Shown here: one piece after another, positions 1 to 64,000 of the stretch
How the letters are laid out: each line of letters begins with the position of its first letter
Position numbering within the stretch: position 1 is the first letter of the stretch
Source of the DNA: Geobacteraceae bacterium
Lineage (GTDB): Bacteria > Desulfobacterota > Desulfuromonadia > Geobacterales > Geobacteraceae
Assembly (NCBI GenBank): GCA_024281055.1
Contig: JAMXLF010000035.1
Span: forward strand, 62,001-126,000
Direction: 5' to 3'
DNA: 64,000 bases
The notes under the pieces: generated by a model
The model's database searches: none
The model's input: the letters and a program-made list of their open reading frames with translations, nothing else
Told to the model about the DNA's origin: nothing
Position numbers and translations under genes: made by a program

Positions 1-687
1 CACCATCACCGCCAGGGTGATTGCGGTGCCGGTGACGGCACCGAGCACCACTTCGCGCAGGGAGTGTATACGGAGCAGCAGTCGCGAATGACTCACCATC
101 ACCGCGAGAGCGATGGTCAGAATAGAGGTGAGTGGATCCTGGGTGGTGAGCGTGACGATCGTCGCGATAGAGAAGGCCACGGCGGCATGGCCGCTCGGCA
201 ATCCTCCTTCAAGGGGGGTCCCCCTGCCGGATATCGCCTTGAGGATCACCACGACGATCACAACCGCCAGGAGCGACACCACCGTTCCCATCTCTGTCGG
301 AGTTCCTATCATGCCGAGCAATTCCTTGTAAAGGGGGAAGATGTAGTGGGAGAGGATCAGGTACCCCATCACCGCCGCCCCGATAGCCGCCACCAGCACG
401 GCGCCGGCAGCCACATCCTTGGCCGTCTTGGCAAGGGGATGGAATTCCGGCGACACGAGGTCAACGATCACCTCGATGGCGGTATTGACCAGTTCGGCAA
501 ACAGGACGAAACAGACCGACACCGCCAGCAGGGTGAATTCAAGGGCGGATACCTTCAGGAAAAGGACCGTCAGGAGCAGAAGCAGCGCCGCCACGAAGTG
601 GTTGCGCATGTGCTTCTGCGTCCGTGCCGTGTAGATGATCCCTTCCACGGCACAGTTGACCGAATCTATGAAGCGGGTCGGTTTCAC
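1..687 (-). CDS. DgkA-type lipid kinase fused to PAP2 phosphatase (partial, C-terminus off window)
   Basis: A GTG at 685-687 opens a frame that runs off the left edge (229 codons visible). The first ~120 residues look like integral-membrane diacylglycerol/undecaprenol kinase: hydrophobic helices around the motif ELVNTAIEVIVD and the following DLVSPEFHPLAKTAKD. The rest carries a PAP2 signature: a SGHAAVAFS segment at about residue 180 and a later HSRLLLRIHSLREV. The family phosphorylates diacylglycerol or undecaprenol at the inner membrane, and PAP2 enzymes remove lipid phosphates, so the fusion suggests a kinase/phosphatase pair on one polypeptide. It lies directly downstream of ybeY with a hairpin repeat between. 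Domain calls are from motifs; substrate is inferred. Confidence 0.8.
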   Translation of the reverse strand, partial: MKPTRFIDSVNCAVEGIIYTARTQKHMRNHFVAALLLLLTVLFLKVSALEFTLLAVSVCFVLFAELVNTAIEVIVDLVSPEFHPLAKTAKDVAAGAVLVAAIGAAVMGYLILSHYIFPLYKELLGMIGTPTEMGTVVSLLAVVIVVVILKAISGRGTPLEGGLPSGHAAVAFSIATIVTLTTQDPLTSILTIALAVMVSHSRLLLRIHSLREVVLGAVTGTAITLAVMV

Positions 688-698
688 ATTGATTACCC

Positions 699-726
699 GT
701 AGGGGCGACCAGCCGGTCGCCCCTAC
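699..726. repeat. REP-like hairpin, 12-bp stem
   Basis: The arms 699-710 and 715-726 are perfectly complementary (gtaggggcgacc / ggtcgcccctac) around a 4-nt loop. The hairpin overlaps the ybeY stop codon (723-725) and precedes the dgkA GTG. It has no T-run, so it looks like a dispersed palindromic repeat rather than an intrinsic terminator. Confidence 0.7.
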
Positions 727-1175
727 ACCATTCCTTCCTTCTCCAACTGGGCAAACAGCTCCCCTTCCTTCTCCTCCATCCTCCGTGCCTCGGCCTCGCC
801 GCTCCGCTCGTGGTCGTAGCCGGTCAGATGGAGGATGCCGTGGAGAAGCAGGAACGTCAGCCGGCTCTGGAAGGAAATCCCTCCCTCCTCGGCCTCACGG
901 GCACAGGTTGCGGCCGAGATGACCACATCCCCCAGGGTCTCCGGATTGAGCTCGGCAAACTCTCCTTCCTGCATGGGGAAGGAGATGACGTTGGTCGGCT
1001 TGTCGCGCCCGAGGTACTCCCGGTTGAGACGCCGGATCGCCCGGTCTCCGACGACCACGACCGAAAGCTCGCTAGCGGGATATCCCAAGACGCTTAAGGT
1101 CCTCTCCGCTACCCTTCTTAGCTTTTTCGTCTCGACCGGCAGCCGCCGCTGCCGGTTCACTATCGCTATCTTCAA
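723..1175 (-). CDS. ybeY: Endoribonuclease YbeY (rRNA maturation factor)
   Basis: 150 aa, normal family length. The zinc motif H-x3-H-x5-H is present as HGILHLTGYDH (H112, H116, H122). The family is a metal-dependent single-strand endoribonuclease acting in 16S rRNA 3' maturation and ribosome quality control. The start overlaps the end of the upstream HD-phosphodiesterase gene by about 100 bp, implying translational coupling. That gene pairing is common in Desulfuromonadia and Firmicutes. Confidence 0.95.
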   Translation of the reverse strand: MKIAIVNRQRRLPVETKKLRRVAERTLSVLGYPASELSVVVVGDRAIRRLNREYLGRDKPTNVISFPMQEGEFAELNPETLGDVVISAATCAREAEEGGISFQSRLTFLLLHGILHLTGYDHERSGEAEARRMEEKEGELFAQLEKEGMV

Positions 1176-3468
1176 GGCCCTTCTTTCCTCCGCTCCCCCG
1201 CTCTTTGTAGGCTGGCTCCGGGTAGTCGATCCGGTGGTGATAGATGCCGGCCAGGATGCGGTTGAAGCTTTTCGCTATTTCGTGCAGGTTCTTCAGGGTC
1301 AGCTCGCATTCATCGAGCTGGCCGTCGATGAATATATTGTTGATGATCTTCTGCACCATCCCCTGGATGCGGGACGGCGTGGGATCGGTCAAGGTCCGGG
1401 AGGCTGCCTCAACGTGATCGGCTAGCATAACCAGCCCGGCCTCGCGGGTCTGGGGCTTAGGCCCGGGGTAGCGGAAGTCCCGCTCATCGATGACACTTCC
1501 TTCCGCCGCCGCCTTTTTTGCCTTTTCGTAGAAGAAGGTGATGAGCCCGGTACCGTGGGACTGGCGGATGATCTCGACGATGGAACGGCCAAGCCGGTGT
1601 TCCCGGGCAAGTTCAGCCCCTTCCTTCACGTGGGAGATGAGGATCAGGGCGCTCATGCTTGGGGAAAGCTTGTCGTGCCGGTTCTCCCCGTTGCCGAGGT
1701 TCTCGACAAAGTAGAGTGGTTTCGATACCTTGCCAACGTCGTGATAGTACGCGGCCACCCTGGCCAGGAGCGGATTGGCGTTGATCGCCTCGGCCGCCGC
1801 CTCGACGAGATTGCCCACGAGCACACTGTGGTGGTAGGTCCCGGGAGCCTTGATCATCAGCTCCCGCAGGACGGGAGAATTGAGGTTGGAGAGCTCCAGG
1901 AGCTTGATATCGGTGGTGTAGTGAAACAGGCCCTCGATCAGGGGGACGGTGCCGGAAACGAAGATCGCGTTGATGACCCCGCCGAGCAGGGCGAAAACGA
2001 TGCAGTAGAGGGTCTGCATGGTGAACAGGCTGTCGCTGAAAACCTGAAATGAGATGGCCATGGCCAGGTTGACCACACTCACCTTGAATCCCGCCGTGTA
2101 GATCGTTCCCCGGTCCTTGCAGTGCCGGACTCCGTGGGCACCGACAAGGCCTCCGAGGAGCGCATAGATAACCACCGGCAGGCTGTTGTTGAACATGATC
2201 CCGAGAAGCGGTGCACAGATGGCACTATAGACGAGGGCCACCTCGGAATTGAGGATGATCCGGACGAGGGTCGGGCCGGCCGCAAAGGGGAAAAGATAGG
2301 TGTAGTCTGCTGTATCGATATAGGGGGAAAGCCCCCCCATGGCCGCGGACACGGCCGAGGCCATTTTCAGGATCGAGAACGTCCCGAGCGTCACGAGTAC
2401 CAGGAGAAAAAGGTCCTTGTTGGAAGGGTCGAACTTGCGGATATTCTTGCGGGCAAAGCGATAAGGGAAATAAAAGAGTACCAGTACAAGGCCGCAGATA
2501 CCAAGCCCCATGAACAGCCAGTTGGTACCCTGGCGGGCCTCGAAGATCTTCGCCAGTTTCAGGGCCTGCTCTTCCGTGATCCGCTCACCGATGCGGACGA
2601 TCATCTCGCCCCGCTTCACCTGGAAGAGTACGGGACGGACACTCTCTCTCGCCTCGCGTCGCTTCTCCTCGGTGGCTCCGCGGTCGAAGGTCAGGTTCGG
2701 CAGAATCATCCTGCCCAGGAGCTCCTTTAGCTTCACCAGGTCGCGGGGGTCGCCACCCGCGGCAATCCGCATCTTACCCAGAGAATGCACGGCCTCGGCC
2801 ACATCGATGTGGGTCGAGTAATCCCCGGCGGCAATCTCGCGCTTCGTCTCCGGGTCGACCACGAGGATGCCGTGGGCACGGTCGGTAGCAAAAGCCTTCT
2901 TGTTGGCGACGATTTTTTGCGCATAAATGCGGGCGGTCAGTCGGTTGATTTCGCCTAGAAACGCCCGCTCCGCCTTGATCCTCTGGAGGGCATCGAATTC
3001 GGGGCCGGACACTTCGCAGCCCAGGACCTTGGCAATGGCATCCCGGAGTGCCTGCCGGTCGTATTCTCCGCCGGCTTTCGCTTCCCTGACCAGCTGCAGC
3101 GATTTTTCAAAGCGCTGGGTAACGTCGAGAGCGGCAATGGCATTGAACGTATAGACAGAGGGGGCAGCAGCTTCAGCCTCGCTTCGTTTCTTTTCTGTAA
3201 GTGGACGGTCTTCGAGAAGATAATCCTGGGTGGCGCGGATGTCCGAGGTGGCAATCTCGCCAGCCTTATAGCTGACGGCGAGGAACTGCTGACTGGGAAC
3301 TATGAGGAGGGTGAGAAGAAGTGTGGTCGCCAACAGAAGAATGAGGCGGTTCCGCCGTTCATGCTTGCCGGTGGCGAACCTTTCTTCGAGAAAATAGAGG
3401 AGACGGTCGCTGATAAGCGCCAGGGCTCCCCGGGTGCCTTTGTCGTTGTTGCCGCTGTCGGTGGGCAT
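1072..3468 (-). CDS. 7TM HD-domain phosphodiesterase, PgpH-like (probable c-di-AMP hydrolase)
   Basis: 798 aa. It has one N-terminal membrane helix (about residues 40-60), a long extracytoplasmic 7TMR-HD region, a cluster of seven hydrophobic helices (about 320-500), and a cytoplasmic HD domain with HHSVLVGNLVEAAAE near residue 545 and the HD dyad YYHDVGK near 574. Members of the 7TMR-HD family (PgpH of Listeria) degrade cyclic di-AMP. The acidic, lysine-rich C-terminal tail after the HD domain is atypical and looks disordered. It is transcribed divergently from eno and overlaps ybeY. The nucleotide specificity is inferred from family, not visible in the sequence. Confidence 0.85.
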   Translation of the reverse strand: MPTDSGNNDKGTRGALALISDRLLYFLEERFATGKHERRNRLILLLATTLLLTLLIVPSQQFLAVSYKAGEIATSDIRATQDYLLEDRPLTEKKRSEAEAAAPSVYTFNAIAALDVTQRFEKSLQLVREAKAGGEYDRQALRDAIAKVLGCEVSGPEFDALQRIKAERAFLGEINRLTARIYAQKIVANKKAFATDRAHGILVVDPETKREIAAGDYSTHIDVAEAVHSLGKMRIAAGGDPRDLVKLKELLGRMILPNLTFDRGATEEKRREARESVRPVLFQVKRGEMIVRIGERITEEQALKLAKIFEARQGTNWLFMGLGICGLVLVLFYFPYRFARKNIRKFDPSNKDLFLLVLVTLGTFSILKMASAVSAAMGGLSPYIDTADYTYLFPFAAGPTLVRIILNSEVALVYSAICAPLLGIMFNNSLPVVIYALLGGLVGAHGVRHCKDRGTIYTAGFKVSVVNLAMAISFQVFSDSLFTMQTLYCIVFALLGGVINAIFVSGTVPLIEGLFHYTTDIKLLELSNLNSPVLRELMIKAPGTYHHSVLVGNLVEAAAEAINANPLLARVAAYYHDVGKVSKPLYFVENLGNGENRHDKLSPSMSALILISHVKEGAELAREHRLGRSIVEIIRQSHGTGLITFFYEKAKKAAAEGSVIDERDFRYPGPKPQTREAGLVMLADHVEAASRTLTDPTPSRIQGMVQKIINNIFIDGQLDECELTLKNLHEIAKSFNRILAGIYHHRIDYPEPAYKERGSGGKKGLEDSDSEPAAAAAGRDEKAKKGSGEDLKRLGISR

Positions 3469-3533
3469 GTTAAGCTTGTTTTTCCGTATCTGCCATATCG
3501 GGAACCGGGTCTACGCTTATTACGCAAAGATTT

Positions 3534-3562
3534 ACTATAGCCTTATCGCCAAACAGTGTCAA
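3534..3562 (-). promoter_or_regulatory. Sigma-70 promoter for the HD-phosphodiesterase/ybeY/dgkA operon
   Basis: On the minus strand TTGACA (3562-3557) is followed after exactly 17 bp by TATAGT (3539-3534), about 65 bp upstream of the 3468 start. This is close to consensus. Confidence 0.7.
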
Positions 3563-3567
3563 CTTAA

Positions 3568-4977
<1,410 letters not shown>

Positions 4978-5012
4978 CCGGCTTTACTCTCACCGACACA
5001 GTACAGGTTCCC

Positions 5013-5049
5013 AACGAAGGGGTTTGAGCGATCAAACCCCTTCGTTTTT
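5013..5049 (+). terminator. Rho-independent terminator of eno
   Basis: A 13-bp perfect stem (5015-5027 with 5032-5044), GCGA loop and a T5 tail, 36 bp after the eno stop. Confidence 0.9.
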
Positions 5050-5110
5050 GTCCGACGCCCTCTTCCCGCATCGGACCTATGGTATACTTTTTATCAACTC
5101 GAATTCGGTA

Positions 5111-5227
5111 GTTGTCCACGAAAAACACGAAACAATCGAGCGAATCACAACACGCATCCACTGAAAGTAACGTTTTATAAATACCATGCAGTTTTGTTCG
5201 TGTTATTTCGTGTTTTTCGTGAACAAC
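5111..5227. repeat. MITE-like element with 22-bp terminal inverted repeats
   Basis: The ends 5111-5132 and 5206-5227 are inverted repeats matching at 21 of 22 positions (core cacgaaaaacacgaaa). The 117-bp unit has no gene and sits between eno and pncB. Repeats built on this cacgaaaaacacgaa core are frequent between genes in Geobacter-type genomes as I recall them. Confidence 0.65.
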
Positions 5228-5254
5228 GGTTAATGGCATGAACAAGGAGTCCTG

Positions 5255-6685
5255 ATGCGCTATTCGGCCCTCCTCACCGACCTATACGAGCTGACCATGC
5301 TCGCCGGCTACCTTGATGAAGGGATGCACGAGACCCCGGCGGTCTTCGACCTCTTCTTCCGCCACAACCCCTTCAACGGGGGGTATGCGGTCTTCGCCGG
5401 CCTCGACACCGCCCTCGCCTACCTGGAGAGCCTCTGCTTCGGCGACGAGGAACTGGCGTACCTTCGAGGACTCGGCATCTTCCGTCCGCGTTTTCTCGAT
5501 TTCCTCCGGGAATTCCGGTTCCGCGGCACAGTGACGGCCCCAGGAGAAGGGACGGTGGTCTTCGCAAACGAGCCACTTCTCACCATTGAGGGCTCCCTTG
5601 CCGAAACCCAGTTCGTTGAGACCGCCCTTCTCAACATCGTCAACTTCCAGACCCTCGTGGCTACCAAGGCGGCCCGGGTCGTCCGCGCCGCAGCAGGAAG
5701 TACGGTGATCGAGTTCGGCCTGCGCCGCGCACAGGGGCCGGACGGGGGGCTGAGCGAAGCCCGGGCCGCCTACGTAGGGGGAGTACGGAGCACCAGCAAT
5801 GTCCTTGCGGGCCAGACCTTCGGCATCCCGGTCAAGGGGACCCATGCCCACAGCTGGATCATGGCCTTTCCCGACGAGTTGACCGCCTTCCGCAAGTACG
5901 CCGAGGTCTTTCCCGACAGCACGATTCTCCTGGTCGACACCTACGACACCCTGAAAAGCGGCATTCCCCACGCGATCACCGTTGCACGGGAGCTCCGGGA
6001 GCGAGGTCACGAGCTTATCGGCGTGCGCATCGACTCGGGGGACCTCGCCTACCTGAGCAGGGAGACGCGGCGCATACTCGACGAAGCCGGTTTTCCGGAG
6101 GTCAAGATTCTCGCCTCCAATGAACTGGACGAATTCGTCATCGATTCCATCCGGGACGAGGGAGGGCAGGTCGACGTCTATGGAGTGGGGACCAAGCTTG
6201 CCACCTGCATGGGTGAAGGCGGAAGTGCCCTCGGCGGGGTTTACAAGCTGGTGAAGATAGGCGACCGGCCGAAACTGAAGGTTACCAGCGACATAGCCAA
6301 AGCAACCCTGCCCGACAGGAAAAGGCTGGTACGGGCAGTGACCCCGAATGGCGCCTTTATCCAGGACATCATCTGTCTCGATGGCGAAGAAATTCGTCCC
6401 GGCGACATAGTCTACGACCCGACCAATCCGGTGCAGCACGTGGCCATTCCGGCCGGCACCACTTTTGTCGATATCAGGCAGGTGGCGATGGCAGGAGGAA
6501 AACGAACCGCCGTGCGCCCGGAGTCCCTTGACGAGATGGCCGACCGCTGCACCGACCAGCTCGCCAGGCTTCCCCAGGGGTGCCTGCGGTTCATCAACCC
6601 GCACCGCTACAAGGTATCCACGAGTCCAGGTCTGAACAAGCTGCGGCTGAAACTGGTGGATGAGGTGCAGCGAGGGTATGTCTAG
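5255..6685 (+). CDS. pncB: Nicotinate phosphoribosyltransferase
   Basis: 476 aa, ATG preceded by AAGGAG. The N-terminal LLTDLYELTM and the catalytic-region motifs EFGLRRAQGPDG, GTHAHSWIMAF and LVDTYDT, then IRIDSGDL-like VRIDSGDLAY, identify type II nicotinic acid phosphoribosyltransferase. The conserved His that is phosphorylated in the family falls in the THAHSW segment. It makes nicotinate mononucleotide from nicotinate and PRPP in NAD salvage. The next gene, pncA, supplies the nicotinate, so the pair forms a deamidating nicotinamide salvage route. Confidence 0.95.
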   Translation: MRYSALLTDLYELTMLAGYLDEGMHETPAVFDLFFRHNPFNGGYAVFAGLDTALAYLESLCFGDEELAYLRGLGIFRPRFLDFLREFRFRGTVTAPGEGTVVFANEPLLTIEGSLAETQFVETALLNIVNFQTLVATKAARVVRAAAGSTVIEFGLRRAQGPDGGLSEARAAYVGGVRSTSNVLAGQTFGIPVKGTHAHSWIMAFPDELTAFRKYAEVFPDSTILLVDTYDTLKSGIPHAITVARELRERGHELIGVRIDSGDLAYLSRETRRILDEAGFPEVKILASNELDEFVIDSIRDEGGQVDVYGVGTKLATCMGEGGSALGGVYKLVKIGDRPKLKVTSDIAKATLPDRKRLVRAVTPNGAFIQDIICLDGEEIRPGDIVYDPTNPVQHVAIPAGTTFVDIRQVAMAGGKRTAVRPESLDEMADRCTDQLARLPQGCLRFINPHRYKVSTSPGLNKLRLKLVDEVQRGYV

Positions 6686-6691
6686 TTCAAA

Positions 6692-6756
6692 GTTCGACGT
6701 TCGAGGTTCAACGTTAACACCCCAAGACCTTGAACGTTGAACCTTGAACGTTGAAC
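6692..6756. repeat. Imperfect 24-bp inverted repeat between pncB and pncA
   Basis: 6692-6715 and 6733-6756 are inverted repeats matching at 22 of 24 positions, built of gttcaacgtt / aacgttgaac units, with a 17-nt loop. There is no T-run. It resembles dispersed Geobacter intergenic repeats rather than a terminator. Confidence 0.6.
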
Positions 6757-6775
6757 AGGTTTTGGAGAACACACC

Positions 6776-7369
6776 ATGGAAAAGGATTCTGCGCTTCTCA
6801 TCGTCGACGTTCAGAACGACTTCTGCCCTGGCGGCACTCTCGGGATCGCCGGCGGTGACGACATCATCCCGCTCATCAACCAGTATATCGAGCTGTTCCA
6901 GCAACAGCGGCTGCCGATCATCGCCTCGCGGGACTGGCACCCGCAGGTGACAAAGCATTTCAAGGAGTTCGGCGGCGTCTGGCCGGTCCACTGCATTCAG
7001 GGGAGCACCGGCGCCATGTTTCACGCAGGCCTGCACTTACCTCCCGACACCCTCGTCTTTTCCAAGGGAATGGACCCGGAAAAGGATGATTATTCGGCCC
7101 TCCATGCCTGGAGCAAAGCGGGAACGCCGCTGCCGACGTTCCTGACGTCAGAGGGGATCAAGCACATCTATATCTGCGGGCTGGCCACCGACTACTGCGT
7201 CAGGCAAACGGCACTGGAGGGGTTACGCCAGCAATTCGCCGTTACCGTCCTGGTCGATGCCGTGCGAGGAGTCGACCTGGAGCCGGGCGATTCGGAACAC
7301 GCCCTGGCCGAGATGCTGGCTGCAGGGTCTCGCTTCACGACCCTCGACGAGCTGCGACGTACAGCCTGA
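6776..7369 (+). CDS. pncA: Nicotinamidase
   Basis: 197 aa. The catalytic triad of the isochorismatase/nicotinamidase fold is visible: D11 (VDVQNDF), K97 (FSKGMD) and C141 (ATDYCV). The metal-site residues D53, H55, H61 (RDWHP, KHF) and H72 (VHC) specific to nicotinamidases are also present. It hydrolyses nicotinamide to nicotinate and ammonia. It follows pncB by 90 bp in the same direction. Confidence 0.95.
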   Translation: MEKDSALLIVDVQNDFCPGGTLGIAGGDDIIPLINQYIELFQQQRLPIIASRDWHPQVTKHFKEFGGVWPVHCIQGSTGAMFHAGLHLPPDTLVFSKGMDPEKDDYSALHAWSKAGTPLPTFLTSEGIKHIYICGLATDYCVRQTALEGLRQQFAVTVLVDAVRGVDLEPGDSEHALAEMLAAGSRFTTLDELRRTA

Positions 7370-7470
7370 CCGCCCTGTTCCGAAATGCCATGCCGCATCA
7401 ATCGCCGGTTGAGTATTTCCGGCTCCAGCCACGCATTACCGGCATTCCCCTTGTCCCGCCCCATTCCCTT

Positions 7471-7499
7471 TTGACATTTCCCTGAAAAAACGCTACAGT
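7471..7499 (+). promoter_or_regulatory. Promoter of the DAHP synthase gene
   Basis: TTGACA (7471-7476), 17-bp spacer, TACAGT (7494-7499). Immediately downstream GTGTGA (7498-7503) and TCACAC (7516-7521) form an inverted repeat over the expected start site, a possible operator; no regulator is known from this window. Confidence 0.65.
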
Positions 7500-7546
7500 G
7501 TGACGTTTTTTCATTTCACACAGTACAGAGCAAGGAATCGCGAGCC

Positions 7547-8620
7547 ATGATCAAGACCAGCAACCTGAAGATCAGGAGCATCACCCCCATCATCGCACCC
7601 ACTGACCTGCGGCAGGTCTTTCCCATCTCCGTGGCGGGGAGCGAATTCGTCGCCACGAGCCGCGAGCAGATCACGAACATCCTCCACGGCAAGGATCCCC
7701 GCCTCATGGTAGTCGTCGGTCCCTGCTCCATCCACGACCCCAAGGCCGCCCTCGATTACGCCGAGCGTCTGGCAAAGCTCTCCCGACAGGTCTCCGACCA
7801 GCTCTTCCTCATCATGCGGACCTATTTCGAGAAACCCCGCACCACCGTCGGCTGGAAGGGGCTCATCAACGACCCGGACATGAACGGCACCCATCTCATC
7901 TCCAAGGGGCTCGGGATCGCCCGCGGGCTTCTCTGCAAGATGACCGAACTGCGGCTGCCGGTGGCCACCGAGATGCTCGACCCGATCACCCCCGAATACA
8001 TGGCGGACATGCTTTGCTGGGGCGCCATCGGCGCCCGCACCACCGAGAGCCAGACCCATCGCGAACTGGCGAGCGGCCTCTCCTTCCCAATCGGTTTCAA
8101 GAACGGCACCGACGGGAACCTCCAGATCGCCATCGACGCCATGATCGCGGCCCGGCACTCGCACTCCTTTCTCGGCATCAACCGCGACGGGCTCACCTCA
8201 ATTATCCAGACCACCGGCAACCCCGACGTCCACATCGTCCTGCGCGGGGGGCGGAAACCCAACTACTCCCCGGAGGATATCGCCAAGAGCGAGGAGATGC
8301 TGGCGAAAAACAACCTCTTCCCCACCATCATGGTGGACTGCAGCCACGGCAACTCGGAGAAGAACCACGAGAAGCAGCCGGCGGTGCTGGAAAACGTCAT
8401 CGACCAGATCGTCGCCGGGAACCGCTCCATCTCCGGGGTAATGATCGAGAGCTTCCTCGTGGGGGGAAACCAGGCACTCCCCAAGGACCCCAGGGACCTT
8501 TCACAGCTCAAGTACGGCGTCTCCATCACCGACAAATGCATCGACTGGGATACCACCGAGCGAATCCTGTGGGAGGCCCATGGCCGCCTCAAGGCGTGCG
8601 GCGGACGGCAGATGGCGTAA
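7547..8620 (+). CDS. aroF: 3-deoxy-7-phosphoheptulonate (DAHP) synthase, class I
   Basis: 357 aa, the length of AroF/AroG/AroH-type enzymes. Signatures: VVGPCSIHDPKAA, RTYFEKPRTTVGWKG, the metal/PEP-binding GARTTESQTHRE, and DCSHGNSEKN. It condenses phosphoenolpyruvate and erythrose 4-phosphate, the first step of aromatic amino acid synthesis. Paralogues are feedback-inhibited by Phe, Tyr or Trp; which one applies cannot be read here. It has its own promoter and terminators. Confidence 0.95.
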   Translation: MIKTSNLKIRSITPIIAPTDLRQVFPISVAGSEFVATSREQITNILHGKDPRLMVVVGPCSIHDPKAALDYAERLAKLSRQVSDQLFLIMRTYFEKPRTTVGWKGLINDPDMNGTHLISKGLGIARGLLCKMTELRLPVATEMLDPITPEYMADMLCWGAIGARTTESQTHRELASGLSFPIGFKNGTDGNLQIAIDAMIAARHSHSFLGINRDGLTSIIQTTGNPDVHIVLRGGRKPNYSPEDIAKSEEMLAKNNLFPTIMVDCSHGNSEKNHEKQPAVLENVIDQIVAGNRSISGVMIESFLVGGNQALPKDPRDLSQLKYGVSITDKCIDWDTTERILWEAHGRLKACGGRQMA

Positions 8621-8646
8621 GGAATTGAAACTACATGGCGGGCTTG

Positions 8647-8684
8647 CAGCCCTCGTTCGGCGATGCCGGGCGAGGGCTGTTTTT
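8647..8684 (+). terminator. Terminator of the DAHP synthase gene
   Basis: 9-bp stem (8647-8655 with 8671-8679), followed by T5. Confidence 0.8.
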
Positions 8685-8698
8685 ATACTGGGCAAACC

Positions 8699-8730
8699 AA
8701 AAAAAAGCCACCCGATAAGGGGTGGCTTTT
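8699..8730. terminator. Bidirectional terminator between convergent genes
   Basis: The stem 8703-8713 pairs with 8720-8730, flanked by A and T runs. It lies between the plus-strand DAHP synthase gene and the minus-strand cytochrome that ends at 8755, and can serve both. Confidence 0.8.
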
Positions 8731-8754
8731 CAATGTGCTTCATTCTAATGCGAT

Positions 8755-11208
8755 CTAATCGTCATCGTGGTCATAACCAGGTCGGAATATCACGTTCCGA
8801 ACGACCGTACTGCTGTTGCCCGAATCATCCATAGCGGTAACGGTGATGGCGTAGAGCTTGGGATCGGTGAAGTTGAGCCGCTGCCTGAATTCGCCGTCGT
8901 CGACTTCGGGGTAGTAGGTTTTGCCGTTCATGGTGATCTTGACCCGTACATGCTCATGATCAACGACTTTGCCCCTGAGTACCAGGTAGGGGTACCTGGT
9001 GGTGATGTCCTGGCTGGGGTAAGTGACCGCAAGCGAGAGGTTGCTGGTGCTGCCGGCGGTGTAAGTGACCGTCCGTTTAGCGGTTGCGGTATTGCCGGCC
9101 AGATCCGTAGCATTGATGCTGATGGTGTTGACGCCTGCTACCAGGTAAACGGTGGCGCTGAAGGTGGTGCCGGAAATGGAAGCAGATTGTGGGGCGCCGC
9201 CATTGACGGTCACGCTGACCGTGGCGTTTTCGCTGATCGTACCACTTAGCGTTACGAACGACTGGGTAGAGGTGCTGTTGTCGGCAGGAGCGGAGACCGT
9301 AAGGACCGGGGCACTGGCATCGTAGGTAATGGTGCGGATATCGGTTTTCTGAGCTCCAGCGTTGTCGGTGGCGACGACCGTGATGGTGTTGGCCCCGGCC
9401 ACAAGAGTCAGGGCGGTGCTGAAAGAACCATCAGCGTTCATGGTGACAGCCTGGCCGTTGACGGTGAGAGCGGTCGCGCCGGTGGCGGTGCCGGTGACGT
9501 TGAGCGTACCCTTGTTGGTGTAGGAACCGTCGGCAAGAGCGGAAACGGCCAGGGTGAAGTTCGAGGAGGAGGCGACCGTAACGGTTACCGTGGCGCTCTT
9601 GGCGGCGGAGACGTTGCCCGCCGCATCCTTGGCCCAGGCATAGAAGGTATTGCTGCCGGCGACCGCGGTGACGCTCGTCGGGGCGGCGGCGGACCAGCCG
9701 GTGGCAGAAGCGGCCGGGGCTGTGGCGCTGGTGGTGATGAGGTAGCCCGTCACGGCCACGTTGTCGGTGGCGCTAAGAGAGCTGACCGGCACGGTGAGGC
9801 TCGTGGCGGTGGCCGGCAGGGTGAAGGCGCTCACGACCGGCGCGATGGTGTCGGGAAGCGTCACAACGACCGAGGCGCTCTTGCCGGCCGAGACGTTGCC
9901 CGCGGCGTCCTTGGCCCAGGCATAGAAGGTGTTGCTGCCGGCGACCGCGGTGACGCTGGCCGGTGCTGCGGTGGACCAGCCGGTGGCAGAAGCGGCCGGG
10001 GCGGTGGCGCTGGTGGTGATGAGGTAGCCCGTCACGGCAACGTTGTCGGTAGCAGCCAGGGAGCTGACCGGCACGGTCAGGCTGGTGGCAGTGGCCGGCA
10101 GGGTGAAGGTGCCAACAACCGGAGCGGTGGTGTCGGGAAGCGTTACCACGACCGTGGCGCTCTTGCCGGCGGATACGTTACCCGCGGCGTCCTTGGCGTA
10201 TGCATAGAAGGTGTTGCTGCCGGCGACCGCGGTCACGCTCGTCGGGGCTGCGGCAGACCAGCCGGTGGCAGAGGCTGCCGGCTTTGTAGCGCTGGTGGTG
10301 ATGATGTAACCCGTCACGGCGGTATTATCGGTGGCGCTGAGGGCGCTGACCGGCACGGTGAGGCTGGTGGCAGTGGCCGGCAGGGTGAAGGGGCCAACAA
10401 CCGGAGCGGTGGTGTCGGGAAGCGTTACCACGACCGTGGCGCTCTTGCCGGCGGAGACGTTGCCCGCGGCATCCTTGGCGTATGCGTAGAAGGTGTTGCT
10501 GCCGGCGACGGCGGTCACGCTCGTCGGGGCGGCGGCAGACCAGCCGGTGGCAGAGGCTGCCGGGGCAGTGGCGCTGGTGGTGATGATGTAACCTGTCACG
10601 GCGGTATTGTCGGTGGCGCTGAGGGCGCTGACCGGCACTGAGAGGCTGGTCGAGGTGGCAGGCAGGGTAAAGGCTCCCATGACCGGTGCGGCGGTGTCCG
10701 CAGGCGGGGCTGCAACGGCAACGGTAATGGTGACATTGACAGCTGCTTCGCCGTGGACATCACCGGTTCCGGTGCCGTCCTGGTTGCCGAAGTAGGCCAT
10801 CTTCCAGGTGTAGGTGCCTGCCGTTGCAGGCGCGGGAGCCGAGAGAATCGCAGGGAAGGTGGTAGAGCTCCCCATGCCGCTCTGGGTGCCGGTGGATCGT
10901 GCGATCTCGGCGCCGGACTGGTTGTAGAGACGAGCACCGATCCAACCGGTTCTGGTGCCTCCGGTCAGGGTCACGGTTACAGTTTCACCGGGTGCATAAG
11001 AGGTCTTGTCGGCAGTGGCTTTCAGGTTTGCATTGCCATGGTGATGACAACCGTTGCAAGTGGCGGCAACCGGGGCTGCATGGCAGTTAACACAGCCTCT
11101 GCTCGTGAAGTAGGTCGACTGTGCCTGGGCCTCGCTCCCCCAGAGCTGAAATGCTGTCAGTATCAGTGCAAAGATGAACAACATAGAAATTCTACTGCTA
11201 ATCCTCAT
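8755..11208 (-). CDS. Secreted two-heme c-type cytochrome with four near-identical adhesin-like repeats
   Basis: 817 aa from the ATG at 11208, chosen for its AAAGGAG site and the signal peptide that follows (cleavage expected near SEAQAQS). Two CxxCH heme motifs, CVNCH and CNGCH, lie within about 45 residues of the mature N-terminus. A predicted beta domain follows, then four 94-residue repeats (each DTTAPVV...TDNxAVTGY...SNTFYAYAKDAAGNVSAGKS). The C-terminal ~300 residues hold three Ig-like/glucodextranase-type segments of the DxxxNxxTVxxTA kind. The build suggests an outer-surface or extracellular heme protein displayed on a stalk. Two tandem GEMM-I riboswitches in its leader place it under cyclic dinucleotide control. 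Electron-transfer role is inferred. Confidence 0.85.
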   Translation of the reverse strand: MRISSRISMLFIFALILTAFQLWGSEAQAQSTYFTSRGCVNCHAAPVAATCNGCHHHGNANLKATADKTSYAPGETVTVTLTGGTRTGWIGARLYNQSGAEIARSTGTQSGMGSSTTFPAILSAPAPATAGTYTWKMAYFGNQDGTGTGDVHGEAAVNVTITVAVAAPPADTAAPVMGAFTLPATSTSLSVPVSALSATDNTAVTGYIITTSATAPAASATGWSAAAPTSVTAVAGSNTFYAYAKDAAGNVSAGKSATVVVTLPDTTAPVVGPFTLPATATSLTVPVSALSATDNTAVTGYIITTSATKPAASATGWSAAAPTSVTAVAGSNTFYAYAKDAAGNVSAGKSATVVVTLPDTTAPVVGTFTLPATATSLTVPVSSLAATDNVAVTGYLITTSATAPAASATGWSTAAPASVTAVAGSNTFYAWAKDAAGNVSAGKSASVVVTLPDTIAPVVSAFTLPATATSLTVPVSSLSATDNVAVTGYLITTSATAPAASATGWSAAAPTSVTAVAGSNTFYAWAKDAAGNVSAAKSATVTVTVASSSNFTLAVSALADGSYTNKGTLNVTGTATGATALTVNGQAVTMNADGSFSTALTLVAGANTITVVATDNAGAQKTDIRTITYDASAPVLTVSAPADNSTSTQSFVTLSGTISENATVSVTVNGGAPQSASISGTTFSATVYLVAGVNTISINATDLAGNTATAKRTVTYTAGSTSNLSLAVTYPSQDITTRYPYLVLRGKVVDHEHVRVKITMNGKTYYPEVDDGEFRQRLNFTDPKLYAITVTAMDDSGNSSTVVRNVIFRPGYDHDDD
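9576..10698 (-). repeat. Four tandem ~282-bp coding repeats
   Basis: Each unit encodes 94 residues; the same DNA string around the DTTAPVVG codons recurs at 282-bp spacing (for example near 10128 and 10410). The middle copies are nearly identical at DNA level, which implies recent expansion or gene conversion. Confidence 0.85.
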
Positions 11209-11342
11209 GGTAACTCCTTTCGTTGTTAGCCTGCTGCAGACCCCCCGTCGGTACTGCAGCATTCAATCGGTCGACGGTCCTAGACATTTCCTTCATTTCC
11301 TGAATATCTCCTCCTTTTCTAGTCCCGGCTTAAACGCCCTAT

Positions 11343-11460
11343 AAAAAAAGCCGGGGCCGGATATCGAGTGATATTTCGGCGACCCGGCTGTCTCGGTGAG
11401 ACCCTGTGGGCTTTCCGTCCCACCCTCGCGGATGGTTTAGTATTATCGTCTATCTACTGC
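11343..11460 (-). promoter_or_regulatory. GEMM-Ib riboswitch, gene-proximal copy, with terminator
   Basis: Read on the minus strand, the aptamer has the GEMM-I core: AATACTAAACC, a GCGA tetraloop-type hairpin (11438-11420), GTGGGACGGAAAGCC, the GGGTCTCACCGAGACAGCC arm and GCCGAAATATC. Compared with the c-di-GMP aptamer Vc2, the position equivalent to G20 is A and the G21-C46 pair is swapped to C-G, the changes found in Geobacter aptamers that bind 3',3'-cGAMP. The 3' end (11365-11343) has CCCGGCT followed by T7, which can pair with AGCCGGG inside the aptamer. Ligand binding should therefore disrupt the terminator (ON switch; inference). Confidence 0.88.
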
Positions 11461-11560
11461 TGCTTGGAACTTGGCGTTACATCTGCGAGCTTTTCAGCTT
11501 TTCTCCCGTCGCACGGTTACGCCCGCGGTGCGCAACCTTCGGTGGCCCGAAAAAAGGTAC

Positions 11561-11677
11561 AAAAAAACCGGGGCCGAATTGTCGGTGACATTTCGGCGAC
11601 CCGGCTGTCTCGGTGAGACCCTGTGGGCTTTCCGTCCCACCCTCGCGGATGGTTTAGTATTATCGTCTATCTACTGC
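11561..11677 (-). promoter_or_regulatory. GEMM-Ib riboswitch, promoter-proximal copy, with terminator
   Basis: The 88 bp at 11590-11677 are identical to 11373-11460 of the other copy; the spacing is 217 bp. The expression platform differs in sequence but keeps the logic: CGGCCCCGG plus T7 (11575-11561) can pair with CCGGG and GCCG of the aptamer. Two complete aptamer-terminator units in series mean RNA polymerase must pass two ligand-dependent terminators before reaching the cytochrome gene at 11208. Confidence 0.88.
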
Positions 11678-11710
11678 AGCTTTAAAAATGTAATCAATAC
11701 GTAGAATCCA

Positions 11711-11739
11711 ATTTAATTTAAAGTTAACCAAGCTGTCAA
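11711..11739 (-). promoter_or_regulatory. Promoter of the riboswitch leader
   Basis: TTGACA (11739-11734), 17-bp spacer, TTAAAT (11716-11711) on the minus strand, in an AT-rich stretch. The expected start near 11703 is about 26 nt before the first aptamer. Confidence 0.7.
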
Positions 11740-11789
11740 TATATTTTTTTATTAATGTCATCATTTTGTAATATTTCCTTATTACGGGG

Positions 11790-12371
11790 TCAATGGAGCA
11801 GCGGTAACACAAAAAAGACAATCCCCGCGCCCCCGGCAACCAGGGAGCCACCCCAGACCAGCCGGGAGCGTGTCAGGGCAGCAACTGCACCGAGCGCTAT
11901 GGAGACCTGAAAAAGGGCCACGGCGTCGGCAAAACCATGATGCCTGTGAAGAAGGTGATCGGATTCCCGCAGCTTCTCATCCCGTTCCCGCTCTTTCTCC
12001 CGCGCCTTGTTCTGGATATTGGTCTGTTCCTCGCCATAACGCTTCACCCGCTCCTCGTACTGTGAGGGAGGCTTTCTGCCCATGGCCAGCCAGGGAGCGC
12101 GGGCAGCATCCTGGACCGCGGCCTTGATCCCTTTTGCCTGGTAGTAGGCCCACTGGTCTGAGGCTTCGGCCTGCAAACGGGCTGCTTCAGTCTTCAACAC
12201 CAGGGCCGCATTGACCGTTGCCCCCGCCTGGAGCGAGGCAAGGGCGGCAAGGACCGCGAGGAGTGCCGTGGTGAGTGATATCTGTTTGAGGAACGCTCCC
12301 CCTTCTCGTTCGAGCTCGTCCTTGATCGCTTCATGCAGCTTTTCGGTCTCAACTTCGGGTTGCTCGGGCAT
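11790..12371 (-). CDS. DUF4337-family membrane protein
   Basis: 193 aa from the ATG at 12371 (AGGAG upstream); a longer open frame to 12608 overlaps the cytochrome gene and is not supported. An N-terminal helix rich in Glu/Lys is followed by one membrane segment (LTTALLAVLAALASLQAGAT), a soluble charged coiled region (about 80-150) and two C-terminal hydrophobic helices. This is the arrangement of the DUF4337 family, whose function is unknown. It follows the seven-heme cytochrome by 40 bp on the same strand, so the two are probably co-transcribed. Confidence 0.75.
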   Translation of the reverse strand: MPEQPEVETEKLHEAIKDELEREGGAFLKQISLTTALLAVLAALASLQAGATVNAALVLKTEAARLQAEASDQWAYYQAKGIKAAVQDAARAPWLAMGRKPPSQYEERVKRYGEEQTNIQNKAREKERERDEKLRESDHLLHRHHGFADAVALFQVSIALGAVAALTRSRLVWGGSLVAGGAGIVFFVLPLLH

Positions 12372-12411
12372 CACCTGACTCCTTTCCCGCGATGGGTCGC
12401 ATGTTCGAAAA

Positions 12412-14790
12412 TCATTCCCACCCCATCCGCACGATCCCTGACGCCACGGGATACGGGTATTTCCGCACCAGTTCCGCCACCGGCAGGCCCCGGTCATCCT
12501 CGCGCATGAAGTGGACGAGGACAACCGCCGCCCAGTAGTCGTCGGCGTACCCGGTCCCCGCCAGCTGTACCGGCACCCCTGCCCCGTTGACGGTGTGGCA
12601 TGCCGCACAGGTCACCGGTCCGGCATACTTCCCGTCCGGACTGAACTGGAGCGCCTGCTCGTGGGATGTAATGTCAACCGTTTTGTCCGTTCCGTCGTAG
12701 CGTACCGGATAGAGGCCGTGAGCCGATTCGTGGCACGACTGGCAGGCGAGTACGCCGTGAGCCTTAGAGTACCTGAATAGCGAGTACTTGTTAGGCTGGT
12801 CGATGGGAAAGTACTGCCCTCCATTGCTTTCCACGAAGGGAGCCACGTGGCAATCCGCGCAGTGGGACTCGCCCGGAGAGAGCCACCAGTCGCCCCCGCC
12901 CAAGGCGGCTGCATACGAGATCAGCTCGCCGCCCAGCACGTTCCACGGGTAGCGGACCGTCTCCCCGTCTTTGCCCTTCGCAATGCGCAGGAGGTCCGCT
13001 GCCCGGTGATCGGCGTAGTAAGCGTGAAGCGGCTCGCCGGCGGCCGCCACCGTCGGGTCGGCAAAAAACTCCCGGAACCGTTTCCCGTCCCCCCCCGCCA
13101 CCACCCCGATCACTTCTTCGATCGACCGGTTGCGAAGCGTTTTCCCTTCCTGGGCTGCCGCGTCGCGCAGGTCGTCGGAGCGGTAAAGCTCGTGGCTCAG
13201 CTGGTTATGGCAGTTGGTACAGTAAAGCCCTCGTATCGTCCCGACAGGTTTACCCAGCTCATCCACCCTGCTCACATTCGCGAGGTACCACCGGCCGATG
13301 GCGTTCAGGAAAAACGGCGGCTGCACATGGGGATTGGAATGGGCGTCACGCCGCAGGAAACAGCCTCCTCCCGCGCTCCGCAGGTCGGTATCGCTGAAGC
13401 GGGGGTTGCCGTTGGCATCGGTGACGGCAAAGGGGTTCGCAGCCGGATCATTCATCTCGGCGCTCTGCCAGTGGGAGGGATGGCAGGTCTGGCAGCTCTG
13501 GGTCCGTCCCGCCTTGTCGGGCATGGGGACGAAGCGGGCGTGGACCGAATGGACCGCCTCGGTCAGGGGCTTCCCCCTGGCAGGAGGATAGCCGGTCGTG
13601 CCAGGGCGCGGTGTCTGGAGGTTCCCGGACATGTTGTCGCCGTGGCAGTCGGCGCAGTTCACCGACCCTACGTAGCCGAGCCTGTTCGACGCAGCATCAG
13701 GGTTGTAGCTCCGCAGAAACTTTGTACCGTGGTGGCGGTCGTGGAGTTCGAGGATGTCGATGGTGGTCGCCGAAAGTCGCGCCATGTATTCGCTCACGTC
13801 AGGGTAATTCTTCTTCCAGTAGGCATACTCCCGGTCGAAGAGCCCGAGTCCCTCCTGGCGCGAGCGCCGAGCCGCCTTTCCGCCGCCCGAGTGGCAAATG
13901 GAGCAACTGGCGATGTCCACCGGGTCGGTGCCGAAGAACTCGACGTTCTTTCCCCGAGCGGTCAGGGGCCGCCCCTGGCCGTCCAGCCTGACCACTGCGT
14001 ACTGGTACGGCTGAAAATCCCGCTCCGTGACCGTCCGGATCGACCCCTTGCGCCTGCTGTCGTTGAACGCCGTGAGCGGCAGCCCCAGCGCGTCCCAGAG
14101 GTACGAAGCGGTGAGGGTGAGAGGGACATCGGTCAGCCAGGGGAGCATGGTATCAGTGAAGACGATGTTCCCCCCCTTGCCGGAGGAGTATTCCATAGTT
14201 CCACCCGCGACGATCTTACCGGACGGTCCGGAATCGACGTTCACCGGAATTTCCCGGCCGATGCGCTTGCGCTCGCCCTTCTGCGGGGCGTACGGCAGGG
14301 TACCGGCCAGGTCCCGGTAGATGAAGAGGTGGGTCCAGACGTAGTTTGCCATATTGTCGCCAGGATGGTTCATCGTCCCGCTGCCATCCACGTCCTTGGC
14401 GACCTGCCAGTATTTCATCTTGTTCCCTTCGCTGTAGCTGTTGTCCCTGAGGGAATAGTGCAGGCTCACCCCGTCCGCCGGCGCCAGAAGCCGGGGGACG
14501 GCGCCGTTTGTGCCCGTTCGAACCGCCTGGGCCTGGATGCTGTTGTAGGGGGGGATGATGCAGCAGTAGGAGATGTCGAAGCCGACGCAGTGCATGCCGA
14601 GTTCATAGTTGATGAAGATGGCATAAGGATCGCGCGGGTCGTAGGTCATGCCCTTCCCTTCAGCGGTTTTCTGGAGGGTAAGGTCAAAGGGTGGACGCGG
14701 GTCGTAGCCCTTTTCGGCCGCCGCGAACAGCGGGAGAAAGATGACAGAGATGAGCAGGCAGGCTACGCAGAGAACGCTGGGACGTTTCAT
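12412..14790 (-). CDS. Seven-heme c-type cytochrome, exported
   Basis: 792 aa. The ATG at 14790 is preferred over 14811 because GGAGG lies just upstream and the signal peptide (KRPSVLCVACLLISVIF) begins there. Seven CxxCH motifs are present (CSICH, CADCH, CQTCH, CTNCH, CADCH, CQSCH, CAACH), mostly in the C-terminal half; the N-terminal ~280 residues are heme-free. Additional Cys-rich text near residue 75 (YCC) is not a heme site. It is likely periplasmic or outer-surface and part of extracellular electron transfer, as is usual for Geobacter multiheme proteins. Partner and acceptor are unknown. Confidence 0.85.
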   Translation of the reverse strand: MKRPSVLCVACLLISVIFLPLFAAAEKGYDPRPPFDLTLQKTAEGKGMTYDPRDPYAIFINYELGMHCVGFDISYCCIIPPYNSIQAQAVRTGTNGAVPRLLAPADGVSLHYSLRDNSYSEGNKMKYWQVAKDVDGSGTMNHPGDNMANYVWTHLFIYRDLAGTLPYAPQKGERKRIGREIPVNVDSGPSGKIVAGGTMEYSSGKGGNIVFTDTMLPWLTDVPLTLTASYLWDALGLPLTAFNDSRRKGSIRTVTERDFQPYQYAVVRLDGQGRPLTARGKNVEFFGTDPVDIASCSICHSGGGKAARRSRQEGLGLFDREYAYWKKNYPDVSEYMARLSATTIDILELHDRHHGTKFLRSYNPDAASNRLGYVGSVNCADCHGDNMSGNLQTPRPGTTGYPPARGKPLTEAVHSVHARFVPMPDKAGRTQSCQTCHPSHWQSAEMNDPAANPFAVTDANGNPRFSDTDLRSAGGGCFLRRDAHSNPHVQPPFFLNAIGRWYLANVSRVDELGKPVGTIRGLYCTNCHNQLSHELYRSDDLRDAAAQEGKTLRNRSIEEVIGVVAGGDGKRFREFFADPTVAAAGEPLHAYYADHRAADLLRIAKGKDGETVRYPWNVLGGELISYAAALGGGDWWLSPGESHCADCHVAPFVESNGGQYFPIDQPNKYSLFRYSKAHGVLACQSCHESAHGLYPVRYDGTDKTVDITSHEQALQFSPDGKYAGPVTCAACHTVNGAGVPVQLAGTGYADDYWAAVVLVHFMREDDRGLPVAELVRKYPYPVASGIVRMGWE

Positions 14791-14852
14791 GGCATCGGCC
14801 TCCGGCACCATGGAACGTTACAGCAAGAAAATCGGCCCATGATGCACCGTCA

Positions 14853-14881
14853 AGTATAGCAAGCCGCTGCCATTTTTAAAC
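14853..14881 (-). promoter_or_regulatory. Extended -10 promoter for the seven-heme cytochrome
   Basis: Minus strand TGC-TATACT (-10 at 14858-14853) with an AT-rich, poorly matching -35 (GTTTAA). Distance to the start is about 60 bp. Confidence 0.5.
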
Positions 14882-14964
14882 ACGCCCCGGCCGAACGGAA
14901 TATGAGCGATGCAGCCGCGCCAAGCAACCACGCTTCGTAAAAATCTTTCAAGATTCTCCCAAAC

Positions 14965-14992
14965 TTGTCATCGGGCTCGTTTGCGATACTCT
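14965..14992 (+). promoter_or_regulatory. Promoter of the PA2779/C39/TPR operon
   Basis: TTGTCA (14965-14970), 16-bp spacer, TACTCT (14987-14992), about 58 bp before the 15050 start. Confidence 0.5.
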
Positions 14993-15049
14993 AGGTAGTG
15001 TTCTTCCGGTCACCCCTTCAGGAAAAAGTCGAACGAAAGGAGCTCTGGT

Positions 15050-15454
15050 ATGGAAAGGCATCGTGGGTGGGTCCTCGATATCCGCATTTGCTGGACGGTG
15101 TTGATCGCCTTTTGCTTTCTTTCCATGGCGCCGAATACCGGCAATGCAGCACTCATCGGCAGTCGCCTGGCCGACGGAGCCGATGTCTCCAGCCGGACGA
15201 CACAGATCGAGCAGATCCGCAGGGTCCTGGAGAAGGACGTAGTAAGCCAGAAACTCGCAGATTACGGCTTCTCGGCCAAGGAGATCTCGGCCAAGCTGCC
15301 GACGCTGTCGGATGCGCAGCTTCACCAGCTGGCCGGTATGTCCCAGGACCTGGCTGCCGGCGACGGAGTCGGGATTGTGATCGGTGTTCTGGTGATCGTC
15401 TTCCTGGTGGTGCTCATCCTCATCCTGGTGGGGAAACGCATCATCATCCGATGA
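15050..15454 (+). CDS. PA2779-family small membrane protein
   Basis: 134 aa with an AAAGGAG site. An N-terminal hydrophobic signal/anchor is followed by a helical region (QIEQIRRVLEKDVVSQKL, then SAKEISAKLPTLSDAQLHQL) and a C-terminal membrane helix ending in a Lys/Arg tail. The helical segment with its LSDAQLHQLA signature and the overlap with a C39-type peptidase gene match the PA2779 family. Function is unknown; the constant pairing with the peptidase suggests a substrate or partner. Confidence 0.75.
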   Translation: MERHRGWVLDIRICWTVLIAFCFLSMAPNTGNAALIGSRLADGADVSSRTTQIEQIRRVLEKDVVSQKLADYGFSAKEISAKLPTLSDAQLHQLAGMSQDLAAGDGVGIVIGVLVIVFLVVLILILVGKRIIIR

Positions 15455-15984
15455 CGGTCAGGCTCGTTACAATCATCACCCTTCTGCTGGGATGCGGCTG
15501 TGCCGCGTTTCACCAGCGTGACTGGCGCGCCGGCGAGGCGGGGCTCCATGTCGTCAGCGGAGTCCCCTTCATCGCCCAGCAAAGAAGCGACGACTGCGGA
15601 GCAGCCGCGCTGGCCGCTCTCCTCGCCCATCGGGGGCGAGAGCTGCCAGAGGCGAGCATCGCGAAGGAGGTGGCCATCCCGGCACTCGGCGGGAGCATTC
15701 TCCCCGACCTGGAGAATTTCGCCCGCGGCCAGGGGTTCGAGACCCGCTCCGGCTGCGGGGACCTGGCGCTGCTCCGTCAACAGATCAACGCCGGCAGGCC
15801 GGTCATTGTCCCGGTCCAGTTGGGGTCCTGGCTCGTCTCCCGACCCCACTACCTGGTCGTTTTCGGCTACACCGACCGGGATTTTCTCGTCCACGCCAGC
15901 ACCCGGGAAGGGGTCTTCATCGCGGCGGACGAACTCGGCGATCGCTGGGCGAAGATGAACTCCCTCTATCTCTACCTGGAGTGA
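15451..15984 (+). CDS. PA2778-family C39-like cysteine peptidase, lipoprotein
   Basis: 177 aa; the ATG overlaps the upstream stop (ATGA). Lipobox LLLGCGC near the N-terminus. The C39 core shows the catalytic Cys in QRSDDCGAAALAALL (about residue 50) and the His in SRPHYLVVFGY (about 133) with a downstream Asp. C39 peptidases cleave Gly-Gly leader peptides, but in this lipoprotein subfamily the substrate is not known. It is the middle gene of a three-gene operon. Confidence 0.8.
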   Translation: MTVRLVTIITLLLGCGCAAFHQRDWRAGEAGLHVVSGVPFIAQQRSDDCGAAALAALLAHRGRELPEASIAKEVAIPALGGSILPDLENFARGQGFETRSGCGDLALLRQQINAGRPVIVPVQLGSWLVSRPHYLVVFGYTDRDFLVHASTREGVFIAADELGDRWAKMNSLYLYLE

Positions 15985-16580
15985 CCTTGCGCCTTTTCCT
16001 TCTCGCCATCGCCCTCCTGCTCCTGGGAGGGTGCGCGCTCCCCCGGGTGATCGTCCTCAACGATCCCCTCGATGCCCGCCAGCACAACGACCTGGGGGTC
16101 GCCTACGAGCAGCGGAAGGAGTACGACCTGGCTCTGCGGGAGTATGACCGGGCCGCCGAGCTCGACAACGGCTGGGGCCGCCCCCTCATCAACCGCGGCA
16201 ATGTCTTCGCCGCCCGTGGCGACTGGCAGCAGGCGGAAAAGAGCTACCGGCAAGCGCTACGGCGCGAGCCAGCAGACGGCGAAGCGATGAATAACCTCGC
16301 CTGGGCGCTCCTCCAGCGGGGTGACACGGAACAGGCCCTCGCTTGGGCACAGCGGGCCGTCGCCGCCCTGCCGAAAGACCCCGCCTGTCGCGATACCCTC
16401 GCCGGTATCCAGATAGCCCGCGGCGAGCGCATCCCTGCCCGCAAGGCCGTGGAAGAAGCGCTCGCCCTCTCCCCCAGTGAGGAGTTGCGGCGGGGGCTGG
16501 AAGAAAAACTTCTGCTCCTCGACGCCCAGCACGATGTCGCGGACCACCCCGCCGCCGGAGCACCCCGGTCAGGTCGCTAA
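15981..16580 (+). CDS. TPR-repeat lipoprotein
   Basis: 199 aa starting at a GTG that overlaps the peptidase stop (GTGA). Lipobox LLLLGGC, then at least three tetratricopeptide repeats (NDLGVAYEQRKEYDLAL, RGNVFAARGDWQQAEKSYR, NLAWALLQRGDTEQALAWA). TPRs mediate protein contacts; the tight overlap suggests a scaffold for the peptidase at the membrane. Confidence 0.8.
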   Translation: MTLRLFLLAIALLLLGGCALPRVIVLNDPLDARQHNDLGVAYEQRKEYDLALREYDRAAELDNGWGRPLINRGNVFAARGDWQQAEKSYRQALRREPADGEAMNNLAWALLQRGDTEQALAWAQRAVAALPKDPACRDTLAGIQIARGERIPARKAVEEALALSPSEELRRGLEEKLLLLDAQHDVADHPAAGAPRSGR

Positions 16581-16614
16581 CGTTTCCGCAACGGGTCGAA
16601 GGAGGTACCAGACC

Positions 16615-16824
16615 ATGATCGATATAATCCGGAAAAATTTCCAGGATGCGAAGGCCGATGAACTGGTCCTCGACAGCATGATCGGTTCACGAAAGATCAT
16701 CGCCTTCCGCCGGGCCAATGAATGGGTCGTCGTCGGCAGGGATACCGTTCGACGGGAGCATACGTTCTATCATGGCGAAGAGCGGCGCAGAACAATCCAC
16801 GGCACTGATTTCTCCATGAAATAG
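16615..16824 (+). CDS. Small conserved-looking protein, function unknown
   Basis: 69 aa, with a strong AAGGAGG site at 16598-16605. Basic, soluble, pattern IGSRKIIAFRRANEWVVVGRDTVRR suggests a small beta-rich fold. The gene sits 34 bp after the TPR gene on the same strand and may belong to that operon. Confidence 0.6.
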   Translation: MIDIIRKNFQDAKADELVLDSMIGSRKIIAFRRANEWVVVGRDTVRREHTFYHGEERRRTIHGTDFSMK

Positions 16825-16850
16825 GCCGCCTTCCCGTCTGCCATCAGTCC

Positions 16851-17477
16851 CTATCCCGGAAGGCGTGCCCGTTGATTCGAGGCAAAAATCGAGTCCCGTT
16901 CCGGCTCTGCCCCTGTTTGCAGGAGATCGATCCACTCCGCCGTCGCCATGACCGCGGCAAAGCGCGCCTGCAGCACCACCGTGATAACGCGATGGATATC
17001 CCCGGCACTGGCCAAGCCGGCGCGGTTGGCATAGGGAACCGAGCCGGTGGCGTCGGACAGGAACTCGACCGCGAACCCCGTATGGAAAGCATCAAGGGCC
17101 GTTGCGAGGTCGCAGTTGTGGGTCATGTAACCGGCAATGGCAACCGTGTCGATCCCCTGTGCCCTCAGCCATTCTTGCAGACCGGTGCCGCAGAAGGCGC
17201 TGGGAAGGTTCTTCATCACGTGGTGATCCCACCCGCGGGAACCGACGACGTCATGGAGTTCGGCACCTACGGTCCCCCTGGCCATGATGGGCGCTCCTTC
17301 CGGCAGGAGGTTCTGCACCACCACGACCGGAACTGCGGCCTCCCTGGCCGCATCCATCGCCCTGGCAATGTTGGCCAGGGACGAGGGAACCGGCGGAAAT
17401 TCGATCGGGAGGTTTCCCCCGGCATATTCGTTCTGGACATCGATCACGATCAGTGCCCGTTTTGGTGCCCTTTTCAT
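16851..17477 (-). CDS. Isochorismatase-family cysteine hydrolase
   Basis: 208 aa. Catalytic residues of the fold are visible: Asp in VIDVQNEY (D13), Lys in MKNLPSAF (about 88) and Cys in GYMTHNCD (about 122). It lacks the Dx(W)H metal motif of nicotinamidase seen in pncA of this window, so it is a different amidohydrolase. Substrate unknown. The convergent 16615 gene ends 27 bp away. Confidence 0.8.
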   Translation of the reverse strand: MKRAPKRALIVIDVQNEYAGGNLPIEFPPVPSSLANIARAMDAAREAAVPVVVVQNLLPEGAPIMARGTVGAELHDVVGSRGWDHHVMKNLPSAFCGTGLQEWLRAQGIDTVAIAGYMTHNCDLATALDAFHTGFAVEFLSDATGSVPYANRAGLASAGDIHRVITVVLQARFAAVMATAEWIDLLQTGAEPERDSIFASNQRARLPG

Positions 17478-17516
17478 GGTTCCTCCCTTTCCGCGTGCTG
17501 TCTCATGCCTTCCGTG

Positions 17517-18104
17517 TCATGAATGAATGCAAGTGAACTCTTCCCGGCTGATCGCCATCACGATGAACTCGACCGGCATCCCCTGGATATCCTTGCGGCA
17601 CTCCCCCTGCTCCCGGAAGCCGATCCGGCGATACAGCCGGATACCCCGGTGATTGTTCTTCCTGACGATGAGATGGATGCGGGAAAGCCCCGCCGCGAAT
17701 CCCGTCCGCAGCGTCAGGACGGTAATGCTTTCCCCGAACCCCAGGCCGGTCCTGTCGGGCCGCAGGGCAATGCGGAATTCGGCTTCCGCCGCACCGGTTT
17801 TCGCCAGGATCGAGAAGGCGATCAGTTCCCCGCCATCTTCGACGGCATACACCGCGACATCCTGCTTCGACCGGTACTCATCGAGCCAGCCGTCTTTCCG
17901 CAGCGCGTAGTCCATCTGCGCCATATCCCCCGGATAGGAGGGCCAGCCCCTGATCTCTTCGACATCGACATCTTGCAGCGGTCGCAAACCCTTATAAGGC
18001 CCCCGTCCGTCAATAGGCAAAATGATGCCTGGACGACTTTGACTCGTTTTTTTAAATGAATCGCTGCTGCAGCTTCCCCGGTTCCGACTCGTATTTCTCA
18101 TCAA
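17517..18104 (-). CDS. GNAT N-acetyltransferase with IS-derived N-terminus
   Basis: 195 aa as an open frame; the GNAT core is clear (FRIALRPDRTGLGFGESI for the acetyl-CoA loop and HLIVRKNNHRGIRLYRRIGF). The first ~38 residues are encoded by the inserted IS sequence. The native start is at 19728, now separated by the IS: the codons for GLRPLQDVDVEEIRGWPSYP occur in both places. Whether the hybrid is expressed is unknown; no good ribosome-binding site is seen at 18104. Confidence 0.65.
   Translation of the reverse strand: MMRNTSRNRGSCSSDSFKKTSQSRPGIILPIDGRGPYKGLRPLQDVDVEEIRGWPSYPGDMAQMDYALRKDGWLDEYRSKQDVAVYAVEDGGELIAFSILAKTGAAEAEFRIALRPDRTGLGFGESITVLTLRTGFAAGLSRIHLIVRKNNHRGIRLYRRIGFREQGECRKDIQGMPVEFIVMAISREEFTCIHS
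17919..17991. repeat. 73-bp direct repeat, left copy
   Basis: Identical over 73 bp to 19651-19723. It is the 5' coding part of the GNAT gene and flanks the IS110-family insertion. Confidence 0.9.
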
Positions 18105-19650
18105 CCGGCATCAGGGCTTCCTTCAGGGAAGGTCCTGCACCAAACACTTATCGAGGTTCACACCGCTGCCGCTTTTGCACTGGCAACGGTTGCGCGGGCA
18201 TCACCCACGCGACCTGGAAACTATATCGTACCCTCATGCCGTCCCACTCAAAGATCGGGCTCGTCCTTGCGTACGGCGCAGTTGGTTCCGGGCTCGGCGA
18301 GGGGCAGAACACAGCTGAAATTGAAAGCAGTCGATTCATCTATGTAAGGAGCGGAACGGGGCTCCAATCCACGCCGCAGTTCCCGGAGTATCGGCATAGC
18401 GACCGCACCGCGCTCGATTCGGCGCATTGTTTGATTGCCGGTCGCAGATCATGCTCACCCATGTCGGCCCTAGTTGGACATCGGGCTGCTCCCGTTCCCT
18501 CCAGCTCTATGCCGTTGCCATAAATTTCTCCAGGTTGAACGGCACGCTGTTTTTCAGCATGTAGTAGATCGCCCGAGCCAGCTTGTGGGCCAGAATAGTC
18601 AGGGCTTTGCCCTTACCATGCTTTTGGGCCAGCTTTTCCACCAGTTGTTTGCCCTGGGGATTATGGCGCAGAAACGAAACGGCCACCTCGGAGAAAGCCC
18701 ACTTCAGATGGGCATTGCCGATCTTGGCGCTGCCGGTCCCCTTCTTCTTGCCGGCCGACTCATGGGGACATTTCACCAGGCGGCAGTATGAGGCAAAATC
18801 CTGCACCGACTCGAAGCGGTTGATGTCGTGGATCTCATAAAGCAGCACCATTGACAGGATTCTGCCGATGCCGTGGATCGAGCTGAGCAGCATGAGCGTA
18901 CGCCGATCCTGGCGGCGGGAGGTTTTCTCCAGCTCCCATTCCAGGGCACAAATGACATCATCATAGGCATCGATCATTGCCACGTCGACCTGTACGATCT
19001 TTTTAACCTCCGGATCGGGAAAATGATCGGGGACCGTGCTGCGCGGACCTTCGTACGTGAGCCGGACACCGATCTCCGGCAGATTATACTGGATGGCCGT
19101 GCTATGTATATGCCCCAACAGATCGGCCCTGCGGCGGACCAGAAAACAGCGACGGCGCAACAGATCGCGGGTGGCCCGCATTTCAGGTGGATAGACATAG
19201 GCCATGGGGAACATGCCGCCGCGCAGAAGGCCGGCAATCTTGTGGGAATCGACCTTATCGTTCTTCACCTTTCCGCCATGCACCGCTTTCATGTAGAGGG
19301 CATGACCGAGGACAAACTCGATGCCCTCCCTGCTACAGAGATCGGCGAGCCAGTACCAAGCGAACATGCACTCCACGCCGACTACCAGGTCATCCCGAAA
19401 GGGGTCGACGACTCTGAGGAAAACTTCGGGAGAGGTTGCGATGTTGCGGTGTAGCAGCACCGCGCCATCAGCATCCAGGATACAGATGAACATTTTTTTT
19501 GCGTGAAGGTCGATTCCGCAGTAATGTTTGTGAGTTTTCGTGTAAAATCGCATGCGTAAGGCCCCCTTTGGATTCCCTTGTGGAATTGGTTCTCGCAAAG
19601 CTGAGCATACACGAAAATGTATGCCCAAGGGGGGCCTTACATAGTATCCA
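17992..19650 (-). mobile_element. IS110-family insertion element (IS1111-like layout)
   Basis: 1,659 bp bounded by the 73-bp direct repeat. Subterminal inverted repeats taaggccccc (17995-18004) and gggggcctta (19630-19639) mark the ends. The transposase occupies 18507-19553. About 515 bp of non-coding sequence lies downstream of it (17992-18506), where IS1111-type elements carry their guide (bridge) RNA. A second stem, 19556-19571 with 19625-19640 (one mismatch), lies between the transposase start and the right end. The long flanking duplication is unusual for this family. Confidence 0.75.
18507..19553 (-). CDS. IS110-family transposase
   Basis: 348 aa from the ATG at 19553. The N-terminal DEDD domain shows GIDLHAKKM (D), VVGVECMFAWYW (E) and KNDKVDSHKIA (D..D). 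The C-terminal Tnp_20 region has IHGIGRILSMVLLYEI and the Ser-containing CPHESAGKKKG. These enzymes recombine DNA guided by a structured RNA. The frame is intact, so the element may still be active. Confidence 0.9.
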   Translation of the reverse strand: MRFYTKTHKHYCGIDLHAKKMFICILDADGAVLLHRNIATSPEVFLRVVDPFRDDLVVGVECMFAWYWLADLCSREGIEFVLGHALYMKAVHGGKVKNDKVDSHKIAGLLRGGMFPMAYVYPPEMRATRDLLRRRCFLVRRRADLLGHIHSTAIQYNLPEIGVRLTYEGPRSTVPDHFPDPEVKKIVQVDVAMIDAYDDVICALEWELEKTSRRQDRRTLMLLSSIHGIGRILSMVLLYEIHDINRFESVQDFASYCRLVKCPHESAGKKKGTGSAKIGNAHLKWAFSEVAVSFLRHNPQGKQLVEKLAQKHGKGKALTILAHKLARAIYYMLKNSVPFNLEKFMATA

Positions 19651-19728
19651 CGCCATATCCCCCGGATAGGAGGGCCAGCCCCTGATCTCTTCGACATCGA
19701 CATCTTGCAGCGGTCGCAAACCCGGCAT
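19651..19728 (-). pseudogene. Detached native 5' end of the GNAT gene
   Basis: ATG at 19728 preceded by GGGGAGG, then 26 codons (MPGLRPLQDVDVEEIRGWPS and six more), after which the frame runs into the IS. It includes right-hand 73-bp repeat 19651-19723. This is the original start of the acetyltransferase that now resumes at 17991. Confidence 0.8.
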
Positions 19729-19847
19729 GGCGGTTCCTCCCCAAAATGATCGTTCCGTGCATTATCCGGCCGAATGCAGAAAAATTCCAGTGGCCTGAAT
19801 ACCAACTTGCGATATAATCGGGCCAAAATGCGTCCAAAGGAGGGAGC

Positions 19848-20807
19848 ATGGCAGCCGACACCATCGCCGTTATCGCGTTCGACCGGATCAGTCCGTTTCA
19901 TCTCTCCGTCCCCTGCGCCGTCTTCGGCGAAGACCGCAGGGGTGCGGGAGTGCCACGGTGCGAGGTACTGATCTGCGCCGAGAAAAGAGAAGCGCTGTCC
20001 ACCTCGGCGGGATTTTCGCTTACCGGTATCCAAGGACTTGGCGAGCTGGAACGGGCCGGGATCGTCATAGTACCCAGTTGGCGCAACCCGGACGAACTGC
20101 CGCCGCAGCCGTTGCTGGAGGCACTGGTCGCGGCCAGCGAGCGGGGTGCGACCCTGGTGGGATTATGTCTCGGAAGTTACGTACTGGCTGCCGCGGGGCT
20201 CTTGGATGGCCTCACGGCGACCACCCACTGGGCCTGGGCCGACGATTTGGCGCAGCGTTATCCGCGGATCCAGGTGGATCGGGATGTACTGTACGTCGAC
20301 GAAGGCACGATCATCACCTCTGCCGGGGGCGCGGCCGGCATCGATTGCTGTCTGCACATCCTGCGCCGGTTCCATGGCGCGGAGATAGCGGCCCGGGTAG
20401 CGCGCCGGATGGTAGTGCCGCCCCACCGCGAAGGGGGGCAGGCTCAGTACATCGAGCAGCCGCTCAGGGAGACGACGGCGGTCGACCGCTTTGCGCAGAT
20501 GCTCGAATGGGTGCAGGCGCACCTGGACCAGCCGCACAGCCTGGATGCGCTTGCAGAGCGGTTGTTCATGAGCAGGCGCACCTTCACCCGCAGGTTCCGG
20601 CAGGCCACCGGCACCACCGTCGGTGCGTGGCTCCTCAATCAGAGGTTGGCCCTGGCCCAGCGCCTGCTCGAAACGACTTCCAATCCTGTCTCACTGGTAG
20701 CTCAGGAGTCCGGGTTCGGCTCGGAAGTGTCGCTGCGCCTGCATTTCCGGAAGAACCTCAAGATCTCGCCGGCGCGGTATCGAAAGGAATTTCGGGGGGA
20801 GCAATGA
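19848..20807 (+). CDS. GlxA-type transcriptional regulator (DJ-1/PfpI + AraC HTH)
   Basis: 319 aa, AAGGAGGGAG site. The N-terminal DJ-1/PfpI-like domain has the nucleophile-elbow GLCLGSYVLAAAGLLDG (about 105-120) and GGAAGIDCCLHILRR. The C-terminal ~100 residues are two AraC helix-turn-helix motifs (LDALAERLFMSRRTFTRRFR and VSLVAQESGFGSEVSLRLHF). It is divergent from the native GNAT start, with a -10 TATAAT at 19813-19818, and may have regulated that gene before the IS insertion. Ligand unknown. Confidence 0.85.
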   Translation: MAADTIAVIAFDRISPFHLSVPCAVFGEDRRGAGVPRCEVLICAEKREALSTSAGFSLTGIQGLGELERAGIVIVPSWRNPDELPPQPLLEALVAASERGATLVGLCLGSYVLAAAGLLDGLTATTHWAWADDLAQRYPRIQVDRDVLYVDEGTIITSAGGAAGIDCCLHILRRFHGAEIAARVARRMVVPPHREGGQAQYIEQPLRETTAVDRFAQMLEWVQAHLDQPHSLDALAERLFMSRRTFTRRFRQATGTTVGAWLLNQRLALAQRLLETTSNPVSLVAQESGFGSEVSLRLHFRKNLKISPARYRKEFRGEQ

Positions 20808-20838
20808 TGGGAGAGTTTTCGGCTAATTTACGTCCATG

Positions 20839-22023
20839 TCACTGGGAGACAGAACGGTATCTGCGGTGGGGTTTCTTTATGTTTGGGTCAAATCCCTTCG
20901 GTTCCGGAAGAGGAGTCGTATCACCCCCTTTTTCCCGGAGGATTTTGACCGTGCCGTCATGTCCGCCCTGGGCTGCTTTTACCAGAGGGGCTTCGCCCAG
21001 CGCATCCTTGCTGCCGGCAGGCACGCCAAATTCAAGCAGAGTCGAGACGACTGACGCATTACCGTTGGCAGCGGCCAGCATCATGGCGTCGCCCGCAAAG
21101 GGGACGAGAGAGTCTCCGTTTCGGGTCAGCAGCAACCGCACCGCTTCGGCGTGACCTTTTTCCGCCGCGGCAAGCAGAGCGTCCATGTCCGCAGGTGCCC
21201 CCCTGTCCAGGAGTGCCTGCATAACGTCCAGTCGATTACGGGATGAGGCGATCATCAAGGGGGAGCGCCCCTTTCGGTCGTGGACATGGACATCCGCCCC
21301 TTTTTCAAGGAGAACCCTGGCATTTTCCGGTTGCTCACCGATTATGGCCTGCATCAGGGGGGAAACCCCGTCCTGGTCGGCACGATTCGTTTCTCCCCCC
21401 ATGTCCAACAATAACCGCATCACCTTGGGATCAGGGCTCCCTGCAGCATGAAACACCAACGTCTTCCCCGTTGCATCCTCGGAATTGACGTCAACCCCTT
21501 TGGAGAGAAAGAGTTTGAGTGCCTCAAGCCTGCCGATATGGATGGCCGTTACGGTGACAGTCTGGCCGTAGCTGCTGACCGACGTCAAATCCGCGCCCTT
21601 TTCCACCAGCAGTCTGACAATTTCCGGATCATCCCCGATGAGGGAGGCAAACAGAGGCGTTTCTTCCAAATAGTTACGCCGGTTGATATCCGCTCCGCGA
21701 TCGAGCAGGAGCGCGACGAGCTCTTTATTCCCGGTACGGACGGCCAGCCGCAGGTTGTCTTCCGGCACCGGCTTGTTTGTCTGGGAATGGGGGAGTTCGT
21801 TGGGGGACATCCCGGCAGCAAGGAACAGCTTGACCGTCTCGATTTCAGAATCCTGTATCGCCTTCCGCATCGCTTCGACCGTGAACGGAATATTTTTTTG
21901 CACCAGCCGGCCTCTGGCCTTCTCGGGTGTCATCGTGCAACCGGCACAGCAGACAAGTGCGAGCACCAGCAAACAGACGACTCCCCGGCAGAACGCTGAA
22001 CAGGTTCGTGATCGATGCGTCAT
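20839..22023 (-). CDS. Ankyrin-repeat lipoprotein
   Basis: 394 aa. Lipobox VCCAGC near residue 29. About nine ankyrin repeats follow, with typical turns such as ELVALLLDRGADINRRN and NARVLLEKGADVHVHDRKG. It is likely membrane-anchored and protein-binding. The ATG overlaps the stop of the upstream ankyrin gene (ATGA at 22020-22023), so the two are translationally coupled. Confidence 0.85.
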   Translation of the reverse strand: MTHRSRTCSAFCRGVVCLLVLALVCCAGCTMTPEKARGRLVQKNIPFTVEAMRKAIQDSEIETVKLFLAAGMSPNELPHSQTNKPVPEDNLRLAVRTGNKELVALLLDRGADINRRNYLEETPLFASLIGDDPEIVRLLVEKGADLTSVSSYGQTVTVTAIHIGRLEALKLFLSKGVDVNSEDATGKTLVFHAAGSPDPKVMRLLLDMGGETNRADQDGVSPLMQAIIGEQPENARVLLEKGADVHVHDRKGRSPLMIASSRNRLDVMQALLDRGAPADMDALLAAAEKGHAEAVRLLLTRNGDSLVPFAGDAMMLAAANGNASVVSTLLEFGVPAGSKDALGEAPLVKAAQGGHDGTVKILREKGGDTTPLPEPKGFDPNIKKPHRRYRSVSQ

Positions 22024-22955
22024 TCGATTGCACCCGCATTGGTCAACAGGGTGACCATTTCCCCATTCCTCATTGTCCTGGCGATGCGCAAAGGGGTATC
22101 GCCGGCAGCGTTACGGGGAGAAACATTGACACCACGTTCCAGCAGCAGTTTCATCGCCTCAAGGCGTTGATTGTATGCAGCCGAGATGAGCGGGGTATTC
22201 CCCTTTTCTCCGACGAAATTGATATTCGCGCCACGGTCCAGAAGTGCCAGCACGAGCTCGGTGTTACCGTGAGCAGCGGCAGAGCAGAGCACGGTAAAGT
22301 CTCCGTAGAAAGCTACATTGGCATCGGCGCCATGGCGAAGCAGAAACAGGGCACCCTTAGTATTGTTGCGGTTAATCTCCTGCAGAAGGAAGCCATTAAG
22401 ACTCCTACCACCGAAAGAGAAGCTGGCTCCCCTCTCGACCAGAATTTCGGCGACTTCGATTTCGTTCTCTCTGAGAGCGAGCTCCAACGGCGTGTGCCCC
22501 TTGTGGATGGCATTCGGGTTTACGCCTGTCAGCAGAAGTCGGCGGACCATCACCTGATCGCCCCTGCCTACCGCCTGGAACAGTTTGAGTTCCCGCTCCT
22601 CCACCGCCTTCTTATGGTCGGTGTGCATGAGAGGAACTGCAAACTTTACTGCCAGAAACAAAGAAGCGAGCAGCAGCAGAAAAATTAGGGCAAGCCAGTG
22701 CAAGCCACTGTGCAAAACAGTTCCGATCACCGTACCAAATCTGCCCACTGCTGCTGGCCCACTACCCGGAACGGATGTTCGAGGATCGACCGGTTCCCCC
22801 TCCGGTACAGCCGGCGGTTGATGACGCAGACGGTATTTCCTGATGACCAGTCCACAGCGCGGGCATATCGCGAAGGGAGTGCCGTCAGACTCGCGAAAGT
22901 CGCATCCTGGACAGCTCTCGGCGCTGTCTGTGACAAGAGTTGCGTTATCCCTCAA
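22020..22955 (-). CDS. Zn-ribbon, transmembrane, ankyrin-repeat protein
   Basis: 311 aa starting at TTG (22955-22953), which has GAGGTGA eight bases upstream; no ATG occurs before the membrane segment. N-terminal Cys4 ribbon (CPGCDF, then CPRCGLVIRKYR), one membrane helix (about 85-107), then about five ankyrin repeats. The topology suggests cytoplasmic Zn ribbon and periplasmic ankyrins, or the reverse. Function unknown. It is coupled to the ankyrin lipoprotein downstream. Confidence 0.8.
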   Translation of the reverse strand: MRDNATLVTDSAESCPGCDFRESDGTPFAICPRCGLVIRKYRLRHQPPAVPEGEPVDPRTSVPGSGPAAVGRFGTVIGTVLHSGLHWLALIFLLLLASLFLAVKFAVPLMHTDHKKAVEERELKLFQAVGRGDQVMVRRLLLTGVNPNAIHKGHTPLELALRENEIEVAEILVERGASFSFGGRSLNGFLLQEINRNNTKGALFLLRHGADANVAFYGDFTVLCSAAAHGNTELVLALLDRGANINFVGEKGNTPLISAAYNQRLEAMKLLLERGVNVSPRNAAGDTPLRIARTMRNGEMVTLLTNAGAIE

Positions 22956-22967
22956 CCTGTGATCACC

Positions 22968-23063
22968 TCACTGATTGTTATCATCGCAGTTTATCCAAAC
23001 GTCGTGGGCGCCGACTCTGACGGTTTTTTTCTGCCCATCCATTTCAGTCCCTGAAGTTTTCAT
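22968..23063 (-). CDS. Possible 31-aa peptide coupled to upstream TM peptide
   Basis: ATG overlaps the stop of the 23194 frame (ATGA), AGGTG is close upstream, and it ends 12 bp before the ankyrin gene start. The sequence is short and hydrophilic (ends HDVWINCDDNNQ). Only context supports it. Confidence 0.3.
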   Translation of the reverse strand: MKTSGTEMDGQKKTVRVGAHDVWINCDDNNQ

Positions 23064-23194
23064 CACCTCACATGCGTCAGCGCCATCGCCAGGGGGAGGA
23101 ACGCGAGGAGCGCGAAATAGAGGAGATCTGGATCTTCGTCTTCCGGTCCACTCGGCCTGGGCCGCGTCCTTCTTCTTCCAGAGATTATAGACAT
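23063..23194 (-). CDS. Possible 43-aa single-TM protein
   Basis: The frame ATG 23194 to TGA 23063 encodes a basic N-terminus (SGRRRTRPRPSG), an acidic bridge (PEDEDPD) and a membrane helix (LLYFALLAFLPLAMALTHVR). Codon third positions in the helix are almost all G or C, as in real genes here. An extended -10 promoter lies 44 bp upstream. An overlapping frame from TTG 23219 has no such bias. Confidence 0.5.
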   Translation of the reverse strand: MSIISGRRRTRPRPSGPEDEDPDLLYFALLAFLPLAMALTHVR

Positions 23195-23237
23195 TGCGGC
23201 CTGCTGGTATGAGGATCAAAAAGTAGAACTCTGCGAC

Positions 23238-23246
23238 ATTATAGCA
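23238..23246 (-). promoter_or_regulatory. Extended -10 promoter for the ankyrin operon
   Basis: Minus strand TGC-TATAAT (23246-23238), a perfect extended -10. No good -35 is visible. Confidence 0.55.
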
Positions 23247-23609
23247 GCTTCATGATCTAATGAACACAACGTAAAAGTTACATTTTCCCATGAATGAATA
23301 AAACCTGGAAACGCAAAACAAATGTACTCAGACTGTCAGTTCATGCATATTATACGGAAGTCGCCTCAGAATTAACCTAAGGTTGCATTGCGGAACAGGA
23401 GTGAAGAAGTAATTTTTATTTATAGAAACACCACGAAAATGATGAGATCCTCTGCCGACAAACCCAGGGATGAAAATTATATAATTCCCCCTCAACTTGA
23501 CTCGTTGATATTTGTAAGACAAACAAGACAACATCGACCCCATTTGTCCTGTGGCATTGTCGAAATTCCAAAGTGCGCGTGCAAACCGCCGCGTCAAGGA
23601 GAAACGAAA
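23247..23609. other. Intergenic region without a recognised gene
   Basis: AT-rich divergent spacer between the ankyrin operon and the 23610 gene. A TTGACT at 23497-23502 could be a -35 for the plus-strand gene but has no matching -10. No RNA gene or repeat was recognised. Confidence 0.4.
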
Positions 23610-23798
23610 ATGTTCCTGAGAGTCATCTATCAAGACGGAACACCGGGGACAATCAGATCGTCCATCCTGGGGACAATGATTCGATTGGGAAGGATTGTGG
23701 CATACAAGTGCTCAGAGGGATGGATCGAGTTACGACGCGGAAAGCCCGCCGACAACTACCGCGGGCCCGAAAGAAGGGTCATCTTGCCCTTTTATTGA
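23610..23798 (+). CDS. Small basic protein with GPERR motif, function unknown
   Basis: 62 aa, ATG with AAGGAG nine bases upstream. Sequence pattern: FLRVIYQDGTPG, RLGRIVAYKCSEGWIELRR and a C-terminal YRGPERRVILPFY. Similar short proteins ending in a GPERR element are common in Geobacter as I recall; their role is not known. Confidence 0.6.
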   Translation: MFLRVIYQDGTPGTIRSSILGTMIRLGRIVAYKCSEGWIELRRGKPADNYRGPERRVILPFY

Positions 23799-23885
23799 TC
23801 CCCGTCATTACCCGTTGTCATGTCCATGCCGTGCAGTGATAACACCCCGATCATCGGACGGGGCACTATTGCAAAGGCCCAACCA

Positions 23886-24083
23886 ATGAAAAAAGGATTC
23901 TATTGCCCAAAATGCGGCAATTTGGAAGCGATCAAGCTGCTCGTCACCTCTCACACCGGCAAGAGTCTCAGTATGCATCTGGCATCACAGGCCGCCATCT
24001 ACAAACCGGGGGTGCAAATCAGCTGCCTCATATGCAAGCATGCGGGAAGAGTCGAAGAATTTCGGAAAGGAAGAGCCTCATAA
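23886..24083 (+). CDS. Small zinc-ribbon protein
   Basis: 65 aa. Two CxxC pairs, CPKCGN near the N-terminus and CLICKHAG near residue 53, form a classical zinc ribbon. No recognised partner. It follows the 23610 gene by 87 bp in the same direction. Confidence 0.55.
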   Translation: MKKGFYCPKCGNLEAIKLLVTSHTGKSLSMHLASQAAIYKPGVQISCLICKHAGRVEEFRKGRAS

Positions 24084-24284
24084 AACCCACGAACGGCCTG
24101 TTCAGACAGAGGCTCACGTTCACCGCCGCCAAGTAGTATGTGATCACCTAACCGCCACGGGGCGCCCTTGGCAACGGCAGCACGGCAACCAGGAACGTGA
24201 TCTGCAAACCCGCCAGGGAGGAAGAGATCCGGGAAGAAGGGAGTGAAAGCCGCATTTAACACCTACACCCTTGTCCTGGTACGA

Positions 24285-24312
24285 GAAAGCCATCCTGATT
24301 CGGATGGCTTTC
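24285..24312 (+). terminator. Hairpin, probable terminator after the small Zn-ribbon gene
   Basis: An 11-bp perfect stem (24285-24295 with 24302-24312) and a weak T-rich tail. The interval 24084-24284 shows no gene. Confidence 0.6.
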
Positions 24313-24390
24313 ATTATTGTTGTGAAACCTGAAGAGGTTCAGATTGCATGACGCCGCCCGTTTCTCGCGGGCGCTCTCTCCACCGGAAAC

Positions 24391-24425
24391 AAAAAACCCC
24401 GGCAGCTTTCCAGCCTACCGGGGTT
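24391..24425 (-). terminator. Terminator of tRNA-Gly
   Basis: Minus strand stem AACCCCGG (24425-24418) with CCGGGGTT (24402-24395), followed by T run. Confidence 0.8.
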
Positions 24426-24434
24426 GCAATATTC

Positions 24435-24509
<75 letters not shown>

Positions 24510-24614
24510 TCAACGAGCTTCTTTTTATAGCAAATACATGATGGCCAGTCAACATTTTTTTCGGCTTTCTGCAAAAGGCTGCAGAGCAATTCTGATGATC
24601 AAAAAACCGAAAAT

Positions 24615-25244
24615 TTAGGCGAGCTCGGCGAGAGAACTTTTCTTAAGAAAGTTGATAACTTCCAAGGCGTGATTGTTACCTTCCTGGTTATAAATCATTT
24701 CCAGGGTATTAAATACCGAAACATGGAGGTTTGCAAGCTCCTGGCGTGCCGTGGTTATGAAGGTATTGAACGGTTCCTCAGGAAGGAAAGGGCCATTGTA
24801 ACAGTCCTGGGCATCCTCCAGGTAGCTGCGGGCAGACTTCATATCCCCTCTGGCCAACAGCTTGATTCCGGTAATGGCCTTATGACGAAATTCGCTGGCA
24901 TCGAGGGTAATGGAGCTTACATTCAGCCGCACTGCCTCCCCTTGGGTTACAACAGGATTAAAGGCATGAGGACCCGCAAAAGATTTCCTCAATCTGCTGA
25001 TGGTAGTCTTGAAGTTGTTTGCACCCGCTGAGGCATCACAACCTGGCCACAGGAGTTCGATGAGCTTGTCGCGATGCACCCACTGGTCATAAGTGACCAA
25101 GAGGTAACAGAAAAGCAGACGTGCCTTCTGGCTTTCCCATACTATGGTTACAGGCAAACCACTGTATGCAATGGAAAGGCCGCCAAATGCGCTGACAGAA
25201 ATTTTTTCGTCAGCTTCGGTTTTCTTGGTGCTTTTCCGGTTCAC
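24615..25244 (-). CDS. BTAD-domain transcriptional regulator (SARP-like)
   Basis: 209 aa from a GTG with GAGGGGGG upstream. An OmpR-type winged helix is visible at about 15-110 (KARLLFCYLLVTYDQWVHRDKLIELLWPG...NNFKTTISRLRK), followed by the helical bacterial transcriptional activator domain (about 115-205, LDASEFRHKAITGIKLLARG, YNGPFLPEE). The family activates transcription; no receiver or NTPase domain is present, so the input signal is unknown. It is monocistronic, on the same strand as the ctpA operon further upstream. Confidence 0.8.
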   Translation of the reverse strand: MNRKSTKKTEADEKISVSAFGGLSIAYSGLPVTIVWESQKARLLFCYLLVTYDQWVHRDKLIELLWPGCDASAGANNFKTTISRLRKSFAGPHAFNPVVTQGEAVRLNVSSITLDASEFRHKAITGIKLLARGDMKSARSYLEDAQDCYNGPFLPEEPFNTFITTARQELANLHVSVFNTLEMIYNQEGNNHALEVINFLKKSSLAELA

Positions 25245-25298
25245 AACTTCCCCCCTCGTACTCCAAAACTAACACATATGTGCATAAGATGAAACATT

Positions 25299-25325
25299 TT
25301 TATACTATAATAAAATTTTAGTCAA
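25299..25325 (-). promoter_or_regulatory. Candidate promoter of the BTAD gene
   Basis: Minus strand TTGACT (25325-25320), short 15-bp spacer, TATAAA (25304-25299), within an AT-rich stretch. Confidence 0.4.
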
Positions 25326-25360
25326 TCCGTAATCAAAAAATAATTTCATCCAAGTGACAA

Positions 25361-25390
25361 AAAAAGGGGGGAAAGTTCCCCCCCTTTTTT
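25361..25390 (-). terminator. Terminator of the ctpA operon
   Basis: GGGGGG/CCCCCC stem (25366-25371 with 25378-25383) flanked by A and T runs, 32 bp after the ctpA stop. Confidence 0.8.
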
Positions 25391-25421
25391 CGGAAGTCAG
25401 GACAGGCACAGAAATCGATGA

Positions 25422-26759
25422 TTATGAGGACGCACCGACGTTTTTCAAAATTTCCCATCCTTTAAGAAGGTCCAGTGCGCGAAGAATCTGATAATCGCCC
25501 TTTATCTGCTCATCTGACTTGTAGACGGGCAATTTGACGGGTTTCTTCTCCTCCGGAGTTTCCTTCTCTTCGGATTCGAAGTGATTCTCCAAATCCTTTT
25601 CCCTGATGTGGAACCCATCCTTTTTCTCTTTATCAGCGGTCGGAAGCTCGATTTTTTCGACCGTGATGTCGGGAACAATCCCTTTGGCCTGGATGGAACG
25701 GCCACTGGGTGTGAAGTAACGCGCGGTGGTCAGGCGCAGACCGGAATTGTCGGAGAGGGGAATGATCGTCTGAACCGACCCTTTGCCGAAACTCTGGGTC
25801 CCCATGATTACGGCGCGTTTATGGTCCTGAAGGGCGCCGGCGACGATCTCCGAAGCGCTGGCGCTGCCGCCGTTTATAAGGACGACAACCGGATAGTGAG
25901 GCTCTTTTTCACCCTTGTGGGCAACGAATCTCATCTTGGAATCCTTTTCCCGTCCCTCCGTATAAACGATCAACTGCCCGTCGTCGAGAAAATGCTCCGC
26001 GACCTTCACCGCCTGATCCAAAAGCCCGCCGGGATCGTTGCGGAGGTCAAAAACCAGTCCGCGCAGGCTCCCGCCATTTTCGGCACGCAAGGCCTTGAGC
26101 GCCTTGCTCAGGTCCTCGTCGGTCTTCTCCTGGAACTGCGCAACTCTGACATACCCGAATCCCTCGTCCAGAGTTTTGTACTTAACGCTCTTCACCTGGA
26201 TAATGTCGCGTACGAGTGTGAATTCCTTCGGCTTCTCGAAGCCTTCACGCATGATAGTGAGCGTGACGCTCGTTCCCTTCGGGCCGCGCATCCGCTTGAC
26301 CGCCTCCATCACCGTCAGGTCCTTGGTAAACTTGTTATCGATCTTCAATATCTGGTCACCGGCCTTAATGCCAGCCCTGAAGGCCGGCGTGTCTTCAATG
26401 GGCGAAATGACCGTGAGAATCCCCTCTTTGATTGATATTTCGATGCCAAGGCCGCCAAAGGCTCCCTTGGTTTCGATCTTCATTTCCTTGTACATTTCGG
26501 GGGGCATGAAGGAACTATGGGGATCCAGTGAAGTAAGCATGCCATTGATGGCACCATAGATAAGCTTCTTGGTATCCACTTCCTCAACATAGCTTTTCTT
26601 GACGATGGCCAGGACATCGGTGAACAGTTCCATCGACTCATAATCGTTCCCGCTCTCTGCCGCGCACCTGCGCTGCGCGCCCACGCCGATGAATACCGCC
26701 AGCATGGCGACAACTCCGACCAGCAGGGCTATCTTCCTGACTTTCCCATTGTGAAACAT
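25422..26759 (-). CDS. ctpA: Carboxy-terminal processing peptidase (S41)
   Basis: 445 aa; the second of two adjacent ATGs (26759) has better spacing to GGAGG. N-terminal signal/anchor, PDZ domain (about 95-170, GLGIEISIKEGILTVISPIE), and S41 protease core with the Ser in NGGSASASEIVAGAL (near 299) and Lys in QSFGKGSVQ (near 324). It acts in the periplasm on protein C-termini. Position after ftsEX and envC-like genes suggests cell-wall hydrolase processing, as CtpA does in other bacteria. Confidence 0.92.
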   Translation of the reverse strand: MFHNGKVRKIALLVGVVAMLAVFIGVGAQRRCAAESGNDYESMELFTDVLAIVKKSYVEEVDTKKLIYGAINGMLTSLDPHSSFMPPEMYKEMKIETKGAFGGLGIEISIKEGILTVISPIEDTPAFRAGIKAGDQILKIDNKFTKDLTVMEAVKRMRGPKGTSVTLTIMREGFEKPKEFTLVRDIIQVKSVKYKTLDEGFGYVRVAQFQEKTDEDLSKALKALRAENGGSLRGLVFDLRNDPGGLLDQAVKVAEHFLDDGQLIVYTEGREKDSKMRFVAHKGEKEPHYPVVVLINGGSASASEIVAGALQDHKRAVIMGTQSFGKGSVQTIIPLSDNSGLRLTTARYFTPSGRSIQAKGIVPDITVEKIELPTADKEKKDGFHIREKDLENHFESEEKETPEEKKPVKLPVYKSDEQIKGDYQILRALDLLKGWEILKNVGASS

Positions 26760-26832
26760 CATTCCTCCAAATGTGGTGGCCTTTGTATGAAGATCGGCAA
26801 TTCAGAACCCAATATCCTATAATTGCCAAAAA

Positions 26833-28020
26833 TTATCTGAACCAGGGTGCCGGATCAACCGGTTTGCCCTGATACCTGATTTCAAAGTAGAGCATCGATC
26901 CTCGCGGTGAGTCAACATCCCCAACGCTTGCCAGAATTTCGTTCCTCTTGACGGTTGCTCCGACTTTCTTGCTTATTTTTGCAGCGTGGGCGTAAAGGCT
27001 GAAATAACCACCCCCATGGTCTACTATGACCATGTTGCCATACCCCTTGAAATAATCCGCAAAAATCACCTGCCCGTCGTACACAGCATGAATTTCTGTT
27101 CCAAGGGGGGACGTAATGGAGACGCCGTTACTGACCGTATACGAATTGAATTCAGGATGTTTATGCCGACCAAACCGGTCAACTATTTCACCCCTCACAG
27201 GGAATGCCAATCTACCCTTCTGTGACCCGAACCCCTTGTCGGCAATCGGCGGTAACGAAGCAGCATCGTTGCCCATGTTCGATTTAGGTTTCTTATTACT
27301 ATAACTCTTTCTGCTTCTGGCTTCAAGTCTTTCCACCATTGTCTGGAGCCTTCGGGCATTTGCCTGCAACTCCTTGAGCGAAGCGATATAGCCTTTTTTG
27401 TCTTCCCTTACCTGAGTAAGAAAAGCTGTCTTTTTCTGCTTCTCCATTTCTATTTCGTTCTTTTTGGCGCTGATGGAGGTTTTGATCTTTTCCTTGCGGG
27501 CCGCATCGGTTTCGAGCCGCTCTTTTAATAGGCGTAGCCGAGCTACTTTCTCGTCATACTCGGCGAACAGTTTTTTGTCGTTCGCCAACACAGCCTTCAT
27601 ATAACGGAGATTTTCCGCCATCTGCGGGAAAGAAGCCGAGGCAAAGAACATGCGGGCATTACCCATCTCGCCAGCCTTGTAGAGAGCAGCCAGCCGATAC
27701 CGGATCTGCTGCTTCTTGCGTTCGGCCTCGTCCCTGACCCTCGTAATTTCCTGCTGAGTACGCTCCAGTGCTACTTCCACCCCTTGCAGGTCATGGTTGA
27801 GCGATGAGAGATTCGCCTCTTTTTCATGCAGGTTTTTGTCTATCTGCTCAAGCTCGCCGCTTACTTTGCTTTCTACCTTATTTGTTTTTTTCAGGAGCTG
27901 TTTTTTCTCTTTGATCTCCTTGTTGATGCCTTGCAGTTCTTCTCTGACATCCGCCACAGCCGGCATTGCCACAAGGGAAAAGATCAGGATGGATACTGTG
28001 ATGGGAAATACGCGGTACAT
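26833..28020 (-). CDS. envC: EnvC-like murein hydrolase activator
   Basis: 395 aa: signal peptide, two long coiled coils (about 25-230, heptads rich in Glu/Lys), and a C-terminal LytM/M23 domain. The first zinc motif is degenerate (SNGVSI where HxGxD is expected) and the last HxH reads LYFEIR in place of LHFEIR, so catalysis is unlikely. That is the state known for EnvC, which activates amidases at the FtsEX complex. The gene starts 3 bp after ftsX. Confidence 0.88.
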   Translation of the reverse strand: MYRVFPITVSILIFSLVAMPAVADVREELQGINKEIKEKKQLLKKTNKVESKVSGELEQIDKNLHEKEANLSSLNHDLQGVEVALERTQQEITRVRDEAERKKQQIRYRLAALYKAGEMGNARMFFASASFPQMAENLRYMKAVLANDKKLFAEYDEKVARLRLLKERLETDAARKEKIKTSISAKKNEIEMEKQKKTAFLTQVREDKKGYIASLKELQANARRLQTMVERLEARSRKSYSNKKPKSNMGNDAASLPPIADKGFGSQKGRLAFPVRGEIVDRFGRHKHPEFNSYTVSNGVSITSPLGTEIHAVYDGQVIFADYFKGYGNMVIVDHGGGYFSLYAHAAKISKKVGATVKRNEILASVGDVDSPRGSMLYFEIRYQGKPVDPAPWFR

Positions 28021-28022
28021 TG

Positions 28023-28967
28023 CTAACTTGTGACAAAACGCTTGAGAGAGGTAATACTCCCGAGGAAACCAAGGCCTACCCCACCCAAAAAAATTCCCAG
28101 GACATGGGGCAGGGGCAAGAACGAAAGGCCGTTAGCGGCAGGGTTGAAGCTGAGAAAGTTTCCAGCATTATGCAGAAACCCCAGATAAAAGGCAAAGAGG
28201 GTCAACAACGCGAAAAGGCCGCCAGCAGCCCCCTGGAGCATACCTTCGATCACATAAGGGGCTTTGATGAAAAATCGCGTTGCCCCTACCAATCCGAGTA
28301 TTTCCAGTTCGTCCTTTCGGGAATAAATGGTGAGCTTGATGGTATTGGAAACTATAAACACAACGGCGAGGAGCAAAAAACCCCCAAGGAGAGCCCCGAC
28401 CAACCGCATGAAATTCATAAACGTGGTGAAGCGTTTGACCCATTCCTCGCCATACTGGACCTCGCCTATCCCGGGTATTCTCTTCAGGCTGGCCACGTAC
28501 ATCTCTACAGCTTCACCGCCGCGGCTTCCTCTTTTCAGGCTTATCTCCAGAGAAGCCGGCAAAACGTCTGCCGACACTCCTTCCAGAAGCGAATCCTGCC
28601 CTTTGAGCCGGACACGAAAGCGCTTTAGCGCCTCATCCTTGGAAATATAGTCGACCTTTTCCGTTCCGGGGAGAGCCGAAATCTTTGCCTTTAACGCCGC
28701 AACTTCCTGCGATGCGGGTTCCTGATCGAAGTAGGCGGTGACTTGAACCCGCTTGCTCCAGTCTTCGGCTACTCCCTCCAGATTGACAAAGACAAGGAGA
28801 AAGAGGGCAATGATCAGAAGCGCAAGGGTAATAGTTCCGATCGTCACGATATTTATGAAAAAATTCTGCCGGATGTTGGTCAATGCTCGGGCGAAGAAAT
28901 ACTTTGCACCGCCCGCATACCCATCACCGGACAGCTTGGGTCTTTTTGCCTGTTTATTGCGGGACAT
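28023..28967 (-). CDS. ftsX: Cell division protein FtsX
   Basis: 314 aa from the ATG at 28967, overlapping ftsE; starts at 28976 (ATG) or 28997 (TTG) are also possible. Membrane helix near 40, periplasmic domain (about 65-165), then three C-terminal helices. FtsX forms an ABC-type complex with FtsE at the septum and relays ATP hydrolysis to EnvC outside. Gene order ftsE-ftsX-envC-ctpA supports that. Confidence 0.93.
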   Translation of the reverse strand: MSRNKQAKRPKLSGDGYAGGAKYFFARALTNIRQNFFINIVTIGTITLALLIIALFLLVFVNLEGVAEDWSKRVQVTAYFDQEPASQEVAALKAKISALPGTEKVDYISKDEALKRFRVRLKGQDSLLEGVSADVLPASLEISLKRGSRGGEAVEMYVASLKRIPGIGEVQYGEEWVKRFTTFMNFMRLVGALLGGFLLLAVVFIVSNTIKLTIYSRKDELEILGLVGATRFFIKAPYVIEGMLQGAAGGLFALLTLFAFYLGFLHNAGNFLSFNPAANGLSFLPLPHVLGIFLGGVGLGFLGSITSLKRFVTS

Positions 28968-29625
28968 TGGATTCATCCAGAATGTGGCCTTTCTCAAGCA
29001 CGATCACCCTCTTGTGACTGTTTTCAATAAGTCGCTGGTCATGGGTCGCCACTACCACAGTCGTGCCTCGTATGTTAGCTTCCTTGAAAATACTGAGGAT
29101 ATGCGCCTTATTCTCATCATCAAGATTACCGGTCGGCTCATCGGCGAGCAGAATCTTTGGATCGTTTACCAGAGCCCGGGCCAAGGCCACTCGTTGCTGC
29201 TCCCCTCCCGAAAGTCGCAACGGTGTCGCGCTGACCTTATGCTCCAGCCCCATCTGCTTGAGGATATGGTAGACCTTTTTCCCGATGTCTTTTTTCCCCC
29301 AGCCGAGCACCTCGAGAGTAATGGCCACGTTTTCAAGCACAGTCCGATTGGGGAGGAGCTTGAAATCCTGAAAGACAACCCCGATTGTACGACGCAAATA
29401 AGGGAGTTGTGAAGGCTTGAGCCGCATCAGGTTTTGTCCGTCGATGAGGATCTGCCCGCGAGACGGGGTCAAAGCACCATAGAGAAGCTTCAGGAGGGTC
29501 GATTTTCCGGCACCGGAAGGTCCGGTCAAAAAAACGAAATCCCCTTTGGGGATTCTCAGACTGATTCCATCAAGTGCGGAAACCTCACGCTGGTAAGACA
29601 TGGTAACATTGTGTAGTTGGATCAT
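28954..29625 (-). CDS. ftsE: Cell division ATP-binding protein FtsE
   Basis: 223 aa from the ATG at 29625 (an in-frame TTG lies one codon upstream). Walker [14 protein letters not shown]-loop VFQDFKLL, signature LSGGEQQR and Walker [13 protein letters not shown] are all intact. Confidence 0.95.
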
Positions 29626-29665
29626 CAAACAGCCTCGTTAATCCACGAGAGGAAAGAAGAAAGGC

Positions 29666-30076
29666 TTACCACTCTTTGTACGCTACATTGTTGGACCCGA
29701 CCAGATCGGAACCACTGTGAACATCATAGACATTGCCTTTTGGCTCATTGCCCGTGCCGCTGGCATCCGCAGGTGGCGGGGCAACTTCCCAGGTATCTTT
29801 GGATTTGGTAAACGGGTCGACAGGAATGTCACGCAAATACTTCTTTTCCACCAAGTCCTGAAGGGAATCGGGATATTTCCCTTGATCGGCGTAAAACTGG
29901 TCGATGGTATTGCGAAAATTATAGAGGTCTTCCCGGAGGACCGCCTCTTTCGCTTTGACAATCCCCCACATGTAATTGGGGGCGGCTATGGCGGCCAGAA
30001 TACCGATGATGGTGATAACGATCATCAACTCGATGAGAGTAAAACCACCTCTATTTTTAAAACGCTTTACCAGCAT
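29666..30076 (-). CDS. oxpG: Major pseudopilin, OxpG/GspG-like
   Basis: 136 aa. Prepilin peptidase site GGFTLIELM with Glu at +5, a hydrophobic N-terminal helix, and the GspG body with LYNFRNTIDQFYADQGKYPDSL and a C-terminal DVHSGSD segment. In G. sulfurreducens the OxpG pseudopilin belongs to an atypical type II secretion system needed for reduction of insoluble Fe(III) oxide. The homology is inferred from sequence type and gene order. Confidence 0.8.
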   Translation of the reverse strand: MLVKRFKNRGGFTLIELMIVITIIGILAAIAAPNYMWGIVKAKEAVLREDLYNFRNTIDQFYADQGKYPDSLQDLVEKKYLRDIPVDPFTKSKDTWEVAPPPADASGTGNEPKGNVYDVHSGSDLVGSNNVAYKEW

Positions 30077-30079
30077 CAC

Positions 30080-30571
30080 TTACCAATCCTTGTACTTTGT
30101 TCCATCGATGGCCGTGTCTTCACTCAGGGAATGCACATCATAGACATCCTCCCCCCCCCAGACGTTGCTGTCAGCGTCGTCTGCATACGAGCGGAGGCCC
30201 CAGCGCTCCTCTTCCTTTCGTTCCCGTCCAGGAGCTGGTGGATTAAAAGGATCGTCGGGAATTCTGCGGAGGTATTTCCTCTTGGTCTTATCGACCCCCC
30301 CGAAGTCTTTGCCGTCGACCAGTTCCTGGAGAGTTTTGGGGTATCCCGATTCATTGACTGATTTCATCGTTACCAATTTGTCGTAATCTTTTTTGTAGTT
30401 ATCGATTGCCGTTCTGATGACGCGCAGGTTTCTTCTGAGTTCGATTTCCTTCAGTCTCTTGGCCGTCAATCTTGTCGAAGGGATCACCAGTGACGCCAGA
30501 ACGGCCAGGATGGCCATTGTCACTACCAATTCGATAAGGCTGAGACCTTTCGTGCTGCACAATTTCTTCAT
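30080..30571 (-). CDS. Type II secretion pseudopilin
   Basis: 163 aa from the ATG at 30571 (a TTG two codons upstream is possible). Cleavage motif KGLSLIELV, hydrophobic helix, and a GspG-like body (AIDNYKKDYDKL, GYPKTLQELVDG, DVYDVHSLSED). Its C-terminal motif resembles that of the next gene, so the two are probably paralogues. They are 3 bp apart. Confidence 0.85.
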   Translation of the reverse strand: MKKLCSTKGLSLIELVVTMAILAVLASLVIPSTRLTAKRLKEIELRRNLRVIRTAIDNYKKDYDKLVTMKSVNESGYPKTLQELVDGKDFGGVDKTKRKYLRRIPDDPFNPPAPGRERKEEERWGLRSYADDADSNVWGGEDVYDVHSLSEDTAIDGTKYKDW

Positions 30572-30591
30572 AGTCAATCAAATTTTCCCGG

Positions 30592-33375
30592 CTAGTTAAT
30601 CTGCATCATGACATCTTTGGGAGTGATCGAAACGGATTTCCCTCCCGGGGCCGTGAAATAAACGGTATTGAACCTGAATTTTGTCAGCCCCGGTTTCAGT
30701 GCTTTGAAGGTGGCAACAGCAAGCACCCCCGAACCGCTCACTCCCTCGCTCCCTCCCTTGTTGTCAAGCAGAACGGTAATCTGGCCGCTTTTGCTGTCGG
30801 CAGTCGCCTGGAAATGGGTCGGTTTGCCATTCTGCTTCATGAAGTCGCCTTCTGCAATATTGACGAATTCGAAGAACTTGGGATCATAGCCCCAGACAAA
30901 TGGCGCGGCAGCCAGGTTGGCAACATCGGCAACCTGAACCTCGACACTGACTTGATCGCCAGCGTTAACCATATACGGCGTAACAAATCTTAACGAGGGC
31001 TTCCCCGATTCGGATGCTGCAGGTTGCGCATTTCCCCCCGGTTGAGCGACAACCGCAGCCGGCGCGGCGGTTTGCGCCGCAGCAGGAGGCGCAACCGTCG
31101 GTTGTGGTGTCTGGGCAGGGGCCGGCGCACCAGAGGATACGGCTGCTTGCCCAGCAGCAGGCAGGGGAACCGGGAGCACGGAAGGCGCCGTCGGAGCAAT
31201 AACCGGGGCCGGAACCACGGCGGGGGCCTGGACCGTTGCAGGCGCTGGTATGGTCGCAGGCAGGGGAACTGCCGCAGATGCGCCAACTCCAGGTGCTGGT
31301 GCTGGCAGCTGCGCTGTCATCGGCTGAGCAGCCGGTATGCCGGACTGGGGCCCTGCGGGTGCCGGTTGAGGCGCCCCGCCGGGAACGGCAGGCATGGTTG
31401 GCGGAGGGGGTGCGGTTGGAGGAGACGGCAGAATGGTAGTCCGACGTTTCGATGGCATCGGCATGGGCATTCCAGCCTGTCCCCCTCCGCCAGTCGATTC
31501 GGCAGACGGTGCTGCTGACGGAGCGCCTCCTTCTTCGGTCTCATCGAAAGATGAGTATTGCTTGGTGACCGCCGGCTCATCCTCCTTGCCGGACCAGAAG
31601 AGCGCCTCGTCGGGTGGCGGGACCGTTATACCGCGCACGAGCCGGGGGGTGATCGCCAGGATGAGTTCGTTTTTGGTGTCGTCGTTGGCGTTACTGGTCA
31701 GGAGAGGTCCGATGACCGGTATGTCGCCAAGGAGAAATATCTTCTGCTTGTTTTTCGAGTTGCTGTCCTGGATGAGGCCGCCGATGATGCTCGTTTCGCC
31801 GTCCTTGAGGCTGAGCACCGTGTCGAGGTTGCGGGTTCCGATGGTGACGACCGTCGCCTGGGCATCGCCGCTTCCAACGGTCTGCTTGCTGATGACGGAA
31901 CTGACTTCCATGCTCAACTTGATGCTCACGTCGTTGTTGAGCTGGATGGTCGGTTCCGCGTTCAGCTTCACGCCGACGTCGATATACTGGACGTTCACGT
32001 TGACACCGCCCACCGTCCCCAAAGAGGAGGTGGTGGTGATGGGGATCCTTTGGCCGACGTTGAACTTCGCCTTTTCCCGGTTTTTCACCCGGATCCGCGG
32101 GTTGGCCAGGGTTTCGCTGTTTGCAAGCGTCTTGCCGAAGTTGTAGGTGGCGTTCGGCACGGTCATGAACCCGTGGGGGGTCCCCCAGTTAAAAGGCATG
32201 AGGTTGGGAGGGTTACTGACGCCAGTGCCGGCGTTTGCCAGAGAATCCGAAAGCAGGGTATCTACGTATACTCCGCCTTGCAGATTTGAGTGTGCAAAAT
32301 TGGCTGTAACCGAGTACGTGCTGAGCGCCAGGCCGAAATTTTCGGTATTTGCCTTGGAAATCTCGATCACTTCGACTTCGAGGACCATCTCGGCCTCGGG
32401 GACGTCATTCGCCTCCAGTATCTTCTGGGCGACCTCGATGACATCGGGGGTGTCCCTGATGACCAGGGCGTTCATATCCTCGTTGACGTAAATTTTCTTT
32501 ACCTGGAGCATGGTGCGGATGAGGTTGACCGCCTTCTTGGCTTCCAGCTTGTTGAGGTAGAAGGTCTGAACCATCAGCTCCTCGTACTGCTTGGTCTTGT
32601 CCGGGGTCTTCGGATAAACGATGATGGTGCTTTCGTTGAGGATCTTTTTCCCGAGCTTGTTGACGCCGGTGAGGATATCGAGGGCCTGCTGGAACGTGGC
32701 GTTCTCCAGGTATATGCTGATGTTCACGTCCTTGACAGCATCGTCGAAGATGAAGTTGATGCCGGAGAGCTTGGTGAGGATATTGAATACATCCTTGAGC
32801 TTGGCGTTGGTGAACTTCAGGGTGATCGGCTTCGTGGACTTGAGGTTCAGTTCGTAGCCGGCCATTTTCAACCGCTTGCTTTTCTGCAGCCTCTCCAGGG
32901 CTTCCTTTGCTTCGCTGTTTTCCGCGTTCAGGTTCAGGGCCTTCTGGTACGCATGAAGTGCTTCCCGGGACTTGCCGCTCTTTTCAAGTTCCTGCCCTTC
33001 CTTAAAATAAACCAAGGAATTCTGGATGGTAAGTACCAGTTCTTGCTGCTGGCGTGCCTTATCCAGAGACGCATTGAGGGCGAGGGCCATCTGGTATTCC
33101 TTGAGAGCCTCGTCGTATTTCTCCGCGGCAAAGAACTCGTCGCCACGCTTCAAGTGCACTTGGGCGGCCTTCTCGCTGGCCTTCAGGAAACGGAGCCGAT
33201 ATTCCCCGACATCGGGGTTGGCCGTGGCCGCGTCGGCATAGCGTAAAACCGCCTCATCCAGCTTGCCCTCTTTTTCGAGCTTTTCTCCCTTGCTGAAGGC
33301 CGACCGGCCACCTGCGCACCCTCCCAGCAGGATAAGGAGACAACACATCAGGGGAATTTTTCGTATCGTGGGCAT
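30592..33375 (-). CDS. gspD: Secretin (GspD/PilQ type) lipoprotein with N-terminal TPRs and C-terminal cohesin-like domain
   Basis: 927 aa from the ATG at 33375 (AAGGAGAG). Lipobox ILLGGC; three TPR-like repeats (about 25-155); STN/N0 domain (about 165-240, KFTNAKLKDVFNILTKLSG); N1-type domain; secretin core (about 310-590, ending IFLLGDIPVIGPLL and ELILAITPRLV). A Pro/Ala-rich linker of about 180 residues follows, then a beta-sandwich of cohesin type (about 800-925, ending GGKSVSITPKDVMMQIN). It forms the outer-membrane pore. The linker plus cohesin-like tail after the secretin core is unusual. Confidence 0.88.
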   Translation of the reverse strand: MPTIRKIPLMCCLLILLGGCAGGRSAFSKGEKLEKEGKLDEAVLRYADAATANPDVGEYRLRFLKASEKAAQVHLKRGDEFFAAEKYDEALKEYQMALALNASLDKARQQQELVLTIQNSLVYFKEGQELEKSGKSREALHAYQKALNLNAENSEAKEALERLQKSKRLKMAGYELNLKSTKPITLKFTNAKLKDVFNILTKLSGINFIFDDAVKDVNISIYLENATFQQALDILTGVNKLGKKILNESTIIVYPKTPDKTKQYEELMVQTFYLNKLEAKKAVNLIRTMLQVKKIYVNEDMNALVIRDTPDVIEVAQKILEANDVPEAEMVLEVEVIEISKANTENFGLALSTYSVTANFAHSNLQGGVYVDTLLSDSLANAGTGVSNPPNLMPFNWGTPHGFMTVPNATYNFGKTLANSETLANPRIRVKNREKAKFNVGQRIPITTTSSLGTVGGVNVNVQYIDVGVKLNAEPTIQLNNDVSIKLSMEVSSVISKQTVGSGDAQATVVTIGTRNLDTVLSLKDGETSIIGGLIQDSNSKNKQKIFLLGDIPVIGPLLTSNANDDTKNELILAITPRLVRGITVPPPDEALFWSGKEDEPAVTKQYSSFDETEEGGAPSAAPSAESTGGGGQAGMPMPMPSKRRTTILPSPPTAPPPPTMPAVPGGAPQPAPAGPQSGIPAAQPMTAQLPAPAPGVGASAAVPLPATIPAPATVQAPAVVPAPVIAPTAPSVLPVPLPAAGQAAVSSGAPAPAQTPQPTVAPPAAAQTAAPAAVVAQPGGNAQPAASESGKPSLRFVTPYMVNAGDQVSVEVQVADVANLAAAPFVWGYDPKFFEFVNIAEGDFMKQNGKPTHFQATADSKSGQITVLLDNKGGSEGVSGSGVLAVATFKALKPGLTKFRFNTVYFTAPGGKSVSITPKDVMMQIN

Positions 33376-33450
33376 CGGAAATCTCTCCTTGGAATACATC
33401 CTGTTACATTGCTGCATATACATTGTTCCTCTTGCCACCAGGAGCGCTCA

Positions 33451-34059
33451 CTATTGGCCCAGGGCCTTGTTTTCCACGAGGGGGAGGATTACCTCATTAT
33501 CCCCGGGAACAGTTTTTATGGTCAAGGCATCGTCGGTAATCTCGGATACCACATACTTACCGGCAAGTCTATCCCCCTTTTTGACCAGAAAAAACTCATT
33601 ATTCTGGCCCTGCTTCTGGGAGAGAAAGATGATTTTTTTTGCGCCCTTTTTCAGAAATCCGAGAAAGGTGTATTGTGCCATGTCCTGTCGTGCCAATTGC
33701 TCAGGCGTAGGAGGAGGCGGAGGGGGCGCTGGTGCAACCGCGGCCGGCGGGGGGACGGGCGGCGGCAGAGCAGCCTTGGGGATTGGGGGGACGAATTTTG
33801 CTTCGGTACGATAGAGAGATTGAAAGATGTTCCGCTGATATCCGGTAAACCGAGGGAATTCTCGATCCAGAAGATCCAGGTGAATCTTGTTTTCATCCGG
33901 TTGTGCGGGAGCACCACCCTTCGCCGGGGATGTGCGTACTCCGGGGGCGACCGGAAGCTTGGCCACGCTCTTCTGCCGCGGCACATGCAGAAAACTCCAG
34001 GCGAGGGTGATGACAAACACAATGAGCAGGACGAAAAGAATCAACTTCTGTCGGTTCAT
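33451..34059 (-). CDS. GspC/PilP-like secretion assembly protein
   Basis: 202 aa: an N-terminal membrane helix, a Pro-rich linker (PPPVPPPAAVAPAPPPPPP) and a C-terminal beta domain (YTFLGFLKKGAKKIIFLS, KKGDRLAGKYVVSEITDDAL) resembling the homology region that links the inner-membrane platform to the secretin. It lies between the PilO-like and secretin genes, where pilP or gspC is expected. Confidence 0.65.
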   Translation of the reverse strand: MNRQKLILFVLLIVFVITLAWSFLHVPRQKSVAKLPVAPGVRTSPAKGGAPAQPDENKIHLDLLDREFPRFTGYQRNIFQSLYRTEAKFVPPIPKAALPPPVPPPAAVAPAPPPPPPTPEQLARQDMAQYTFLGFLKKGAKKIIFLSQKQGQNNEFFLVKKGDRLAGKYVVSEITDDALTIKTVPGDNEVILPLVENKALGQ

Positions 34060-34607
34060 CGCCCCTCCGTCCTGAAATACGCCGTAAGCTGCACTCTCAG
34101 ATCGACAGACTCCTCGGGCCCCGTGCTGCCATTGAGGGCAACGTTATCAATGGTCATGATTTCGCGGGACCTCATCAAATCTGCCAGAAAACTCTTGATC
34201 CCGGCGTACTTGCCGGATACATCGAAATCGATCGTATAGGCGAGAAGATTTTCGTCCTTGATGGGCATCGGCTTGTAAGAAACTCTCCCCACCACGAGCG
34301 AATTGCCGGCGGCAGTCTCAAAGAGCTCACCGACCATACGGGCAAAATCCCTTTTCGGCGCTATTCTGGCGCGCCACTTCGCCAGATCGGCGGTACCTTG
34401 GCTATAAATTGCCGCTTTATCCGTGGATGCACCTTTCTCCGCGGTCCGTCGCTTTTCAAACCACGCATTCTGCAAAGCTGCCATACGTGGCACCTGAAGC
34501 ACCGAAACGTAGGCATAGAGTCCAACATTTACCAGCACCAGAATTGCGGTGAAAATGAAGGCCTTCAGTCGTGCGCGCAGTATCTGTTCGATGAACTTGA
34601 CTGTCAT
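34056..34607 (-). CDS. PilO/GspM-like inner-membrane platform protein
   Basis: 183 aa: one N-terminal helix (about 15-35), coiled coil, and a ferredoxin-like periplasmic domain (TIDFDVSGKYAGIKSFLADL is typical of PilO). Its start overlaps the PilN-like gene stop (ATGA), and its stop overlaps the next start. Confidence 0.8.
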   Translation of the reverse strand: MTVKFIEQILRARLKAFIFTAILVLVNVGLYAYVSVLQVPRMAALQNAWFEKRRTAEKGASTDKAAIYSQGTADLAKWRARIAPKRDFARMVGELFETAAGNSLVVGRVSYKPMPIKDENLLAYTIDFDVSGKYAGIKSFLADLMRSREIMTIDNVALNGSTGPEESVDLRVQLTAYFRTEGR

Positions 34608-35134
34608 TGATAGTTAACCTTGCAGGAAATGGTAAACCCCGTTGCTTTCTTGTTTCCAGCCAGAGACATCTCGGACTGGCTTTCAAGATACACATCGGTG
34701 AAGTAGTTCGATCCTTCAAGGTTTTCCATTAGCTGTCGCAGATTCCGAAAATTACGCGCGACACCGGCAAGCTTGAGCGTTTTCCCCTTCAAGTCAGGAT
34801 TGATGGAGGAAAAGGCTACGCCATCCGGAGCCACTCCCTCCAGTTTGTCAAAAAGCGCCAGCCAGTTGAACGTTTTACGAGCAATTATGTCGTTGGCAAA
34901 ATGAATCCTGGCAAGGAGTGCCTGGTAATCTTTCGCCGGAATTTCGCCCTTCGCTTTGCCGGGGGTCGACGCCGTTTCCCGCGTAAGCCGTTGCATCTCA
35001 CCGGCGTTGATGGACACCTCCCTGACCTGAAAAAACAATACAACGCCAAGTATGGCAACAGCTGCGACAATGGCTGCATTAAGCCGACCGGCATCGATAT
35101 AGGTCCTGGTCGCTAAGTTTAGCTTCAATTGCAT
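34604..35134 (-). CDS. PilN/GspL-like inner-membrane platform protein
   Basis: 176 aa: the short N-terminal motif LKLNLATRTYID precedes one membrane helix, then a periplasmic domain (FSSINPDLKGKTLKLAGVA). The LNLA-type N-terminus is how PilN contacts PilM. It overlaps both neighbours by 1-4 bp. Confidence 0.82.
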   Translation of the reverse strand: MQLKLNLATRTYIDAGRLNAAIVAAVAILGVVLFFQVREVSINAGEMQRLTRETASTPGKAKGEIPAKDYQALLARIHFANDIIARKTFNWLALFDKLEGVAPDGVAFSSINPDLKGKTLKLAGVARNFRNLRQLMENLEGSNYFTDVYLESQSEMSLAGNKKATGFTISCKVNYQ

Positions 35135-36057
35135 CAGAGATTCCTCATGGCAGCACCCAATGCACCGGTCAGGGAGTAAAGTGCATTCCCTTCGGCAGAC
35201 GCTCCCGCGCTGCTCGAAACCAACCGTGTCACGTCAAGCCAGACGGGTTCCAGTCCGGTGGCCTCGCTGACGACTGCATGGAAGGCATCCCGTTGTTCAC
35301 GGGTAACGACATAGTAAACATCCTTGAGCGGTCGCGCGGACTCTTTTTCCTGGTATACCAAAAGCGAACTGCTGATTTCCCGAAAAAGCCTGTTGACATC
35401 AAACGTGCTACCGAGTTCCTTGGCGCGATAGAACGTTATTATTCCGTCGGAAAAAACCAGGATACTGATCACTCCTCCGTGGCACGCCAGGAATGCATAA
35501 TCTGCGGAAAGATCGAAGCGCTCAGAAAACAGCCGGTACAGGTTGAAGGTCGTGAATTCAATGCAATTAGGCTGAAGGCCAGCTTCCGCCAAAAGATCTT
35601 CATACTGATGCACAACCTGCTGCGAAATAAGCGCCACCAGAGTCGAAATTTCACCGGTATCCTTTTCCTGGAGAACCTGGAAATCGAGGTGGGCCTCCTG
35701 GATGTCGAAGGGAAAGTTTTTTTTCAGTTTCCAGCGAATGATATCCGCTCCTTCATCACGACTTCGAAACCTTGTCTCCAGATCCAGAATCAGGACTCGT
35801 CCCACCGCATCTGGAAGTGAAACTGAAACACGTTTTGTTTTCCCCAAAAGCAGGAGATAGGTCTCCCGGACCTTCGCGATAAATGCCTCCGGGTTGAGGA
35901 CATTAGGCTCTCTAAGTGAAAACCTCATGGTATCCGCAGAGAACGCGGCCATTCCGAAAGCATCGAGGCGGGGTTTGCCCTTTTTCCCTCCCACGAGCGC
36001 CATTTTCAGTCCATCCTGCGCTATTTCGATACCCAATGCCTGACTTGCGAATAACAT
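35134..36057 (-). CDS. PilM-like actin-fold cytoplasmic platform protein
   Basis: 307 aa with the actin-like ATPase fold: ALGIEIAQDGLKMALV at the N-terminus, RVSVSLPDAVGRVLILDL, NFPFDIQEAHLDFQVL and a C-terminal ALYSLTGALGAAM. In PilMNO systems it docks to PilN. The operon thus uses a PilMNO-type platform together with GspE, GspF and GspG-type parts. Confidence 0.82.
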   Translation of the reverse strand: MLFASQALGIEIAQDGLKMALVGGKKGKPRLDAFGMAAFSADTMRFSLREPNVLNPEAFIAKVRETYLLLLGKTKRVSVSLPDAVGRVLILDLETRFRSRDEGADIIRWKLKKNFPFDIQEAHLDFQVLQEKDTGEISTLVALISQQVVHQYEDLLAEAGLQPNCIEFTTFNLYRLFSERFDLSADYAFLACHGGVISILVFSDGIITFYRAKELGSTFDVNRLFREISSSLLVYQEKESARPLKDVYYVVTREQRDAFHAVVSEATGLEPVWLDVTRLVSSSAGASAEGNALYSLTGALGAAMRNL

Positions 36058-36119
36058 CTACCACCCGTTAATGTTGAGGGATTATTTTCAGAAGCGGTCG
36101 AGCATAGTCTACCCGACTT

Positions 36120-37841
36120 TTACTCTACAAACGTCACCCGGTTGATTTCCCGCAAGGTCGTTTCACCGGCAAAAACTTTCTCGACGGCCGATTCACGCAG
36201 AAAAATCGTCCCCGCTTCCCTGGCCACCTTTTTGAGCTGGGCAGCAGGAGCTTTGCTGACGATTACTTCACGTACCTCGTCGTTGAGGTCGAGAAGTTCA
36301 ACAATGGCTGAGCGACCCCGGTACCCGGTGCCGTTGCATTCGTCGCACCCTTTCACATCGTAGAACGTCACGTCACGGCACGCATCAGGGCTGAGCCCCG
36401 ATTCAAGCAGGGTTTCGTCAGACAGTTTGACCGGATACTTACATTTCGGACATACCTTTCTTACCAAACGCTGAGCCATGACGGAGTTGAGGCAGGAAAC
36501 GAAATTATAGGGATCGATTCCCATGTGGATGAACCGTCCCAGCACGTCAAAGACGTTATTGGCATGCACCGTCGTAAAGACCAGATGGCCGGTAAGAGCA
36601 GACTGTACAGCTATCTGGGCGGTTTCGGGATCCCGGATCTCCCCGACCATGATCTTGTCGGGGTCGTGCCTCAGGATGGAACGGAGCCCACGGGCAAAAG
36701 TAAGTCCTTTTTTCTCATTGACCGGAATCTGAACGATCCCCTTCAGAAGGTATTCAACGGGGTCCTCGATGGTGATTATCTTATCTTCCCCGGTATGGAT
36801 TTCCGTGAGCGCCGCATAAAGTGTGGTGGTCTTGCCGGAACCGGTTGGACCGGTGACGAGAACCATTCCGTAAGGTTCGCGAATCATTTTGCGAAAACGC
36901 TTCATCTCCCGCGGCGACATCCCCAGTACATCGAGAGTCAGCCCCTTCAGGTTCGAGGCAATGCTCTCTTTGTCAAGGATCCGGATGACCGCATCTTCAC
37001 CGAAAGCACTCGGCATTATCGAGACACGAAAATCTATGGATTTGTCGTTGATCCTGACCTTGAACCTGCCGTCCTGGGGAATGCGCCTCTCGGAAATATC
37101 CAGTTCACTCATAACCTTGAGGCGAGAAATGATCGGCCCCTGGAAATGGAGGTCAATGGTTTCAGTCGCCCGATAAAGGACGCCGTCGATTCGGTACTTG
37201 ATGATAACCCCTTCCATTGCAGTCTCGACATGAATGTCGCTGGCACGCTTGGTGAGGGCATCGAGGATGGTCGAGTTGACAAGTTTAATGATCGGGCTTG
37301 TATCAGCGGAAATCTTTTCCACCGACAAAACCTCTTCACCCTTCTCCGTCTCGGTCACCAACTGGAGCATGAAATCCTCGGATACTTCCCTGAGGACACG
37401 GCTGGTTCCTTCCCCCTTTTTCAGAAAATTAGCGATGTCCGATTCGGCGGCTATCTTCAGGACAAGGGGTCTGGCAAGAAGCAGTTCCAACTCGTCGAGC
37501 TTGATGACATCCGTCGGGTCCGAAACCGCTACCGCCAGAGCCTCTCCCTGCTCTTCCAGTGGGACGAAATGATAACGATACATGATGTCAGGCGGGAATG
37601 CGCTCAAGATGGTCTCATCCATTTTGAAACCCTTGAGGTCTATGAACTCGATGCCGAACTGTTCAGCCAGAGCCCGAGCCAGCGCCTCCTCAGAGACCAG
37701 GCCGTCGGTGACGCAGATCTCCCCCAGACGTGCATTGATTGTTTTTGATTTCTCAAGCACAAAGAGGAGTTCTTCCGATGTCAGATCCCCCCTCTCGACC
37801 AGAATAGTACCAATTTTTTTCTGCGTAAACTGCTGACTCAT
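36120..37841 (-). CDS. gspE: Type II secretion/pilus assembly ATPase GspE (PilB-like)
   Basis: 573 aa. N1E domains, then ATPase core with Walker [14 protein letters not shown], Asp box TIEDPVE, Walker B ILRHDPDKIMVGEIRD and His box TTVHANN. The tetracysteine zinc motif (CPKCKYP ... GCDECNGTGYRG) lies near residue 480. It powers pseudopilin assembly at the cytoplasmic face. Confidence 0.93.
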   Translation of the reverse strand: MSQQFTQKKIGTILVERGDLTSEELLFVLEKSKTINARLGEICVTDGLVSEEALARALAEQFGIEFIDLKGFKMDETILSAFPPDIMYRYHFVPLEEQGEALAVAVSDPTDVIKLDELELLLARPLVLKIAAESDIANFLKKGEGTSRVLREVSEDFMLQLVTETEKGEEVLSVEKISADTSPIIKLVNSTILDALTKRASDIHVETAMEGVIIKYRIDGVLYRATETIDLHFQGPIISRLKVMSELDISERRIPQDGRFKVRINDKSIDFRVSIMPSAFGEDAVIRILDKESIASNLKGLTLDVLGMSPREMKRFRKMIREPYGMVLVTGPTGSGKTTTLYAALTEIHTGEDKIITIEDPVEYLLKGIVQIPVNEKKGLTFARGLRSILRHDPDKIMVGEIRDPETAQIAVQSALTGHLVFTTVHANNVFDVLGRFIHMGIDPYNFVSCLNSVMAQRLVRKVCPKCKYPVKLSDETLLESGLSPDACRDVTFYDVKGCDECNGTGYRGRSAIVELLDLNDEVREVIVSKAPAAQLKKVAREAGTIFLRESAVEKVFAGETTLREINRVTFVE

Positions 37842-37850
37842 TATATCCCT

Positions 37851-39062
37851 TTAACCACTGACACTGCCTGCAATCTTGAACACAGGCAGATACATGGTCA
37901 CTATTATCACTCCAATGACAAGTCCCGTAACAATCAGAATAGCAGGCTCGATGGCGGTCGTCAAAACGTGGAGACTACGGTCGATTTCCTCCTCAAAATA
38001 CTCGGAGATTTCGCCGAGCATTTCCTCGAGCGAGCCGGTCGTCTCCCCCACTCCAAGCATCCGGATAGCCAAGGGCGGCATCATCTTGGCGTTTTCCAGT
38101 GCAGTTGAGAGTTGCATCCCCTCTTCCACCCTTGAAATTGCCTCCAGCAGTTTTCGTTCCAGAATCTTGTTATTAAGGGTTCCCACCGACATCTTCAGCG
38201 AGTCGACAATCGGTATCCCACTGCCCAGCACGGTTGCAAAGGTTCTAGTAAAGCCAGCTACAGCATATTTACCGAAAAGTTCCCCGAAAAAGGGAAACCT
38301 GAGCAGGAACCTGTCGAGGACGAAACGTCCGGTCTCCGTCGAACTCCATCGGCGGAACATGATGCCAGCGCCGACAATGAAAACGACGACAAGAAGAAAA
38401 TACCTTCTCATTGCCGTGGTAAAAGCGATCAGCATTTGGGTCGGCAGAGGAAGCTGGGACCCGGCATCGGCAAAAATTTGACTGAAAATGGGAACCACAT
38501 AGAGGAGGAGAACGGATACGACGACGAAAGCAAGCGTGAGAAGAATCGCGGGATAAAAGAGGGCCGAAATAACTTTTTTCTTGAATCCCTCTACCCTCTT
38601 CAGAAAGGCGATATAACGCCTGATGGTCTGGGGAAGATCGCCAGTTCGCTCGCCGGCACGAAGTGAAGCGACATAAAGATGAGAAAAAGCCCGTGGATAC
38701 TTGGCAAAGGCATCGGAAAGAGCGGCCCCCCCCTTGATTTCTTCCCGGATATCAACCAGTATCTCGGCCAGTTTCCCTTTGTCGAGCCGCTCAAGAATGG
38801 TGTCCAAGGCCTGAATTATCGGGAGGCCCGCCTTTATGAGGACAAGCAACTCCTGATTGAAGGTCAGGAATTCTTTGTTATTCACCCGCTGACGGGCGAT
38901 ACCTTTCTCCCAGAGGAACTGAAAGGGCTTTTTCTTTAGTTCAAAAACAAAATAACCTTGCTCTTCCAGGTTTTGCCGGAGCAGCGCCGGATTTATGGCC
39001 TCAAACTCCTTTTCCAGGATTTTGCCTTCGGCAGAGCCTAGCTTGCAGGTATAAATCGCCAT
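37851..39062 (-). CDS. gspF: Type II secretion inner-membrane protein GspF
   Basis: 403 aa with two GspF repeats (FNQELLVLIKAGLPIIQALD and FTRTFATVLGSGIPIVDSLK) and three membrane segments (about 170, 220 and 375). It is the first gene of the secretion operon visible here, with the others following closely on the same strand. Confidence 0.93.
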   Translation of the reverse strand: MAIYTCKLGSAEGKILEKEFEAINPALLRQNLEEQGYFVFELKKKPFQFLWEKGIARQRVNNKEFLTFNQELLVLIKAGLPIIQALDTILERLDKGKLAEILVDIREEIKGGAALSDAFAKYPRAFSHLYVASLRAGERTGDLPQTIRRYIAFLKRVEGFKKKVISALFYPAILLTLAFVVVSVLLLYVVPIFSQIFADAGSQLPLPTQMLIAFTTAMRRYFLLVVVFIVGAGIMFRRWSSTETGRFVLDRFLLRFPFFGELFGKYAVAGFTRTFATVLGSGIPIVDSLKMSVGTLNNKILERKLLEAISRVEEGMQLSTALENAKMMPPLAIRMLGVGETTGSLEEMLGEISEYFEEEIDRSLHVLTTAIEPAILIVTGLVIGVIIVTMYLPVFKIAGSVSG

Positions 39063-39347
39063 AACTGCTTATTAATACCATAACTCCAGCAAAATGGAAA
39101 GAAAAACCACGGCCATCAAGCCTAGAGCCGGCAAGTCATCGGCTTGTGCGCTCTATATGGCACGGCAGCAAAACAACGACCCGATCCCGCTTTCAGGTGC
39201 CCGGAGCAAATCATGGCAGCCACTTAAACGATATCCTATCGTACGGGAAAGAAAAATCTATTCAGTACGCGCGGTTGCCGGTTTTGGCACCACGAATTAA
39301 ATCGCCACCCTCGGTGGAATTGTCACTGGAATCATACAAGGGAGAAC

Positions 39348-39425
39348 ATGAAAGGAAGACAGGCGAGATTCTGCTTGGAGACATATGTAGAAAGTCCGGG
39401 ACTGGAAAGAATTACAGAATACTGA
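39348..39425 (+). CDS. Possible 25-aa peptide
   Basis: ATG at 39348 with GGGAGA seven bases upstream, ending TGA 39425 (MKGRQARFCLETYVESPGLE then RITEY). It lies alone in the 389-bp gap 39063-39451, where nothing else was recognised. It may be a remnant of a longer gene. Confidence 0.2.
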   Translation: MKGRQARFCLETYVESPGLERITEY

Positions 39426-39451
39426 ACTAGAAGGTTCCGGATCTTGCCAAC

Positions 39452-39637
39452 TCAGGCGTTGAGCATTCCCAAGAACCATGCTGCGTAAAAAAAAATTACC
39501 GCCCCCCCCCACATGACAGAGACTTTACCGGAGAATGAATGGGCGGAAGAAAATGATTTAAGGATAAATCCGATCGTTGCAAGAATCCATCCCCAGAATC
39601 CGACTACACAGGTAATTGCCCATCCTTCGTGCATCAT
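39452..39637 (-). CDS. Small two-TM membrane protein coupled to the glycosyltransferase
   Basis: 61 aa from the first of two adjacent ATGs (39637), GAGGGGG upstream. Two hydrophobic helices (AITCVVGFWGWILATIGFIL and VSVMWGGAVIFFYAAWFLGM) around a polar loop. The ATG overlaps the upstream stop (ATGA), so it is probably translated with the glycosyltransferase and may assist it. No family recognised. Confidence 0.55.
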   Translation of the reverse strand: MMHEGWAITCVVGFWGWILATIGFILKSFSSAHSFSGKVSVMWGGAVIFFYAAWFLGMLNA

Positions 39638-40365
39638 TTCCCCCTCGCATGAAAAATCTTGCTGCACAGCGAGCCGATCTTCAGCTTCCAGACCATTAAT
39701 ACAGCCTCGCGGACGATCTTTTTTGACATCTTCGAAGTGCCGGCATGACGATCGATAAAGATGATGGGAACCTCGCCTATTCTAAACCCCTTCTCCATAC
39801 ACCGGTAGTTCATCTCTATCTGGAAGGAGTACCCGTCGGACTGTATCTTTTCGGGCGCAATAGCCTCCAAAACTTCTCGTTTGAAGCATTTGAATCCACT
39901 GGTACAATCAGAAATCCGGAGACCGGTGATGGTTCTGGTGTAGACACTGGCAAAGTAACTGAGCATGAGACGCCGCAAAGGCCAGTTCACGACACTGACC
40001 CCATTCAGGTAACGGGACCCGATGACGAGGTCGCACTCCTTCATTTTTTCAAAAAAATGCGGCAGCATGGCAGGATCATGGGAAAAATCGGCATCCATTT
40101 CCACAACATAATCAGCCCCCATGTCCAATGCAATTTTGAACCCCTCACGGTAGGCGGAACCCAAACCTAATTTGCCCTTCCGATGGAGAACCCGAATTCG
40201 CCCGTCCCTTCCGGCCATCGTGTCAGCCAATTCCCCGGTACCATCGGGCGAATTGTCATCGACGATGAGAATCATGATGCCTTCGCCTTGAAGGAGCACC
40301 TCCTTTGCAAGCTTCTCTAAATTATCCCGCTCATTATATGTGGGAATTACCACAACAGCTTTCAA
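39634..40365 (-). CDS. Polyprenol-phosphate mannosyl/glycosyltransferase (DPM1-like, GT2)
   Basis: 243 aa. GT2 fold motifs: VVVIPTYNERDNLEKL, VDDNSPDGTGEL, catalytic-metal DxD in EMDADFSHDP, and GSRYLNGVSVVNWP. It lacks the C-terminal membrane helices of DPM/GtrB enzymes, like eukaryotic-type soluble DPM1. It transfers a sugar from a nucleotide donor to a lipid phosphate; the sugar cannot be read from sequence. Confidence 0.85.
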   Translation of the reverse strand: MKAVVVIPTYNERDNLEKLAKEVLLQGEGIMILIVDDNSPDGTGELADTMAGRDGRIRVLHRKGKLGLGSAYREGFKIALDMGADYVVEMDADFSHDPAMLPHFFEKMKECDLVIGSRYLNGVSVVNWPLRRLMLSYFASVYTRTITGLRISDCTSGFKCFKREVLEAIAPEKIQSDGYSFQIEMNYRCMEKGFRIGEVPIIFIDRHAGTSKMSKKIVREAVLMVWKLKIGSLCSKIFHARGK

Positions 40366-40510
40366 AACGATTGTCTCTCTCTGAAACAGACTTTCACGCT
40401 ATTCCTCATTTCGACGTGAACCCGGGAAATACAGGCGTAGCCCGATAACAAGGATAAACGATTTTTCTGCGGTTAGTCAAGAAACCAAGCCACTGGTAAT
40501 CTTTGGCAAT

Positions 40511-40537
40511 AAAAAAGGCCATGTTTATTCATGGCCT
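40511..40537 (-). terminator. Terminator of the tRNA operon
   Basis: Minus strand AGGCCATG/CATGGCCT stem (40537-40530 with 40523-40516) then T6. Confidence 0.85.
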
Positions 40538-40546
40538 CTTCTTATT

Positions 40547-40623
<77 letters not shown>

Positions 40624-40686
40624 AAATCAGATATGCACTTTTCAGTATCGGACAGACTCGAGACTATGACAGTCCCGAACCAAATA

Positions 40687-40762
40687 TGGTGGGCGAAACA
40701 GGGATCGAACCTGTGACATCCAGCTTGTAAGGCTGGCGCTCTCCCAGCTGAGCTATTCGCCC
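40687..40762 (-). tRNA. tRNA-Val (TAC)
   Basis: 76 nt with encoded CCA; acceptor GGGCGAA/TTCGCCC, anticodon TAC in CCTTACAAG. Confidence 0.95.
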
Positions 40763-40770
40763 TGAAAAAA

Positions 40771-40847
<77 letters not shown>

Positions 40848-40910
40848 ATTTATTTCTCTACGACTTCGACGTACACTGTCGAACTTTAAAACGCGATAAA
40901 AGGAATAAAA

Positions 40911-40940
40911 TATTTACCAGAATAGTGGCCTGAGTGTCAA
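40911..40940 (-). promoter_or_regulatory. Promoter of the Asp-Val-Asp tRNA operon
   Basis: Minus strand TTGACA (40940-40935), 18-bp spacer, TAAATA (40916-40911), about 65 bp before the first tRNA. Confidence 0.6.
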
Positions 40941-40965
40941 GATTTTTTTATGGGTGCACACTCGT

Positions 40966-43383
40966 TCAGTGTGCAGTGACAGAGGCCCCCGATGAAGCAG
41001 CTGACTCATCCGTAACATCGGCTTCCTTCCCCCCGAGCGTGTCTCCCAGAAGGGCGAAAGAAAGAACCTCGTCCATATGGCTAACCGGATGAATAGTCAA
41101 TCCCCGCAGCATTTCCTTCGGAACATCGGCCAGGTCCTTTTTGTTTTCGTACGGAATGAGCACCGTTTTTATCTGGCCCCGTTTGGCTGCCAGGATTTTC
41201 TCCTTGAGCCCGCCAATTGCCAGAACCCTGCCACGTAACGTAATTTCGCCAGTCATGGCCACATCTTTCCTTACCATCCTCCCCGTTAGTGCCGAAGTGA
41301 TCGCCGTGGCCATGGTAATTCCAGCTGATGGGCCATCTTTTGGGATAGCCCCTTCCGGCACATGAATGTGAATATCTGTATTCTGGTAGAATTCACGGGC
41401 AAGTCCCAATATCCGAGACCGAGACCGGACGTATGTCATGGCTGCATGTGCGGATTCCTGCATGACGTCACCCAACTTCCCGGTAATGGTCAGTTTCCCG
41501 TTGCCGGGAAGAACCGCTACCTCAATATTAAGCAGTTCCCCGCCGACTTCGGTCCAAGCCAGTCCGGTAACGACTCCTACCGCATCCTGCTCTTCAGCGA
41601 CACCAAACTTGAATTTTTCTACCCCAAGGTATTCTCTGACCTGTCGTGGCTGTATAACGTATTTACCACCCGCCCTCTTCGATATCTTGCGGGCAATCTT
41701 GCGACAGATATTGGCAATTTCCCGCTCCAGGTTACGCACACCGGCCTCACGAGTATAGTGCCGAATAATCTCTAGCAGGGCCTTGTCGGTAATCACTACA
41801 TCTTTCCCTTCCAGACCATGAGCCGTCAATTGTTTCGTTACCAGATAATTACGGGCGATATTGAGTTTTTCATTCTCCGTATAGCCATCCAGCTTGATGA
41901 CTTCCAGCCTGTCCAGCAAAGGCCTCGGGATGGTGTAAAGAGAGTTGGCAGTAGTGATGAACATGACCCGCGACAGATCGTAGTCCACATCGAGAAAGTG
42001 GTCATTGAACAAAGCGTTCTGTTCGGGATCGAGAACTTCCAGAAGTGCAGAAGCAGGGTCGCCGCGAAAATCTGAGCTGAGCTTGTCGATCTCATCGAGC
42101 AGAAAAACCGGATTGTTGCTCCCCCCCTTTTTCAGGTTCTGGAGAATCTTTCCCGGCATGGCCCCCACATACGTACGGCGGTGTCCCCTGATCTCCGCTT
42201 CATCACGGACCCCGCCAAGCGACATCTTGACGAATGTCCTGCCTGTTGCCCTGGCAATGGAACGGGCCAGAGACGTCTTACCAACACCCGGCGGACCCGC
42301 CAGACAAAGGATAGGCCCCTTGATTTTCTTAACCAGGTTATTAACAGAGAGATATTCGAGAACCCGTTCCTTGACCTTATCGAGTCCATAATGGTCCTCG
42401 TTCAGGACCCTTTCCGCAACATTGATGTCGTGAATCTCACGGGAAAATTTCCCCCATGGCAATGAAACCAGCCAATCCACGTAGTTTCTCACCACGGCCG
42501 ACTCGGCAGACATGGGGGACATGAGCTTCAGCTTCTTGAGTTCCGCGTGGGCTTTCTGCTTCGCCTCTTTGGACAACTTCTGCTTCTCGACCCTTTCTTC
42601 GAGCTCGCGGAGCTCCTGCTTGAATTCGTCTTTCCCCCCAAGCTCTTTCTGGATGGCCCGCATCTGTTCGTTCAGATAATACTCTTTCTGGGTCTTCTCC
42701 ATCTGTTTCTTGACGCGGGCACGTATCTTCTTCTCGATCTGGAGAATCTCAATCTCTGATTCCACGAACCTCAGCAGTTTCTCCAGACGTTGCGCCGGAT
42801 CCATAATAGCAAGGAGTTCCTGTTTGTCCGGTAGCTTAAGATTGAGATGAGCGACGATACTGTCCGCAAGTCGGGACGGCTCCGAAATACCGGAAACCGT
42901 ATTCATGGCTTCAGTGGGAATATTCTTCGCCAATTTGACGTAATTCTCAAAGGTCGCAACAACTCCACGCTTCAAGGCCTCCATTTCGGGGTTAAGGACG
43001 TTGTCCTCGTAGGCCTCTTCAACTTCAACCATGAAATACTCGGGTTTGGTAAGATACCCCGTAATAATGCCGCGCCGCTTCCCTTCCACGAGAACCTTGA
43101 CGGTTCCGTCGGGGAGTTTCAACAGCTGAATAATCTGACAGATCGTGCCGACAGTGTAAATGTCACCAGCGGTGGGTTCTTCCGTCTTGGCCTGTTTCTG
43201 GGTGGCGAGAAAGATGGTTTTCGAGCCGGCCATGGCGGCTTCCAAGGCTAGAATGGATCTTTCCCGTCCCACGAATAGCGGCACGACCATGTGGGGAAAA
43301 ACAACCATGTCCCGTAAAGGCAGAAGAGGGAATCTTGCCAGATTCCCCCCCTGTTTGCTGCCCGGTTCTTTCGTTATTTCCAT
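40966..43383 (-). CDS. lon: ATP-dependent protease Lon
   Basis: 805 aa from the ATG at 43383; the frame extends upstream into clpX but without homology. N-terminal LonN ([20 protein letters not shown]), AAA+ module with Walker [12 protein letters not shown], and the Ser/Lys protease with [12 protein letters not shown]. It degrades damaged and regulatory proteins. It starts 17 bp after clpX on the same strand. Confidence 0.97.
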
Positions 43384-43399
43384 GAACGTAATCCTGTCG

Positions 43400-44653
43400 T
43401 TAAGCCGATTCAGCCACGTTTTCGTAAACGATAATCGGTTTTTCCCGGGTGTAGATGACATCGTCGTTGATGACGACTTCCTTAACCATGCTCTGGGAGG
43501 GAATCTCGTACATGATGTCCAGCATGGCATTCTCGAGAATAGAGCGCAGCCCCCGGGCGCCTGTCTTGCGTTTCAACGCTTCCCGGGCAATGGCTACCAG
43601 CGAACCGTCGGTAAACTTCAGCTTTACATGCTCCATTTCAAACAGTTTCTGATACTGCTTGACCAGAGCGTTTTTCGGCTCTTTGAGAATCTGGACCATC
43701 GCCTCCTCGTCAAGCTCGGACAACGTGGCAAGAACAGGAAGGCGCCCGATGAATTCCGGAATGAAGCCGAATTTCAGGAGGTCTTCCGGCGTGACTTCGG
43801 TGAGGAGTTCCCCGGCTTTCTTTTCTATCTTTTTCCGCACATCAGCACCAAAGCCGAGGGTTTTCACACCGATCCGCTGCTGGATGATGTTGTCCAGGCC
43901 GGCAAAAGCGCCGCCACAGATGAAAAGGATATTTGTTGTGTCGACCTTGAGGAATTCCTGCTGGGGATGCTTTCGCCCTCCCTTGGGAGGCACGCTTGCC
44001 ACGGTTCCCTCGATGATCTTCAGGAGGGCCTGTTGCACACCCTCTCCCGACACGTCACGTGTAATGGACGGCGAATCGGATTTGCGGGCTATCTTGTCTA
44101 TTTCATCGATATAGATGATTCCCTTCTGCGCACGTTCCACATCGTAATCGGCGGCTTGCAGAAGATTGAGAATGATATTCTCCACATCCTCGCCCACATA
44201 GCCGGCCTCGGTAAGATTCGTAGCGTCGGCCATGGCAAAGGGAACCTTGAGGATTCGAGCCAGCGTCTGGGCGAGGAGGGTCTTGCCGGAACCGGTGGGG
44301 CCGAGCAGCAGAATATTGCTCTTCTGCATCTCCACATCGCCCGGTTTCCCCATCGCTTCGATGCGTTTGTAATGGTTGTAAACGGCAACCGCCAGAATTT
44401 TCTTGGCGCGGTCCTGACCGATCACATACTCGTCCAGAACCTCCTTTATTTCCTGGGGCTTGGGCAGTTTCTTTGCGTCCGGTCCCATCGCCTCTTCGAG
44501 CTTTGTCTCCTCGGCGATGATGTCATTGCACAACTCGATACACTCGTCACAGATGTATACCGTCGGCCCGGCAATCAGTTTTTTAACTTCATCCTGGCTT
44601 TTCCCGCAGAAGGAACAGATCAGACTATCGGGGCGGTCATCTCTTCTACTCAC
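43400..44653 (-). CDS. clpX: ATP-dependent Clp protease subunit ClpX
   Basis: 417 aa. GTG start at 44653 with GGGAGG, overlapping the clpP stop (GTGA). Zinc-binding domain C13, C16, C35, C38; Walker [15 protein letters not shown]-type ClpP-docking loop region LIDRIGV-like at [12 protein letters not shown]. It unfolds substrates for ClpP. Confidence 0.97.
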
Positions 44654-45249
44654 CGGGAACCTCCCGTCATGATGTTTCTTGTTACGATAGAATCAATGAT
44701 ACCATAGTTCCTGGCTTCTTCACCAGACATAAAATAATCCCGTTCCGTATCGCTTTCGACCTTTGCCAGGGGCTGACCGGAGTGCCCCGACAGAAGTTCG
44801 TTCAGTTTCTTTTTCATGCGCAGTATTTCCTGGGCATGAATGTGGATATCAGTAGCCTGCCCCTGGAAACCACCAAGGGGTTGATGGATCATGATCCGTG
44901 AATTGGTGAGGCTGAATCTCTTCCCTTTCTCACCGCCGGCAAGGAGCAGGGCCGCCATGGAAGCCGCCTGGCCGACACAGATGGTAGAGACGGGCGCCTT
45001 GATATACTGCATGGTGTCGTATATGGCCATGCCTGCCGTCACCACTCCGCCCGGCGAATTGATGTAGAGGTGAATATCCTTGTCCGGGTCCTCTGCCTCG
45101 AGGAAAAGGAGCTGGGCAATGACCAGATTGGAGAGATGGTCATCGATACCTCCCCCAAGGAAAACGATCCGGTCCTTCAGAAGCCTGGAATATATATCGT
45201 AAGACCGCTCGCCCCTGCCGGTCTGCTCAACCACGATAGGTACCAGCAT
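44650..45249 (-). CDS. clpP: ATP-dependent Clp protease proteolytic subunit ClpP
   Basis: 199 aa from the ATG at 45249 (GGGGAGG). Catalytic triad S97 (GQAASMAA), H122 (MIHQP) and D171 (ERDYFM). It forms the tetradecameric protease with ClpX encoded just downstream. Confidence 0.97.
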
Positions 45250-45265
45250 GGTATCCTCCCCTGAA

Positions 45266-46567
45266 TTAGATTTCGCCACGCGCAACATCCGTTATTCTGG
45301 CCAGTCCAAGGAGGTGAGCCAGCGCCCTTTCCTCCCTGATCTGAGCGGTGAGATTCTCTTTGGCACGCTCGTTCTGCAGATAATAATTCCTGACCGTCTC
45401 TAGGCTTTCATGGGCATCGCCGGCAAGGCTGTTGATCTTTTCCTCAAGATCGCTTTCCTCGACCGTAATCCCTACCTGTCTGGCGAGTGCGTCAAGGAGA
45501 AGCGACCCCTTAACCTGGCTCACGGCAACGTCCCGGAACTGGGCCTTGTATTGTGCTTCGTCCATGCCCATCATTTCAAGGGAAAGCCTCTGGTAGGCAA
45601 GCCGCTTCTTGGTGTTGTCAAGCATCGCCTCCAGCTGCCTGTCGACCAGCCCATCGGGGACTTCGATGTCGTTCCGGTCGATCAGTGCCTTGAGCAACCG
45701 CTCGCGCAGTTCAACTTCGATCCGCTCCTGTTCCTGCTTCTCCTGAATCTCAGTCAGTTTCGCCCGGAGCTCGCCGAGGGTTTCGAACTCGCCGAATTCC
45801 TTAGCCAGATCGTCATCAAGGGGAGGAAGCTCCTTCACCTTGATCTCCTTCAGCGAAACCGTGAATGTTGCCTCCTTGCCGGCCAACTCTTTCTTGCCGT
45901 AGTCCTCCGGGAACGTCACGTTGATTGCCTGCTCCTCACCGGCCTGCATGCCGCAGACCTGCTCCTCGAAACCGGGAATAAACCGGCCGGACCCGAGTTC
46001 GAGCTGAAAATCAGTGGCTTCACCCTGGTCAAAGGGAACGCCATCCACAAACCCTTTGAAATCAATGGTCACGAAATCGCCATTGGTAGCTGCACGCCCT
46101 TCCTCGACGGGCTTCAACTGGGCCATGCTCTCCCGCATCTCCTGGAGACGCCGGTCAATCGCTCCCTCGTCGAGGACAAACTTTTCCTTTTTCACTTCCA
46201 ACCCCGCGAAGTCCTTGACCTCTATCTCGGGAAACACTTCGACAGTAGCGGAATAGGTAAAAGCCTCCCCCCGTTTTACCTCGTCGCTCTCGATCTCGGG
46301 GTGGGATACCGGGTAAATCTTCTCGTCCATGAGGGCCTTGAAGTAAGTATCATTGACGATGGTCTTGAGGACCTCATCTGCCATCACATCCCGGTAATGC
46401 TTCTCGATATAAGACTGGGGCGCTTTCCCTTTCCTGAACCCCTTGATAGAGGCCCGTTTGCGGATAGCATCATACGCCTTGTCGATCTCCGTCGTGATGC
46501 GGTCTGCGGGTATCTGGAAATGGAGCTTCTTCTTCACCGAACTCAGTTTTTCAACCTTGATCTGCAT
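45266..46567 (-). CDS. tig: Trigger factor
   Basis: 433 aa: ribosome-binding domain with the GFRKGKAP signature, FKBP-type PPIase domain (about 160-245, [14 protein letters not shown]), and a helical C-domain. It folds nascent chains at the ribosome exit. First gene of tig-clpP-clpX-lon. Confidence 0.96.
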
Positions 46568-46681
46568 TGCGAACCTCTCTCCTGAAAATAAGTGGTAAAA
46601 TTGGCAGCAGGTGTGATGCCGGCAGTTTAATCCGGTTGGTGTCGTGCTGTGGCGGGAGTCGCACAGGGCGATTCAGTTGAC

Positions 46682-46732
46682 TGGTGCGAGAGGGGGGAGT
46701 TGAACCCCCACGGTTGCCCGCTGGATCCTAAG
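46682..46732 (-). tRNA. Truncated tRNA-Leu (TAG) 3' half, prophage attachment site
   Basis: On the minus strand the 3' half from the anticodon loop (CTTAGGA, anticodon TAG) through the variable arm, T-arm GGGTTCAACTCCC, acceptor CTCTCGC and CCA (46684-46682) is present. The 5' side (CAATA instead of a stem complementary to TCCAG) is not tRNA sequence. This is the expected leftover at one end of an element integrated into a tRNA-Leu gene; the intact tRNA should lie beyond the right edge. Confidence 0.8.
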
Positions 46733-46861
46733 TATTGCGTTTTGCATATCAGACCTTTTTATATATTTTTATTTGGCATGTCAAGCAATTGATTTTTTAA
46801 CGAAAATTTGCCAGTATAAAAAGCCGTGTTTTCCGGTAAAAAAATATAAAATTTAGATTTT

Positions 46862-46881
46862 TGGTCCATATATGGTCCATA
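46862..46881 (+). repeat. Direct repeat tggtccata x2 upstream of the integrase
   Basis: tggtccata at 46862-46870 and 46873-46881, between the att fragment and the integrase start. Possible arm-type integrase or excisionase binding sites. Confidence 0.4.
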
Positions 46882-46892
46882 GTGAGGAGACG

Positions 46893-48152
46893 ATGCCGCT
46901 TCTGCGCCTGACCAGAACCTCTGTTGAGAAGCTAGCGTGTGCTGGCCGGCAGGAGGAATACTTCGATACTAAATTGACCGGTTTCGGCGTCCGGGTGAAC
47001 CGCAATTCCAAGAGCTACTTTGCCCAAGGGAAAATCTCCTATCCGGACGGAAGCCGGCGGAAGTTCAACGAGACGATCGGCCGGGTCGGCATCATGGCGT
47101 TCGACGATGCGTGGGATGCCGCCAAGGGGATTCTTGAGGATGCCGCCAAGGGGATCTCCCCCGCCGACCGGCGCCGGGAGGCACAGGTGGCGGCAGCCGA
47201 GGATGAGGCCCGGCGCATAACGCTCCGGCAGGTCTATTACCTCTACATCGCCACCCGAAAGAAAATGAAAGAGTCGACCAAGAAGGGGTATCTGGAATCG
47301 CTGGAGCGCAACGTCCCTGAATGGTTTGACCGGCCCATCCGGGAGGTCACCGGGAAGATGATCGTGCAAAAGCATGCCGAGCTGGGCGCCCGGGCGCCCG
47401 GCCAAGCCGACAGCCTGATGCGTATCATCCGGGCCTTGTTCAATTATGTGATCGACAGCGAGGAGGAAGATTCGGTACCGATCGTCTCCCGCAATCCGGT
47501 CAGGAAGCTTACCGTGTTGGATGCGTGGTATCGTCTCGGCCGGCGCACCACATACATCCATCCGGAGGATCTTCCGGCCTGGTTTGCCGCCGTGCTGGAA
47601 TTGGACGAATTTTCACGCAACTACATTCTGCTCGTGCTCTTCAGCGGCGCCCGCCGTACCGAGGCCGCGGCACTGAAGGTGGGAGACGCGGATTTTGTGC
47701 GTAACGTCTGTGTCTTTCGCGAGACGAAGACGGGAAAAGTCCTTGAGGTCCCGGTAGCCCGATACGTCATGGAGCGCATCAAAGCGATGCTCCCGGCCCG
47801 CGGTCCCACCCTTAAGGCCACCGATTTCGTTTTCCCTTCCCTCGGCAGAAGAAAAAGCAAGTCCGGGCACATCGAGGATTTGCGCGCACAGTACAAAAAG
47901 GTGATCGAGCGCAGTGGTGTTCAATTCACTCCGCATGACCTCCGCCGTTCCTTCGAGTCATACGCTGAAATTTTGCGGGTGCCGGTATTTACCAAGAAAC
48001 GGTTGTGCAACCATGCATTGCCCAAAGACGTGACTGAGGGGTACATCCAATTCCCTCTGGAGGATCTGCGCAATGTTGTCGAGGAGGTGGCAGATTATAT
48101 CCTGACGTCAGCGGGTCAGAACAAAAAGGCGGGGCGAGGCAAGAAACGATAA
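46893..48152 (+). CDS. int: Tyrosine-type phage integrase
   Basis: 419 aa from the ATG at 46893 (GAGGAG six bases upstream; an ATG at 46872 lies in a repeat). N-terminal arm-binding domain (FDTKLTGFGVRVNRNSKSYF), core-binding domain, and catalytic Arg in FSGARRTEAAAL (near 252), HxxR in TPHDLRRSFE (near 347), His in LCNHAL and Tyr in EGYIQF (near 384). It should catalyse recombination at the adjacent tRNA-Leu att site. Confidence 0.93.
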   Translation: MPLLRLTRTSVEKLACAGRQEEYFDTKLTGFGVRVNRNSKSYFAQGKISYPDGSRRKFNETIGRVGIMAFDDAWDAAKGILEDAAKGISPADRRREAQVAAAEDEARRITLRQVYYLYIATRKKMKESTKKGYLESLERNVPEWFDRPIREVTGKMIVQKHAELGARAPGQADSLMRIIRALFNYVIDSEEEDSVPIVSRNPVRKLTVLDAWYRLGRRTTYIHPEDLPAWFAAVLELDEFSRNYILLVLFSGARRTEAAALKVGDADFVRNVCVFRETKTGKVLEVPVARYVMERIKAMLPARGPTLKATDFVFPSLGRRKSKSGHIEDLRAQYKKVIERSGVQFTPHDLRRSFESYAEILRVPVFTKKRLCNHALPKDVTEGYIQFPLEDLRNVVEEVADYILTSAGQNKKAGRGKKR

Positions 48153-48177
48153 AAAAAGCCCGCCGTTTTGGCGGGCT
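48151..48177 (-). terminator. Terminator of the lysis operon
   Basis: AGCCCGCC/GGCGGGCT stem (48157-48164 with 48170-48177) with A7 on the plus side, i.e. T7 for minus-strand transcripts. Confidence 0.8.
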
Positions 48178-48225
48178 GTCTCTATGCCGGCGGAGGCCTG
48201 CCGGGGAGACCATGCCCCTATTCTT

Positions 48226-48499
48226 TTAATCCCTCGGAAACTCCTGGTACGTGCCGCAGTTGTAGCAGATGGTGTTGCCCGTCTCGTCGATGGCGAAAGC
48301 GTTACAGCCGCAACCGCAGGTCCAGGCCGTGGCCGGGGCGGTACAGCCCCTTCATGGTGTGGCAGGCGGGGCACTCCAGGGCCACCGTGCCGAGGGGAGC
48401 GAGCGCCTGCCACGTGTGACCGCAGGCGGTGCAGAGCGCCTCGCCCTCCAGGTGGTCGACGCTCCGCAACCGCTTTTCCGCCAGGGATACGACGCTCAC
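48226..48499 (-). pseudogene. Phage double zinc-ribbon protein with a frame break
   Basis: From the GTG at 48499 the frame encodes CTACGHTW and ECPACHTMKGLYRP, then stops at 48302-48304 after a meaningless tail. Removing one base from the CCCC run near 48338-48341 continues as TAWTCGCGCNAFAIDETG, NTICYNCGTYQEFPRD and stops at 48226. The joined product (about 90 aa) has eight paired cysteines, as expected for a phage Zn-ribbon. Either a pseudogene, an assembly indel, or frameshifted expression. Its start overlaps the Rz1 stop (GTGA). Confidence 0.65.
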
Positions 48500-48744
48500 T
48501 TGTTTTTCCGGTAGCCGTTGATGATGATTTCCAGGCTCGTGCTGTAGCCCTCTTCCGCTTTGAGACTGGCGCCGTAGGCCCGGAGCAGTTCTCCGTAGGT
48601 TTCCCTGCCCGTGAGGCTCGCTATCGGCCAGGCCGGACGCGAGACGGCCGGAGGCTCGGGGCAGGCAACCGGCGTCGGGACGTTAACGACCTTTGGTGCG
48701 CAGCCGCACAAAAACAGTACCAGCACCACCGCGTATCGCTTCAT
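48496..48744 (-). CDS. Rz1-like outer-membrane spanin lipoprotein
   Basis: 82 aa: signal with lipobox LFLCGC, a Pro-rich early region (PKVVNVPTPVACPEPPAVSR) and a short helical tail. It overlaps the Rz-like gene stop by ATGA (48741-48744). Spanin pairs fuse inner and outer membranes at lysis. Confidence 0.75.
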   Translation of the reverse strand: MKRYAVVLVLFLCGCAPKVVNVPTPVACPEPPAVSRPAWPIASLTGRETYGELLRAYGASLKAEEGYSTSLEIIINGYRKNK

Positions 48745-49133
48745 TGGGCACCCCCCGCGAGTTTTCTGGCCATCTCGAAACCATATTGCCGGGCCTCTTC
48801 GCAGTCGGCCGGCGCCGGATGGCTCAGCATCTCCTGCACCTTCGCCTCGTAGGTGCGGGCAAGCCGGGCGGCCTCGTTCCGAGCGGCCTGCGCCTTTTCT
48901 TCCGCCACTTTCCCCGCCGCCTGCAGCTGGCGTATCCCCTCGTTCTGAAGTTCGACCTGGGCGGTGATGCCGTCAAGCTTCTTTTGCGCCGTGTGCAGCC
49001 GGCTCGTCTGCACCTTTACGCCGATCGTCAGTGTAAGGACAAAGAGCGTGAGCAGGGCCACCGCCGCAAGCAGGGCGTACTGCACCCACCGCCGGGCCAG
49101 CATCCAGTTCGTTACCGTGATGAGAATCTCCAT
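48741..49133 (-). CDS. Rz-like inner-membrane spanin
   Basis: 130 aa: one N-terminal membrane helix (about 19-38, YALLAAVALLTLFVLTLTIG) followed by a long periplasmic coiled coil (TAQKKLDGITAQVELQ ... RNEAARLARTYEAKV). Typical Rz layout between endolysin and Rz1. Confidence 0.78.
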   Translation of the reverse strand: MEILITVTNWMLARRWVQYALLAAVALLTLFVLTLTIGVKVQTSRLHTAQKKLDGITAQVELQNEGIRQLQAAGKVAEEKAQAARNEAARLARTYEAKVQEMLSHPAPADCEEARQYGFEMARKLAGGAQ

Positions 49134-49143
49134 CGTCTCTCTC

Positions 49144-49671
49144 CTATCTGGGCCGCACGAATCCTTCCAGGTGCAGCCCGCGGATATCGTTGTAGCGGGT
49201 CCGGTAGTAGACGCCGCCCCCTTCCCGCTGGTTTCCTTCCGCCCCGGGCACGGTGTTCCCCTCGATGGTCCGGAACGACTTCCTGTTGATCTGGCGCACT
49301 ACGAGCACCGCGTGACCGTCCCAATTCCTCTTCTGCGGGTTATGGCTGAAGATGCCGATATCGCCCGGCTGCGGTTTCTCGATCCCCCAGCGGACGTCCT
49401 CCGGGGTGAACGTCCGGTAACGCAGCTCCCGGGCCTGGACGTACTCCCAGAAGCTTGAGCACCGGGCGATCTTCGGGAAGGGAAGCGCGGCCGGCGCCAC
49501 GGCCACATGCCAGCACCAGAGACAGAAGGCGAGACACCAGGAAAGGTGGTGGGGCAGTCCGAGGTATTCCAGCATCCGGTCGATCATCGGGTGGTCGTTA
49601 TGGTTGGTGGCCTCCCGGATATACTTCAGGGAGTCGGCGACCTGGATGACCTTTTCAGCGATGGATGACAT
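49144..49671 (-). CDS. CHAP-domain endolysin
   Basis: 175 aa from the ATG at 49671. CHAP amidase/endopeptidase core: Cys in LSWCLAFCLWCWHVA (about 48), GDIGIF, His in WDGHAVLVVRQI (about 128) and EGNT. It cleaves peptidoglycan peptides during lysis. The start overlaps the holin-like gene. Confidence 0.8.
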   Translation of the reverse strand: MSSIAEKVIQVADSLKYIREATNHNDHPMIDRMLEYLGLPHHLSWCLAFCLWCWHVAVAPAALPFPKIARCSSFWEYVQARELRYRTFTPEDVRWGIEKPQPGDIGIFSHNPQKRNWDGHAVLVVRQINRKSFRTIEGNTVPGAEGNQREGGGVYYRTRYNDIRGLHLEGFVRPR

Positions 49672-49969
49672 TGGAAGCCCCGAGGATGATCGATGCCGCG
49701 ATGATCGCAAAGGCGACGGGATTGGCCTTGAGCCACGGGATCACCTTGAACCGGCGGCCGCCGAGAAAATAGATGACCGGTGCCCAGTAGAGGGTGTACA
49801 GGATCAGGCGCGGCAACGGCTGGCCGAACGTCTCGCCGATCGCGCCGCGGATCTCCGGCAAGACCCATGCGAGGGCAAACAGGAACAGTGCGGCCAGGAA
49901 GATGGTCAGCACTGCAAAGAAGTTCTCCCCCAATCCGTGGTTTTCATGGTTTGATTCCGACATCTGCAT
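49655..49969 (-). CDS. Holin-like small membrane protein
   Basis: 104 aa from the ATG at 49969, which follows GGGAGG; ATG 49984 is the alternative. Three hydrophobic segments (FFAVLTIFLAALFLFALAWV, LILYTLYWAPVIYFL, AFAIIAASIILGA). Place upstream of the endolysin suggests a holin; no sequence family recognised. Confidence 0.55.
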   Translation of the reverse strand: MQMSESNHENHGLGENFFAVLTIFLAALFLFALAWVLPEIRGAIGETFGQPLPRLILYTLYWAPVIYFLGGRRFKVIPWLKANPVAFAIIAASIILGASNVIHR

Positions 49970-50114
49970 TTCCCTCCCTTTCATGTTGTTCCGCTATCTC
50001 CTGTGTCGGGATGCGGTTTTTTGTGTAAAAGGCCCGGCGCTCGCAACCGGGGCCGCACGGCCGTTTCGGCATCATCGGCTGTCGGCAGATATATAAATAG
50101 GGGCAGTCGGTCAC
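49944..50114 (-). CDS. Small Cys-rich protein
   Basis: 56 aa from a GTG (50114-50112) that overlaps the previous stop (GTGA), TGGAG ten bases upstream. Two Cys pairs (CPYLYIC, CGPGC) suggest zinc binding. Its 3' end overlaps the holin-like gene start. Confidence 0.45.
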   Translation of the reverse strand: MTDCPYLYICRQPMMPKRPCGPGCERRAFYTKNRIPTQEIAEQHEREGNADVGIKP

Positions 50115-50203
50115 TTGCGCCACTCCATGCAGTAGCGGCAGCGACAATGGGTGCTGACATTCTTGTAGGTCACCGGGCAGCGAAATATGATCTTAGTTTT
50201 CAC
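50111..50203 (-). CDS. Very small Cys-rich protein
   Basis: 30 aa from a GTG at 50203, AGGGAT upstream, overlapping the 50193 gene end by 11 bp. Cys-x10-HC-x-C-x2-C pattern (FRCPVTYK ... HCRCRYCMEWRK). Supported by coupling on both sides. Confidence 0.4.
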   Translation of the reverse strand: MKTKIIFRCPVTYKNVSTHCRCRYCMEWRK

Positions 50204-50447
50204 AGGTATCCCTATCTTCACAGTGGGTCTTGATCTCCACCAGTTCCCGTTCATGGCGAAGTATTGTCTTAAGCATCCAGACTCCCACGCCGGTGGAAAC
50301 CGAGGCGGCACCCGTAGCCAGGATTCCCAGCGCCCACCAGAGATACATGATCACGTCGGGGGCGTGTTCCGTGGTCAGAGACTTGCTGTCCGCGCCATAC
50401 GCAGCAAGACCGACCGAGAGGATGACAAACACAACAAGAGACGGCAT
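50193..50447 (-). CDS. Phage membrane protein, possible holin/antiholin
   Basis: 84 aa, ATG at 50447 with AAGGAG. N-terminal signal-like helix (PSLVVFVILSVGLAAYG), a second helix (VIMYLWWALGILATGAASVS) and a charged tail (LRHERELVEIKTHCEDRD). First gene of the lysis operon. Confidence 0.6.
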   Translation of the reverse strand: MPSLVVFVILSVGLAAYGADSKSLTTEHAPDVIMYLWWALGILATGAASVSTGVGVWMLKTILRHERELVEIKTHCEDRDTCEN

Positions 50448-50463
50448 GGCACACTCCTTGGCT

Positions 50464-50486
50464 CTGTTCGCAGTTATTACGAACAG
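50464..50486 (-). promoter_or_regulatory. Operator-like inverted repeat upstream of the lysis operon
   Basis: CTGTTCG (50464-50470) and CGAACAG (50480-50486) around a 9-nt spacer, 17 bp upstream of the first lysis gene. Candidate phage repressor or SOS-type operator; the regulator is unknown. Confidence 0.45.
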
Positions 50487-50526
50487 CCATAGTACAACAT
50501 GCAGGAGAAAGCAAGGCCGTTTAAGT

Positions 50527-51006
50527 GTTTTTCACCAAGAAGTGGAGCGCAAAATCTCGGTCTTAAATGATGAAGGATTACCTGCTCACCAAAATTGGTG
50601 AGCAGCTTCCTAGTGACACAAAGTACAACCGCGCTTTGCGCTCGCCGAAATGGGCGAGTTCAAACTGAGGCGGTAATCAATGCTTGGCTTCCCATATTCC
50701 CCCTTTTCGGGGAATATGACAAAAGGGGAAAACCTCAAAGATGGCCGACTGGGGATCTATATCTCATTCGCCCAAAAGGGTGAGCGAGAAAAGAAGGCGC
50801 CGTGAAACTCGAACGGGCTCGCTTTGTAGATTACGTCATTATGAATACTCCCCCAAAAGGGGGAGCGGTGGAAAATCGCATCTTTATCATATTCGCCCGA
50901 AAAGGCGAATACGGAAAACCTCGCACTGCCGTGAAGAAACGAAAAACCGCTGAGGAGGCCATTGTTAAGCCCCCCCAAAATGGCGAGCTTTCACAAAAGG
51001 GCTAAC
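50527..51006 (+). repeat. Array of AAAA-loop hairpins derived from the AntA coding segment
   Basis: At least eight hairpin units: about 50527-50548, 50583-50604, 50641-50658, 50695-50717, 50765-50787, 50845-50866, 50889-50912, 50968-50991. Most have a G/C stem of 5-11 bp around AAAA or similar. Stem sequences differ but stay complementary (for example CTCACC/GGTGAG, ATTCCCC/GGGGAAT, CTCCCCC/GGGGGAG, TATTCGCC/GGCGAATA). 50758-50791 matches 51481-51514 inside the antirepressor gene at 33 of 34 bases, and the 12 bp GTGGAAAATCGC recur before another unit. Translated units resemble the AntA segment VENRDYISFAQKGER. Confidence 0.8.
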
Positions 51007-51087
51007 TCGTCCTGTTAGGAATTCCGAACACCCCTCTTGACATACATCCCCACATGCGTTAAATATAATTCCTACGATTAAAACCCC

Positions 51088-51116
51088 TTGACTTCACCAC
51101 GGGTGCGATGTATTCT
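51088..51116 (+). promoter_or_regulatory. Promoter of the C4-type RNA / antirepressor transcript
   Basis: TTGACT (51088-51093), 17-bp spacer, TATTCT (51111-51116). A second TTGACA at 51037-51042 with TAAATA at 51060-51065 may be an additional promoter. Confidence 0.65.
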
Positions 51117-51121
51117 TGCCG

Positions 51122-51262
51122 CAAGCTGCTCTCACAGCGAGTCGTAGGCGGACCCCGCACCCGAAAGTTTTTGCGGTATTTTTGTATCTACAGTTTGCCG
51201 GGTGTAGGGGAAATACAACACCGCAAGGGAAATACCCTGCTGCGCCTACGAGCAGTGAGAGC
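51122..51262 (+). ncRNA. C4-like antisense RNA and its target sites
   Basis: Two upstream segments are complementary in order to two segments just before the antirepressor: 51128-51135 (gctctcac) with 51255-51262, and 51142-51150 (tcgtaggcg) with 51243-51251. Inner pairs 51171-51177/51220-51226 and 51158-51163/51199-51204 add structure. This a', b' / a, b layout upstream of an ant gene is how the C4 RNA of phages P1 and P7 blocks ant translation. The RNA boundaries are not visible. Confidence 0.7.
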
Positions 51263-51312
51263 GCCCGGCATCCTCAATGAGGGGCCATCTCAAAATCGTA
51301 GGAGGTAGTACC

Positions 51313-52347
51313 ATGAACGCCCCCCGCCAGCTGATCCCCATCGAGCAGTCCACCATTCACCAGGAACTCACCCAGACCGTCAACGCCCGCGACCTGCACG
51401 CCTCGCTTGGAGTCGGCAAGGACTTCTCGAACTGGATCAAAGTCCAGATCGACCGTGCTCGACTCGTGGAAAATCGCGACTATATCTCATTCGCCCAAAA
51501 GGGCGAGCGAGAAATTGGGGCTACACTCCGTAAGGATTACCACCTCACCATCGACGCCGCGAAACACATCGCCATGATGAGCGGCACCGATAAAGGGTTC
51601 GAAGTGCGCGACTACTTCATCGAAGTGGAGAAGCAGTCCCGCGCCCTCCCCATGGTCTCTCACACCAGCGTCGACAACCAGCTCGAATCGCACCGGGTGT
51701 TCGAGGCCTTCTACCACACCGCGCAGATGCTGGGCCAGAACAAGCGCCAGTCCGCACACGCCGCCAACACCGCCACCCGCAAGGTGACCAGCGTGGATAT
51801 CCTGGGGCTCATGGAGCTCGCCGAGGTGCCCGAGGCGCAACCCGAACGGGCGGCGCTCCCCATGGGACAGTCTCAGCCTTTGCGGCGATTCCAGCAACTG
51901 CTCGCGCGTGACATCGAGGAGGGGAAAATCACCCTGCGGGCGCTCGCCCGCAAGATCGGCATCGCGGCCTCGATGCTCCACGACTATACCACCATGGGAA
52001 CCATGCCCAACGCCAGGAACCTGGAAAAGCTCGGCCGCCACTACAACCTGACCGTCGACGAACTGCTCGCCCCGGCCGTTGAGGAAGATGCAGGCCCCCT
52101 GTCAGGGTACAAGACCGCCACCGAACTGGGGGAGTCCCTGGGCATGACCGGCCGGCAGTTCAACGAGGAGCTCGCCCGGCACGGCTACCTGCGCAAGGGG
52201 GCCTTCGGTTGGGAGCTTACCGCCAAGGGGAAAAAATTCGCGGTCACGGCGCGTCACGGAAAAAAGCCGGGGGCGGCCATGCCGAGCCAGCGGATCAAAT
52301 GGCTGGCGAGCGTGGCCGCGAAACTCGTGTCGAAACATACCCGCTGA
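51313..52347 (+). CDS. AntA-type phage antirepressor
   Basis: 344 aa from the ATG at 51313 (GGAGG). N-terminal AntA domain (about 1-110, NARDLHASLGVGKDFSNWIK, ENRDYISFAQKGE, KDYHLTIDAAKHIAMM). Middle helix-turn-helix (about 205-255, ITLRALARKIGIAASMLHDY). C-terminal ANT/KilAC-like region (TELGESLGMTGRQFNEELAR). Antirepressors inactivate the phage repressor to induce lytic growth. Expression is probably held off by the C4-like RNA upstream. Confidence 0.85.
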   Translation: MNAPRQLIPIEQSTIHQELTQTVNARDLHASLGVGKDFSNWIKVQIDRARLVENRDYISFAQKGEREIGATLRKDYHLTIDAAKHIAMMSGTDKGFEVRDYFIEVEKQSRALPMVSHTSVDNQLESHRVFEAFYHTAQMLGQNKRQSAHAANTATRKVTSVDILGLMELAEVPEAQPERAALPMGQSQPLRRFQQLLARDIEEGKITLRALARKIGIAASMLHDYTTMGTMPNARNLEKLGRHYNLTVDELLAPAVEEDAGPLSGYKTATELGESLGMTGRQFNEELARHGYLRKGAFGWELTAKGKKFAVTARHGKKPGAAMPSQRIKWLASVAAKLVSKHTR

Positions 52348-52628
52348 GCCCGGAACTGGCGGCGGCAATAGAAGCGGTCAAAACCTCCGCCGTCCGCAAG
52401 ACCCGGAAAGTGCAAGGCGAGTTGGCCGCCCGCATCTACAACCTGCTGGCGGAGATGGACTTTTCCCCCGAGATGACGATGACCGACCTGTACAAGGCGG
52501 TCCTCGGACAAGCCATCGATGACGCGCTTGACTCGATGGACCCTGACGACCAGCTGGAATTCACCACGAACCTCCTGCAGTTCTTCGCGGACTACCGAGA
52601 GAAGGCAGCGCAGCACTCACTGATGTAA
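52299..52628 (+). CDS. Phage protein of unknown function, overlapping the antirepressor
   Basis: 109 aa from the ATG at 52299, overlapping the antirepressor by 49 bp in another frame. Helical, acidic C-terminus (DDALDSMDPDDQLEFTTNLL). No family recognised. The coding signal after 52347 is clear; the exact start is less certain. Confidence 0.6.
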   Translation: MAGERGRETRVETYPLSPELAAAIEAVKTSAVRKTRKVQGELAARIYNLLAEMDFSPEMTMTDLYKAVLGQAIDDALDSMDPDDQLEFTTNLLQFFADYREKAAQHSLM

Positions 52629-52642
52629 GCATCGCGTCGAAT

Positions 52643-52668
52643 AAGGCCCCGGGTCGACCCGGGGCCTT
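52643..52668. terminator. Bidirectional terminator (perfect palindrome)
   Basis: A 26-bp perfect palindrome (aaggccccgggtc/gacccggggcctt) between the convergent 52628 and 52675 gene ends, with a T-rich side on the plus strand. Confidence 0.85.
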
Positions 52669-52674
52669 TTCTTT

Positions 52675-55600
52675 CTACCTTCCGTATTGGTACTGCCACT
52701 GGCTATCCTTCTCGTCCGCCACGCCCCGGTCCGGGTAATCGTCGATTCCCGTCACCAGGTCCCCCCACTGCGCCCCCTGGCGGAGGTTGTTAAACCGCAT
52801 CATGCCGCGCCAGTCGCCATACTTGCGGTAGCGGTCCTGGGCCGCCATCTTCTGGGCGTTGCCGTAGGCCTCTAGTTCCTTCATGATCTGGGTGTCTTCC
52901 CGCAGGTCCGACACCCGGGCCGGCTGCATACCGAAGGCCCGAAGCATCCCCTCTCCGGAGGTCATCCGCACCGGCTGTCCCCGGTAGAACACTTCCTTGC
53001 CGTGGGTCGTGGTCACCGGGCCGGAGGTCTGGCGGACCGCCGACACGACGTTGGCCGCCGCAGTGGGTGCGGCATACTCGGCAGCCCGGGACCAGTCCCC
53101 TTCCCATGCCGCCGCGCCCGCCTTTACTCCCTTCTGCGCCAACCCGCCGATCGGGCCGGTGACCGACTTGGTCACGTCGTCGCCGGCCAGCCAGTTGGAG
53201 AGGAGCGGGATGCGCAGTTGCACCGCCCCGGTCAGGGAGACGCCGAAGAGCGCCCCCGGCAGGCCGTGGTCGTGAACATCGGCCACGAACCCGAAGAGCG
53301 CCTCCGCCGGGCCGCCGTAGTTCCGGGCGTTTTTGCGGAGCCAGTTGCGGAAGGCCAGCTTGGGGGAATACCCGAACAGCTTGAGAATGAACTTGTCCAG
53401 CTCGTCCAGCCCCGGCGCCCCGGCCGCCGCCCCGCCCAGAAGGTACATGGCGAAGAAGAGGCGGACAAGCGCCTTCTGGTCGGCCCGGTTGCCGCTCGTC
53501 GTCCGGTAGTAAATGAGGTTCAGCATGTGGGTGATGTACGACTGCAGGGCATAGGCGCCGCGGCCGAGGGCGGAATGGGCGGCATACCCCGGCAGGTTGT
53601 GGCGACCCATGTCGATGTTCACGGCGTCGTTCACGGCCAGGGCCTTTTGCACCGCCTCGTCGCGGGCCATCCCCTGCGCCCGGAAGACGCGGTAGGACGC
53701 CAGGATCACCGTCTTGCGGTTCAGCTGCTCCACCTTCTGGCCGGGCGCCATGGTCACCCGCACCGCTCCGTGAAGGGCGCGAGACGCCTTGCCTCCCACT
53801 CCGGCATCCGAGCCGGTCATCTCCGCCAAGGCCGTCTCCTTGAACTGCACCTGCACCCGGGGGTCGGCGAACAGGTTCCGCTCGTCATCCGAGAGTTTGT
53901 CCCGCAGCACGTCGAATTCGGCCGCGGCGATCCGGCGCAAGGCTCCCTTCTGGCCGTCGGTCTTCAGGAACGCTCCGCCGGCGATATGTTTCGAGAGTTC
54001 CGCCACTCCCACCACGTACGGTTGGGTGCTGTTGATCAGCATCCACGAGACGTTCCCCCCCAGGTACCAGAGCGACACCGCGGCCCGGGCATCGCCCGAC
54101 AGCCGATCCCACCGCCCGAGGTTGCGCAGGGTATAGCGAACGTAGCGGCTCGCCCAGCGCCGGTGCTCGGCCGGCACCGCCTGGAGGTGCTCGAACTGGC
54201 GCCGGGCATAGCGCGCCTTGGAGAGCATGCCGGCCACCCCGTGCACGTACGACTCGAACTTGCCCAGCGCGTCGGTCCGGTCGTAACCCTCGATCAGGTA
54301 GTCGGCCCGGCGGATATTGTACATACCGGCGCCGCGGGCCATGAGGATCTCCGCTACGTTGGTCTGGTAATCCTTCCGGAGCTCTTCGGCTGCCTTCTCG
54401 CCGATTTCCCCGCGGTTGGTGGCCCGTTTCAACGCCTGGTCGATCATCCGGTCCAGGGCGAAGGAATTGGCGGTGATGTCCTGGTACTCGTCCTCTTGCA
54501 GGCTGTCGCTCTGCTTGTGATTCACCTCGTACGTATGCCCTTCGAGGTAGCCCACCGGCATAAAGGTTGCCGGGTCGCGCCGCACCTGCTGCGCCAGTTT
54601 TTTCGCCTTGCTCTCTTTCGGCACATACCGGCTGTAGACCATCACCCGGTAGTTACTGCCGTCCGGCCGGGTCAGGGGGATGGCCGCCAGGCGCTCGCGG
54701 GCCTGTTCTTCCTCTTCCTTGCGGAACTGCAGGATGATGTGGCCGCTCCCCTCCTGCTGGCGGAATGATCCCCCCAGGTCGTCGGCCACCTGCTCGATCT
54801 CTTTCGCCAGGGTCAGGCCGGGGTAATAGTTCAGGTAGAACTGGGCCGCGGGCTTGCCGTCCCGGGCGGTCACGTCGCGGGTCGTGAAGTCGAGGCGGTC
54901 GATCACGTGGTGGGCGGTGACCACCATCTCACCCTCGCCATGGTTGCGGTGGATGTAGCCCCGCCGCTTCTGGGCCGTCACGTACTTGAGGTCCGCCCGT
55001 GCCGCCTCCTCGTCCCGGGCCTTGAAGTCGATGGCAACGCCTTCGTCGGTCTGCGTCACCCTGGTGTCGAACTTCTTCGCCACCCGTTTCAACTGGTGGA
55101 GGACGTTCACTCCCGGGTCGTAGCCCAGCGATACCCGGAACACTTCCTTCTTCCCTTCCGTCACCTTCTCGAAGCGGTAGTCCAGCTCTCCCTTGTACCG
55201 GGAGCGCTTGCCGGCGATGGTGTCGGCGATCTTCTGCGGGTCGATGCCGTTTTCCCGCATCAGTTCCTCTTCCAGTTTCAGGCCCTCTTCGAAGGCTGTG
55301 TCCGCCGCCTCGATCAGTTTGCGGTAGAAGGCAAAGGTCCGTTCCGTCAGGCCGGCGGCCTTTACCTTCGGATTGAGAAGGGCCTTCTCGAAACTGCCGT
55401 ACTCCACGTTGCGGGCGTCTCCCTCGAACACCAGCACGTCGAAGGCCGCCTTCTCCTCCCTGGAGAGGGGGTCGTACATCCGCTGTTTCGTCTCTTCCCA
55501 GACGGTCTTCATATCTGACCAGTCGAAGAAGTTGCGGAACTTCTCCCGCAGGTTGTCCATGCCGCCCCCGTCGGCTTCCGGACCCTTCTCCGCCAGACCT

Positions 55601-58600
55601 CCTTTCATCCGGACCGCGTCCGTGAACCGGTCTTCTTCCCGCCGCTTCCCCTCCTCGTAGAACGGCTTGACTGCCTCGTGCTGCTCCTGGCGGGAGAAGG
55701 GTTCCTGAAGGAGCCAGGCGATATTGTCCTTCGTGGCTGGTTCGGTGTGCTCTTCGACGAACTTTCGCAGGCGGGAGAAATCGAAGGGATTGAGAAAGCG
55801 GCCCATGGACTTCAGGACTGCCATCGGTTCCAGCCCGGCGGCGACCTCGGCGGCCTGTTCTTCCCGCAGGGCATATTTCGCCGTGATCGAGACGTCCTTG
55901 TCCGAAAAGATCACATAATTGTAATCTCCCTCGCCCGCGCTGCGGCTCGCGCCATTCAGGTATTTTATGCCCCGGACACCGAGGGAGTGGAGATAGTCGG
56001 AGGCGGCGCGATCGCCATCATCCGACAAACCGCGATAGAATTCACCGCCGGACATCGAAAGCGGGTCACTGACAGGATTCTTGTAATACTCCCGCAGGGC
56101 GTCAAACTCGTTTTTCAGAGCAGCCTTCACCGTTTCGCTCTGCTCGGCAAGCGGCTTGTCCCACAGGAGATATTCATCCTCTTTCGGTGCAAGTTCGACC
56201 TGATAGAGGCGGCCGCGGTGTTTGCCCTGCTCCACGGCACGGATTTCCCGTTGCATCTTGTTTTTGAACTCCACGCTTTGCGCCCCATCGGCACGGTGCT
56301 GGAGCTCGTTAATAACCGCAACCGTTTTCCGGTCTTCAGACCATTCGGCTGGCAAACTTTGATAGATGCGGGCCGCAGTCTCGCCAACTTCCAGGCCTCG
56401 GCCGGGCCCCAGTGTGTCCCGGTAATGCTCGGCCACTTCCTTCTTGCCGGCAAAATAAAGCCCATGACCGTACGACTGCGCCCCTTCTCCTGTACCGATC
56501 TTGTCTTGACTGAACTTGTCAAAATCATGAGGCGAGCCGTGCCACGCGGCAGCGTACCGGGCCGGCTGGTAACTCGCCGCCCGTAGGATCTCCTCGTCGG
56601 AAATCCCCTTTTCCCGCAACCGGTCAAGAATGACCTCTGCCAGAGAGCGGTCACCGGAGCGCTCGAAGGCATCGGCCGCCTGTCGTCCCTTGAGCTTTCC
56701 GCCCCACAGGTCGGCAAACACGTCGTCGGCAGTCCGGAACCCCATTTCCCGCAGGGCGTTGCCGACCCGCTTCAGCCAGTTGAGAATCCTGTCCCATATC
56801 CGGCGGATGCCGGGGACGGGTCGGGTCTGCCCCATGCCGTAGCGGCCGAAGGCGTCGGCAGTCCGCTCCTCGCTGTCCCTGCCGTCCCGGGCCGGAAAGG
56901 CCCTTTCCAGAAGTGCGGCGTCACGCTTGTCGATCAACCCGAGCATCTTCGCCGCGTGGAATACCTCGTGGTATCCCGTGGCCTCAGTGGCGTGCTCCAG
57001 GGCAAGGGTGACGATCGCCCGCGTCTGCCGGGCGGTCATCTGTGTCATGCCGGCGATGGTGCCGGACGTCACCCCATGAGCCGCAAAGGCCGCCGGGTCG
57101 TGGTGTACGATACGCTCTTGTGTGCGCAGCTCCGTGGCCCCTTCCGGCAGGGCGGCGAGGATGGCGGTCTGGATGCGGTCGATGGCGACATGGTCGAGGC
57201 CTTCGGAAGCTGCGCCCGCCGCAAACCGCGTTCCATCCTCACGCACGCCGCTCTTGACTTCCTCGGCGCGGTGATATAATATTTTATTAGGGGTCAATGA
57301 CCCGCTGGTCCTGGGGCGAATTGCACGCCTCACCTGCTCCAGCAGCCATTGGCCCTTTGTCTTGTCTATTGCCTCCAGCAGTCCCTTGATCGTCCAGTTG
57401 ACGTATTCCCTTTCGTTCCGTTCGTAAACGCTCGCAATCCTGTTGACTTCGATGTTTCCCGTCTTGACTTCCAGATGCAGTGCCGCCATGACCGGTTTGC
57501 CTTCATGCCGCATCTGAAGCAGCAGCGTCTTGGCGTTGGCCTGTGTATCTGATGCGAACACCGCCACCGGATTGTTGATGTGTCGCGGCAAGTTGTAGAG
57601 AAGTCCCACAGGCAGTTCGTGCCGGGCCGACTCCCCTTGTCCGGTCACCTTATGAACCGTCGCCAGGTTCATCTTGATCGGGAGGCTCGGCACCCCGACG
57701 CTCCGCAATATTTCGCCCGGTTCTCCCAGGTCAAAGATATGGCGATGGGGCAGGCCGACGGTTTTCATGCGATCGAGATCATCGTTGTACCGGCTGTTCG
57801 CGTCCCGCAGGGCAAACAGCGCCGTCCCCTTCTCCCTGGTCTGCAGGGTACCGACAAACTCGTCGAATGCTTTGCCGATCGCCTCTCGCTCCTTCCCCTC
57901 CGGATACGGCCGGGCCACAAAGCCGTCGATCATCGGCACGAGGATGCCGCCGTGGGCATGGTAGACGAGGAAATCGCTCTGGCCGCCGGCTTCCGCCACC
58001 TTGTCCTCGACATAGGCGGCAAACGCCCGGGCCGCCATCTCGTGAGGCTCGCTCCAGTAGTCGCCGCTGCGTGCCTGGTCCATCTTTTTCGCTTCCATAG
58101 CGAAGGAGGTCGGCACCTGTTTGGTCTTCTCCGCCCCGCTCTCCGCATCTCGCAGCATCTTCAGTCGGGCGGCGTAGAGGTTCATATCGGTCCGGAGCTT
58201 GTCGAGGGTGCCGCCCCGCTCGGCGTTGAACCCGGAGCGGTTCCGCACGTTTTTCAGGATGGCCGAGAGCCCCTCCAGGGTGTCGTTGGTGCTGCGGCCG
58301 GCGAAGGCCGCGCGACTCCGGGCCGGGGCGTTCGGGTTGTCTGCCCGCCATTGCGTCTCCAGGCCGCCCCCCTCGACGAGGATCGCGGCCAGCCGGTCGA
58401 ACTCCGCCAGCTGCTCGGCCGAAGCCGGGGCGAGCCCGCGCTTGTTCTTGCGCCACGTGACCTCATGTGTCAGGTCGCGGGCAAGGTTCTTCCGCAGGCT
58501 ATCGAGGGTGGATTTCAGGTTGTCCCGGGCCGCGCCCACGAACTTCTCCGTCTTTTCGGTGTCCTCGACATACTGCTCCGCCTTCTTGTACATCGCCTGA

Positions 58601-61600
58601 ATAAGGGCCTTGTACGCCTCCCGCAGTTCCGGCCGCAGCTGCGACTTGTAGCTCGCGCCATGGCTCAGGTAATCGTCGGGACCGCGGGTCTGATAGACCT
58701 GATCACCACGTTTGTTCGCCACCTTCTCGTTCGGCGCCTTGGAGTCGAGGCGGCCGAGGTAGTGGTCGAGGGCATGGAACCACTCATGGGCAAGCGAGCC
58801 GGCACCCTTCATCTTGGTAAGGTTAATGACCCCGTAATCTCGTTCATAATGAGCCTTGGCCCCGGAAAGCCCCTGACCTCTCGCCCCGAAGGCGATGGCC
58901 AACTCGCCGTTCAGCATCAGGGCCTTAGGCGGGACGTTCAACACCTCCGCCAGGTCGAGCAGCCCATCATAGGCATGGTTCATCACCTGTTGCCGCTCTT
59001 CCTGGTTGTTCCAGTTGCCGAACTCGATCCCCCTTGGCGCGAACGTATCCATGAACATCTGCGCCGTGGCGGGTTCGGTTCGCCTTTCGGCTCCCGTGCG
59101 CACGGCGATCTCCGGCACCGGCAGGATCTCCTCACCGAAGGAGGTTTTCGCCTCCAGAAGATTCACGGCGTTCTCCGCCATATAACGCAGGGCGTCCTCA
59201 CGCGCCGGGAAACTCCGTTCCACCACCTTGAGGCGCTTGCGTTCGCCGACGCGCTTGTAGATCGACCAGGTATTGTCGGGGTTCAGCACCGCCTGGTGCG
59301 TCATCGCCACGGCGTAGACCGGGATGGCCGCTTTTGCCTCCTCCTCCGAAGCAAAGGTTTGGCCGGTGCCGGAAAAGGAAAGCCGTCCACCCTTGGTGAT
59401 GATCCCGAACCGGCCTGGCGACTTGATGCTGTGCGCCACGATGAAGCGCTTCTGCCACGCCGGGGCACCGTCATCCTTCTTGGATTTCGGTCCGGTACCG
59501 GTACCACGGGACGCGGTATCCTTGCGCGCCCCGCCGATCTTCTCGCCGAAATCTTCGATCTTCCCGGCGGGAGAGGAGGCCGTTTCCGGCCCCTCTGCGG
59601 TGGCGGGTTCGCTTGCGGGAGTGGTGGCGGGTGTATGTTCATCGGCCGCAGGGCCGTTGCTTTCTCCGTCTGAAGACGCAGAAAGGGGAGAGTCCTGTAC
59701 GGACCTCTCCCCTTCCGATGATTCGGTTTTTCTCTTGCTCGGTTCTACTTCTGCGGTGTGCCCAGCCGAATGTCCACTATCGGGCCGTGCTTCGCCGTGA
59801 ATTCCTGCAACGACGCTATAAGGTCGGCCTCCCCTTTCAGGGTTACGGGTTCCAGCCGCAACCTGCTCGGCTCGGCTGGCGTTGAGCCGCTGGTCGGCGG
59901 AGTTGAAGTCCTGGTCGATTCCATAGTCGAGCCTCCATCCGGTGTATGGGATTATTGTACCATCCTCACCGTCGATTTCAATGGTTTGTTTCGCCACCGC
60001 CTCGGCCAGGCGCTCCAGGGCCTTCTCGGCCGTGGCCGGGTCGTCAAAGATCGTGGCGAACTCGTCGCCTCCCTTGCGGAATATCTTGATTCCGAGCGGT
60101 TCCGCGGCATCGGCGATAAGACGCAGCAGCTTGTCGCCATAAACATGGCCAAACGTGTCATTGATCCACTTAAGTCCCGATATGTCCATGCTCGCCACGG
60201 CATTGCCGGTCGGCATCATTTTCTCAGCCAGTTGCCATCCCCGGGCGTTATACGTATTGGTCAGTTCGTCATGAAAGGCAAGGCGCAACACCCCGTCGAT
60301 ATCTTTCTTGCGGACCAGATCATCAACCTGGCGTCGCATCTCCTCATCGACTCGGCGAACGTGGGACTGGCTTACCTCACTGGAAGCACCGGCGGCCACA
60401 CCACCGGCTGGTACGGCTCCGTCATCTTGTGTCCGCACGTCGGACACTTCTTCTTGTCCTTTGCCACCTTCTTGCTGCATTTCGGGCACTTCATCGGTAA
60501 CCCCCTGTGAATGGTGAATGGTGAATGGTGAATCGGCAAACGCCTTTTTTTGGTTACCATTAGATAACCATTCCTTGAGTCCTTCGGGCGTGGTTTCGGT
60601 GAGGGCGCCTATCCGGTCGGGGCCGCTCTCGTCGTAATTGGCGAGATACCCCAGCCGGGCATCCACCGGCGTGTCCCATCCGATAAGGATTTTATGTTCA
60701 TCGAAGCGGCCCGTCTTAATGTTCTTCTGGTCCACCACGTATACGCGCCGGCTCTCCGGATCAGGACCGACAAAGACGTCGAGATGATCCTTGTCATTCC
60801 CTCGTGGCGCTTTTCCTTGACTCGTCTCGACAATATAACCATAATGGTTTCGCAGTTCGGTTTCCCACGGTCTGCCGTTTTCGTTCGTACCACGCCGTAC
60901 ACTGCCTTGCGGGTTCTCAATCCGTATGTGCAGACCGTTCAGCCAGAAATCGCCTTTCTTGTAATTTCCAGCATGTTTCTGGGCCTCAGTGGGTTCCGGC
61001 AGATCATTTCTTGGGGAGGTTGCTGCGTCATGAGCGGCGCTGTCGATGTGGTGTGCCAATTCTGTGGAAAGAGTTTCCGACGATACCGGTCCCAAATTAA
61101 GGCCAAGATCTTTCGTTCCAACGCCTGTCGTGTCGCCGCTACTCGCCCCGACATCACCTGCTTTGTTTGCGGCGCTCCCATTAGCCGCCCGAGCCACCTC
61201 AAGCGAACTGACAGGTGTTTCTGCGATCAAGTCTGCTATAGTCGCTATCGAACGGCCCAATCTCTCACGCGTCGCAGGATCAGTAAGAGCGGATACGTTT
61301 ACATCTGGCGAGACGGCAAGGAGGTTCTTGAGCACCGCTGGGTTGTCTCTCAGCATCTCGGCAGAGACCTTTTGCCCGGTGAGCATATTCACCATATCAA
61401 TCACGTCCGGACCGACAACCGAATCGAGAATCTTCGGATCATTGGCCCGAGCGAGCATTGCGGCAAGCACCATCCTTTGACTTGGGATGCCAAGCGCGCC
61501 GAAGCCCTTGCTGCGGAGGGTCTCAACGTCAAGGAGATCGCCGAGGCGCTTAACGTCCCTCCCCCCACCCTCTACGACTATTTTCGAAGGCATAACATAG

Positions 61601-64000
61601 AGATTCCCGGCAAGTGGCGCGGTGCCGTTGCTCGACGTTGATGTGACTTTCTGCGCCTGTTCGTGAATAGAGCCCAGCGCCAGGGCCGGGTCATCCGGAG
61701 CGAGCCCCTTGCTGGCGGCATGTTTCTCCCACGACTTCACGAAATCCGCCCGCTCCCCGTCGCTCCAGCCGGTGGTGTCGAGGCCTGCGAGTTTGGAATA
61801 TGTGGCAACGGTCTCTGAACTGGGACCGATGGGACCTGTAGGACTGATCGGACCGAGCACCTCGGGCGTGGGCGGCGGGAAGTCGTAAGACAGTGACCGG
61901 CGAAAAGTGCCGCGGGTGGCGTCTTCCATGGCAGCGTGCAGGTCGTTGACGGTGGCGCCAGGGGGAAGGTAGCCGTTTTCGACCAGGACCTCCCGTATGT
62001 CATCGAGCGTCCGCCCTCCCTGCTTGAACACGTGCATGAACCCTTGGCCCTGACGCATGACATGCTTGTTCAGGTCGCGGCGGGCATCGGTGATGGCGTT
62101 TCCCCACTCGGATCTGGCCGCCTCGGTGTCAATTCCACCCAGCTTGGCGATGGCAACGGCGATGTCATCCTTAGATGGGTCAACCGTGCGGTTTTGCGGC
62201 TTCTTTGTCCCTGTCGATGTCACAGGTTTTGTCGGCGTTGGAGTCTCTTCCGCGGGTGCAGGAGCAGAGTCGGCCGCGATGGGAGCGGCGGGAATGGTTT
62301 TACCTCCCCATCCCGTTGCCGGCTGAACGACCGGCACGTCCGCAGTGGCCTGGCTCCGCCGGTAGGCAGTCAACACCCGTTGGTCGTAAGCGTTCGGGGA
62401 TTCGCCCACCACTCGTTGCATCCCCTGCTGGCGTTTCGCCCAAGCCCGGGCCTCGTCAAGCACCAGTTCATTCGAGTTCTGAGTTCTGAGTTCTGACCCA
62501 GACTGCGGGCCTGAAGAGTTCTGAGTTGATACTGCCGGCCCGGCCATACCGCCACCGTTCAAGCGCTCCTGTGCCGCCTGGATCTCTGTTGGCGTCATGC
62601 CCGGCACTGTCTCCAGAGGCGAATAATCGGCCGGCGCCATGGCCTGTCCCTCGGGGGTGACACGCATGGTAGAGACCGGCACGGGCAGGTTGGACATCCC
62701 CACCGCCCTGGTGAGTGGGCCGGACGGCGCGGGAAGGTCGGTGGCTTCTCCGGCCGCCTCGGGGTTTTGCGCCGGCTGCTCAAACGCGATTGCCTCTTTC
62801 GCCGCTACCTTCTGCAAGGCGAAGTTCGCCCACTCCTCGGCATGGGCCTTGTCCACCGGGGCAAGCTGGTCATACACGAAACTGGCCGCCTCCAGTCTGG
62901 TCTTCGGGTCTTGAGCCGGGTCACTCAGCAGGTCTATCATCCGGTTGCGGGTCACCGCCTGGGAAATGTTGGCGTGCACTCCAAGCGGGGCCATCAAGGC
63001 GGTCATGCCGAGGGTCGGCAGCACGGCATCTTTGGCCGCCTGCCACGGCGTGATGGTGCGGCCCGCCTCGTCCCTGGTCTCGAAGCCATAGCGTCCCTCG
63101 ACGTACGCCTCGCCGCCCCCCTGCCCCATCTCCGTCAGGGTCTCGGAGGCGGCGGTCTTGCCCAGGTCCTTAAGTCCTTCCTTTACCACCCGCCCCACGG
63201 TCTGGCGGGTGGCCAGCTCCTTCAGCACCTCCCCGGCGGTCTTCCCCGCCACCTTGCCACCGAAGCCGAGCGTCTTCACCGCCCATTTGGCCGGGCCGAG
63301 CAGGTTCCCGACTGCCTCGCCGCCGAACTCGATGGCGCCGGTCAGGTAGCTGGCTTTACGGGCGTCGGCCATGATCTGAGCCTTGTCGTCGTCGGTCAGA
63401 ACCGTGCCGGACGCCTCCAATTCCCTTATCTTCTCCTCCCCCTTGTCAAGGGTCTCCTGCGACTGGGACAGCCCGGCCGGCACTGCACCGAGAATACCGC
63501 CGATGGTCGCCGCCGCCCCGGTGGAGAGACCGAGCAGGCCGAGTCCGGTGGTAGCGGCCGCCGCAGGGAGGACCGACATCGGGATCATCTCTGCCCCTTT
63601 GGCCAGGGCGTAGGTCACCGGCCGGCCGCTCTCAGCGGTGACGGTCGGGGCGATGTTAGGCTGCTGGGCGATCTTTTCCGCATTCTCCGCCTGCCACCGG
63701 GTCTCCTCGTCTAACGCCGAGCCGGCCGGGATGAGACGGCGCGCCGCATTGTAGGCCATGCCGGAGGCGACCGGCAGGCCGCGCACCAGGCCGGTAGCGA
63801 TCTCGGCGACTGCCCCGCGCTCTTGTCCCTTCTCCGGGGCAGGAATGGCCTTGACGATCTCGGTAAAACTGTCGTCGTTCCTGACCCAGGGATGGTCCGG
63901 CAACTTGAAGGCGATCCGTTCCGCCGGCGTCTGCTCCGCCATGGTCTTGTGGGAACGGAGCATGCCGGGTTTCGCCAGGTCGGGCCGCAAGATATTTGCG
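52675..64000 (-). CDS. Giant polyvalent phage protein (>3,770 aa, 5' end off window)
   Basis: One open frame crosses the right edge; ATG 63942 or TTG 63990 are possible starts but neither has a good ribosome-binding site. From N to C: Ala/Gly-rich hydrophobic region (63.8-62.8 kb); linker; inorganic-pyrophosphatase-like domain (60.98-60.55 kb, NYKKGDFWLNGLHIRIENP, DKDHLDVFVGP); GGDEF domain (60.33-59.82 kb); zincin AHEWFHALDHYLG (about 58.77 kb); Barnase/EndoU/RelE-like nuclease region (57.70-57.27 kb, LYNLPRHINNPVAVF); second HExxH GYHEVFHAAKML (about 56.96 kb); ADP-ribosyltransferase-like AWHGSPHDFDKF ... GHGLYFA (56.56-55.88 kb); helical large-polyvalent-associated C-terminus. Such proteins are often packaged and injected to counter host defences (inference). 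Confidence 0.85.
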   Translation of the reverse strand, partial: ANILRPDLAKPGMLRSHKTMAEQTPAERIAFKLPDHPWVRNDDSFTEIVKAIPAPEKGQERGAVAEIATGLVRGLPVASGMAYNAARRLIPAGSALDEETRWQAENAEKIAQQPNIAPTVTAESGRPVTYALAKGAEMIPMSVLPAAAATTGLGLLGLSTGAAATIGGILGAVPAGLSQSQETLDKGEEKIRELEASGTVLTDDDKAQIMADARKASYLTGAIEFGGEAVGNLLGPAKWAVKTLGFGGKVAGKTAGEVLKELATRQTVGRVVKEGLKDLGKTAASETLTEMGQGGGEAYVEGRYGFETRDEAGRTITPWQAAKDAVLPTLGMTALMAPLGVHANISQAVTRNRMIDLLSDPAQDPKTRLEAASFVYDQLAPVDKAHAEEWANFALQKVAAKEAIAFEQPAQNPEAAGEATDLPAPSGPLTRAVGMSNLPVPVSTMRVTPEGQAMAPADYSPLETVPGMTPTEIQAAQERLNGGGMAGPAVSTQNSSGPQSGSELRTQNSNELVLDEARAWAKRQQGMQRVVGESPNAYDQRVLTAYRRSQATADVPVVQPATGWGGKTIPAAPIAADSAPAPAEETPTPTKPVTSTGTKKPQNRTVDPSKDDIAVAIAKLGGIDTEAARSEWGNAITDARRDLNKHVMRQGQGFMHVFKQGGRTLDDIREVLVENGYLPPGATVNDLHAAMEDATRGTFRRSLSYDFPPPTPEVLGPISPTGPIGPSSETVATYSKLAGLDTTGWSDGERADFVKSWEKHAASKGLAPDDPALALGSIHEQAQKVTSTSSNGTAPLAGNLYVMPSKIVVEGGGRDVKRLGDLLDVETLRSKGFGALGIPSQRMVLAAMLARANDPKILDSVVGPDVIDMVNMLTGQKVSAEMLRDNPAVLKNLLAVSPDVNVSALTDPATRERLGRSIATIADLIAETPVSSLEVARAANGSAANKAGDVGASSGDTTGVGTKDLGLNLGPVSSETLSTELAHHIDSAAHDAATSPRNDLPEPTEAQKHAGNYKKGDFWLNGLHIRIENPQGSVRRGTNENGRPWETELRNHYGYIVETSQGKAPRGNDKDHLDVFVGPDPESRRVYVVDQKNIKTGRFDEHKILIGWDTPVDARLGYLANYDESGPDRIGALTETTPEGLKEWLSNGNQKKAFADSPFTIHHSQGVTDEVPEMQQEGGKGQEEVSDVRTQDDGAVPAGGVAAGASSEVSQSHVRRVDEEMRRQVDDLVRKKDIDGVLRLAFHDELTNTYNARGWQLAEKMMPTGNAVASMDISGLKWINDTFGHVYGDKLLRLIADAAEPLGIKIFRKGGDEFATIFDDPATAEKALERLAEAVAKQTIEIDGEDGTIIPYTGWRLDYGIDQDFNSADQRLNASRAEQVAAGTRNPERGGRPYSVVAGIHGEARPDSGHSAGHTAEVEPSKRKTESSEGERSVQDSPLSASSDGESNGPAADEHTPATTPASEPATAEGPETASSPAGKIEDFGEKIGGARKDTASRGTGTGPKSKKDDGAPAWQKRFIVAHSIKSPGRFGIITKGGRLSFSGTGQTFASEEEAKAAIPVYAVAMTHQAVLNPDNTWSIYKRVGERKRLKVVERSFPAREDALRYMAENAVNLLEAKTSFGEEILPVPEIAVRTGAERRTEPATAQMFMDTFAPRGIEFGNWNNQEERQQVMNHAYDGLLDLAEVLNVPPKALMLNGELAIAFGARGQGLSGAKAHYERDYGVINLTKMKGAGSLAHEWFHALDHYLGRLDSKAPNEKVANKRGDQVYQTRGPDDYLSHGASYKSQLRPELREAYKALIQAMYKKAEQYVEDTEKTEKFVGAARDNLKSTLDSLRKNLARDLTHEVTWRKNKRGLAPASAEQLAEFDRLAAILVEGGGLETQWRADNPNAPARSRAAFAGRSTNDTLEGLSAILKNVRNRSGFNAERGGTLDKLRTDMNLYAARLKMLRDAESGAEKTKQVPTSFAMEAKKMDQARSGDYWSEPHEMAARAFAAYVEDKVAEAGGQSDFLVYHAHGGILVPMIDGFVARPYPEGKEREAIGKAFDEFVGTLQTREKGTALFALRDANSRYNDDLDRMKTVGLPHRHIFDLGEPGEILRSVGVPSLPIKMNLATVHKVTGQGESARHELPVGLLYNLPRHINNPVAVFASDTQANAKTLLLQMRHEGKPVMAALHLEVKTGNIEVNRIASVYERNEREYVNWTIKGLLEAIDKTKGQWLLEQVRRAIRPRTSGSLTPNKILYHRAEEVKSGVREDGTRFAAGAASEGLDHVAIDRIQTAILAALPEGATELRTQERIVHHDPAAFAAHGVTSGTIAGMTQMTARQTRAIVTLALEHATEATGYHEVFHAAKMLGLIDKRDAALLERAFPARDGRDSEERTADAFGRYGMGQTRPVPGIRRIWDRILNWLKRVGNALREMGFRTADDVFADLWGGKLKGRQAADAFERSGDRSLAEVILDRLREKGISDEEILRAASYQPARYAAAWHGSPHDFDKFSQDKIGTGEGAQSYGHGLYFAGKKEVAEHYRDTLGPGRGLEVGETAARIYQSLPAEWSEDRKTVAVINELQHRADGAQSVEFKNKMQREIRAVEQGKHRGRLYQVELAPKEDEYLLWDKPLAEQSETVKAALKNEFDALREYYKNPVSDPLSMSGGEFYRGLSDDGDRAASDYLHSLGVRGIKYLNGASRSAGEGDYNYVIFSDKDVSITAKYALREEQAAEVAAGLEPMAVLKSMGRFLNPFDFSRLRKFVEEHTEPATKDNIAWLLQEPFSRQEQHEAVKPFYEEGKRREEDRFTDAVRMKGGLAEKGPEADGGGMDNLREKFRNFFDWSDMKTVWEETKQRMYDPLSREEKAAFDVLVFEGDARNVEYGSFEKALLNPKVKAAGLTERTFAFYRKLIEAADTAFEEGLKLEEELMRENGIDPQKIADTIAGKRSRYKGELDYRFEKVTEGKKEVFRVSLGYDPGVNVLHQLKRVAKKFDTRVTQTDEGVAIDFKARDEEAARADLKYVTAQKRRGYIHRNHGEGEMVVTAHHVIDRLDFTTRDVTARDGKPAAQFYLNYYPGLTLAKEIEQVADDLGGSFRQQEGSGHIILQFRKEEEEQARERLAAIPLTRPDGSNYRVMVYSRYVPKESKAKKLAQQVRRDPATFMPVGYLEGHTYEVNHKQSDSLQEDEYQDITANSFALDRMIDQALKRATNRGEIGEKAAEELRKDYQTNVAEILMARGAGMYNIRRADYLIEGYDRTDALGKFESYVHGVAGMLSKARYARRQFEHLQAVPAEHRRWASRYVRYTLRNLGRWDRLSGDARAAVSLWYLGGNVSWMLINSTQPYVVGVAELSKHIAGGAFLKTDGQKGALRRIAAAEFDVLRDKLSDDERNLFADPRVQVQFKETALAEMTGSDAGVGGKASRALHGAVRVTMAPGQKVEQLNRKTVILASYRVFRAQGMARDEAVQKALAVNDAVNIDMGRHNLPGYAAHSALGRGAYALQSYITHMLNLIYYRTTSGNRADQKALVRLFFAMYLLGGAAAGAPGLDELDKFILKLFGYSPKLAFRNWLRKNARNYGGPAEALFGFVADVHDHGLPGALFGVSLTGAVQLRIPLLSNWLAGDDVTKSVTGPIGGLAQKGVKAGAAAWEGDWSRAAEYAAPTAAANVVSAVRQTSGPVTTTHGKEVFYRGQPVRMTSGEGMLRAFGMQPARVSDLREDTQIMKELEAYGNAQKMAAQDRYRKYGDWRGMMRFNNLRQGAQWGDLVTGIDDYPDRGVADEKDSQWQYQYGR
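60507..60534. repeat. Heptamer tandem repeat (gtgaatg x4)
   Basis: Four 7-bp units, the last ending in c, inside the giant gene; on the minus strand they encode SPFTIHHSQ. Such runs are usually intergenic in this group. Confidence 0.8.
61030..61641 (+). CDS. HNH endonuclease with zinc fingers, antisense inside the giant gene
   Basis: 203 aa. ATG at 61030 with GGGGAGG at 61013-61019. Cys pairs C9/C12, C44/C47 and C63/C65/C69 form zinc fingers. HNH core: E101-H102 (LEHRWVVSQHLGR), H121-H122-N124 (EHIHHINHVRTDNRIENL), N130, N134, H143. C-terminal helix-turn-helix (GLNVKEIAEALNVPPPTLYD). This is a typical phage freestanding homing-type HNH protein. Its codons are in exact register with the giant gene's codons on the other strand, and it uses no TTA, CTA or TCA, so the opposite frame stays open. 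Confidence 0.88.
   Translation: MSGAVDVVCQFCGKSFRRYRSQIKAKIFRSNACRVAATRPDITCFVCGAPISRPSHLKRTDRCFCDQVCYSRYRTAQSLTRRRISKSGYVYIWRDGKEVLEHRWVVSQHLGRDLLPGEHIHHINHVRTDNRIENLRIIGPSEHCGKHHPLTWDAKRAEALAAEGLNVKEIAEALNVPPPTLYDYFRRHNIEIPGKWRGAVARR
62476..62496. repeat. Heptamer tandem repeat (gttctga x3)
   Basis: Three perfect 7-bp units (21 bp, in frame), with a related unit at 62518-62524, in the linker of the giant gene. Confidence 0.8.

Follow-up and report, generated by a model that had tools for sequence, protein, structure and literature searches.

Why should one gene be preceded by two copies of the same riboswitch, and do the two act one after the other on a single transcript? The question is raised by a leader of a Geobacteraceae bacterium that lies on the minus strand of the 64,000-nucleotide stretch of DNA analysed here (the window), in which positions 11373–11460 and 11590–11677 are the same over 88 nt at an offset of 217, as direct sequence comparison confirmed for the tandem, near-identical aptamers claimed by an earlier sequence-only reading. 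We conclude with high confidence that in this leader one cGAMP-type (GEMM-Ib) transcriptional ON riboswitch is present twice, in series, on the basis of the observed sequence of the units, their pocket residues, paired terminators, order and conservation.

Two complete aptamer–terminator units

The exact repeat belongs to a wider block of 122 nt (93% identity, 9 mismatches), and each copy contains a 77-nt aptamer that shows no sequence difference from the other (Table 1). Both copies match the Rfam covariance model RF01051 (c-di-GMP-I) on the minus strand with 41.9 bits each (E 8e-5), compared to a gathering cut-off of 35 bits, so that the scan suggested earlier for detecting loss of the core in either copy found both above threshold; these matches, taken on their own, are well beyond chance. 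Both aptamers also reach 82.3 bits against a model derived from 21 window-genome aptamers, a score that is not independent because the two window copies are among those 21. In a model-fitted alignment of 42 distinct rows, 97.8% of the cells in the aptamer helices are paired, and double-sided changes number 28 vs 1.9 in shuffles.

Table 1. Elements of the tandem leader and its gene, in order of transcription (window coordinates).
Feature	Position	Strand	Basis
Promoter-like site TTGACA-18-TAAATT before unit 1	11710..11739	-	10/12 consensus matches
First aptamer, GEMM-I, A20 and C21:G46	11592..11668	-	RF01051 41.9 bits; model from window-genome aptamers (R1) 82.3 bits; pocket read
First intrinsic terminator, T7; 5′ arm formed by the 3′ strand of the first aptamer	11561..11605	-	fold −24.0 kcal/mol
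109-nt spacer, terminator 1 to aptamer 2, without promoter-like site	11452..11560	-	consensus scan
Second aptamer, same sequence as the first	11375..11451	-	RF01051; R1 model; pocket read
Second intrinsic terminator, T7; 5′ arm formed by the 3′ strand of the second aptamer	11343..11389	-	fold −22.5 kcal/mol
Ribosome-binding site AAAGGAG before ATG at 11208	11214..11220	-	sequence
Regulated gene, 817-aa secreted protein, two CXXCH haem motifs followed by Ig-like repeats	8755..11208	-	translation; Pfam

The proposal that each aptamer has its own competing T-run terminator is supported by both folding and comparison. In each window unit the 5′ arm of the hairpin lies within the last 16 nt of the aptamer, with 13 stem pairs of terminator 1 and 11 of terminator 2 having their 5′ base inside the respective aptamer in the fold; the two copies thus share the layout of a transcriptional ON switch, in which the terminator stem uses an aptamer strand and a T run follows. 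A T-run hairpin in which at least 10 pairs involve the aptamer's last 16 nt is also present in 115/116 related units with a C21-U22 pocket core. Since a generic terminator scan of the window detected neither hairpin, the assignment relies on the folds and on these relatives. The two terminators differ at 8 positions, with the strong hairpin and T7 kept in both, and the differences in the upper stem include paired changes (GUC:GAC vs AUC:GAU). The idea that they set different thresholds was not borne out, the stems being only 1.5 kcal/mol apart and neither copy being consistently stronger in orthologous doublets. In the unconstrained minimum free energy fold of the leader the terminators form and the full aptamer is absent, as would be expected without ligand; this fold does not prove switching. 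Elsewhere, the second unit of an orthologous doublet (L122 1156–1232) lacks the T run, and its gate may be constantly open.

The second terminator is separated by 134 nt from the AAAGGAG that precedes the ATG, downstream of which the repeat-rich surface cytochrome expected from the sequence was recovered as a c-type cytochrome-like protein, whose CXXCH motifs lie near the N terminus and whose domains match Pfam Glucodextran_B and Big_13. As the next gene in the window, encoding DAHP synthase, lies on the opposite strand, the regulated gene is probably transcribed alone. Upstream of the leader and on the same strand, positions 12412–14811 (−) carry a multihaem cytochrome gene with an MtrC/MtrF-like domain and Cytochrome_C7; at 51196–51278 (+), the window also contains a match to sRNA-Xcc1 (RF02221) with 53.7 bits vs a cut-off of 53.

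Ligand and order of the units

Both copies read ACT/GGA at positions 20–22 and 45–47, which gives A20 and a C21:G46 pair and places them in GEMM-Ib, the subclass marked by A at position 20. This is the residue that sets cGAMP binders apart (PMC6456294, PMC9481103), and an A20G change switches such a GEMM-Ib aptamer to c-di-GMP (PMC6456294). The GEMM-Ib assignment made earlier thus holds in that both copies have A20 and C21:G46, but its appeal to the swapped 21:46 pair does not: among the sampled aptamers the swap also occurs with G20, and A20 also with G21:C46, so that the pair alone is not diagnostic of cGAMP. From the pocket residues, cGAMP is the predicted ligand of the window aptamers. The window genome also has a GEMM-Ib-like aptamer with a natural G at position 20 (L071 2511–2587, −). 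Among its 26 GGDEF matches, two (L084 and L090) have GHxxGS replacing GHxxGD, which we take, by analogy with PleD and GacA, to be a Hypr-type change; from this one motif, both are putative Hypr cGAMP synthases. A weak partial GGDEF match (42.5 bits, profile 1–118) is located at window positions 59962–60279 (−), inside an open frame of 3840 codons.

Two other accounts of how the leader works have to be weighed. The aptamers might respond to c-di-GMP, alone or together with cGAMP, instead of chiefly to cGAMP, considering that the family model itself is c-di-GMP-I and that the Geobacter GEMM riboswitch of omcST is sensitive to both (PMC6456294); with the cGAMP-distinguishing A20 present in both copies (PMC6456294, PMC9481103), we regard this as unlikely. 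Alternatively, the units would not be in series, a second promoter between them letting the second act alone, and TTGACT-type sequences are indeed found in the spacers of two other unit pairs, L068 and L070, of the window genome (spacing 290 and 272). However, a consensus scan for promoters of the main sigma factor found no promoter-like match between the window copies, and over 36 neighbouring-unit pairs a site of at least 9/12 precedes unit 1 in 11 and unit 2 in 1; the best scores before the two units differ with a Wilcoxon P of 0.0008, which is approximate, as triples contribute overlapping pairs to the 36 and several of the leaders are related. A second promoter is thus quite improbable, and the earlier view of one promoter for both units is supported: by sequence, two complete aptamer–terminator units follow each other in series, and the consensus scan speaks for a single promoter. 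A conserved spacer element was also sought, and the window spacer was found to be without the hairpin or SD-like motifs of some relatives and to have a fold that is not unusual (z −0.25). In the spacers of L033, L041 and L045, an SD-like AAAGGAG is followed by a possible 8-codon frame and by conserved-looking hairpins.

Conservation and concerted evolution of the doublet

Comparison of the leader in related genomes, proposed with the original reading, showed that the doublet is conserved. When the haem and Ig region at the N terminus was aligned, 46 relatives in named genomes emerged and, with duplicate records set aside, the doublet was found before at least 18 loci of the haem and Ig-repeat family across Geobacterales, including those of Geomobilimonas luticola, several Geomonas, Geobacter sp. 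AOG1 and a paralogue in the window genome. Family relatives with one unit only (L113, L117, L119, L132, L138, L140 and L143) indicate that a second gate can be dispensed with. Between partner aptamers the mean identity is 94.1%, compared to 88.8% for same-position copies and 88.7% for first-vs-second copies of different loci, and none of 20,000 random re-pairings gave a mean as high; kinship of the loci is uncorrected in these values, and would raise those between loci but not those within. This excess of similarity within loci means that partner aptamers undergo concerted evolution; it is weaker in the terminator segment (77.1% within loci vs 72.9% and 71.8% between). Within the window genome, the two window copies are the closest pair among 26 aligned aptamers of the type, followed by a pair at 98.7% (L065). 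The most probable cause of this homogenisation is gene conversion or repeated re-duplication.

The similarity of the copies also bears on whether only one is functional, the other being a passive remnant of recent duplication. The 88-nt identity is what a fresh duplication would leave, and some relatives lack the second copy; yet the spread of the doublet over the family makes the two units old, the terminators have diverged by paired changes while both remain strong hairpins with T7, and similarity ends sharply at the limits of the 122-nt block, excluding the spacer. We consider a remnant very improbable, and a recent duplication of the whole unit was also dismissed, given an unduplicated spacer and the age of the doublet. 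The combination of concerted partner aptamers with two intact-looking terminators argues that selection keeps both gates, most plausibly so that the gene is held off at low cGAMP.

Serial gates of one and possibly two messengers

The ligand cGAMP, the read-through behaviour and the promoter are the inferred parts of the explanation that we favour for the doublet. Transcription would begin at one promoter upstream of copy 1. If ligand is missing, each aptamer would give up its 3′ strand to pairing with the strand that follows, and the terminator would form; if ligand is bound, the aptamer would retain its 3′ strand and the polymerase would read through, the gene being made only if both terminators are avoided on one transcript. 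Output would then approximate the product of two identical read-through probabilities: the basal level would drop strongly, the response would sharpen modestly, and the EC50 would lie at about 2–2.4 times the single-gate midpoint. When two independent identical gates are modelled (output equal to single read-through squared), leak falls from 0.05 to 0.0025, or from 0.10 to 0.01; the 10–90% span narrows from 81-fold to 40–51-fold, a roughly twofold steepening, and half-maximal output requires 2.0 to 2.4 times the concentration. A lower basal level is thus the main effect that the model predicts. The steeper response anticipated by the sequence-only reading is right in direction but modest, suppression of leak being larger, and its two-gate AND switch stands as two gates in series but, with one ligand, is not a two-input AND; same-ligand gates in series are termed pseudo-cooperative in the literature.

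Tandem GEMM-Ib and c-di-GMP-I leaders have been described, so that this kind of arrangement is already known. Geobacter sulfurreducens has several tandem GEMM-Ib leaders, and upon deletion of its cGAMP synthase gene gacA no RNA was detectable by RNA-seq by the second tandem riboswitch before GSU2885 (PMC6456294). A survey of c-di-GMP-I riboswitches lists 347 doublets and 12 triplets (PMC9481103), tandem c-di-GMP riboswitches are enriched in Thermodesulfobacteriota (PMC12452182), and the triple tandem Bc3-5 of Bacillus thuringiensis was measured to respond more stringently and digitally than single units or doublets (PMC4759541). In G. metallireducens, the cGAMP riboswitch of pilM is of the ON type and folds either as aptamer or as terminator (PMC9262584). 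Like the GSU2885/omcAHG leaders of G. sulfurreducens (PMC6456294), the window leader has a pair of cGAMP-type aptamers arranged in series ahead of a gene for a surface cytochrome, but the gene is another one, the aptamers are the same in sequence, and the evidence is that of the sequence. With the surveyed c-di-GMP-I tandems and Bc3-5 it shares complete same-class units of the ON type, each with its own terminator, whereas the predicted ligand (cGAMP instead of c-di-GMP), the gene and the phylum differ. The opposition of aptamer and terminator is that of the pilM ON switch, which is presented as a single riboswitch, unlike the two in series found here.

Within the window genome, 41 RF01051 matches include 5 tandem arrays (4 doublets and 1 triple), and five relatives searched whole have 11 to 20 matches with 0 to 3 close pairs each. 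The sampled loci contain 33 tandem arrays (30 doublets, 2 triples and 1 run of four), a count rather than a frequency, as many loci were chosen for resemblance to the whole tandem leader. At L037 1355–2069, four GEMM units stand in a row, the second and third identical, the first 97% and the fourth degenerate and c-di-GMP-like (26 bits).

Leaders found in nine genomes, which belong to several genera, have one to three cGAMP-type terminator units 160–258 nt before a c-di-GMP-type aptamer (L158/L069, L164/L101, L159, L160, L161, L162, L163 and L165, with L037 as a degenerate case; L069 1542–2111 is G000 C26:76341–76910). This last aptamer has no T-run terminator and a ribosome-binding site close by, and in most of these mixed leaders a stretch 3′ of it is complementary to the SD, as in L162 (AGTACCTC with GAGGTACT) and L158 (GTACCTTCTTG with CAAGGAGGTAC), single cases being mostly within shuffles (P 0.003 to 0.6) and the start of L161 having been wrongly picked. 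The following genes, where read, encode a secreted FN3-like domain at their start. In G. sulfurreducens after long-term evolution, a GEMM riboswitch lying before KN400_1971, a gene for an FN3 surface protein, is reported to be mutated (PMC13194489). Mixed leaders of this type, whose cGAMP/c-di-GMP pair is absent from the table of PMC9481103, are candidate cGAMP-AND-c-di-GMP gates that would act on both transcription and translation. In addition, doublets with A20 in the first copy, G20 in the second and terminators in both are found at L048 1533–1802 (−), before an ortholog of the window gene, and at L105 1626–1889 (−), before another gene. The former, in a genome (G017) that comparison with its named orthologs suggests to be a Geomonas, may be a one-messenger gate turned into a two-messenger gate and provides a natural comparison for the window leader.

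In summary, the window doublet is a further, conserved example of cGAMP switches arranged in series, here before genes of a family of haem-bearing surface proteins. More tentatively, as a possibility to which we give somewhat less than even weight, the serial GEMM leaders of Geobacterales may be a modular set of gates, with homogenisation acting on the aptamers of each genome and with the option of switching a single unit to the other messenger, either by A20G in the second copy or by a c-di-GMP-type translational aptamer placed after cGAMP-type terminators. True two-messenger AND gates would result from such a switch, and the window doublet would be the one-messenger form of the set.

Follow-up and report, generated by a model that had tools for sequence, protein, structure and literature searches.

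A giant prophage polyvalent protein of a Geobacteraceae bacterium carries a phage-type GGDEF domain and is a candidate virion-delivered diguanylate cyclase

A prophage in the genome of a Geobacteraceae bacterium encodes, together with its late structural genes, a giant polyvalent protein whose GGDEF domain is genuine as judged from a structural model, its motif and its metal and guanine residues, and looks by sequence comparison like a member of a virus-only GGDEF lineage. c-di-GMP chemistry is plausible for this domain, and the protein is, on circumstantial grounds, likely to be packaged and ejected with the phage DNA. The whole chain, in which the giant protein is ejected, its GGDEF domain is active and the product is c-di-GMP, is considered by us an even call. 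The gene lies at the end of the window, that is, the whole stretch of 64,000 nucleotides analysed (contig JAMXLF010000035.1, positions 62,001 to 126,000). Pfam was run on the 3,774-aa frame inside the window, to which the residue numbers of the domains refer, and the features of the gene are as follows.

52675..64000, minus strand: frame of the giant polyvalent protein, open for 3,774 codons within the window and continuing past its edge
60565..60987, minus strand: InPase, an inorganic pyrophosphatase domain of polyvalent type (Pfam PF18823, 146.6 bits against a cut-off of 26.8; residues 1005-1145)
59794..60312, minus strand: phage-type GGDEF domain (residues 1230-1402; Pfam, AlphaFold model, PDB matches and tree)
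60058..60072, minus strand: GGDEF motif (residues 1310-1314)
58120..59082, minus strand: zincin-like metallopeptidase block containing HEWFH (matches to a PHROG and to NCBIfam CLCA_X)
57835..58083, minus strand: LPD1 (Pfam PF18796, 74.3 bits, above cut-off)
57349..57636, minus strand: MuF_C (Pfam PF18819, 75.9 bits, above cut-off)
56956..56970, minus strand: second HExxH, HEVFH, residue 2344 (motif in the sequence)
56224..56544, minus strand: ART-PolyVal-like segment, HGSP...GLYF (Pfam PF18760, 26.6 bits where the cut-off is 31.2)
52849..54294, minus strand: C-terminal phage tail-700/PLxRFG-like region (sub-threshold match to NCBIfam NF032893, 78.2 bits where 100 are required)

Read on the contig, the gene starts with an ATG at window-equivalent position 64110, 110 bases outside the window, with AAAGGAGCAACC (AAAGGAG) directly 5' of it, so that the open frame spans 11.4 kb and the full protein has 3,811 aa. 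Third-position GC stays between 0.56 and 0.89 throughout the frame, with its minimum in the InPase/GGDEF part (residues ~901-1500). ARAGORN calls a tRNA-Ala antisense within the gene (52995-53073, plus strand), which is probably false because the Rfam tRNA model gives no call there.

Polyvalent proteins are recognised by several unrelated enzymatic domains, by LPD or MuF_C domains and by an origin in a phage or conjugative element. Here, InPase and GGDEF score above their cut-offs and a zincin-like HExxH block accompanies them, both LPD1 and MuF_C are present, and late, lysis and Mu-type genes of a prophage surround the gene. The acidic columns of InPase are kept in an alignment with 10 viral relatives, and a PDB relative is 9b41, the gp19 portal. 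Of 22 related segments, 21 retain the first HExxH (HEWFH, residue 1738, 58774-58788, minus strand), and the block containing it is covered by CLCA_X at 137.2 bits, under the cut-off of 260; no curated domain matches at the second. Nine segments related to the ART-like one keep GLYF in eight cases and HGS in seven. One viral locus (L072) has the same C-terminus as the tail-700/PLxRFG-like region of the giant protein. An earlier reading of the DNA, made from the sequence only, had proposed a giant phage polyvalent protein in a single frame of over 3,770 codons, with two HExxH motifs and a pyrophosphatase-like DKDHLDVF, all of which agree with the frame and domains given above. It had also described an ART-like HGS...GLYF segment, of which the motifs are indeed in the frame but the Pfam domain remains below cut-off, and a nuclease-like region, which was not confirmed, since Pfam, PHROGs and NCBIfam name no nuclease domain in the giant protein.

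The Pfam match of the GGDEF domain (residues 1241-1346) reaches 36.2 bits with a cut-off of 23.8 (E 6.6e-9); its alignment ends at profile position 118 of 161, the C-terminal part of the domain being phage-type. An AlphaFold model of the domain, built from 44 aligned viral domains, has a mean pLDDT of 93, and its top Foldseek/VIA-align matches are GGDEF-domain proteins. The comparison with 3ign gives Z 16.6 and rmsd 1.7 over 137 aligned residues, and those with PleD (1w25) and the Geobacter GacA domain (6d9m) give Z 15.4 and Z 15.0, respectively. At E <= 0.001 the profile of the 44-sequence alignment retrieved 48 PDB sequences, almost all of which are named diguanylate cyclases or GGDEF proteins, with some named only as uncharacterized. 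The window domain keeps the metal Asp, the guanine-binding Asn and Asp, the Arg before GGDEF and GGDEF itself. Thus, the complete GGDEF signature and the guanine-selecting Asp of GHVYGD, both pointed out in the sequence-only reading, are borne out by motifs in the frame and by a Pfam match above cut-off; the position at which Hypr GGDEFs have Ser or Thr is occupied by Asp in the window copy. The same reading had seen no RxxD inhibitory site, and none is present upstream of GGDEF in the window domain. Two positions are atypical and, like the shortened Pfam alignment, count against the main reading: Arg stands at the Lys442 position, against Lys in 49 of 51 polyvalent relatives, and Ser replaces the second Asp of DxD, against Asp in 41 of 52 polyvalent domains. 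In PleD, Lys442 and Arg446 bind phosphate; these numbers were transferred by motif, and the column assigned to Arg446 is uncertain.

An IMG/VR scan with the GGDEF profile led to 80 sampled viral loci, and a scan with the single sequence to one. Absence from homologues had been named by the sequence-only reading as grounds for rejection, and the outcome was favourable: the domain lies within ORFs of at least 900 aa in 60 of the 80 loci, some of these ORFs ending at the edge of the stored DNA. The comparison, from which duplicate domain rows had been dropped, took in 52 large and 19 short viral ORFs, a sample that leans to the query family because both profile scans (GGDEF and InPase) begin from query-family sequence patterns. 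In the polyvalent GGDEF domains the metal Asp and the guanine Asn are invariant (52/52 each), the central Asp of GGDEF is present in every domain with a letter at that column (51/51), and the guanine-selecting Asp is found in 45 of 52. Since mean column identity in the 44-sequence alignment is only 32%, the active site is selectively kept. Ser takes the place of the first G of the motif in 34/51, and His that of the Arg before it in 32/51; most relatives carry HxSGDEF rather than RxGGDEF, a point against the main reading. Not one of the 51 polyvalent domains in which the motif could be read has RxxD. Among host domains it occurs in 20 of 23, among cellular ones in 8 of 20 and among short viral ones in 4 of 18; these counts leave out one large and one short viral row without readable motif.

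A quick IQ-TREE tree was built from 118 rows, its cellular part consisting of 20 of 80 cellular loci and its host part of 23 of the 25 other host GGDEF matches (two were unreadable). The window domain falls in an all-viral group of 61 rows, together with 51 of the 52 polyvalent domains and nine short viral ones, and this group includes none of the 23 host or 20 cellular rows; its branch has an SH-aLRT of 85, so support is moderate. Recent capture of a host cyclase was rejected, as none of the 23 host domains falls in the viral group. A C-terminal motif, GxRxxRGxxP, is common to the polyvalent GGDEFs and the stand-alone GGDEF proteins of Yuavirus and Vojvodinavirus. The nearest relative of the window domain, an IMG/VR polyvalent protein with 62% identity, is without the InPase, LPD1 and ART matches of the window protein. 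Pfam finds GGDEF in all 21 full-length members analysed, LPD22 in four, InPase in three and ART-PolyVal, RadC and LPD38 in two each, from which it follows that the partner domains vary widely. On three viral contigs (L056, L077 and L095) polyvalent GGDEFs have Thr at the guanine-selecting Asp and, by analogy with the published Ser/Thr rule, could be phage cGAMP synthases. An apparent GGDEF-antirestriction fusion in Yuavirus BL8 was discarded as an annotation overlap, the long annotated ORF being in a different frame from GGDEF.

The surroundings of the giant gene are those of a prophage. Upstream of it, on the same strand, the late genes run from the terminase pair (small and large) through an SU10-like portal, the major head protein, an adaptor of SU10 type and an internal virion protein (phrog_511, E 2.5e-139) to a tail fibre; then come the giant gene and lysis. 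A transposase, a repressor and MuB-like, Gam-like and GemA proteins are found further along the prophage.

49144..49710, minus strand: CHAP endolysin, downstream of the giant gene
48741..49133, minus strand: Rz-like spanin, weak match (phrog_739, E 7e-4)
51277..52347, plus strand: AntA-type antirepressor adjoining the giant gene (Pfam PF08346; PHROG anti-repressor)
L217:4085-9836, minus strand: Mu-type genes (transposase, MuB-like, Gam-like, GemA)

With Mu-type genes and SU10-like head genes in one prophage, this is a transposable phage whose head module resembles that of short-tailed phages. A tyrosine integrase gene (46872-48152, plus strand) is situated by the lysis end of this prophage with a Mu-type transposase, and may belong to another element. 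Two radical-SAM-like genes of the prophage (L217:907-3002, minus strand) lie between the terminase and Gam-like genes, and a match to sRNA-Xcc1 (51196-51278, plus strand; 53.7 bits against the Rfam threshold of 53) is placed directly upstream of the antirepressor gene. Within the late, lysis and early stretches of the prophage that were searched, Rfam reports no c-di-GMP riboswitch. When 57 relatives of the host were searched with the InPase and GGDEF segment, none of the matches listed lay in a giant frame, and the element is therefore not stably carried by the host group, a further point against the main reading.

Delivery was approached through gene neighbourhood. Up to three upstream ORFs were taken from each of 46 viral GGDEF loci, giving 134 ORFs, for which PHROGs matches with E <= 1e-5 were counted. 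The DNA ejection protein phrog_4287 leads with 8 of the 134, and a second DNA-ejection family, phrog_598, accounts for two; virion structural proteins (four), internal virion protein families (four, two and one) and tail proteins also occur, most of the 134 ORFs falling outside named families. It is from these ejection and internal-virion neighbours, and from the similar gene order in the window, that the case for packaging and ejection is drawn, delivery into the invaded cell being a further hallmark of polyvalent proteins. Directly upstream of the giant gene there is a 642-aa gene (L027:12121-14049, minus strand) that matches nothing in Pfam, PHROGs or NCBIfam; judged by its position, its product could be an ejection partner.

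The host genome has 26 GGDEF matches, the window domain included, and 40 GEMM-I riboswitches above cut-off. ACT[AC]AACC, in which A occupies the position that selects the ligand, occurs in 24 of these riboswitches; reading by eye gives A there in five more. The selecting position was assigned by alignment to the Rfam consensus and to Vc2 numbering. On this basis, the host riboswitches are predicted to be mostly of cGAMP type. One tandem pair lies in the window:

11375-11451 and 11592-11668, minus strand: tandem GEMM-I riboswitches, A at the ligand-selecting position

The pair stands upstream of a host gene for an 835-aa surface protein with Glucodextran_B and Ig-like domains (8755-11262). In two of the 23 host GGDEF domains (L010 and L016) the selecting Asp is replaced by Ser and RxxD is present, and they are thus predicted to be Hypr cGAMP synthases inhibitable by c-di-GMP. 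According to the available part of the work on Geobacter (PMC6456294), A at nucleotide 20 of GEMM-I selects cGAMP and an A-to-G change leads to c-di-GMP selectivity. The same part presents data that support inhibition of Geobacter sulfurreducens GacA by c-di-GMP through the I-site, and reports that Asp at the selecting position of engineered GacA turns it into a diguanylate cyclase (PMC6456294). Taken together, the riboswitches and the two Ser-bearing domains point to a Geobacter-like host.

We infer from all this a sequence of packaging, ejection, processing, catalysis, product and host effect. The prophage polyvalent protein, encoded with the late structural genes, would be packaged in the virion and enter the cell along with the ejected DNA, where its GGDEF module might be freed by the zincin-like domain of the protein itself. 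The freed module would act as a diguanylate cyclase whose output of c-di-GMP escapes the feedback control of the cell, since the site for product inhibition is absent. In a riboswitch-rich host, the outputs driven by c-di-GMP would then go up, and cGAMP could fall, because c-di-GMP at the RxxD site inhibits synthases such as the two predicted in this genome. Two considerations speak against a virion-delivered cyclase: the giant protein would also be produced late in the cell that makes the phage, a stage at which its activity may hardly matter, and enzymes of the GGDEF type work as dimers.

Other explanations share much of this evidence. With the same protein and the same delivery, the GGDEF domain might make another nucleotide, such as cGAMP or some other cyclic or linear dinucleotide, directed against a nucleotide-based host defence. 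Such a product would fit a virus-specific lineage whose own motif, GxRxxRGxxP, is in a high-confidence part of the model, the HxSGDEF variants of that lineage and the Thr-bearing polyvalent relatives on L056, L077 and L095; moreover, related palm enzymes make defence nucleotides, as in Panoptes (PMC12657218). However, the guanine-site Asn and Asp and a canonical GGDEF are kept in the window copy, the engineered GacA with Asp at the selecting position became a diguanylate cyclase in the available text of PMC6456294, and no defence link was found, so that we think this explanation rather unlikely. That the domain is dead, or a GTP-binding structural module that helps the giant protein to fold, dimerise or be packaged, seems to us unlikely. 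It would account for the Arg at the Lys442 position in the window and for the degenerate GGDEF signatures common across the lineage; the invariance of the metal Asp, the central GGDEF Asp and the guanine Asn in the polyvalent domains compared, and the existence of stand-alone 156-aa versions in Yuavirus and Vojvodinavirus, argue for a working enzyme instead.

It could also be thought that InPase and GGDEF form a functional pair, the pyrophosphatase pulling the cyclase reaction by removal of PPi, taking into account that both domains are neighbours in the giant protein (residues 1005-1145 and 1241-1346) and that InPase occurs, on either side, in 12 of 60 GGDEF polyvalent proteins. When viral contigs were searched with the window InPase alone no relative was obtained, and a profile of 11 sequences gave at least 80, of which the best 80 were kept. 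GGDEF is present in only four of these best 80 InPase loci, two of them already in the GGDEF set, and InPase is mostly N-terminal with or without GGDEF. This gives no sign of a special link; the coupling is weak as a candidate and, in our estimation, very unlikely. Finally, the prophage might be defective and the giant gene a functionless relic, in keeping with a single copy seen in a draft assembly; the gene has an open frame of 11.4 kb and a ribosome-binding site, its surroundings hold late, lysis and regulatory genes besides those for Mu-type replication, and we regard this as highly improbable. The virion-delivered, feedback-insensitive diguanylate cyclase is the explanation that we retain.

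A broader reading joins the lineage to the host background: an old family of virus-only, RxxD-less cyclases of tailed phages would be ejected by short-tailed phages and seize cyclic-dinucleotide signalling within the first minutes after infection. This is a tentative and rather doubtful proposal. If it held, the cGAMP synthases of Geobacter-like hosts would be turned off via their I-sites and a riboswitch regulon of dozens of genes would be flipped, and the Thr-bearing members of the family would make cGAMP itself. Ejected phage proteins act ahead of any phage gene expression, and if one of them were a cyclase free of feedback, the phage would have a direct means of reprogramming the cell by the cell's own second messenger. 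The idea can be tested at once because c-di-GMP is easy to measure, the riboswitch-rich host background provides a ready transcriptional read-out, and the virus-only lineage offers a whole family for testing rather than a lone oddity.

With regard to known systems, GGDEF in polyvalent proteins was described by Iyer et al. in 2017, with a named prophage example and a proposal of interference with host nucleotide responses, as stated in the accessible part of that paper (PMC5512222). The sequence-only interpretation, whose delivery and c-di-GMP production stay predictions, is upheld as to the giant phage polyvalent protein, the intact guanine-type GGDEF and the missing RxxD, but not as to the nuclease region or to novelty: it had considered a diguanylate cyclase in a polyvalent protein unusual, the fusion was already known, and the novelty is smaller than that reading held. 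The new elements here are the lineage confined to viruses, the consistent absence of RxxD from it, the ejection-gene neighbours and the riboswitch-rich host. A search of open-licence papers, in which absence is weak evidence, turned up Iyer et al. for GGDEF in polyvalent proteins and did not find the lineage, the RxxD loss, the ejection neighbours or the riboswitch-rich host stated, and the accessible sections of Iyer et al. are without the virus-only lineage, the I-site loss and the ejection-gene neighbours (PMC5512222). Their example from Acetonema longum, WP_004096050.1, as given in those sections, resembles the window protein in being a giant prophage protein with GGDEF, a zincin-type peptidase and an ART-like domain, and differs from it in having SWI2/SNF2 and adenine methyltransferase domains as well. 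By tree and motifs, the stand-alone GGDEFs AN14_48 and that of Bordetella phage FP1 belong to the same viral group as the window domain, although the Yuavirus and Vojvodinavirus forms are single-domain proteins of 156 aa in contrast to the giant protein of the window. For the stand-alone cyclase of Bordetella phage LK3, hyper-biofilm lysogens have been reported and the mechanism is left open in the available portion of the source (PMC8471281). PleD and WspR share with the window domain the fold, the metal and guanine residues and the GGDEF motif, whereas the window domain is without RxxD, has Arg at the Lys442 position and a phage-type C-terminus, and has no recognised sensor domain. The Geobacter Hypr GGDEF GacA is likewise similar in its GGDEF fold and in a GGDEF motif with the central Asp, and differs in having Ser where the window domain has Asp.

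Follow-up and report, generated by a model that had tools for sequence, protein, structure and literature searches.

How can a complete homing-type endonuclease gene reside within a protein-coding gene without interrupting it? This question is raised by a 64,000 nt stretch of a Geobacteraceae bacterium genome (hereafter termed the window), wherein a plus-strand open reading frame (ORF) for an HNH endonuclease lies inside a very long gene on the minus strand. Endonuclease insertions normally interrupt genes, and the original prediction proposed that either chance or selection has kept this host frame open.

A complete HNH gene in exact antisense register

The HNH ORF (61030..61641, plus strand; 203 aa) begins with an ATG at 61030 and ends with a TGA at 61639-61641. 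Its product carries zinc knuckles, an HNH_3 core (HRWVV...HHIN...DNRIENL; 61333..61455, plus) in which the catalytic His-Asn-His residues are present, and a C-terminal helix-turn-helix (HTH_23; 61507..61596, plus). The Pfam matches (HNH_3, E 7e-10; HTH_23, E 4e-6) and a PHROG match to HNH endonuclease (E 7e-17) support the earlier claim of a full HNH protein. Its ORF is preceded by a site of its own, a Shine-Dalgarno-like (SD) GGGGAGG at 61013..61019 on the plus strand, 10 nt 5′ of the ATG. A sigma-70-like match at 60817-60845 was no better than chance and was discarded. An AlphaFold2 model of the HNH product has a mean pLDDT of 86, and its closest PDB match is the homing endonuclease I-HmuI (prob 0.99, E 4e-3), which is encoded on the sense strand of an intron. 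The window protein, a putative endonuclease, shares an HNH core and a C-terminal helix-turn-helix with I-HmuI and other phage-intron HNH homing endonucleases. It differs in that no intron was found around its gene.

The host is a giant polyvalent-protein gene (52675..64000, minus strand) that extends beyond the window to an ATG near 64110 by genome coordinates, giving an open frame of 3840 aa (about 3.8 kaa) in the genome. Domains above the cut-off are InPase, GGDEF, LPD1 and MuF_C, with ART-PolyVal just under it, such that several polyvalent-type modules are present in one long phage protein. The GGDEF (diguanylate cyclase) match (E 2e-9; within 57001-60999, minus) retains an intact GGDEF signature. 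With InPase, LPD1, MuF_C and ART modules joined in a single very long product, the host gene resembles the polyvalent proteins of phages surveyed by Iyer et al. (2017; PMC5512222). The survey's main text does not mention antisense or homing, and refers to HNH once, as a fusion to ParB. The nearby genes encode an integrase, AntA, and an SU10-type portal and adaptor, and the giant gene looks as if it sits in a prophage.

Inspection of the two frames confirmed that they overlap in exact antisense codon register, and that the minus-strand gene stays open through the HNH segment before continuing into its InPase domain (PF18823; 60565..60987, minus; E 5e-44). In this register the HNH start would be read by the host as a His codon and the HNH stop as a Leu or Ser codon. 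Only TTA, CTA or TCA codons inside the HNH gene would break the host frame, and therefore neither an intron nor an intein is necessary.

One end of the segment overlaps a conserved host module. Most of the InPase domains compared start with a conserved cap, '(L/I/V)DxxAHxAATSP...PEPTxAQKxAGNYK', whereas the sequence preceding it varies between phages. In the window this N-terminal cap (IDSAAHDAATSPRNDLPEPTEAQKHAGNYKK; 60958..61047, minus) overlaps the HNH start: six HNH codons, counted from the start codon, correspond in reverse to the conserved cap residues IDSAAH, the GGGGAGG is the reverse of the T-S-P codons of the cap, and the zinc knuckle starts directly past the cap-derived codons. Thus, the position given originally for the extra residues, ahead of the pyrophosphatase-like domain, is correct, but their number is nearer 198 than 204. 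The start region of the HNH gene appears to come from the host InPase cap, with the insertion abutting the module border. Another nested HNH gene (L254) likewise begins just ahead of an InPase domain. On the other side of the segment lies a second conserved module (AIAKLGGIDTEAARSEWG...; 61885..62244, minus) that is common to loci L031 and L036-L040, and thereby also to the second nested case (L037). The HNH DNA read in the giant frame (61030..61641, minus) has no family match, and a structure model of this antisense stretch is helical and of low confidence.

Neither intron nor intein features surround the segment

Alternatively, the segment could be part of a splicing element, either a group I intron or an intein, with a homing gene antisense within it, such that the final product would lack the element. 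Precedent exists in I-DsqI, a homing endonuclease gene located antisense in a nuclear group I intron (PMC9548176). As in the window, homing gene and host gene are on opposite strands, but there the host is an rRNA gene and splicing removes the element, whereas here a protein gene reads through. Three surveyed loci also place an antisense HNH gene, with a register offset of 1, inside an apparent phage-terminase intein (CVAVGTRIRMADGSFKPIEAIQIGD ... VTDLTVEEANHYISDCGLINKN, about 345 aa; L193:4892-8515, L195:3282-5723 and L202:3-1754). Against this reading, an Rfam intron search of positions 60000-63000 gave no match even at E 5. The segment borders show no Cys/Ser block A and no terminal HN-C/S/T, and there is no Pfam Hint match. 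Moreover, an intron would have no need of an open host frame. We consider a splicing element barely plausible for the window copy.

An intein with its endonuclease on the other strand, as the terminase loci may have, would constitute a separate finding. In a further locus (L110:1523-4489), an N6_N4 DNA methylase gene with an open frame contains, in its variable loop, an antisense HNH gene that again has offset 1.

The open frame of the window copy alone is weak evidence for selection

One explanation for the open frame is that the HNH gene inserted antisense into a host with few TTA, CTA and TCA codons and left the frame open by accident; the arrangement would then be neutral, or the giant gene in decay. 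Antisense stops in register occur in the giant gene only about once per 190 codons, and the probability that the window HNH gene would contain no TTA, CTA or TCA is 0.12-0.36 under several codon-usage models. Given these values, the openness of this copy alone is weak evidence, and the absence of these three codons from it is unremarkable. Long antisense ORFs elsewhere in the giant gene also favor chance. One of these, in the same register, spans 697 codons (57580-59673, plus), and we read it as a by-product of the scarcity of TTA, CTA and TCA codons there. Since the stops in the window copy do not by themselves show selection, the question shifts to the HNH family as a whole.

Nested HNH genes recur, many of them in polyvalent-protein genes

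A mechanical survey based on profile scans yielded 223 unique HNH loci, among which 23 have an antisense ORF in register 0 that spans 400 codons or more. One of these (L306) is shorter and GC-rich and was left out, leaving 22 nested loci: the window, a locus in a second genome (G188/L037), and 20 IMG/VR contigs. The genomes of the first two both belong, we infer, to the class Desulfuromonadia; most of the nested cases are metagenomic contigs. Host ORFs span 667-3534 codons, with 3840 for the window locus once followed through its genome; GC contents are 0.43-0.64, and the distribution of longest ORFs among the HNH relatives is bimodal. The recurrence of such ORFs at 22 loci, with GC content as low as 0.43, argues against accidental openness. 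Two giant genes each hold two nested antisense HNH genes (L160, 481-960 and 1402-2028; L251, 4630-5079 and 6001-6396).

Querying the class with PF13392 recovered an HNH gene on a contig whose polyvalent gene was already known. This gene is also antisense in register 0, and also lies behind the same conserved upstream module. A first scan of the genome contigs with a single HNH query had given no match, nor did the N-terminal part of the giant gene match IMG/VR.

Nested loci were searched for the polyvalent-type domains ART-PolyVal, LPD1, LPD3, LPD5, LPD22, LPD38, RadC and InPase. At least one is present in the window and in L159, L179 (which shares a contig with L271), L240, L243, L244, L251, L254, L258 and L266; L248, L249 and L256 are homologous to genes with polyvalent domains. 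A tree of the HNH proteins is poorly resolved and implies about 12 label changes, only 3 of which are forced by starred branches.

Both strands of the shared DNA bear signatures of selection

On the HNH strand, the catalytic motif is intact in 23 of 23 nested genes. An SD sequence of at least 5 nt precedes 10 of the 22 nested starts, compared with 0.9% of background same-frame ATGs, and is weak or absent in about half of the copies.

For the host strand, the absence of antisense stops (88 expected, none seen) was dropped as proof, since the nested loci were themselves defined by lacking stops. Other measures bear on the matter. Where antisense ORFs occupy both flanks, 24 loci read through and 3 are interrupted, a ratio that speaks against chance. 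Fourfold-degenerate sites in nested HNH genes (Leu and Ser excluded) are about 74-75% pyrimidine, compared with 54% both in GC-matched non-nested HNH genes (p 2e-9) and in non-nested genes that likewise lack antisense stops (p 4e-7), where the shared kinship of the loci makes these p-values optimistic. In the window copy, about 61 of 82 such sites are pyrimidine (p about 1e-4 relative to the control mean). A pyrimidine at these sites places a purine at the first antisense codon position, and the antisense frame therefore behaves as a selected coding sequence. A simple strand skew is excluded by the flanks of the giant genes, where fourfold sites on the same strand are only 44% purine, the value being lower in 22 of 22 loci.

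This tuning of synonymous sites to the antisense frame is difficult to reconcile with neutral openness, and we regard chance as very improbable. Of the two causes considered originally, the stops leave the choice undecided for the window copy, whereas third-base choice and the 22 loci favor selection.

Divergence between related loci points the same way. At equal HNH identity (70-80%), fourfold sites diverge by 0.33 as opposed to 0.58-0.62, whereas the first two codon positions diverge to the same degree; the comparison draws on few pairs, five in number and taken from four related loci. Conservation of the antisense product at the residue level is slight but consistently in one direction. These signatures suggest that the shared DNA of the nested loci is selected on both strands.

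The antisense stretch occupies a place that tolerates other content

Selection on the host frame might mean that the antisense stretch has been domesticated as a functional polyvalent domain, with the gene pair maintained to the benefit of the host protein and HNH mobility secondary or lost. The suppressed fourfold divergence is consistent with this possibility, as are an antisense product conserved slightly more than HNH conservation provides, a shared antisense motif and a weak helical core. However, the stretch was never seen without an HNH frame. Searches of phages, plasmids and IMG/VR found nothing, and a profile of the stretch run on 271 genomes of the class matched only the reverse of HNH genes. 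Conservation of the antisense residues in proteins without an HNH frame, which would have contradicted the original prediction, was thus sought and not found. An apparent homology to plasmid proteins of Aeromonas and Vibrio proved to be the InPase match, extended weakly into the stretch. A fold search with the model of the stretch returned no match, host positions differ between loci, and the catalytic residues are intact in all copies. On balance, domestication appears improbable.

The place taken by nested genes differs in content among host homologues. On either side of their HNH segments, L258, L249 and L256 have matches in Bordetella phage BPP-1 bbp10, in a Caulobacter phage and in Acinetobacter proteins, and these homologues carry an unrelated piece between the conserved flanks; one Acinetobacter gene carries the annotation GNAT acetyltransferase. 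In bbp10 (L324), a stretch of similar length and unrelated sequence occupies the place of the L258 HNH gene between well-conserved flanks, and is a variable slot in a well-studied phage. The L248 HNH gene sits in an ART-domain loop, for which the window's own ART has 62 residues. The unrelated content in homologues and the ART loop together imply that nested HNH genes occupy places that tolerate other content. Distant host homologues have no HNH gene or have other content there, and no near-identical pair of occupied and empty alleles of the window locus was found.

Relation to other HNH insertions

The closest published parallel is the ShiLan domain, where an HNH gene is inserted out of frame in the DNA methylases of mycobacteriophages; it shows a homing pattern, and its authors detected no ribosome binding site (Arsenault et al., 2025; PMC11855218). 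Both systems place an HNH gene in a phage gene without a host-frame stop and without intron or intein features, both host products keep a long loop, and the HNH proteins are related (36% identity). In contrast, the ShiLan gene uses another forward frame of the same strand, whereas the genes described here are on the opposite strand in exact codon register. Many copies have an SD of their own, the hosts are of the polyvalent-protein kind, and the arrangement recurs at 22 loci with signs of selection in both frames. These differences in strand and register identify a new antisense variant rather than a ShiLan member. Among named phages, Bipolar, Cr-LKS3, Jack, BILI and Zitch were rejected as antisense cases, as their HNH genes are on the same strand as their other genes; those of Bipolar and Cr-LKS3 are forward-frame relatives of the window HNH. 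More distant parallels than ShiLan are the intron genes noted above (PMC9548176) and the homing endonuclease genes that occur at phage exchange boundaries (PMC10448857). Within the open-licence literature, the antisense, in-register HNH gene appears to be new, with the same-strand ShiLan domain as the one published relative found.

A model for nested HNH elements and its implications

The segment is probably an HNH homing-type element that occupies, antisense and in register, a slot at a module junction in the polyvalent-protein gene of a prophage. On the plus strand, the HNH protein would be translated from an SD and ATG of its own. Read backwards in the host frame, this DNA would add about 198 residues that the giant protein tolerates, mostly as a linker and, going by the low-confidence model, perhaps as a loose helical bundle. 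Once expressed, the endonuclease would cut alleles that lack the HNH gene and spread by break repair, and may drive exchange of slots between phages. The most far-reaching version of this model, in which nested HNH genes are a widespread mobile class in phage multidomain genes that promotes slot exchange, remains under lasting two-strand selection and has its antisense stretch recruited as a host part, is unlikely in its entirety.

These findings indicate how a probably selfish gene can live in a protein gene without splicing, by lying backwards and in register with its own stop serving as a host Leu or Ser codon. Gene-finding programs that do not allow long overlaps are prone to overlook such nested genes. 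The 22 cases amount to a natural set of long gene pairs, sense and antisense, in which one side is a known enzyme family, making dual selection measurable and antisense translation testable. They also suggest a driver of the mosaicism of polyvalent proteins.
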